This document shows, piece by piece, positions 1 to 31,885 of a stretch of DNA of 31,885 nucleotides. The stretch spans positions 1 through 31,885 of IMG/VR virus record IMGVR_UViG_3300005747_000542; one strand, given 5' to 3'. The notes beneath the pieces were generated by a model that had not been told where the DNA came from, searched no databases, and saw only the letters and a list, made by a program, of their open reading frames with translations. The translations under genes and the position numbers were made by a program. The first letter of the stretch is position 1, and the number at the start of each line of letters is the position of its first letter. The DNA comes from a virus.

Positions 1-1341
1 TTTAAAAAAAATGGCGGTGCAATTGATATTGTTGTAGGAAGACATAGCTTATATTATTTTGACGAGCCTGAGGCAGAATCTTTAACGAGCAAAAATGAAA
101 ATATTAACATAGATGACAAAATGACGTTAACTGAGTTTGTTGATAACATTATCGATAAAGACTCACCTATAACATATATTAAAAATATAGACTACGATGA
201 AGATTATCAATACGAGCTTTTAAAAAGCAATGAGTTTTATTTAGAAGGATTTTCTGATATTTTTGATAATAACAACAGTAAAGAGTCATTTAAAGATTTT
301 GACAATGATGCATCTAGAATTTATATCTCAGAGTTTGAAGATAATGATTCTTTAGATTTTAATACGGAATTTTATGATAGTAATTTTAAAAACATACAAC
401 ATATAAAAAACTCTATAGAAAATTCCTCAAATTCTTCTGAATACGATCTAAAAGGTGAAAATAAAATATTATTTAAGCAAGATAGTATATTAAAAGTAGA
501 AAATTATAATTCTTACGACTTAGATCCGTCAATTAGATTATTTGAAACATCTGAAGAATTTAATGATTTTACAATAGAAGGAGAAGATGAAGAATTATTT
601 GATGATAATTTATCACCTTTTATTATGATAAAGTCTAATAATGTTAGAATAGTTGCTAGAAAAGAAAAGAATAATGAAAAAAACAAAATAAAAGTTGAAG
701 AAGGAAGTATAAGCTTCGTTAAAGAGTCAAACGATTTTAGAAACTATTCACACATTACACTTCAAGGCGACGGTGTAACTAACATAGATTGCAAAGAGCT
801 TTATTTAGGTAATATCATAAAAGAGTATATAAGACAAAACATTATTACTGTAAGTGATGATGAAGACATTATTGACGAAATACAAGAAAAGTATAATAAA
901 CTAACATACGAAGACGTAAAGACTATGCACGGTAAAGGTGTGGGTGTTTTGTTAGGATACGACCCCAAATTTTCAGAACCTTTAGTTTTAGGCAATACAT
1001 TAAATTTATTTTTAAAAGAAATTTTAAATATTAATATAGAAGCGTTGACATATATTTCAAGTGCATTCAAAGAAATATCTGCAAACATTGACAAGATCAA
1101 CAAAGACAATGCGGCAATTAATGTATGGGCAAAAACACATACACATATTAATACAGCTCCTCCTGGGGGTGGTCCAGTTGCTGCAGTTCCGACTCTCCAG
1201 CAATTGTCTATTACTGATAATCATAGTTTTAAAAAAACAGATGAAAGTCATAAAATTAACGGAGGAGAAGAAGTTGAAAGGCTTACAGCTCTAATAGATA
1301 ATCTTTATTTAATACTTTCAAGGTTCTCAAAAACAACATAA
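1..1341 (+). CDS. Baseplate central-spike-like protein with HxH tip motif (5' end outside window)
   Basis: The frame is open from base 1 with no stop, so this is the C-terminal part (446 residues visible) of a longer protein. The first in-frame ATG, at 121, is probably internal because the sequence before it reads as normal protein (GGAIDIVVGRHSLYYF). Visible residues about 41-205 are very acidic and Asn/Ser-rich. After this come short beta-type segments: VRIVARK (about 214), GSISFVKES (about 235) and HITLQGDGV then LYLGN (251-271). Next is GKGVGVLLGY (about 311), and finally THTHINTAPPGGGPVAA with His380 and His382. An H-x-H followed by Gly/Pro-rich sequence is typical of contractile-tail spike proteins (P2 gpV, Mu gp45 type), in which the His residues can bind iron at the tip. 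The gp25-like and gp6-like genes that follow support this role. I see no lysozyme motif. The gene assignment is firm and the spike role is probable. Confidence 0.75.
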   Translation, partial: FKKNGGAIDIVVGRHSLYYFDEPEAESLTSKNENINIDDKMTLTEFVDNIIDKDSPITYIKNIDYDEDYQYELLKSNEFYLEGFSDIFDNNNSKESFKDFDNDASRIYISEFEDNDSLDFNTEFYDSNFKNIQHIKNSIENSSNSSEYDLKGENKILFKQDSILKVENYNSYDLDPSIRLFETSEEFNDFTIEGEDEELFDDNLSPFIMIKSNNVRIVARKEKNNEKNKIKVEEGSISFVKESNDFRNYSHITLQGDGVTNIDCKELYLGNIIKEYIRQNIITVSDDEDIIDEIQEKYNKLTYEDVKTMHGKGVGVLLGYDPKFSEPLVLGNTLNLFLKEILNINIEALTYISSAFKEISANIDKINKDNAAINVWAKTHTHINTAPPGGGPVAAVPTLQQLSITDNHSFKKTDESHKINGGEEVERLTALIDNLYLILSRFSKTT

Positions 1342-1373
1342 TTAATATTTGATATAAAAAGAAAGTAAATTTA

Positions 1374-1970
1374 ATGTCTGAGCTTGGTAATAATTTATAT
1401 AGGATAAAACAACACGAACAAAAAAAGATTGCAGATGCTCTTAATAGATCTAAACTCATTCCTATAGGAATTAAAACACCTGTTAAACTTAGCAGTAATT
1501 CAAAAGATTCTTTGTTTGAAATGAACACAGACATTATTGATACAATTGAAGATAATTTAAAAAATTTAATTATGACACAGATAGGTGAAAGGTTAGGTTT
1601 TCCTGATTACGGCACAGATCTTTCACAAATTTATTCAGATAATACACTATCAGATGACGAAAAAGTCAATAAAGCAACGCAGCAAATTCTTACAACAGTT
1701 TCAAAATATATGCCAAGCCTAACATTACAACAATTTTATTCTCAAAAAGTAGGTAGTGGTAATAGTGCTAATGAAAATCTAAACAACAAAAAAGGTTTAG
1801 ATATGACAAATGCAGCAAATACGGCATCATTTTCTTCTTCCTTAAAGAATAGTCAAAGTCATATTAACAAAAATAACAAAAACTTACCAAGCAAATATCA
1901 AGTAGACATTACTTATACAGTGCTTGATCGTTCTAGAACCTTAACACTTATTATTAATAGTGCAGTATAA
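1374..1970 (+). CDS. Baseplate wedge protein, gp25/GpW family
   Basis: This 198-residue protein is recognisable as the gp25/W-type baseplate wedge component, which in T4 and P2 helps join the wedges to the hub and sheath. Family features are GIKTPV (about residue 33), an FEMN segment leading into DNLKNLIMTQIGERLGFPDYGTDL with GER at 71-73, and a C-terminal strand region near VDITYTVLDRSRTLTLII. T4 gp25 is about 132 residues. The extra length here lies in a roughly 30-residue N-terminal extension and a Ser/Asn-rich insertion at about 125-168, between the expected beta strands. The gene starts 32 bases after the spike-like gene and is followed after 16 bases by the gp6-like gene, the usual V-W-J order. 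A purine run, AAAAAGAAAG, precedes the ATG in place of a strong Shine-Dalgarno. Confidence 0.92.
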   Translation: MSELGNNLYRIKQHEQKKIADALNRSKLIPIGIKTPVKLSSNSKDSLFEMNTDIIDTIEDNLKNLIMTQIGERLGFPDYGTDLSQIYSDNTLSDDEKVNKATQQILTTVSKYMPSLTLQQFYSQKVGSGNSANENLNNKKGLDMTNAANTASFSSSLKNSQSHINKNNKNLPSKYQVDITYTVLDRSRTLTLIINSAV

Positions 1971-1974
1971 AATC

Positions 1975-1978
1975 GGAG
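1975..1978 (+). promoter_or_regulatory. Shine-Dalgarno GGAG before the gp6/J-like gene
   Basis: GGAG lies 8 bases before the ATG at 1987. It is one of the best matches to a canonical ribosome-binding site in the window and it supports that start. Confidence 0.75.
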
Positions 1979-1986
1979 ATTAGCAA

Positions 1987-3834
1987 ATGATATTAGAAAA
2001 ATACTTGGAAAACTTAGACAAAAAGAAATTTTCAAGCAAAACATTTAGTGAGTTTAGAGAAGAATTACTTGATCATGCTAATCTTTATTATAAAGACAAT
2101 ATTTTAGACTTTTCAGAAGCCTCTTTAGGAGGACTAATTTTAGACTTTGCAGCAATTGTAGGCGAATCTTTAGTATATTACGCAGAGCAGCAGTTTAAAG
2201 AGCTTGATTATGAAACTGCAGTTGATTTTGATAGTATAATAAAACACCTTAAAAAATCAAATATCAAAGTACCTAAATCAAGTCCTTCTGTAGCTACAAT
2301 TTCTTTTTATATTAGAGTAGAAAAAGATTCTCTTTCAAAAGTAAACGATTTAATGCCTGATAGTGAATTATTGCCTGTAATAAAATCAGGCACTGTAATG
2401 CAGTCAGGTTCTATTGAATTTATCTTACAAGAAGACGTAGATTTTTCGTCTGATTACGTTGTTGAAAGAACAGAAGAAATTAGCGGTACTAAATATTTAA
2501 TTTTAAAAAAAAATGGCATTGCTATTTCTGGATTTACTAAAACAGAGACTTTTTTTATATCAAACAATAGCGAATTTTACCCATCAGTGAGTTTAGAAGA
2601 AAATAATATTACAAATATTATAAGTGTTGTTGATGAAAACAATAATGAATATTACGAAGTTGATTATTTAACTCAGACAACAGTTTTTAAAAAAGGAAAA
2701 GCAAAAAACTCAGATATTATACAGTTTTTACCTGCACCTTACAGATTTGTGATTGAAGAAAACTATATTGATAATATTACAAATTTACGTTTTGGCAACG
2801 GGAGTGGATTTTCTACGAGAGATAACGTTTTTTATTCACCAGAAGATCTTATGCTTCCGATTAAAAATAAAGAAACTTTTGGTAGAATGCATCTAGATCC
2901 AAGTCTGCTACTTGTTTCAAATACGTTAGGAATATCACCTAAAAACAAAAATATTACTATTACATACAATCACGGAGGTGGATCTAGCCATAATGTTGCA
3001 GAAGGTACAATTAGTGTTTTTAAAGATTTTCCAATAGTTGTTTTTCCAAATTCAACAGTTTCAACATCTCAAGAAAAAACGCAAAGTGTTGTTGATTCAA
3101 TTACAATAACAAATCCTGAGAGAAGTCTTGGAGGTGAAGAGGCTCCGAGCATTGAAGATTTAAAAAAATTAATTCCTATGTCCACAAAGTCGCAGTCGAG
3201 AATAATAAACACAGAAGACTTGCTTTCTAGAATTATGACTATGCCTTCTAATTTTGGAAGAGTTAATAAGATTATTGCGCTTGATAATCAATACTCTTTA
3301 CCATACAAGGATCTTTATGTTGTATGTAAAAACGAAGAAGGATTTTATACTGAGGCGAGTGATGTTTTAAAGGTAAATTTATCTAATTACATTAACGAAT
3401 ATCGTCTTATAGGTACAAATTTTAATATATTAGATGTAGGAATATATAATTTTGGTCTAAAAATTAAAATTAATATCAAAGAAAATTTTGATCCAGAACT
3501 TACTAAAATAAACGCAATAGACTCTATTGTAAAAAATTGTAAATTTTATTTAATGGATATTGGTGATCCTATTAATGTAAATAGAATCATAAGCACTTTA
3601 GAAAATAAAGAAGTCAATCCAGGCGTTGAGTCTGTTGCAACTGACAGGAAAAACATTGTTGTTTCGAAAAACAACTTAGATAGTTTTTATGATATTGACT
3701 TGGACAAAAATATTGATTATCAACAGAATTCTTTTAATCCTCATACGTCATATTCAGACGGCTTTGTTTATCCTCCTCGAGGGTCTATATTTGAGTTAAA
3801 ATATAATTTTGCTGACATTGTTGTTATTGCATAA
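1987..3834 (+). CDS. Baseplate wedge protein, gp6/J-like
   Basis: This 615-residue protein matches the baseplate J / T4 gp6 family (T4 gp6 is about 660 residues), which forms the inner baseplate ring and clamps gp25 and gp7 in each wedge. The N-terminal signature (about 46-80) reads SLGGLILDFAAIVGESLVYY and continues into AEQQFKELDYETA, like the family pattern in which a hydrophobic helix precedes the YY pair. The central family signature is at about 379-435: RSLGGEEAPSIEDLKKLIP, then an S-Q-S-R-I-I segment and DLLSRIM. The C-terminal part (about 482-550) has alternating strands and helices, with DIGDPINVNRIISTLEN, as in the gp6 C-terminal domain. A 9-A run at 2505-2513 does not break the frame. 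It follows the gp25-like gene by 16 bases. Confidence 0.9.
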   Translation: MILEKYLENLDKKKFSSKTFSEFREELLDHANLYYKDNILDFSEASLGGLILDFAAIVGESLVYYAEQQFKELDYETAVDFDSIIKHLKKSNIKVPKSSPSVATISFYIRVEKDSLSKVNDLMPDSELLPVIKSGTVMQSGSIEFILQEDVDFSSDYVVERTEEISGTKYLILKKNGIAISGFTKTETFFISNNSEFYPSVSLEENNITNIISVVDENNNEYYEVDYLTQTTVFKKGKAKNSDIIQFLPAPYRFVIEENYIDNITNLRFGNGSGFSTRDNVFYSPEDLMLPIKNKETFGRMHLDPSLLLVSNTLGISPKNKNITITYNHGGGSSHNVAEGTISVFKDFPIVVFPNSTVSTSQEKTQSVVDSITITNPERSLGGEEAPSIEDLKKLIPMSTKSQSRIINTEDLLSRIMTMPSNFGRVNKIIALDNQYSLPYKDLYVVCKNEEGFYTEASDVLKVNLSNYINEYRLIGTNFNILDVGIYNFGLKIKINIKENFDPELTKINAIDSIVKNCKFYLMDIGDPINVNRIISTLENKEVNPGVESVATDRKNIVVSKNNLDSFYDIDLDKNIDYQQNSFNPHTSYSDGFVYPPRGSIFELKYNFADIVVIA

Positions 3835-3864
3835 TTACGTTATAATATTAAAAGGCACAATTAA

Positions 3865-5928
3865 ATGATAATATCTATTACACCTATTGCTGATACTTAT
3901 GTTAATAATTTGCAAACTGTCGACAATGATGCATCTTATGCTAATGTAGGAAAAGCTGCAACACTAGATTTGTTTAAACTTTACAATGAAAATAAACATG
4001 CATATTCTTGGGCAGGATTTAGTTTTAGAGAGACTATACAAAACGAAAGTGTTATTGTTTTAACAGATACAGATTTAAACACTGTAGAATTTAAATTTTA
4101 CACTAATAGTAATGTTTTTGATGGTAGTTTAGACAATGATGGTAGAGTAATAGTTGGAATTAGCGATATATTAGATCAAGATGCTGTTAATCCGTCTTAC
4201 GCTTCTAGGCTTAAAGACGTTATTGATAATGTTAACGAAAATAACAATGGTTTAACACTTAATATTACAGCATATGTTAATTCAAGAAATGATATTATTT
4301 TAAAACAGCAAAAACCTGGTGATGTTGGCGATACTTCTTTTATTATACCAAATGAAATAAATTCAATTACAGGCTTGAGTTTGTTTGCTAGAATCGAATA
4401 CAGCGCAATCTTAATAAAATTTGATATTGACAAACTAAAAAGAGATTGGATAATCTTAGATCAAGAAAATCCTCCTAATATTTTAGGATCATTTGCAAAT
4501 ATGAAGGCAGAGTTAGTTTTAAAAGATATAACTTCTGGATTAAATAAGCCTTATGACTATGAAATAGAAGTTCTAAGTCTGCTTAAAGATTTTAAAGAAG
4601 GAATAGGAAAAGATACAATTTATTTTTCAGACTTAGACTATTGTAATTTTAAAAACTTAAATGAAAACAATCTTTGGTCCATAGAAAATTTTATTACTCT
4701 TAATGAAGATACTAGTCTAATAAACAATAGTACGATTAAGACAAAAGTTGAGTTAGGAAATGAAAATATAAGTTTTGATATTACAGAATATATTAAAAAA
4801 ATAATTGTTGAAAATGCAACAGACAATGGCTTGCTTATAAAGTTTACTGATGACTACTTATATGATAAATTTACTTATTTTGTTAAAAGACTAGGTAGCA
4901 GACATTTACAGAACAAAGTTTTAGTACCTGTTTTAAATATTAAAATTGATGATTCTTTATATGAAGTACCTAACAATGAGAAAAAATTGTATTTCAATAA
5001 AGACGAATCTATTTATTTGCTAAATAGAAAAAGTAAGCTTGAAAGCTTTACAAAACCTACAATTAACAGTACTATTTTGTTTAATCTATATAACTACAAA
5101 AACAATCAAAAAGTTTTAGATAGCATATCAGTGTCTAGCGTTGAAAGCTATAAAGGAAGTACAATTAACGGGATAGCAAAAGCTAGTTTAAACGTTAGCC
5201 AGTTTGACGAAGCTATTGAAGAAATAATTAACAATGAATATTCAGACTTTACGCTAGAATGGTTTTGGCAAGATTCAGAATTTAGCTTTATTAATTCGTC
5301 TTTAATTGAAATTAATAAAAAATATAAAATAAAGGTTGCCGGGAGTATTGATTACACGCTAATAGGTGCAGAAAACAACGATGTCGGTACTGTATTTGTT
5401 TCAAATTCTTTACCTGACTTTGATATAGATGATCCAGACTTTGTCGATGGTGAAGTTTTTGTTGTAAAAGAAACAATTATAAACAGCAACAAACTAAAAA
5501 TTTACGTTCCAGAGCGAACTATTGATTCTGGTACTAAAAATTTATTATCTTCTTTAAAACCAGAGTCTAGTGATCTAGGATATATAGAGACAGATTCTGT
5601 CTGTAAAATGAACGTGTATTTTATCGATACTAAAAGTAGCTTAAGAGCAAGTAAGTTATCTTCTCAAATAAAGTCTATAGACTTAGGCGATGTTTATTAT
5701 GAGGTATATTTAAAGTCTAGCAAAGAAAAAGTTGTTGAATTTGACTTTATCAATAATTCAACAAAAATGTTTTATGACGGAGAAAAATATTGTTTTAACT
5801 TTTATGCACCAGACTTTTTATCTGGTAAGACTCTTTTATTTAAGTTTGCGTATTACGATGAATTTAATAATGACTTAAAATATATTTCGTCTATAAACGA
5901 TAACACTAACGTTATTAGTATTAAATAA
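3865..5928 (+). CDS. Virion structural protein with DNRLRE-like regions
   Basis: This 687-residue protein lies between the J-like and I-like genes, where P2-type modules have no gene. The N-terminus reads IADTYVNN, then DASYANVGKAATLDLF (residues 9-37), which resembles the opening of DNRLRE-type beta-sandwich domains (ADTYV, then N-x-G, then a strand). A second stretch at about 303-362 resembles the closing part: FDITEYIKKIIV, NGLLIKFTDD, a Phe-rich strand, then SRHLQNKVLVPVLNIKIDD. From memory, this pattern recurs in structural proteins of T4-like marine phages. The remainder is beta-rich with no motif I can name. A role as a wedge-attached or decoration protein on the baseplate is inference from position. 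AAAGG at 3851-3855 is a good ribosome-binding site, 9 bases before the ATG. Confidence 0.75.
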   Translation: MIISITPIADTYVNNLQTVDNDASYANVGKAATLDLFKLYNENKHAYSWAGFSFRETIQNESVIVLTDTDLNTVEFKFYTNSNVFDGSLDNDGRVIVGISDILDQDAVNPSYASRLKDVIDNVNENNNGLTLNITAYVNSRNDIILKQQKPGDVGDTSFIIPNEINSITGLSLFARIEYSAILIKFDIDKLKRDWIILDQENPPNILGSFANMKAELVLKDITSGLNKPYDYEIEVLSLLKDFKEGIGKDTIYFSDLDYCNFKNLNENNLWSIENFITLNEDTSLINNSTIKTKVELGNENISFDITEYIKKIIVENATDNGLLIKFTDDYLYDKFTYFVKRLGSRHLQNKVLVPVLNIKIDDSLYEVPNNEKKLYFNKDESIYLLNRKSKLESFTKPTINSTILFNLYNYKNNQKVLDSISVSSVESYKGSTINGIAKASLNVSQFDEAIEEIINNEYSDFTLEWFWQDSEFSFINSSLIEINKKYKIKVAGSIDYTLIGAENNDVGTVFVSNSLPDFDIDDPDFVDGEVFVVKETIINSNKLKIYVPERTIDSGTKNLLSSLKPESSDLGYIETDSVCKMNVYFIDTKSSLRASKLSSQIKSIDLGDVYYEVYLKSSKEKVVEFDFINNSTKMFYDGEKYCFNFYAPDFLSGKTLLFKFAYYDEFNNDLKYISSINDNTNVISIK

Positions 5929-5946
5929 AACAAAAGAGTAATTTAC

Positions 5947-8900
5947 ATGAAATTAGTTAACTTATATAATTTTATAAAATCTAGTTATAATAATTCAAGT
6001 GTTGACAATGATACACTTTTAAATGCTTTAAAAGGTTTAAATCTTTTAGAAAATGATGAATTAACTACAAAAGACATATTTAACGTTTTTCAACATTTAG
6101 ATCAATATAACAGTTTTTTTTCAACGCAACAGATTACTCATGCAGACTATAATAAGTTTAAAGATCACGTTTTTTTTGATTCAGCTGTAAGTAAAATAGA
6201 TCATAGCTTTTATAGAATTCTTAAATTTCCTTATGACAAAGATGAAATAAAAAATATTAATTATAAAAATAAAAACGATGGCTATACAAAACACTTATTA
6301 GAAAATGTATTCCCTAAAAGTAGAGGATCAATTATTTTTGATGGTACTAATATTATCGAAGTAGTGGATACACAAGGTTATTTTTTTAACGATTACGAAG
6401 GAAGTCAAAAAAAGTCAGGTATTTTAAATTCATATAACAATAATTTATGTGTAGAATTTTGGTATAAAGTCATTGATTATACTAATGACAATCAAGTAAT
6501 TTTTTCAAAGTATTACAAAGACTTAAATTCTGGGATAGAAGAAGGATATTTATGCTATATTTCTAATATAGAAAACGATGAAAATCGTTTAAATTTAAAC
6601 GTAATTGTATCTATTAGACAAAATATTTATTTTAAGTCTTTTACTATTAATAAAAACGCTGATTATAAACATGCCTGTTTTAATTTGTTCGAAGAAAATG
6701 GTAAAAAAAATATTGAATTATTTATAAACGGGTATAAGATAGAAAAATCATCAAGTGCAGAAATAGGATTTTTGCCAAGTGTAGGATTTAGCGACAACCT
6801 TTCAGAAGATCACGTAGTTTTTTGTATCGGCGGATTAAGTCAAAAAAGTTTATCAGTTAACGGTTTAACTTTTAATAATTTGATCGGTGAAATAGATGAA
6901 TTTAAACTTTCTTTTAAAAGAAAAAGCAAAAATGAGATTAAAAAGGAAATGCATAAAAATGTTTATTCAAACAATTTCCTTAAGCTTTATTTAAAGTTTA
7001 ACGAACCTGCTGGAAGTCATATTAACAATTTTATATGCATTGATTATTCTGGAAACAAAATACACGGTATTATAAAAAGATATAACGAAAATACTTTAGA
7101 ATATGAAGTTTTACAAGACACTTCTAATCTAAGGAACAACAATGTAAATCTTTTACCGATGAAAAAAGAAAGGCTTACAGATAATCCTGTCCTTATTGGA
7201 TCATATCAGTCTATTATAGATCAAAGACAAAGATTATTAGACTTAGCAGTTGAATTTGATAAAGAAAATCCAAATAACATATTTAAACTTTTGCCTAGAC
7301 ATTATTTTATTGAGTCTTCGAATAGTCAAAACTTGCCTATCTATAGTAGACAAGACGCTTATTCTTCTCCAGAAAGTTTATTAGACGAAGAAGGTCAAAT
7401 TGACTTTGACAACGGTAGCAAACTAAGCAGTGATTTTGAACCTAATAGTGATCTCGTAAATGTTGTCTTAATATGGGCAAGATTTTTTGACCAGCTAAAG
7501 TTGTATATATCATCTATTGATAAGATCTTAAATGTTAGTTATGAATCACTTAACAAAAACGATATTTCAAGCATATTTCTTCCTTTAGCATGCAAACATT
7601 ATGGTATTGAATTTTCTGAGATATTTCCTTCTATTACTAAAGAAAAGATTTCTGGGGAAAATCTTGTTTATGAAGACATTGTAAGCGATTTAAGCATAAG
7701 AAGACTTCAAAATTTATTATGGCAAAGATTTTTAATTAATTCTCAAGACTATTTAAAGTCTAAAGGAACTATAAAAAGTCTCGAGTCAGTTTTTAATTCT
7801 TTTGGGATTGATTATTCTAAGTTTATTGATATAAATGAGTATAGCGGATATAATGACTTAACAAACAATTCTAGCGAAAAAACTAATAATTTAAATACAA
7901 ATATTGTTTCTTTCACTTCTGAATCTAATATTTTCAAGGCAACGCCAGTATTTGAAAATACATTGTCAAACAGCATGTCTTTAAACAAGCTTTTTTTAGA
8001 AACTTCTGTAATTAAAAGAAAATTAACTAATCAAAAAGATTATTCTGGCAGTGTTGTAGATGGTTTAGGCAACGAGTGGACACTTGAGTTTTTTATAAAT
8101 TTTTCAAATGCGTTATTAAATAAAAATGAAAATAATTTTAATTTAATTCAAAATTTATTTAGACTAGATTTAGACAATAATGCTATTATTTCAGTTCATC
8201 ATCAAAGATACAGTACAGATACTTTTTACGGTGATCTTTTTATAAACATATACCCGATTAAAAATAATTCAAGTTACGTAATAGAAGAAAAAATCGAAGA
8301 TGTTAATATATACGATAATCCAAAATATCTTAAGTTAAGCCAAAAAATAAATGAAAACTTAGCAGATAATGATTCTGATAGTATTGTTTTTTCACTAGAT
8401 TTAGGCGACATAGGTGAGGTTAATCAGTTAAACAAAGCAAAGACACTTGTTATTCAAAAAGTAGTTGCAAACATTAATGACAAAGTAATTAACAATAATA
8501 TTTCAACTAACAACAATATTGTCTTAAGAATAGGAAGTTATAATTACGCAGATCTTGGTGCATCTTATCTATGTGCAACAAATGATTTTGTGCAAGAAAA
8601 TACAGAATTTCAAGGTGAAATAATAAAAATTAGAGCTTGGTCAAAATTTATTAATGAAAAAGAGTCTAATGTACATCTAAAAAATATTGAAAATATTGGT
8701 GAAGAAAACAACGTTCCTTATCAAAAAATAATATTTGATTTTGATGCAAAGTTTCAAAATAATCTTGAAAATATAGAAGATTTAATTAGTTGGAAAATAT
8801 CAGATAATTCTTTAAACTTAGACGAACAAAAAAATTATTTAAATAGTTGTAAACTAAAAACATTTAATCAAGACTATTTAAACATTGATGTTATAAAACC

Positions 8901-9552
8901 TTTTACTGCTTTAATTAAAAGTCAAAACATAAAATACGACCAACCAACTAAAGAAAATAGAGTTGATATTCATAGCTTTGAGAGTAATGATGCTAAAAAA
9001 GCTTTTAACAACTACAATGAATTTCCGTCAAATAAACCTTATAAATTTTATAACTATGATAGTGTTTCACGTACAAGTATTGATATGTCAGTTGTAAAAA
9101 TAATAAATGATGATATATCTAAGATGATACATGATATATCTGAATTTAATAGACAAGTTAATTCTTTTTATTCAAAATATTCTTATTCATACAAAAGTTT
9201 AGAGCAAATTAGAAAAAATTATTTTGATAAATTTAGCGACAAAGAATACGTTTATTATTCTGATATTGGTAATATATTTAAATTTTTTGACAATATTATG
9301 CAGAAAACTTTAAAAGATGCTATTCCGTACAATTCTAGATATTTAGGTTTTAATCTTGTTTATGAATCACATGCACTTGAAAGACACAAATACGAATACA
9401 AAAACAAAGATAGTAATTTACCTGTTGTTGATGCTCTTGGGCTTGCAAATTATTCCAGAGAATCACTTTTAGTCAAAAGAGATACTAGATATATGGCAAA
9501 TAGACAGCAAGTTTATAAAAATGGAAGTTCAACATTAAGGAATAACAGCTAA
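5947..9552 (+). CDS. gpI-like baseplate/tail protein with two LamG/ConA-like regions
   Basis: This 1201-residue protein has three recognisable parts. Residues about 125-350 look like a LamG/concanavalin-type jelly roll: GSIIFDG, then LCVEFWYKVID, then IELFINGYKI, then IGEIDEFKLS, then LKLYLKFNEPAG. Residues about 585-636 contain RRLQNLLWQRFLINSQDYL and KSKGTIKSLESVFNSFGI, followed by INEYSGY. This resembles the K-[ST]-K-G-T motif of gpI-type phage tail proteins that link baseplate and fibres. Residues about 705-905 look like a second jelly roll: NEWTLEFFINFSN, then VLRIGSYNYADLG, then GEIIKIRAWSKFIN. The C-terminal 250 residues are rich in Tyr, Lys and Asn. It sits downstream of the J-like gene, where P2 gpI or T4 gp7 would be. 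The ribosome-binding site is weak (AAAAGAG). The assignment is good for the domains and moderate for the gpI/gp7 role. Confidence 0.8.
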   Translation: MKLVNLYNFIKSSYNNSSVDNDTLLNALKGLNLLENDELTTKDIFNVFQHLDQYNSFFSTQQITHADYNKFKDHVFFDSAVSKIDHSFYRILKFPYDKDEIKNINYKNKNDGYTKHLLENVFPKSRGSIIFDGTNIIEVVDTQGYFFNDYEGSQKKSGILNSYNNNLCVEFWYKVIDYTNDNQVIFSKYYKDLNSGIEEGYLCYISNIENDENRLNLNVIVSIRQNIYFKSFTINKNADYKHACFNLFEENGKKNIELFINGYKIEKSSSAEIGFLPSVGFSDNLSEDHVVFCIGGLSQKSLSVNGLTFNNLIGEIDEFKLSFKRKSKNEIKKEMHKNVYSNNFLKLYLKFNEPAGSHINNFICIDYSGNKIHGIIKRYNENTLEYEVLQDTSNLRNNNVNLLPMKKERLTDNPVLIGSYQSIIDQRQRLLDLAVEFDKENPNNIFKLLPRHYFIESSNSQNLPIYSRQDAYSSPESLLDEEGQIDFDNGSKLSSDFEPNSDLVNVVLIWARFFDQLKLYISSIDKILNVSYESLNKNDISSIFLPLACKHYGIEFSEIFPSITKEKISGENLVYEDIVSDLSIRRLQNLLWQRFLINSQDYLKSKGTIKSLESVFNSFGIDYSKFIDINEYSGYNDLTNNSSEKTNNLNTNIVSFTSESNIFKATPVFENTLSNSMSLNKLFLETSVIKRKLTNQKDYSGSVVDGLGNEWTLEFFINFSNALLNKNENNFNLIQNLFRLDLDNNAIISVHHQRYSTDTFYGDLFINIYPIKNNSSYVIEEKIEDVNIYDNPKYLKLSQKINENLADNDSDSIVFSLDLGDIGEVNQLNKAKTLVIQKVVANINDKVINNNISTNNNIVLRIGSYNYADLGASYLCATNDFVQENTEFQGEIIKIRAWSKFINEKESNVHLKNIENIGEENNVPYQKIIFDFDAKFQNNLENIEDLISWKISDNSLNLDEQKNYLNSCKLKTFNQDYLNIDVIKPFTALIKSQNIKYDQPTKENRVDIHSFESNDAKKAFNNYNEFPSNKPYKFYNYDSVSRTSIDMSVVKIINDDISKMIHDISEFNRQVNSFYSKYSYSYKSLEQIRKNYFDKFSDKEYVYYSDIGNIFKFFDNIMQKTLKDAIPYNSRYLGFNLVYESHALERHKYEYKNKDSNLPVVDALGLANYSRESLLVKRDTRYMANRQQVYKNGSSTLRNNS

Positions 9553-9553
9553 A

Positions 9554-10567
9554 ATGAGAAATTATGACTCCTTAAAAAAAATAGATGACAGCATAGTATT
9601 TTTTGACAATCAAGATGTAGCTTATACAAAAATTAATGCTGGAAATAACAATTTAGATTTTAAAGACAAACAAAATCTAAAAATGAAAATAAACTATAGA
9701 AGCATTTCAGATAATACACTCAATATCAATCTTTTTGCTGGCGTTAACTCTTCTTATTTGCAAAATAAAATTATATGTAATGACGAAGAAATTAAAAACA
9801 AGCAGCAAAATAATGTCAATTATTCTTTCGACGACAGCAATGATTACAAAGGCAGACCAATTGAAAAAAGTATAATAACTTCTATATTTACTAAAACGTT
9901 AGGATTAGAATCACATGATCCTTTATTTAACAAGATAAGTAATGAACCGTTTTCAGATGAAGAAAACATAGAAGATGCAAGGCGTTTCTTGGAAATGCCT
10001 AACGAAATCAAATACCCAAAGTATTATAATGCCTACTCTTTAAACAGACTAAATTCTAGTATCAGTGTTTTTGGCACTCTAGAGAGTATAAGCGGAGAAA
10101 ATACAACCGAAAGACCTTTGCAAGGCATTGTTTGCGAAATAATTAATAATAGCACAGATGCAAGAGAAAGAAACATACAGTTAACAAGCAGTATTACTTT
10201 AAGAGAGAGAAATTCTAGCAACCAAATAGAAAGCTATTCTGATGAAGAATATCAAGACATTATTTTAAACGATGATGTTTTATTACGTGCGTCTTTTAAG
10301 TATACAAATAGAATTGTAAACGGAAATGTAATTACAATACTCGATACATCTGAAGGTTCTTCTAGTCAAATTTCTGTTTTATCCAACAAAATTATTTTTT
10401 ATACTGAGGATAATAATTTTATTACTGCATTTGACGATACAGTAAAAAATGATTTAAAAAATGGTGATTATAATGATGACGAAATATCATACAGCACAGG
10501 ACAAACAATAGACATGTCAGAAGGTCAGTCAACTGACTCATTAGGATTTTTAGGAGAAATAAATTAA
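9554..10567 (+). CDS. Baseplate-module protein of unknown function (337 aa)
   Basis: I do not recognise this protein. It begins one base after the stop of the gpI-like gene, with AAGGA at 9537-9541 inside that gene as its probable ribosome-binding site. Two bases separate its end from the giant gene, so the three genes are probably translated in concert. It has no signal peptide, membrane segment or evident coiled coil. The middle carries a segment with FLEMPNEIKYPKYYNAYSLN (about 145-165), and the last 40 residues are acidic (DDEISYSTGQTIDMSEG). Position suggests a virion component, perhaps an adaptor between the gpI-like protein and the giant. That is inference only. Confidence 0.7.
   Translation: MRNYDSLKKIDDSIVFFDNQDVAYTKINAGNNNLDFKDKQNLKMKINYRSISDNTLNINLFAGVNSSYLQNKIICNDEEIKNKQQNNVNYSFDDSNDYKGRPIEKSIITSIFTKTLGLESHDPLFNKISNEPFSDEENIEDARRFLEMPNEIKYPKYYNAYSLNRLNSSISVFGTLESISGENTTERPLQGIVCEIINNSTDARERNIQLTSSITLRERNSSNQIESYSDEEYQDIILNDDVLLRASFKYTNRIVNGNVITILDTSEGSSSQISVLSNKIIFYTEDNNFITAFDDTVKNDLKNGDYNDDEISYSTGQTIDMSEGQSTDSLGFLGEIN
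10551..10557 (+). promoter_or_regulatory. Shine-Dalgarno TAGGAGA for the giant gene, inside the upstream gene
   Basis: The strong purine motif TAGGAGA lies inside the last codons of the 337-residue gene, about 12 bases before the ATG at 10570. The upstream stop is only two bases before that ATG, so terminating ribosomes could re-initiate here. Confidence 0.65.
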
Positions 10568-10569
10568 AA

Positions 10570-13500
10570 ATGTCAAATTATTCAAGCTTTAAGATTATTG
10601 ATATTGAAGTTCTAAATAAAAATAGTCTTCTTGTAAATAATCAAGAAACAATAGACTTATTGCAAGACTTATTTATTTCTGGTCAAGGAGAAGATCCGTC
10701 AACAGCATATGGTGGTTTAAGACTTTCTATTTATTTTCCTTTATATGGTCTTCGACTAGACGAAAGAGTAAATCAAACTTTTGACGGAGTAGAATCAACG
10801 TCTTCAATAGACACTAACTCTCTTTTTAAATCAAAGCTAGTACCTATATCTACTATAAAAAACAACTTATTAGTATTTTTTAAATCAATCAAAGCAAAGC
10901 TCAAAGTTAAAGATCAAATTTTACAGCCTGGATTTGTATTCAATCCTGCATTACAAAATCCGTTTATAGACTATAACACTTTGATTAGTATAGAAAATTA
11001 TTTTACATTGAGCTTTGACAAAATAAGTACGCATATTTTAAATTTAAATACACAAAGAATGATACCACAAAATTCTGAAGATTTTGAAAATCATATTGTT
11101 TTTGACATTGTTTTAAATAAAGATGCTTCTTCAGACTTAACATTTGAGTACGAAGAAAACAACAGCTATATACTAGACAGTAATGACTTTTCTCAATTAA
11201 GCGAAATATTTGAAATTAATGACTCAATAGAAGAAAATATTAAATTACAAGATAATTTATTTTTAAAGATTGATGCAAAAGATTTTTCTACAAGAAGATC
11301 TAGTGTAAAAACAAAGTCAATTAAAAAGATACTTAATGACAAGTTTAACAAATATTCGTCTAAACCGCAAAACATAACAATTACGGGAAAAGAACTACAA
11401 AAAACAATCTCAGTTTTTGATGATACTAACACAATTATTTTTGGAGAAAACAATCAAGTTCATTCATCTATAAACGCTCCAATAATTGATATTACCAGTG
11501 AAGAAAGCAAATATTTAAATTTTAAAAATCTTAATTCTATTGGCAGAGAAAACAAATATTTTGACGATAGATTTGTTTTAGAAAATTCTCATATATACGA
11601 CTTACCGCATGCATTAGATGATACTTTTATCGTACAAAAAAATGTATCAAAAAGTATGTTTGACAACCTAATAACACAAAAAAAAGACATATTAGATATT
11701 CAAAGTTTTAATGACAACAGCTTTGATCATGAATTCGCGATTGACAATGATCAAGTTCCTCCTGGGTGGGATAGTTCGACATTAGACGACAGTATATCTG
11801 AAGATTATGACTTTAAGGATCAAAAACAGATTAAAATAACTTTAGACTTTTCTGATGACATTGATTTACATTTAATGAATACACGATTTACGTTTAATAA
11901 ACCTGTTAACAGTTTACAAAATTTTGATCACCCGTCAGGAACAGGTGCAGTTTTTATTAATTTTGAAGACAATGCAGATCCTCAAGGTCCTACTAATTTT
12001 AATTCATTTACAGCTGTAAACGACGATCTTAAAAATACTAACTATTTTAATTTTATTTTATCAAATCCTGCTTCTTATAGTTCACATTTTATGCCAACAG
12101 CGTATTGGGACTTTTCTGAAGGCCGGTGGAATTATTTAGAAGGATTGATTGTAAATGAACAGTCTTACTTTGTTCAACAGCAAACAGACTTAGGCATCTC
12201 GCAAGAAATTACAAAATATGACTTGTTTGGATCAAAAAACTTTTCTAAATTAAGAGAAAATTATAATGCATTTAACAATATACTTCCAAACAATAAAATA
12301 ATAAATTACGAAAATTTTTCGTGGCTTTCTTATTACTCTGGAGGAACTTCAAACGACGGTGAGCTATATTTATCGACTTACTTAAAAAGCAAAAAACCTA
12401 TTTTAACAACACCTTCTTTTAGAAATAGCAACGAAATGCTTTCAGAAAGTAGCTTTTTAAATCATAATAAGTCAAACCTTACTCAAATTACAAGCTCATA
12501 CTCTTTTCCACATGGCTCGCAATGGCAACCAGAAAATAATCATATTTTAGATATGTCAAAATATATTTCCGAAGACTTTCTTTTAGAAAAAATTATAATA
12601 AAAGGAAAATATTCTATGCAAGCTGAAATGCCTGTATTTAAAGGAAATTTTGCCAATTGCTACCGAAATATTTCTGAAAATGAAGAAGTCAATACATCGA
12701 ACGGTCTTTTTGAAAATTATAATTACAAAGACAATCATCATAGTGTTATTTCTAATAATATTACTTTTTTTATTTTAAACGAAAGACAAAATATTGATAT
12801 TGACAACAAGAAATTAAAAAAATTATCTACTCAAGGGTATTTTCTTGTCCCTAGTCATGACGATGCTCAAATTACAAGTAATAATGGAAATCAATTTTCT
12901 TCTAGTGAACAATTTTTATATACAACTTCTTATTATGATTCTGGTAATCTTGAGTCTCCACTACTGCCAGGTTTTGGCATTTTTAATATAAGACAAGCAA
13001 ATGACAAATCTTTTTATTTTCCTAAATTTAATTTTGAAGAAGAACTCTTAAGAGACTATGAAGGAGACTTTTTAGTTTATAGCAGACAATTTGGCATAGT
13101 TGAAAATTATGAAAGCTTTTTGTCTAACTTAGATGACAGTCGATGGGAAAATATATTTGACGCAAGAATTATACCTGTTGAAGTATTAGAAAACAACAGA
13201 TTTAACAATGACGACCTAAATAATTTATCTTATCTTTCAGAAGGATTACTTAAAGCAAAAAGCAATTGTTTTGTATACTTAAAAAACCATAATGACTATA
13301 GTATAGATTATAGCTTGCAAGAAGATTTTGTTGATTATTTTTCTTACAATGAATTTAAAAATCTTAATAGTGAACATGTATATGAAAACTACTTGTCAAA
13401 TAGCGATTATAGCGTTTTAAGTGATCAAGAGACTGCAAAAACTTATACAATACATGCAAAAAACATTAATAATGTCAATACTAATACTACTAGAGAATTA

Positions 13501-16500
13501 GTAACTTACGCTAATTTACTAGTAAGCTCTTCATGGGAAAGTTTCAATATCGACGAAAATATTGTAAAAAATATTGATACACATCATATTACGAAGCTTT
13601 CTAACGAAGAAGGTCTTTGTATTAACATTAAAGAGCCTAGAGAATTTTCAATTTACGCAAATGTAAAAAACAAAACTTTTTCTGGATATAGTAGCGAGTC
13701 TGTTTATGAAATAAAATCAAACTTTAAAACAGACAGGCTTGGACACCTTTCTTATGTTAACAACATAATGGAAGGAAGTTCTTTGGAAAGTGCTTTTAAT
13801 CTTGATAAAACAACAAATAGAATACAAAATGCTAATCGTGTTAATAGAAATTTTTCTTATTTCAAGTCTAACTCAGGAAAAATTATAAATAAAAATAGGT
13901 CTGAAGAAAATGTTATACAGTGCAACTACGTCTTAAAGCCTACAGATCGACTAATTTTTGGAGTTTCTTCTTACGCTAACGGAGAAGTGATGCCTACAGT
14001 TTCTAAGCTTCATGACAAAATAGAAATTATCTTAGTAGGAAGAGAAAAAAATAAACAAGTAAATAAAACAACTAATGACCAGTCAGACAGTTTTTCATCA
14101 ATTGTAATAGGCGATGATAAAAGTTTTTCAAAAAGAGAAGCACTTGCGTCATTGAAAAATAAAAACTTTTATGATAAAGAGTGGGAAAATTCGTTAAAGT
14201 CAGAAAATTTACGTAGTAATTTAAACAAAGAAATATTAGCGTATAAATCTCAAAGTCAAACTTTTAGCAACGTAGTAAAACTTCAAAATAAAAAAACTTT
14301 TGAAAGTCAATCTTTAATCTACAAGAAAGACACAATAGTTCCTGTTGTTCCAGAAATTTTAATACAAGGATACGGAAAACAGATTTTAGATAATAACGAT
14401 GCATTTGATAACTTAAATCTCTACAAGGAAAACAAAAAAATATCTAAAATTATAATTTCTGATAGTTTTACAAACGAAGAAATTGAATCTTTAGTTAATA
14501 CTAGTGCAATAGAACCTAGTTTTTCAAAAGTTTATTCAAACTTAATTTTCGATTGGCATAAGACTTATCCTTATAGCGACGAAAGATTTTCTACAATTAT
14601 GAATAAAGCAAGCTTGATGTCTGATACTTCTTTGTCAGTAATAAGTGAAGTAGACTTTAACGATAATCAAAATATTCTTGCTATTTATTATGACATTAAT
14701 AGTTATTCAATTGGCGGTAATTATGACTTATTAGATTATGATTCTAATGGTTTAACTAGATTTAAACTTGAAAATGATATTAATAGTAATTACTTAAATG
14801 AATTTTCTTTTACAAATAAAACTTTAAAAAATTATTTATTACCCAGCTCTAAGCCATCAAACTATCAAGAAGCTTCACATATAAAAAACTTTAATACTTT
14901 TACTAGTATAAATACAGAATTTTTTGATTCTTTTAACGAGGTAGATACACTTAAAGATATTTCTGGGTTAAGTTCTCGTTTCTTAAAAAATAACAGTGTA
15001 TATAACGCCTTAAAGCATGTATATTTAAATGACTATTTGTCTAAGAAAATAGAAGTGAATAGAGACGACATCAGAGGTGCTTTTGAAGAGATTGATGCTG
15101 CTCAATTGCAAACAAGTAAAACTCAATCTTTTATTGAAAACAATAGACTTATTAAATATGAAAAAAGTAGCAATCAAAACGACTATTTTGAGGTATCTGA
15201 AGCCTCTATGCAGTATTTAAATATAGATAATTCTGATTTTGATTTTATTACATCAGATAAAACAATTGACATTACAGCAAAAAATAATAATTCTTCTTGG
15301 TATTTAGTACTTGAAATAACAGATGAGCAAACAGATGCTTTTATTAATCAATTAAAAATAAATGACGACAATGAGTATAATAGCAATTACTATTTCAATA
15401 GAAACATTGCTATAGACTTAGCACCTTCAATTAAAAACCCGTTAGATGAGACTACACATGTTTTATACACAGACATGCCACTTTATGAAGATTATTTTGG
15501 TGAAAATCAAGTTGCTGTAGGTTTTAATATTTTACATAGGACGTGTAGATTAGTTCAAAAAAGCGATGATCAAGAAAGAAACAAGATAATTATTCCGTTA
15601 TATTTTTGGGAAACTAAAGAAGTTGATGGTGCATACATTAAACTAAACAATTTGTACAATTCTTCAAAGACAATAGATAGTACACACCCGCTTTACTCTG
15701 AAAGTATTTTGCAAGCATACAGTCTTGGCTATTCTAGCCAGTTTAATCAAGTTATTTTAAATGGTGGTTTCGAATCAAAAATTGATTATTTTGCGTCGAC
15801 AAGTGAAATTGGTGATAACTGGTGGGACTCATTTTTGTTTCAATCAGATGGTGATTTTAGATTTGGTGGGTACTTAAGAGATACTGGAGGTAATTGGATT
15901 GGTCATTTATCAAACGGTCAAACTGTAGCTTCTAAAGTACCTGTTTTAAACACTTTTGAAAACAAATATAACGTATATCAGCCTTTTGTAAGTCTGGAAC
16001 ATAGAAAAGTTTATACAAATTTATATACATTATGGGGAGCAGTAAGATGGATGCTAAATAGTCCGGAGAATGTAAATACTCAAGGGCTTGTACACAACAA
16101 AGTATTTCATGACTATTTTAGAATTATTGACACTTCAGTCTATCCTAACACAATTCCTGGTTCAGCAGACACTCATGATATTGACGTTGACTTTAATGTT
16201 GTTTCACAAAAAGTTTATCCTTATGCATCGAGTACTTTGACAACACCTCTTTCAGTTAATAGCTTACACCAACTTTCTATAACATCACCTAATTTTTATC
16301 ATCCAGACATGATTGCAAAGCTAATATGGTCTTCTTCTATTTACAACAGTCCTAAGAGATTTTACTTTAAGCTAAGCAAAACTTTTAACAAGAACGATGA
16401 ACAAAGAAGGCCTGTATTTGAAATAAAAAATATTAATTACGACGGTTTAAAAATAGATAATAAAATTCTTAAAAACAAAAAATATTTTTCAGACTTTTCT

Positions 16501-17898
16501 TCGTTAAATAATAAAAGTAGTTTAATAGATCAAAAAAATCAATTATCAATTTATAATAATGACGATAATGATAACTTTACCTTAAATGAAAAAGTATACA
16601 ATTCAAATATAAGACTTTTTAAAAACAACAAGTATTGCGCTACAAACTATAACATGGTTTACAAGGTTAAACTGTATAATGCGCTAAAGCATGGATTAAA
16701 TAGAATTTTACAGTCTCAACAACCTGTTTTAAAACACTATATATCAGAAGACTCTTCTGTTTTCCATAATTTAAAAAACACAATTTATCCTAACTACTAT
16801 ACCTACTATGGTATTGAGCCTATTGCAATTGAAAATAAAAATAGGTTATTTAAAAAAAATAGATATTCTTACGCTGATCTTGTTTTTGATTCTTCTATCA
16901 ACAGGTATAATAATATTAAAAATTTAAGCGAAGCTGACAGGCTTAAAACAGGAGCTACAACACCTATTAATTCATCAAGACTGAAAAACGATGTTGTTGT
17001 ACCTTACACAAACTATCAAAAAAATACTATGTTAAGTAAGCTAGTTAATAAAAAGCTAAGAGTATATGAAGATAGTTTAATTAATTCTTCTACGAAAAGC
17101 TTAGTTTATAATCCAGGAAAAACTGTAGGTAATTTAGCAAATAAAAACATAGAAGAAGGTGATGTTAGATTAGAATTCGCACCTTATTTTGAAATTAATT
17201 TAAATGATACGTGTTATCATTACGACGGAAAATCAATATCAGACTACTTTGATTTTACTGTTCCTGACCCATCTGATGGTTTTAGTTTAAATCAGAAAAT
17301 TGAAAGCCAGTTAGTTAATTATGTTAATGGCGGAAATGAAATAAAAAACTATAACCTTAATGTTCCATATACACACAATAAATTAGTTAAATCAATACCA
17401 GATAGATTTGTTATGGAAGAAAATTTTGTCCAATCAGACGATTTAAAAATTAAAAACACGGGATCACCTGTTTTTATATTTGATATCGACGAAATTAAAA
17501 ACGAAGAGCTTTATGATTCTATTACTCAAGTTGACGAAAGGTCTAAACTGTTTTTCTTTGGGTTTAAGAGAAAAAGCATATACAAATATCCAGTTGAAAA
17601 AATAGATAGATTTAAGTTTGGAGTAGAAAATGCTGCCAAAGAAACAGAAAGTGTTTATTTTGAACAGGACAATTACGGCCAATTTTCAGACAAAATTATG
17701 GGTACACTAAGTTATTCTCGTGTTTATCAAAACGAAAATCAAGAATATGTAGTTGATTATACAATTAATAAAAAATTCTTTAATATTGACAATTATATTT
17801 TTGAAAGCATGCCAAGTACTGCAAACTATAGTGAGACTTATAACAAAGATTCTTATTCAAGAATTACTACACCTTTTATAGAGACAGACACATATTAA
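10570..17898 (+). CDS. Giant virion structural protein (2442 aa), unknown fold
   Basis: This uninterrupted frame encodes 2442 residues, the largest protein in the window, at nearly a quarter of its length. I do not recognise a family. The body is rich in Asn, Ser, Asp, Lys, Phe and Tyr, with only seven Cys, no signal peptide and no membrane span, as expected for a large intracellularly assembled virion protein. Residues about 1740-1830 differ clearly: they are rich in Trp and Gly (GDNWWDSFLFQSDGDFRFGG, then LRDTGGNWIGHLSNG, then YTLWGAVRWMLN) and look like a compact folded domain. The C-terminal 500 residues contain many Tyr/Asn/Lys-rich segments. Its place after the wedge genes suggests a peripheral baseplate, fibre or tail-surface protein, but no receptor-binding or enzymatic motif can be named. 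The left arm of an inverted repeat overlaps the stop codon. Confidence 0.75.
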   Translation: MSNYSSFKIIDIEVLNKNSLLVNNQETIDLLQDLFISGQGEDPSTAYGGLRLSIYFPLYGLRLDERVNQTFDGVESTSSIDTNSLFKSKLVPISTIKNNLLVFFKSIKAKLKVKDQILQPGFVFNPALQNPFIDYNTLISIENYFTLSFDKISTHILNLNTQRMIPQNSEDFENHIVFDIVLNKDASSDLTFEYEENNSYILDSNDFSQLSEIFEINDSIEENIKLQDNLFLKIDAKDFSTRRSSVKTKSIKKILNDKFNKYSSKPQNITITGKELQKTISVFDDTNTIIFGENNQVHSSINAPIIDITSEESKYLNFKNLNSIGRENKYFDDRFVLENSHIYDLPHALDDTFIVQKNVSKSMFDNLITQKKDILDIQSFNDNSFDHEFAIDNDQVPPGWDSSTLDDSISEDYDFKDQKQIKITLDFSDDIDLHLMNTRFTFNKPVNSLQNFDHPSGTGAVFINFEDNADPQGPTNFNSFTAVNDDLKNTNYFNFILSNPASYSSHFMPTAYWDFSEGRWNYLEGLIVNEQSYFVQQQTDLGISQEITKYDLFGSKNFSKLRENYNAFNNILPNNKIINYENFSWLSYYSGGTSNDGELYLSTYLKSKKPILTTPSFRNSNEMLSESSFLNHNKSNLTQITSSYSFPHGSQWQPENNHILDMSKYISEDFLLEKIIIKGKYSMQAEMPVFKGNFANCYRNISENEEVNTSNGLFENYNYKDNHHSVISNNITFFILNERQNIDIDNKKLKKLSTQGYFLVPSHDDAQITSNNGNQFSSSEQFLYTTSYYDSGNLESPLLPGFGIFNIRQANDKSFYFPKFNFEEELLRDYEGDFLVYSRQFGIVENYESFLSNLDDSRWENIFDARIIPVEVLENNRFNNDDLNNLSYLSEGLLKAKSNCFVYLKNHNDYSIDYSLQEDFVDYFSYNEFKNLNSEHVYENYLSNSDYSVLSDQETAKTYTIHAKNINNVNTNTTRELVTYANLLVSSSWESFNIDENIVKNIDTHHITKLSNEEGLCINIKEPREFSIYANVKNKTFSGYSSESVYEIKSNFKTDRLGHLSYVNNIMEGSSLESAFNLDKTTNRIQNANRVNRNFSYFKSNSGKIINKNRSEENVIQCNYVLKPTDRLIFGVSSYANGEVMPTVSKLHDKIEIILVGREKNKQVNKTTNDQSDSFSSIVIGDDKSFSKREALASLKNKNFYDKEWENSLKSENLRSNLNKEILAYKSQSQTFSNVVKLQNKKTFESQSLIYKKDTIVPVVPEILIQGYGKQILDNNDAFDNLNLYKENKKISKIIISDSFTNEEIESLVNTSAIEPSFSKVYSNLIFDWHKTYPYSDERFSTIMNKASLMSDTSLSVISEVDFNDNQNILAIYYDINSYSIGGNYDLLDYDSNGLTRFKLENDINSNYLNEFSFTNKTLKNYLLPSSKPSNYQEASHIKNFNTFTSINTEFFDSFNEVDTLKDISGLSSRFLKNNSVYNALKHVYLNDYLSKKIEVNRDDIRGAFEEIDAAQLQTSKTQSFIENNRLIKYEKSSNQNDYFEVSEASMQYLNIDNSDFDFITSDKTIDITAKNNNSSWYLVLEITDEQTDAFINQLKINDDNEYNSNYYFNRNIAIDLAPSIKNPLDETTHVLYTDMPLYEDYFGENQVAVGFNILHRTCRLVQKSDDQERNKIIIPLYFWETKEVDGAYIKLNNLYNSSKTIDSTHPLYSESILQAYSLGYSSQFNQVILNGGFESKIDYFASTSEIGDNWWDSFLFQSDGDFRFGGYLRDTGGNWIGHLSNGQTVASKVPVLNTFENKYNVYQPFVSLEHRKVYTNLYTLWGAVRWMLNSPENVNTQGLVHNKVFHDYFRIIDTSVYPNTIPGSADTHDIDVDFNVVSQKVYPYASSTLTTPLSVNSLHQLSITSPNFYHPDMIAKLIWSSSIYNSPKRFYFKLSKTFNKNDEQRRPVFEIKNINYDGLKIDNKILKNKKYFSDFSSLNNKSSLIDQKNQLSIYNNDDNDNFTLNEKVYNSNIRLFKNNKYCATNYNMVYKVKLYNALKHGLNRILQSQQPVLKHYISEDSSVFHNLKNTIYPNYYTYYGIEPIAIENKNRLFKKNRYSYADLVFDSSINRYNNIKNLSEADRLKTGATTPINSSRLKNDVVVPYTNYQKNTMLSKLVNKKLRVYEDSLINSSTKSLVYNPGKTVGNLANKNIEEGDVRLEFAPYFEINLNDTCYHYDGKSISDYFDFTVPDPSDGFSLNQKIESQLVNYVNGGNEIKNYNLNVPYTHNKLVKSIPDRFVMEENFVQSDDLKIKNTGSPVFIFDIDEIKNEELYDSITQVDERSKLFFFGFKRKSIYKYPVEKIDRFKFGVENAAKETESVYFEQDNYGQFSDKIMGTLSYSRVYQNENQEYVVDYTINKKFFNIDNYIFESMPSTANYSETYNKDSYSRITTPFIETDTY

Positions 17899-17961
17899 TA
17901 AGTAAGATAAAAATTTTCAAATTATACCTGCACAAAATTTAGTTATGATACTTATTAATAT
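17892..17961. repeat. 13-bp perfect inverted repeat with a nested 7-bp inverted repeat
   Basis: ATATTAATAAGTA at 17892-17904 is the exact reverse complement of TACTTATTAATAT at 17949-17961. Inside the 44-base spacer, AAATTTT (17911-17917) pairs with AAAATTT (17934-17940), leaving a 16-base loop. The left arm includes the last sense codons and the TAA (17896-17898) of the giant gene. No T-run follows the right arm, so it is not a standard intrinsic terminator. It could be an RNA processing, stabilising or protein-binding element. The longest intergenic gap in the window (17899-17986) holds this structure and the ribosome-binding site AAAGGA at 17971-17976, and nothing else that I can see. Confidence 0.6.
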
Positions 17962-17986
17962 TGTCTCACAAAAGGAATTTTATTAA

Positions 17987-19087
17987 ATGGCAGGAATACT
18001 AGACAAAAAAGAAAGAATATTTGATTTTGTTATTACAGATAATGGAAGATCACAAATACAAAATAATGACATAAGATATAGATACGCGTCTCTTTCAGAC
18101 TTTTCTACTGTTTATACAAAAAAGGAAATTGAAAGTCAAACGTTTGGTAATAGAAATGACATATCTGATGTTGACCATAGTAATATTTTTTTAGAAGCTA
18201 CAACAAAATCAAATAATAATTTAAATTATGAGCTGAATTTGTCAGACTTTGTAAGTTTTTCTGATAATAGCTTAGATTCATCTCTAAAAGAAGGTGCAGA
18301 TTTTACAGATGCAAACACTAGTCAAGGTTTAAGTTTAGGTGAGTCAATATTAAACTTAAAATTATTAACAACTAAAAATAAATTAAACGAAAATGCATCG
18401 TTAACATTTGTTGAAAACGAGTATCTTACAAATGACTTGGCATTTAGTACAGTCTCTGAGCAGTATTTTTCTGTTGGTAGACAAAGAGTAAATAAAAATA
18501 ATATTCCTGTTTTGATAAATGATGAAAAGTTTAAAAACAAGACAAAATACAAAAAACTAATTCCTGTTTCAAGTCAAAATATTCCTATCTACGAAGAAAA
18601 AGATTTTAGTAAAAAATACAATCCAGAAGAATATAAATCAGACAATTCTTTTTTTAAATTTTATAAATATTTTAATCCTGGATTGAATCAGAACAATTTA
18701 AATGAAATAAAAACACTTAAAAATATTATAAAAGATATTGAAAACAGACCAGATGCGTTAAAAAGAATTTATCAAATCGAAAAATTTTCAAATGATAATA
18801 ATTTTATTTTTGAAATGTTTGAATCGAGTCAAAGTGAAAATAATAATGACTTAAAAAAAATATTTCTTATAAAAGTAGGCGAGTTTTATGACGAAACAAA
18901 AAACGTAATAAAAAGAGTATATCAAGCTGGTCATATTATTAATACGAGAGATGACTTAGAAGATTCTTTTAAGGAACTTTATTTTTTTAAAGATACAGAT
19001 CCTAATAATAGTAATACTAATTTAAAATCTTTTATAATTGACTCTTTTTATAGTTTTGTAGTTTTGTTTACAATAGTCATAGAATAG
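17987..19087 (+). CDS. Virion protein with N-terminal 'T-x-x-G-R' module (366 aa)
   Basis: This protein opens with MAGILDKKERIFDFVITDNG and continues with Arg21, a short helix ending in NND, and YRYASLSD. Its first 40 residues align, offset by one residue, with the protein at 29116-29877. Asp13, Val15, Thr17, Gly20-Arg21, Asn27-Asp28 and Asp38 match Asp14, Val16, Thr18, Gly21-Arg22, Asn28-Asp29 and Asp41 there. From memory, this type of N-terminus recurs in structural proteins of large marine phages. The rest is hydrophilic and Asn/Lys/Asp-rich. The extreme C-terminus is hydrophobic (DSFYSFVVLFTIVIE), an odd end for a soluble virion protein and perhaps a packing strand. AAAGGA (17971-17976) lies 10 bases before the ATG and supports the start. 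The exact role is unknown. Confidence 0.75.
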   Translation: MAGILDKKERIFDFVITDNGRSQIQNNDIRYRYASLSDFSTVYTKKEIESQTFGNRNDISDVDHSNIFLEATTKSNNNLNYELNLSDFVSFSDNSLDSSLKEGADFTDANTSQGLSLGESILNLKLLTTKNKLNENASLTFVENEYLTNDLAFSTVSEQYFSVGRQRVNKNNIPVLINDEKFKNKTKYKKLIPVSSQNIPIYEEKDFSKKYNPEEYKSDNSFFKFYKYFNPGLNQNNLNEIKTLKNIIKDIENRPDALKRIYQIEKFSNDNNFIFEMFESSQSENNNDLKKIFLIKVGEFYDETKNVIKRVYQAGHIINTRDDLEDSFKELYFFKDTDPNNSNTNLKSFIIDSFYSFVVLFTIVIE

Positions 19088-19102
19088 TTGAGAAAATAAT
19101 TA

Positions 19103-22100
19103 ATGCATATAATAAATAAAAACCAAAGACTTAATTACAATATAAATAAAAACTTAATATACTCTGTAAGGAGTGAAGAAAGAGATGAATTTAATTTTTT
19201 TATTCCTATTAGTATAAGTCAAAAAAGTATTCAGCAAGTTTCAAAAATAAAAATTGATTTTATAAAGTCTTCTAGCTTTTCACAAATATTTGACAATAAA
19301 TATTTTGATATGACTTCTACGTTTACAAACCATAATACAAGCAGCTTTTTTAAACAAGACTTTAAAAACGACATAAGAAAAAATATGTATCCAAAGTATA
19401 ATAATACTTTAAATATAAATTCTTCAAAACTTGAATTAAATGATTTTGTTTCAGTTGAACATGAAATAAATTCATCAAATACAAGTTCGTTTTTTTCTAC
19501 AGAAAATAGAAGAAGAGTTGAAATAAATGAGCTTGTTGACTTTCAAAGATCGCTATATACAAACCAAGAAAGTGTTGCAGTCTCTAATCAAAACAATAGT
19601 CTATTTTTTTCTTATTTTTATTTATTTAGAGTTCCACAAACATTATCTACAAAAATATCTACAAATCAGATAAATTATTTTAGAGTTATGTTTTTTGATC
19701 AAAACTCAAACTTAATTGCAAAATCAGAAGTTTATAATTTTGATTTTGAAAATTTACTAGAAGAAAAACAAATTATAGATTCTAGTATTTATTATAATGA
19801 AAATTTTTCTCAATTATCTGACAATATTCGATTAATTTTTACAAATTTTTCAAACTATGATTTTATGTTAAGCGTTGATGGTTTACAAGAAGTCGATCAA
19901 ATTAGACCAACAAATATTAATATTAATATTAAACATATGCAAAGTAATTTACTAATAACTGAAAGCTTTGGTATATCTCAATTTGAAAATGGTTTTTCTA
20001 GCATTAGCATTTTTAACAGTAATTCAGGTTTAAATAGCTTTGTTGAAAGACTAGTTTTTGGATATTGTTTTCTTGAAGAAGAAAATTTTAATTTTGATGT
20101 TCAAGTAATTTTAACGTTAGGTGAACAAAACAAAGAAGTTTATTTAAAATTAAACAAAACTATAAGTTTAAATAAAAATAGTAATTTTATAACTTCTATT
20201 TTAAGTAATAGAGAAGTATTAAGATCAAATCTAAGTAATATTATTAATCAAATTTCTATAGAGCAAATATCTGAAAAAATAGATGAAAATACACTTAAAA
20301 ATACTGTATCGCTAACATCTTCAGGAGAAATAAGCAACGAGATATTAAAAAAAGTAAAAGTTTTACAAGTTTTAAAAAATCAGTTTGATATTAGTAATAA
20401 CATTTATAACGATAGAAACAAATTATTTTCAAATAAAATGTATATTATAGATAAGAGTTTGAGTGAATTATTAAACTCAGGTAGATATTTTACTTATTTC
20501 ACAGACTTAAATTCAAGAAATAATCAAACTAATATTGTTTTATCAATATCTGGAGTTGATTTTTTGGAAGAATCTATTTCTAAAAGCTTTGTTTCACAAA
20601 ATTTTATTTTTTCAAATAATTCTTCTAATATTAGAAATATAGAAAAACTAAATAAAACTTTCTCAAAAAATTTAAAAATAACTAGTTTAGAAAAAAGTCC
20701 TGTTTTAAACGACAGAAAAGACTCTTTTGTAGATATAAAGTCAATTGAGTTAAGAAATATTAATTCTTTTTCTTCGTTTGCACAACAATTTGGTTATACG
20801 TTAGAAGGCAATAATTTGCCTGACGTTTTATCTTTTTTAGAAAACTGTGTTATTGTATTTGAAAACTATACAGTAATAAACAGCTTAAATATAAGATTAA
20901 ATAAAAGTAATATTTGCTTTTTCGAGAATGTTTTTGTAAGAGAAAATATTGATCAAACAAACGAGTACTATTTTTCATCTACAGAAAATTTTTCAGGTCT
21001 TGTAATAAACACTGACGACTTGTATGCTATAAATACATTAGACAATTCAGGTATGAAAAATAGTCTATTTACAGGATTTTTAACTTCTGATTCAGATGAT
21101 TCAAAATATGAGTATTTAAAAAATCTTCTCGAGATTACTCCTACGTTAAAAATTGACAATAAACTAGAAATATATATTGTTCCTATACCAAAAATAATAA
21201 GCTATTATAAAGGAGAAGAATTAGACAGTTTAAGTAATCCTGTAAACTTAACACCTAGCCAAAAAGAATTAATCGATGGCGGACAAACCGTAACATTAAC
21301 TAGCGGTAAAACTATTAATTTAGAAAGTAGAAAAAATTTATCTGTTGCATTAGAAGATTATCTGTATGTATCTGAAATTTCTTTAAATCCTTCTCTTTTT
21401 GATTCTTTAAAAACGGTTTTATTAAGCTCAGACAGTCTGGAAAATCGATTAGAATACTATAGTTTATTTGATGTGCTTGTTAAAAAGAAAGTATCACCTT
21501 TAAGTATTGCAAAATTTAAAAATTCAATAGATATGTCAATAGTTTTTAAAGACTTAGAAAGTATAATAAATATTGATAATACTTCACAAATAGAATCTTT
21601 TAGAACACAATACATTGAAGAAGACTTAATAAACAATTTTTTTAACATAAACAGTTTTTCAGCTGAAAGTATAAATAACTTTAACTACACAATAGATTTT
21701 TTAAATAATCAAAGTAATTCAGAATTAGGTGTAAGAACTATAAAGACAAAAAATATAATGTTTGTTCAAAATACATCTGAGTTTGAAATATTATTTGATA
21801 TTAGCGATTTAATTTCTTATTCAAATATAGACCAAATATTATCAATTAAGCCTATTGTTAGATCTTGTCCTGTTTTTGTTATGACTAGCAGAAATGGTAA
21901 TATTAATAATACATTATCTGAAAGGCTAAATGATTCACAATTTTTTGATCGTGTTATTTATAATGATAAAAATTGTATTATTTATAACCACAACTATGTT
22001 ATAGAAAGCCAGAGAAATAGTATATTTAAAAACTATACAAATGAAAACATGTATTACAATTCTTTTAGCATAGAAAAAGAAGAAGAAAGATTTTATTTAA

Positions 22101-22381
22101 AATTAAAAGCAAATAGAAATAATCAATCAAATGTATTTCAAAACAATTTTTATTCTTACGTAAAATCTTTTTTTGATTTTTGCGTATCTGAGTCTTTTAA
22201 CGTTTTGGAAGATGTTATTGAAAGATTTTCTATTTCTTTTGAAATAGAAAACAAGAACATGGAACCTATATACTTTACAATTTATTTTAACGGTGAATTT
22301 TCAAAAAATAATAGATATAAAAATCATATTGTGTATATTGATGAAAATACTTTAACATTAACTAAAAGATCTTTATTTTAG
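19103..22381 (+). CDS. Large unknown protein, probably a virion component (1092 aa)
   Basis: I do not recognise this protein. It starts 15 bases after the 366-residue gene with a weak purine leader (GAGAAAA). It has many predicted-looking beta stretches separated by Asn/Ser-rich turns. Examples are FNFFIPISISQKSIQQVSKI near residue 30, YFRVMFFDQNSNLIAKSEVY near 195, and a C-terminal FSISFEIENKNMEPIYFTIYF followed by HIVYIDENTLTLTKR. The middle (about 360-560) alternates helix-like Lys/Glu/Ile segments with NISNI-type linkers. There is no membrane span, signal peptide or catalytic signature. It lies within the structural block and has the same composition as its neighbours, so a structural role is the likely reading. 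No function is claimed. Confidence 0.7.
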   Translation: MHIINKNQRLNYNINKNLIYSVRSEERDEFNFFIPISISQKSIQQVSKIKIDFIKSSSFSQIFDNKYFDMTSTFTNHNTSSFFKQDFKNDIRKNMYPKYNNTLNINSSKLELNDFVSVEHEINSSNTSSFFSTENRRRVEINELVDFQRSLYTNQESVAVSNQNNSLFFSYFYLFRVPQTLSTKISTNQINYFRVMFFDQNSNLIAKSEVYNFDFENLLEEKQIIDSSIYYNENFSQLSDNIRLIFTNFSNYDFMLSVDGLQEVDQIRPTNININIKHMQSNLLITESFGISQFENGFSSISIFNSNSGLNSFVERLVFGYCFLEEENFNFDVQVILTLGEQNKEVYLKLNKTISLNKNSNFITSILSNREVLRSNLSNIINQISIEQISEKIDENTLKNTVSLTSSGEISNEILKKVKVLQVLKNQFDISNNIYNDRNKLFSNKMYIIDKSLSELLNSGRYFTYFTDLNSRNNQTNIVLSISGVDFLEESISKSFVSQNFIFSNNSSNIRNIEKLNKTFSKNLKITSLEKSPVLNDRKDSFVDIKSIELRNINSFSSFAQQFGYTLEGNNLPDVLSFLENCVIVFENYTVINSLNIRLNKSNICFFENVFVRENIDQTNEYYFSSTENFSGLVINTDDLYAINTLDNSGMKNSLFTGFLTSDSDDSKYEYLKNLLEITPTLKIDNKLEIYIVPIPKIISYYKGEELDSLSNPVNLTPSQKELIDGGQTVTLTSGKTINLESRKNLSVALEDYLYVSEISLNPSLFDSLKTVLLSSDSLENRLEYYSLFDVLVKKKVSPLSIAKFKNSIDMSIVFKDLESIINIDNTSQIESFRTQYIEEDLINNFFNINSFSAESINNFNYTIDFLNNQSNSELGVRTIKTKNIMFVQNTSEFEILFDISDLISYSNIDQILSIKPIVRSCPVFVMTSRNGNINNTLSERLNDSQFFDRVIYNDKNCIIYNHNYVIESQRNSIFKNYTNENMYYNSFSIEKEEERFYLKLKANRNNQSNVFQNNFYSYVKSFFDFCVSESFNVLEDVIERFSISFEIENKNMEPIYFTIYFNGEFSKNNRYKNHIVYIDENTLTLTKRSLF

Positions 22382-22397
22382 TCATAAGAAGCAAATA

Positions 22398-22409
22398 AAT
22401 AAGAAAGAT
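22398..22409 (+). promoter_or_regulatory. Leader element AATAAGAAAGAT, copy 1
   Basis: This 12-base sequence ends 8 bases before the ATG at 22418. The identical 12 bases occur at 29884-29895, again 8 bases before an ATG. It contains AAGAAAG, a purine stretch in the position of a ribosome-binding site but without the usual GGAG core. Shorter relatives precede other starts (AAGAAAG before 1374, AAGAAATAAG before 31465). It may be this phage's alternative translation signal. Confidence 0.45.
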
Positions 22410-22417
22410 AAACTTAA

Positions 22418-25400
22418 ATGCCAGCAAATTCAGATACGAACAGCAATAATAATTTTAATCAAAGTTTTGACTCAGAGTATGGAACTATACAAAATTTTAT
22501 AAAAGGATTAAACCAAAATTATTTGCAAAGCAACAATATAGAATTTTTAAGTTTAATTGAGTCTAACGATAGCTTTATATCATCTGAAGAATCTTTTGTG
22601 CAAGGCATCGACTTTTATAATGAAATTGACGACATTTATACTTCGTCTCTTAATCAAACTTTTTCAAGACTATCTCAAGAAAATAGATTTATTGATCTTT
22701 TTCATAATACTGTTCTTACAGATGCAAATAACTTATCTAATATTTCTAGTACTATCGAAAGTGCTGTGTTAGATAAGAAAAACAATATAACAAATAATAG
22801 TTTTTCTAAAAAAATTATTTCTTACTTTAATGAAAACACTTTGTTAAATGACTTCTCTTTAATAACAAAAAGTTATCTAGAAAAATTTGATAATATGACA
22901 CACCAAAATATAATGTCTGGTTTAGACTCTAGCATAGACTTTTTTACAGACTTAAATAGCGATAACGAAGGTTTTGAAGATGTAAGTAGTTTATTAAGTC
23001 AAGAATTTGTTCATAATAGAAGCAGAAGATCTTCTGTTTTAAAAGAGTCTCTTTTAGTTGATTATGGTAATTTGGAAATTAGAACAGACGAAGTTTCTTT
23101 TACTAAATTAAAAAAAGAAACAACAGCTGATACTGTTATTCAAAGTATGATAAATTTTTCAAGATCTATTTACGCAATGTCTCATAAGTCATATCTAAAA
23201 AATATTGATCTTTCATACGACTTTCAGCATAGATATTTAGACTACAGTCAAGAAAACTTAGACCTAATAAATATTATTCCAGACTTTTATAGTTATAATA
23301 CTTCTTCAAATGTTTTTGATTTTATCAATACAAAAAATAGCAGCTTTGAATATAATCAGTACTTTAGAAAAAACAATATTGTTCCTTTTAATGCAAATTC
23401 ATACAATATTACTAATGAACTAGTGTTAACAAACAGTTTTAACGAAGAAAATTTTTTACCTTATTATATTCCATCGAATATATTAAATACATTTGTTAGC
23501 AATCTAATGATTGAAAACTCAAAATATACAATGTCGTATCCTCAAAATAAAATTAATAGCACACAGCGAGGCATTGGAGGATTGAGTGAAGGTACGCAAA
23601 CAAGAGAAGTAGAGGGTCAACAAGTCGGGGCCTCTAATGTTTATCCTGCATGGTACGCAAACTATGGTTTTAAAATACTTAATGAATTTAATAAATGTTT
23701 TACAGGATCTTTTTTTGATGTCAATTTTAGTAATGCATGTTCTAAAGTAAACGATTTATATGTTTGGATGTTTTATTTTAACGCTTTATATAAAAATTCA
23801 AACAGCTTAGAAGACATAAGAAATACTGCTTCACCTTATAATTTAAGTTCAGGTGCAGCTGGAAATTCTGGTTCTGATCCTAGCATGCTGTTTTACAATC
23901 AAGGTGTAATGGATGATTTTACAGCTGGACAACACTTTAGTAATGTTTTTAACAACATACAACAAAATGAAAATCTAGAAAACCCAGAATCATTGCGGCC
24001 AGGTTTTGTTTTTAATTATTTTAATTTTAAAAATCAAGGAAAGATATATTTTCAAAATAAACCTATTGTAAAATATAACGGCTTACAAACTTCTAGCAAT
24101 AGAGAATTTAGCCAAGATAATCAGTCAAATTTTAATGAATTAATTTACAAGCAAAGAATTGATTATTTAATTAAAAAAATAAAGCTTAAAAAGCTTAAAA
24201 ATCTTAACATAGATAAAAAAATATTTGACGAAATAATAGAAAATATAAAAAAGTCAAATAACAAGTCTATAGTTTTATCATATTGTGAAAACGATGAAAA
24301 AAATATATCAGCAGTAAATAAAAATAATGAAGTTTTTAATTTATTGTTTACAGAATCTTCTGATGTTTTAGGTGATAACAATTATTATAGCCATATAGAC
24401 TTGCTTGGTGATATGTCAATTAACAATAAAAGTTTTTTAGGATATGATAAGTTTAGACTTTTACAAAGAAGAGTAAATGGTGATGAAAAAAGAATAAAGG
24501 AAAACCTTTTAAATTTTATAAACAATTATTATGACAATAGTATATTTTTTTCAAGCACCACTTTTTTTGATTTTGTTTTAAATTCAATAATAAATGATCA
24601 AACTTATTCAGTAAATGACTTAGGAAATATTGTTCAAACAAACAATAGTTATGATTATATTGATGTTTTAAATTGTCAAGCTCTTTATTTTAACTATATA
24701 ACTAGTGAAGAAGCAAGTAGTAGTGTTATAGAATTAATTGTTAAAAGATTTATTGAAAAAGCAATTCAGCTTGACAGTGTGTCTAGTAATTTAATTAAAA
24801 ACAGTCTTAATAATAAATTTTATGCATATGATAATGAGTCTATAAGTTTAGATGACTATGATGACGAAAGTGAAGAAAGTTTAATTCAGTATCAAAAAGA
24901 TATTTTACAGACGTCTGACGATTTGAAGTTTATTAAAAATTCTATTTATTCCTTAGAAAACATAGAATCATTAAGCAATAAATCTGATTATAAGTTTGTT
25001 AGTAATATTAGAACAGTTGATTATTCTAACACTTCTGGTAATACACAAAACAATATAAGTAATTCGAATAGACAAGCAAGAATTGATGAGGCATTTACAC
25101 AGTTAACACAAGAAAACTACTCTAGCTGGTTAAGTTCACAAAAATTTGGTGTAGCAGCAAATATTGCTTCTAATTTTTACCCTGGTCATATTCTTTTTTA
25201 TCCTTTTAGATCATATAGTGATTTTAGTAAAGATGGAAAAGTTATTTATGAAAAAACCCTTTACAATAAAATTAAAGAAAAACCTAATACTAACGGAGAA
25301 AAATTTTATATTGAAAAAGAATCAAAATTCAACATATCAAAAGAAAAAAATATAAAAATTAAATTAAATGCTTATATGTGTGTAAGTGATGAAAAGAGAT

Positions 25401-27517
25401 TTAATGATCATACAAGAAACTTAGTAAGCGTAATTATAGAAGATATATTTGATTATACATCATCGAATGAAAAAACAATTTTCAATAAAATAATCAAAAC
25501 TATACAATTGTATTTAAGAGCTGTTTTAATTGAATACGAAGAAAAAGAATTCAATACTTATGAAGAAATTAGAAATTTTGTAAACAACAATAAAATAATT
25601 TTCTCTGATGTTTCTGATATTATATCTTGTTTTGGTGAATTATTTATGCCAACATTTTATAGACATCAACGTCAATCAGCATTAAAAGTTTTTAGTGTTT
25701 TACCTGTTGAAAATCTTCAAGAAGCTGATCTGCCTTATATTTGTGAAGGCAAAAATCTTAACTCTTATGTTTTTGGAAAGTTTGCAAAGCACAATAATTT
25801 AAACAATGCAATTAAAAGATTTTATAATAAAAGTAAAAAGTCAAGTATTGATTTAAATACTAGAAATAATATTGTAAAAATTAATGCAGATATTATTCGG
25901 GCTAGACAAAACTTTTTACAAAATAAAGATAACATAGAAAATATCAATCTTCACAACACAGGTGAGCATATTGGATTATCAATGAGTCATTTGTTTTCTG
26001 CTGGTAATCAAAACTTACAAGACATATGGTTTACACCGTATACAATTAAAATAGAAAACGTATACAAATCTCTGTATAAATCAGACTTAATACAGGCGTT
26101 AAACTTAGATTTGATTTTAGGCTATCTAAAAACTCAAGATAGAATTATTAACGGTAGTGTTAATGATGTAGTAACTAGTAGTTTATTTAATGAAATAAAA
26201 GAAAAAGTAAGTGAAGACTTTTCAAGAAAAATAGAAGAAAATTTTTATAAAGATGTTTATATGAACATGATTTTAAAAAAATCTAAAAGTGCTGAGTCTA
26301 CTTCAAACTATACATTAAATATTATAAATTCTAATATTTTTACTACTCAAGAAGAAGATTTAGTAGAAAATTATAGAAATATAAACATATTTAATAACAA
26401 TAGTAATTTTTCACAATCAAAAACATCTTCTATTGTTAACATGACATCATTTGATAACGGAAGAGACTACGCATTTAATAACGCAGGAAATTCACAAGGA
26501 AAACTGCTAAATTCTAGCATTCTTTCTTTAGGTTTGTCTACAAATATAATTAAAAATAAATCTTCTAATTTTATTACAAAAGTTGTTATTAATGTTATTG
26601 ATTTAGAAAACTTAAACAAAGTTTATGTTCCAAAAATATATCTTTTTTCGTCTTCTTTGTCATCCAATACAGGAATTTTTAACTCAAACTATGATGAAAA
26701 TAGTCTTGTTTTTTATGATAAAAACTTTAATTTTAAAAATCTTAAAGATAGAGTTGTAAATTTTAATGTAGAAGATCAATATTTAAGTACTTCTTTTCAA
26801 AACAATGAAATAGAAACCTTGTTGTTAGATAGCAACATATATCTTTCTGATGTTATTAGCAATATTAACAATTATTATAACGATGTGTTTCAAAATACCG
26901 TAATTGATGGTTCAACATCAATAACGCCAAGTCAAAAATTTGCGTATTTAAATAACCATATATTAAATTCTCATATTTTTACAAAATATATCGAAAAGTC
27001 TGCTAGAATAATTACAGATTATAATGTCCCTGAGCTAGGGAAAAACATGTATGATAGAAAATACATTAATATTATTAACCAGATAGAAAACAATCATTTT
27101 ATTAAAGAGTTTGGCATTAGCAAGTCTGAGTTTTTGAATAATGTTTCTTTAAGAGACAATACAGAAGTATTTTCAGTGAACAATTTTCAAAAAGAAAACT
27201 TAAAAGCAAACAAGTTTTTACAAAATATTCAAAATTTAACTTTGATTAGCTTGATGAACGATAGTGAAGAATATTACGATATTTATCATATAGGTATTAA
27301 TCCTGAATGTATGAATTACTTTTTGCTTAATGAAGAACTAAAAACAAACGACGATATTTTAGTAGATATAGCTAATATTGATAGAGTTCTTGTCGATACG
27401 TTTATGCATGAAAAATTTAGTTTATTATCTGAGTCTGTTAGTGGTAATAATAAATACTACAAAAGCAATAAAAAAGCTAAAAACTATAAAATAATTATTA
27501 ATACTGAGGTCTTATAA
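22418..27517 (+). CDS. Very large unknown protein, probably a virion component (1699 aa)
   Basis: I do not recognise this protein. The N-terminus is low-complexity (PANSDTNSNNNFNQSF). Residues about 382-415 are Gly-rich and less AT-biased (GIGGLSEGTQTREVEGQQ, then YPAWYANYGF). A second Gly/Ser/Ala patch, SSGAAGNSGSDPS, follows near 480. Between about 1080 and 1300 the sequence looks mainly helical: INADIIRARQNFLQNKDNIE, LNLDLILGYLKTQDRI and SLFNEIKEKVSEDFSRKIEE. After that it returns to beta-rich, Asn-rich sequence. There is no signal peptide, membrane span or enzyme motif. Its TAA shares one base with the ATG of the next gene, so the two are probably translationally coupled and may be needed in similar amounts. 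A structural role is inferred from context. Confidence 0.72.
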   Translation: MPANSDTNSNNNFNQSFDSEYGTIQNFIKGLNQNYLQSNNIEFLSLIESNDSFISSEESFVQGIDFYNEIDDIYTSSLNQTFSRLSQENRFIDLFHNTVLTDANNLSNISSTIESAVLDKKNNITNNSFSKKIISYFNENTLLNDFSLITKSYLEKFDNMTHQNIMSGLDSSIDFFTDLNSDNEGFEDVSSLLSQEFVHNRSRRSSVLKESLLVDYGNLEIRTDEVSFTKLKKETTADTVIQSMINFSRSIYAMSHKSYLKNIDLSYDFQHRYLDYSQENLDLINIIPDFYSYNTSSNVFDFINTKNSSFEYNQYFRKNNIVPFNANSYNITNELVLTNSFNEENFLPYYIPSNILNTFVSNLMIENSKYTMSYPQNKINSTQRGIGGLSEGTQTREVEGQQVGASNVYPAWYANYGFKILNEFNKCFTGSFFDVNFSNACSKVNDLYVWMFYFNALYKNSNSLEDIRNTASPYNLSSGAAGNSGSDPSMLFYNQGVMDDFTAGQHFSNVFNNIQQNENLENPESLRPGFVFNYFNFKNQGKIYFQNKPIVKYNGLQTSSNREFSQDNQSNFNELIYKQRIDYLIKKIKLKKLKNLNIDKKIFDEIIENIKKSNNKSIVLSYCENDEKNISAVNKNNEVFNLLFTESSDVLGDNNYYSHIDLLGDMSINNKSFLGYDKFRLLQRRVNGDEKRIKENLLNFINNYYDNSIFFSSTTFFDFVLNSIINDQTYSVNDLGNIVQTNNSYDYIDVLNCQALYFNYITSEEASSSVIELIVKRFIEKAIQLDSVSSNLIKNSLNNKFYAYDNESISLDDYDDESEESLIQYQKDILQTSDDLKFIKNSIYSLENIESLSNKSDYKFVSNIRTVDYSNTSGNTQNNISNSNRQARIDEAFTQLTQENYSSWLSSQKFGVAANIASNFYPGHILFYPFRSYSDFSKDGKVIYEKTLYNKIKEKPNTNGEKFYIEKESKFNISKEKNIKIKLNAYMCVSDEKRFNDHTRNLVSVIIEDIFDYTSSNEKTIFNKIIKTIQLYLRAVLIEYEEKEFNTYEEIRNFVNNNKIIFSDVSDIISCFGELFMPTFYRHQRQSALKVFSVLPVENLQEADLPYICEGKNLNSYVFGKFAKHNNLNNAIKRFYNKSKKSSIDLNTRNNIVKINADIIRARQNFLQNKDNIENINLHNTGEHIGLSMSHLFSAGNQNLQDIWFTPYTIKIENVYKSLYKSDLIQALNLDLILGYLKTQDRIINGSVNDVVTSSLFNEIKEKVSEDFSRKIEENFYKDVYMNMILKKSKSAESTSNYTLNIINSNIFTTQEEDLVENYRNINIFNNNSNFSQSKTSSIVNMTSFDNGRDYAFNNAGNSQGKLLNSSILSLGLSTNIIKNKSSNFITKVVINVIDLENLNKVYVPKIYLFSSSLSSNTGIFNSNYDENSLVFYDKNFNFKNLKDRVVNFNVEDQYLSTSFQNNEIETLLLDSNIYLSDVISNINNYYNDVFQNTVIDGSTSITPSQKFAYLNNHILNSHIFTKYIEKSARIITDYNVPELGKNMYDRKYINIINQIENNHFIKEFGISKSEFLNNVSLRDNTEVFSVNNFQKENLKANKFLQNIQNLTLISLMNDSEEYYDIYHIGINPECMNYFLLNEELKTNDDILVDIANIDRVLVDTFMHEKFSLLSESVSGNNKYYKSNKKAKNYKIIINTEVL
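27506..27509 (+). promoter_or_regulatory. GAGG ribosome-binding site inside the upstream gene, before a TAATG overlap
   Basis: GAGG lies 7 bases before the ATG at 27517. That ATG overlaps the preceding TAA (27515-27517) by one base. The arrangement supports this start and coupled translation. Confidence 0.65.
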
Positions 27518-29088
27518 TGAATACAATTGTAATTAATACATTGCCAGATATAGTATGTTCAATTGATTGTCAATTTATATATAACTACTATAATCAAAAC
27601 GAAGATATAATCGACGATAATACAATTGAAGTTGTAGGTTTTAATAATAATAATGTTGAAAGATATGTTGATATTAACATATCTTATAAAACAAATATTG
27701 AAAAAAACAAAACATTTGAATTTATTAATAACGAAATACTTGAAAAGTTTAGAAGCTTAGATAAAAGCAATATAAACCCAGACTTATTAGAAAAAATAAT
27801 TAATCTTAAAATGTTTAATATAAATTCTATAAACATGTCTTCAAAGCCAGACAATAAAATATCTAGTTATATAACACAAAGTAATATTGTTTTTACTAAT
27901 TATTCTGAATATTTTGAGCAGCTAAAAAATAATAAAAAAATACACCTAAACAACAGCAAGTCTAAATATTTTATAGATACAAATGCAGATAATTTATTTT
28001 TAGACTTATTAAAAGAAGAAGTTGACGAATCAAAAAAGTTAAATAAGAACTTAAAAAATTATAAAAACAATAGTTTACCCAATAGCAATCTTAGTTCTTT
28101 TTCAAGATACTCTGGAGGTATTCCTAATTATTATTGTTTAATTGGATTTTTACTTGAAAAATATATCGTTGAAGAAGACGATTTTAGTCTTAAAAGTACA
28201 ATGTTTTTATATAATACTGTTTTAGAAAGACTACAAGAAAGTGATGTAGATGAAACTACTTTTTTAAACAATATTACTATAAAAGAAAAAGCTGTTCAAT
28301 ATGGTAAAACATACAAATATAGCTTAACTCCTGTCTATATTTTTAATTTACCTCAGTCTAACGACTATTTTTTTACAGACTACTTTTACTGTAGAGATAC
28401 TTCTATTAATAGTAAAAAAGTAGTCTGTAAAGAGTATAAAAGACCTAATTCAACTTCGCATGTTAAGTTTAAATGTTTAGACAATGGATATTTGTCTATT
28501 TCATGGGCAAAGCCTGAAAATTATCAAGGAGACATATTTGGTTATCAAGTTTTTAAGAGAGAAAGCATAGAAGAACCTTTTAGACTTTTAAAGCAAATTG
28601 AATTTTTTCCTAACCAAAGGCAATTTAAGCGGAACAGTAAAATTGATGAATCAGAAGTAATTTTTGCATCTTACCACACTACAGACTTTTTAGATTACGA
28701 ATTTGATAAAAACAAAATTCAAATATACTCAATTTGTTCAATAGACGCAAGAGGATTTACGTCAAACTATTCTCAACAATATGGTATTATGTACAATAGA
28801 AATAGACTAGAAGTAGACATAGACCTGATAAGTCCGGCAGGTGCGCCTATAAACATGCCCAATATTTTAATACCAAGAAAAACTAGATTTTTAGAGAGTG
28901 ATAAAAGCATAGCTGAAGAGGTTTGTTTTGAAAGTGGCGTAAATAAAATATCTGTTTACTTGACACCTGATCTTGTTAATATTTTATCAGAGTCTAGTGA
29001 TACAAATATATTAGGTGATAATTACAAGTTTAATATATTTAGTTTAGATAAAAATATAAATTATACAAGTAATATAAAAATCACATAA
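27517..29088 (+). CDS. Virion protein with fibronectin type III-like domain (523 aa)
   Basis: Residues about 316-430 look like an Fn3-type beta sandwich: VKFKCLDNGYLSISWAKPEN, GYQVFKRESIEEPFRLLKQI and, after a longer insertion, IQIYSICSIDARGFTSNYS. Just before it, a segment with VQYGKTYKYSLTPVYIFNLP (about 264-284) resembles the second half of another Fn3-like unit. The C-terminus (SPAGAPINMPNIL, then SGVNKISVYLTPDLVNIL) resembles, from memory, the tail of structural proteins of large phages. Fn3 domains on virions often mediate weak surface or carbohydrate contacts. The protein has eight Cys (for example Cys14 and Cys18 as C-x3-C, Cys292, Cys304), unusually many for this window. A 16-bp perfect inverted repeat lies within the gene. 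The start overlaps the previous stop. Confidence 0.78.
   Translation: MNTIVINTLPDIVCSIDCQFIYNYYNQNEDIIDDNTIEVVGFNNNNVERYVDINISYKTNIEKNKTFEFINNEILEKFRSLDKSNINPDLLEKIINLKMFNINSINMSSKPDNKISSYITQSNIVFTNYSEYFEQLKNNKKIHLNNSKSKYFIDTNADNLFLDLLKEEVDESKKLNKNLKNYKNNSLPNSNLSSFSRYSGGIPNYYCLIGFLLEKYIVEEDDFSLKSTMFLYNTVLERLQESDVDETTFLNNITIKEKAVQYGKTYKYSLTPVYIFNLPQSNDYFFTDYFYCRDTSINSKKVVCKEYKRPNSTSHVKFKCLDNGYLSISWAKPENYQGDIFGYQVFKRESIEEPFRLLKQIEFFPNQRQFKRNSKIDESEVIFASYHTTDFLDYEFDKNKIQIYSICSIDARGFTSNYSQQYGIMYNRNRLEVDIDLISPAGAPINMPNILIPRKTRFLESDKSIAEEVCFESGVNKISVYLTPDLVNILSESSDTNILGDNYKFNIFSLDKNINYTSNIKIT
28372..28431. repeat. 16-bp perfect inverted repeat inside the Fn3-like gene
   Basis: TTTACAGACTACTTTT at 28372-28387 is the exact reverse complement of AAAAGTAGTCTGTAAA at 28416-28431, with a 28-base spacer. 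Three further pairs (ACT 28388-28390 with AGT 28411-28413) can form after a two-A bulge. The arms encode FTDYF and KVVCK, so the protein sequence gives no obvious reason for the symmetry. No T-run follows the right arm on either strand. Confidence 0.65.
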
Positions 29089-29115
29089 TTATTCATACTT
29101 AGAAAGGCAATATTA

Positions 29116-29877
29116 ATGGGTTTTTTAAATCATGCAACAAATAACATAATAATTGACGCAGTTTTGACAGAAAGAGGAAGAGAGCTTCTTGCTCGGAATG
29201 ATGGATCTTTTAATATATCATCGTTTAGTTTTGGAGACGACGAAGTAGATTATACCGTTCTTTCTAAGTATGGACTTTCAATTGGTAAAGAAAAAATAGA
29301 AAAAAACACTCCTATTTTTGAAGCAAATCCTAATGAAAATATTGCAATTAAACACCCATTAATTACATTTACAAATTCTTTAACTAGCTTATCAAGTATT
29401 CCTACCTTAAAAAGATCAGACACACAAGGAAATACAAATTCTACTATTTCTTTATACGATACAAGAATAAATGATAATGATACAAATTCAGTTCAGTATT
29501 CAGTACAAATAAAAAACAGTGTACCTACTTTACAAGGATCAGATGTATTAAACGAAAATATAACTGATAATCGTTTGTATATTAAATTAAATAGCGACTT
29601 GATTAGTATTGTAAATAACACTCCTTTAGATACAGATCTAAATAATATTGCAACGTATTCAATTGCTACGTCTACAGTTCCTGGAGGAGAATGGTCAAAT
29701 CAAATCGTAGGATCTTTTACGATTAATTCAAATGGGATTGTTAGCGCATCAGATTTTACTAAATATGCTTCTTTGTCAAATAGTAGTGTAATTAATACTT
29801 CTATTCAAGTAATCGGCGCATCATCAGGTGCAACGTTAATTATACCAGTATCAATTACAAGACAAACTTCAGTTTAA
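29116..29877 (+). CDS. Virion protein with N-terminal 'T-x-x-G-R' module (253 aa)
   Basis: The N-terminus reads MGFLNHATNNIIIDAVLTER, then GRELLARNDGSFNISSFSFG, then DDEVDYTVLSKYG and KEKIEKNTPIFEA. From memory, this is a recurrent type of structural protein in large marine tailed phages, but its position in the particle is not known to me. The C-terminal part has repeated beta-strand-like stretches: YSVQIKNSVPTLQGSD, RLYIKLNSDLISIVNNTPL, ATYSIATSTV and SIQVIGASSGATLIIPVSIT. This suggests one or two small beta-sandwich domains. The first 41 residues match the 366-residue protein encoded at 17987-19087. AAAGG (29103-29107) lies 8 bases before the ATG. The family resemblance is good, and the role within the virion is open. 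Confidence 0.82.
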   Translation: MGFLNHATNNIIIDAVLTERGRELLARNDGSFNISSFSFGDDEVDYTVLSKYGLSIGKEKIEKNTPIFEANPNENIAIKHPLITFTNSLTSLSSIPTLKRSDTQGNTNSTISLYDTRINDNDTNSVQYSVQIKNSVPTLQGSDVLNENITDNRLYIKLNSDLISIVNNTPLDTDLNNIATYSIATSTVPGGEWSNQIVGSFTINSNGIVSASDFTKYASLSNSSVINTSIQVIGASSGATLIIPVSITRQTSV

Positions 29878-29883
29878 TTAAAG

Positions 29884-29895
29884 AATAAGAAAGAT
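29884..29895 (+). promoter_or_regulatory. Leader element AATAAGAAAGAT, copy 2
   Basis: This is identical over 12 bases, and identical in distance to the ATG (8 bases), to the element at 22398-22409. It precedes the gene starting at 29904, where no GGAG-type ribosome-binding site is present. Confidence 0.45.
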
Positions 29896-29903
29896 TTTTA
29901 AAA

Positions 29904-31454
29904 ATGGCAGACTTAACAGGATCATTTATTTCTATAAATCCTAGCAATATTAGCACAGAAAAGACATCAGTTCAGCAATTAGTAGATATAGTTCAGTCAG
30001 ATATCTCAAGTATTAATATTAATACAAGAAAGTCTTATGAAGTTTTTACTAGTGGTAATATCGATACAAATCAAAATATTAGTAGCTCATTATTTCAAAC
30101 AGTTTACGATCAAGATTTTTCTTTAGGCACAGCAAACGCATTGTTTGATATTTCAATTGGTTCTTTAAGCGAATCGAATGGAGAAAATTCAGTTTTAATT
30201 AATGAAGTGAGTTTATCTTTAGATGACGATGAAAAGATTAATACCTCTTCAAATCAAGAAATAACTATGATTCGTGAAAAAGTTAATATTTACAGGCAAT
30301 TTGCACAAAACTTGCTAGGAAATGCTGAATCTTCATTCTTTACTCCACACGATGCAACTGTTGAGACTACAGATCAAGCTACAATTACAAACAATCCAGG
30401 AACATATAGTAAAAAAATAAGAGGCGCAATATTTATTTGTTTTAAGAGGCTGTTTACAAGAGATAACGTCTATAAAGGATCTTTTGGACTAAGAATAAGA
30501 AAAAATGCCTCAACACTAATTTCTGGAGGCGGAACTGTTGTAGCGAATATAGACAGTGAAGTTTTAAATCAAGATGTAAATGTTGATGCAGCAAATAGTT
30601 TAATATACGATGATAGATTATCTATAACTAATCTTACTATTAGCCCAGTTGCAGGAGAAGTTGCTACTTTAGCTGATTCTTCTGGCAATTATGTAGGTTT
30701 AATATATTACGATAGCGGTATTATTGTCTTAGACGTAGAAAGAGCATTTAACCCAAGCCAGATTATTAGAGGTCTTATTACGACAACTAGAGCAGGATCT
30801 TCTACAAATGATCTAGATGGTCCTTTTTGGTATCTTGGAGACGATGGAACAAATGGACAAGGCTGTTATTATCCTTTGTATACGACTGACCAAGATTCGA
30901 CATTAACTAGTATTACTTTTGGAGAATTAACTTTATATCATGATCCTTCCAATATTGTTTTAGCTGCAGTAGATCAACCAAATGAAGTTGATGACGTTCA
31001 TGGTTTGTTAGTAGAGTATACAGAAGAAAATCAGATATTTTATACAGATGAAAGTATACTAGAATTTGATGGAACAAGTATACATGAAGGAAGCTTTTAT
31101 CCAAGTTTATGGACTAAAGGTACAATTGATGACGTAATCGATCATATTTGTACTACAAGGTTTGATAGAGACCAAAGATCAGCAATTACTTTTAGAAATG
31201 AAACAGTTATTAATTCTTCTTTAATATTCTGTAGGGCTTCTCATAATCAATTTAATTATTCGACAAATCCTACGTATACAGATGCAAGCAATAGAATAAT
31301 TGCAAAAACTTCAGACGGTAGATCGTTTACTTATATAACAACTGTCGGATTATATGATGCTGAAGGTTTTTTATTAGCTGTTGCTAAAACTTCTCGCCCT
31401 ATTGAAAAAAATCCGTCAACTGATCTTTCTATTAGAATTAGACTTGATTACTAA
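29904..31454 (+). CDS. Virion structural protein with conserved 'YITTVGLYD...RIRLDY' C-terminus (516 aa)
   Basis: The C-terminal 90 residues (about 429-516) run FRNETVINSSLIFCRASHNQ, FNYSTNPTYTD, then FTYITTVGLYDAEGFLLAVA, then SRPIEKN and RIRLDY. I recall this pattern from structural proteins of large T4-like marine phages. Earlier features fit the same family: IRGAIFICFKRLFTRDNVYK followed by GSFGLRIRKN (about 172-200), and GNYVGLIYYDSGIIVLDVER (about 262-280). The sequence has fewer Asn/Lys runs than its neighbours, as expected of a more conserved protein. The N-terminal 70 residues (SINPSNISTEKTSVQQLVD) are Ser/Thr/Asn-rich and may be an attachment segment. It follows the 253-residue gene by 26 bases, preceded by the leader element AATAAGAAAGAT. 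The virion role is likely, but its exact location is unknown. Confidence 0.82.
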   Translation: MADLTGSFISINPSNISTEKTSVQQLVDIVQSDISSININTRKSYEVFTSGNIDTNQNISSSLFQTVYDQDFSLGTANALFDISIGSLSESNGENSVLINEVSLSLDDDEKINTSSNQEITMIREKVNIYRQFAQNLLGNAESSFFTPHDATVETTDQATITNNPGTYSKKIRGAIFICFKRLFTRDNVYKGSFGLRIRKNASTLISGGGTVVANIDSEVLNQDVNVDAANSLIYDDRLSITNLTISPVAGEVATLADSSGNYVGLIYYDSGIIVLDVERAFNPSQIIRGLITTTRAGSSTNDLDGPFWYLGDDGTNGQGCYYPLYTTDQDSTLTSITFGELTLYHDPSNIVLAAVDQPNEVDDVHGLLVEYTEENQIFYTDESILEFDGTSIHEGSFYPSLWTKGTIDDVIDHICTTRFDRDQRSAITFRNETVINSSLIFCRASHNQFNYSTNPTYTDASNRIIAKTSDGRSFTYITTVGLYDAEGFLLAVAKTSRPIEKNPSTDLSIRIRLDY

Positions 31455-31464
31455 GAAATAAGTT

Positions 31465-31885
31465 ATGTCTTTTATACCACTTGATTACAATAATTTTGTT
31501 GTAAATAAAATAAAAAATAAAACTAAAATCCAATATGAGCATGCTAATGTTCTTACACATTTATCAGACGGTTTTTTTGATTCAAAGTCTATTATTAATA
31601 CAAATAATTTTAGCAATATTACTTACGAAGAACTAAAAATTAGTGATCAAGATGAACTTAAAGTCAATAAAAAAAATGCAATAGAAGACTTTTTTAATAA
31701 GGTTTCTTTATATGATACATTTAATTACGAAGAAAACGGTGATCAAAAAAACTATTTTGCTAATATTAAAGATCCAATTTCTGATTTATCATTAAGTAAT
31801 GACAATATAAAAACTTATAACTTTAAAAACCTAGAAACTATTAAAAAAAGTAATCAAAAATTTTTAATTGATTGTTATGAAAAAA
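31465..31885 (+). CDS. Unknown protein, 3' end outside window
   Basis: An open frame begins with ATG at 31465, 10 bases after the stop of the previous gene, and stays open to the last base, giving 140 complete codons. The protein begins MSFIPLDYNNFVVNKIKNKT and continues with Asn/Lys/Asp-rich sequence (SDGFFDSKSIINTNNFSN, LETIKKSNQKFLIDCYEK). Composition and strand match the rest of the block. The leader AAGAAATAAG resembles the purine leaders of other genes here. Too little is visible to name a family. It is probably another large structural protein. Confidence 0.8.
   Translation, partial: MSFIPLDYNNFVVNKIKNKTKIQYEHANVLTHLSDGFFDSKSIINTNNFSNITYEELKISDQDELKVNKKNAIEDFFNKVSLYDTFNYEENGDQKNYFANIKDPISDLSLSNDNIKTYNFKNLETIKKSNQKFLIDCYEK

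Follow-up and report, generated by a model that had tools for sequence, protein, structure and literature searches.

A giant protein encoded in the tail cluster of marine Far-T4-like phages is a candidate component of the outer baseplate

The tail cluster in isolated phages and in the window

In phage T4, the genes for the peripheral baseplate proteins (gp7, gp8, gp10 and others) follow gp6 directly within the late tail cluster. Two isolated relatives of the locus described here, Flavobacterium phage immuto (vB_FspM_immuto, NC_055915) and Microcystis phage Mel-JY01 (PP395634), carry gp25, gp6, w4-like, w5-like, w12-like and fibre genes in the order found in our locus (genes of the locus being denoted by w and a number) and, unlike it, are without w6, the giant gene w7 and w8 to w11. 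A further isolated phage, Rhodothermus phage RM378, is of the Far-T4 type (PMC4360716, PMC7198788). Far-T4-like phages are reported to be widespread in aquatic environments, and the marine ones have been linked to Bacteroidetes/Flavobacteriales (PMC4360716, PMC7198788, PMC13037479); none of these three papers uses the word 'baseplate' in its text.

The window, the whole stretch of DNA analyzed here, comprises the 31,885 bases of an IMG/VR virus record; its G+C content is 26%, and its features given below all lie on the plus strand. Its gp25-like and gp6-like genes are adjacent, as in a T4-type wedge cluster. The gp25-like wedge protein (1374..1970) matches a wedge PHROG with an E-value of 1.7e-5 and Pfam GPW_gp25 with 1.9e-4, the latter below the Pfam cut-off, and the gp6-like wedge protein (1987..3834) shares 25% identity with the annotated immuto wedge protein (E 3e-37). 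Upstream lies w1 (1..1341), which is conserved in the cluster and cut at its 5' end by the contig. Downstream follow w4 (687 aa, 3865..5928), distant kin of a post-gp6 gene in Mel-JY01 and, weakly, in immuto, and w5 (1201 aa, 5947..9552), the counterpart of a post-gp6 protein of ~1265-1336 aa in the same two phages; relatives of w5 carry a Laminin_G_3 lectin-like domain. The clade-specific w6 (337 aa, 9554..10567) has a stop codon that adjoins or overlaps the start of the giant gene (10570..17898), which encodes 2442 aa. The original prediction had placed the giant immediately after the wedge genes; it does lie downstream of the gp25/gp6-like cluster, but w4, w5 and w6 intervene after gp6. Beyond the giant are w8 (366 aa, 17987..19087), the fast-evolving, clade-specific w9 (1092 aa, 19103..22381) and w10 (1699 aa, 22418..27517), and w11 (523 aa, 27517..29088), the last gene of the clade-specific block. 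The next gene, w12 (253 aa, 29116..29877), is conserved in immuto (gp107) and Mel-JY01 and ends the block, and w13 (516 aa, 29904..31454) has a C-terminal stretch of ~85 residues that recurs in several neighboring genes of both phages. This module (residues ~431-516) is repeated at the ends of five neighboring genes in Mel-JY01 and two in immuto and is presumed to be common to presumed fibre proteins. The C-terminus of w8 ends in a conserved hydrophobic tail, (F)xSF(V/I)xxFT(I/L/M)(V/I)(I/V/L)E, in 8/8 members. Glycosyltransferase-like genes are located just upstream of the baseplate cluster in two related contigs (L028:3573-4805 and G006 11286-13696), and no tRNA or Rfam RNA was found in the window.

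The interval between w5 and w12 distinguishes the window from its isolated relatives. In immuto and Mel-JY01, the homologues of these two genes are separated by one 403-aa gene or by none, which identifies w6 to w11 as an inserted block in the tail cluster; in the marine clade the interval is filled by these six genes, the giant being the largest. The 403-aa gene at the giant's position does not detectably resemble any of the giant's blocks. Profiles of the giant blocks gave no convincing match in immuto, Mel-JY01, LR756508, L007 or RM378, a whole-record search with the C-terminal half of the giant gave no match, and hhalign comparison of the giant blocks with w4 to w11 or with outgroup proteins found no paralogy. 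Judged from these comparisons, the giant appears to be a clade-specific protein of Far-T4-like phages that was inserted together with w6 and w8 to w11, with a wedge-associated gene on one side and a fibre gene on the other. Since the N-terminal domains of w8 and w12 are alike, duplication adjacent to w12 may have enlarged the block.

A family of giant proteins in one phage clade

The giant open reading frame has an ATG start, a TAA stop and 2442 codons and occupies 23% of the window, in line with the 'nearly a quarter' given in the original prediction. The longest stop-free run in 50 mononucleotide shuffles of the window was 161 codons. An orthologue of 2483 aa with 49% identity occupies the same position in a 133-kb contig (G001); divergence between the two genes is 0.40, 0.30 and 0.52 at the three codon positions and thus highest at third positions, and full-length orthologues contain no internal stops. 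As predicted from the window, the open reading frame is, on this comparative evidence, a real gene. Since its source is a metagenomic contig, an assembly artefact or a fused reading frame might be suspected; uninterrupted orthologues in independently assembled contigs, with 23-49% identity and the same flanks, already refute this reading and make it next to impossible.

As a single query, the window giant had no match among 50,697 phage records or in IMG/VR, and its relatives were reached solely via neighboring genes and small alignments. A search with gp6 led to G001 and to a contig of 45 kb, G002; the two carry identical giant genes and are counted as one genome. In total, seven full-length giants besides that of the window were found at the same position (G001, 2483 aa; L021, 2494 aa; L061, 2416 aa; L060, 2160 aa; L058, 2245 aa; L052, 2222 aa; L064, 2124 aa), and three more are cut by contig ends (L022, L013 and L059). 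G002, L020 and L053 duplicate members already counted. All relatives are metagenomic.

The giant family resembles no described family at the sensitivity used, as defined by null results in PHROGs, Pfam and PDB. The window protein has no match in PHROGs, Pfam, NCBIfam or PADLOC, so the original description as a protein with no recognizable domain holds, and its homologues gave only isolated sub-threshold matches to these libraries. Eleven members scanned singly against PHROGs, Pfam and NCBIfam yielded none above threshold, and the family matched neither PDB sequences nor the 50,697 phage records. Two candidates were discarded: AGS_C in one orthologue (E 0.0068, below the cut-off) was taken as chance, and ribosomal eL31 in the PDB sequence search (E 0.025) disappeared with a deeper alignment. 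Comparison with other large marine phages, proposed in the original prediction, returned chance-level matches only: tblastn searches with the alignment consensus, and with four members at relaxed E-values, gave Pseudanabaena phage Pan5 (E 4) and Acinetobacter phage 133 (E 5). A motif likeness to large proteins of other marine phages is therefore not claimed. The family thus appears to be conserved inside its phage clade, with no relative detectable beyond it. A full-length match to a well-characterized family was found in none of the libraries searched, and the original prediction of a major, undescribed virion structure, for example a giant peripheral fibre or a baseplate skirt, is supported in part: a conserved family sits in a baseplate/fibre cluster and has no detectable relative under any name in those libraries, whereas a major share in the virion and a fibre or skirt form are suppositions.

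The window phage is probably a T4-type contractile-tailed phage, judged from its close relative G001, whose gp6 is 76% identical to that of the window and whose genes outside the window region match PHROGs for T4-type terminase, portal, major capsid and sheath. In ranked tblastn searches, the uncultured phage LR756508, immuto, RM378 and Mel-JY01 come ahead of cyanophages for the G001 capsid, while its terminase is nearest to LR756508, immuto and Mel-JY01 and RM378 is not among the top rows. We call the group Far-T4-like because of these rankings. The T4-type capsid of RM378 thus ranks among the nearest, beside those of immuto, Mel-JY01 and LR756508; RM378 is unlike the window in that its longest open reading frame seen is 1019 aa and no giant block profile matches it significantly. 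In a gp6 tree, a long branch with full support separates all giant-bearing contigs from immuto, Mel-JY01, LR756508 and L007; L004 branches between the two groups, and its contig ends before giant status can be read. We infer a marine origin of the group from related literature and the title of one MAG. One contig of the group, L013 (NZBH01000044.1), belongs to a MAG that bears the label 'archaeon ARS1414'; it is probably misbinned phage DNA and provides no evidence of an archaeal host. G001 also contains three paralogous, unusually long tail-sheath-like genes at 75272-88177 (1044, 1783 and 1226 aa; L031:15272-18406, L031:18451 to L032:3802 and L032:4497-8177), the first of which matches sheath PHROGs while the other two match the first by BLAST.

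Predicted fold and divergence of the giant protein

Structure prediction and fold search, which the original prediction had proposed as a check, yielded poor AlphaFold models, with mean pLDDT values of 40.5 and 37.2 (11 and 8 sequences), and Foldseek searches of these low-confidence models against BFVD and PDB gave no significant match. In the first model, strands with pLDDT 70-90 drawn from residues 396-1161 (11755..14052), the most conserved half of the giant, pack as a sandwich. These strands are discontinuous in sequence, and the model packs them into a possible jelly-roll with long variable insertions; most conserved residues fall in predicted beta strands, with variable insertions between them. 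VIA-align ranks jelly-roll domains first for this model, led by cocaine esterase (3puh_A, Z 7.5, 155 residues aligned at rmsd 3.6) and furin (1p8j_C, Z 6.6, 129 residues aligned at rmsd 3.1). Z values below 8 are common by chance in VIA-align, so we take the beta-sandwich with large insertions as a hint and assign no fold; residues 396-1161 may form a jelly-roll, at a level that is not significant. A second, weaker unit (residues 1533-1939, 15166..16386) is built at low confidence in the second model as small and beta-barrel-like, with a best VIA-align Z of 5.4. No baseplate or fibre protein is listed in the VIA-align rows, which excludes nothing: the models are too poor to reveal baseplate homology by fold, and none is found by sequence. 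The giant has no transmembrane-like segment (maximum 19-residue hydropathy 0.94), searches of PHROGs, Pfam, NCBIfam and PADLOC assigned it to no enzyme family, and neither fibre-type repeats nor a collagen or beta-helix family were detected in it.

The giant, w9 and w10 are the fastest-evolving proteins of the cluster. When the window is compared with G006, gp6, w12 and w13 are 54%, 59% and 54% identical, respectively, but the giant and w9 are each 23% and w10 is 22% identical. Fast divergence of the giant beside a conserved wedge is the pattern expected of outer, variable parts. Values of dN/dS are 0.45/1.74 for the window and G001 and 0.32/0.87 for L064 and L022; the ratios are below 1 but dS is near saturation, so that they indicate no more than purifying selection in general. 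The N-terminal region (residues 1-229, 10570..11256) differs in sequence between relatives, and its ~220 residues are nearly absent in L013 and L052. From there on, conserved blocks (~240-770, ~960-1260 and ~2290-2441) alternate with variable insertions, the last corresponding to a conserved C-terminal block (residues 2285-2441, 17422..17892).

An inverted repeat noted 3' of the giant is present, with 19-nt arms at 17892-17910 and 17943-17961 that are 89% complementary and almost pure A+T. It folds no better than shuffled sequences (z -0.27), was not found in the orthologous 88-nt gap and shows no terminator pattern; terminator and promoter scans are near chance. The repeat is a chance-level, non-conserved feature and carries no weight.

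A putative outer-baseplate platform and its alternatives

Gene order links the giant to the baseplate. The order gp25-gp6-w4-w5-w6-giant-w8-w9-w10 is found in every contig covering the region, and in G006, as in G001, it runs on through w11, w12, w13 and many further genes. In 10/11 contigs the giant gene starts -1 to +2 nt from the w6 stop, and in the remaining one +14 nt; this near-abutment suggests coupled translation of w6 and the giant. The w6 homologues L064:7833-9293 and L022:7833-9293 (486 aa) hold an extra stretch that resembles part of w4 (E ~1e-6), a module moved between neighboring genes.

We consider the giant to be, with a probability of about 0.6, a structural protein with several domains that belongs to the outer (peripheral) baseplate of a contractile-tailed, Far-T4-like marine phage. 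A structural baseplate role is likeliest because in nearly all relatives the giant gene begins next to the w6 stop or overlaps it, and the outer baseplate is favored by position, coupling to w6, restriction to the inserted block, the beta-rich core, fast divergence and the lack of an enzymatic or membrane signature. Genes within structural clusters are not always structural, and adjacency of w6 and the giant is by itself no proof of binding. The giant is like the T4 peripheral proteins in its presumed outer-baseplate position and unlike them in having no detectable similarity to them in PHROGs or PDB sequences and more than twice the length of gp7. We infer its presence in the virion, peripheral location, partners, copy number and relay function. 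Made together with its neighbor w6, the giant would attach to the conserved gp25/gp6 wedge by way of w6 and w5 and enlarge the outer baseplate into a platform that carries the fast-evolving w8 to w11 and the fibre proteins w12 and w13; such a platform could relay receptor contact to sheath contraction. It is conceivable, at a clearly lower level of confidence, that w6, the giant and w8 to w11 (~6,460 residues) constitute a lineage-specific six-protein outer baseplate in which the giant is a scaffold with a fold absent among known virion proteins.

The giant might instead itself be a giant tail fibre or receptor-binding protein, long and trimeric, with its variable regions touching the host. 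Its gene lies between wedge and fibre genes, and fast divergence, an N-terminal region exchanged among relatives and conserved strands set apart by large variable insertions would all suit such a protein. Fibres, however, usually keep their attachment end and vary at the tip, whereas the conserved blocks of the giant extend from residue 240 to the very C-terminus, which mildly favors a platform over a fibre. The window moreover has other fibre candidates, w12 and w13, that are common to related phages, and no fibre repeat or tip family was found in the giant, so that we regard a fibre as unlikely, if worth serious attention. Location weighs further against a protein that enters the host by injection or is carried within the virion, with an ejection, anti-restriction or virion polymerase-like role. 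Very large phage proteins of this kind exist and no domain in the giant excludes the role, but the gene is found between wedge and fibre genes and not among head or early genes, and nothing matches in PADLOC, Pfam, PHROGs or NCBIfam; we judge this improbable. A tape-measure or other axial tail component, to which the great length and the tail cluster might point, is more improbable still: length varies from 2124 to 2494 aa with large internal insertions, the predicted models are without long helices, and G001 genes of 1490 and 1564 aa downstream of the sheath-like genes are better placed for that role.

The conserved six-gene block that holds the giant is the fastest-changing part of the tail cluster. 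Built around a protein of ~2,100-2,500 residues, this block sets the marine phages apart from their isolated relatives. Virion proteomics and cryo-EM can be directed at it specifically, and in metagenomes it can serve to recognize the group.
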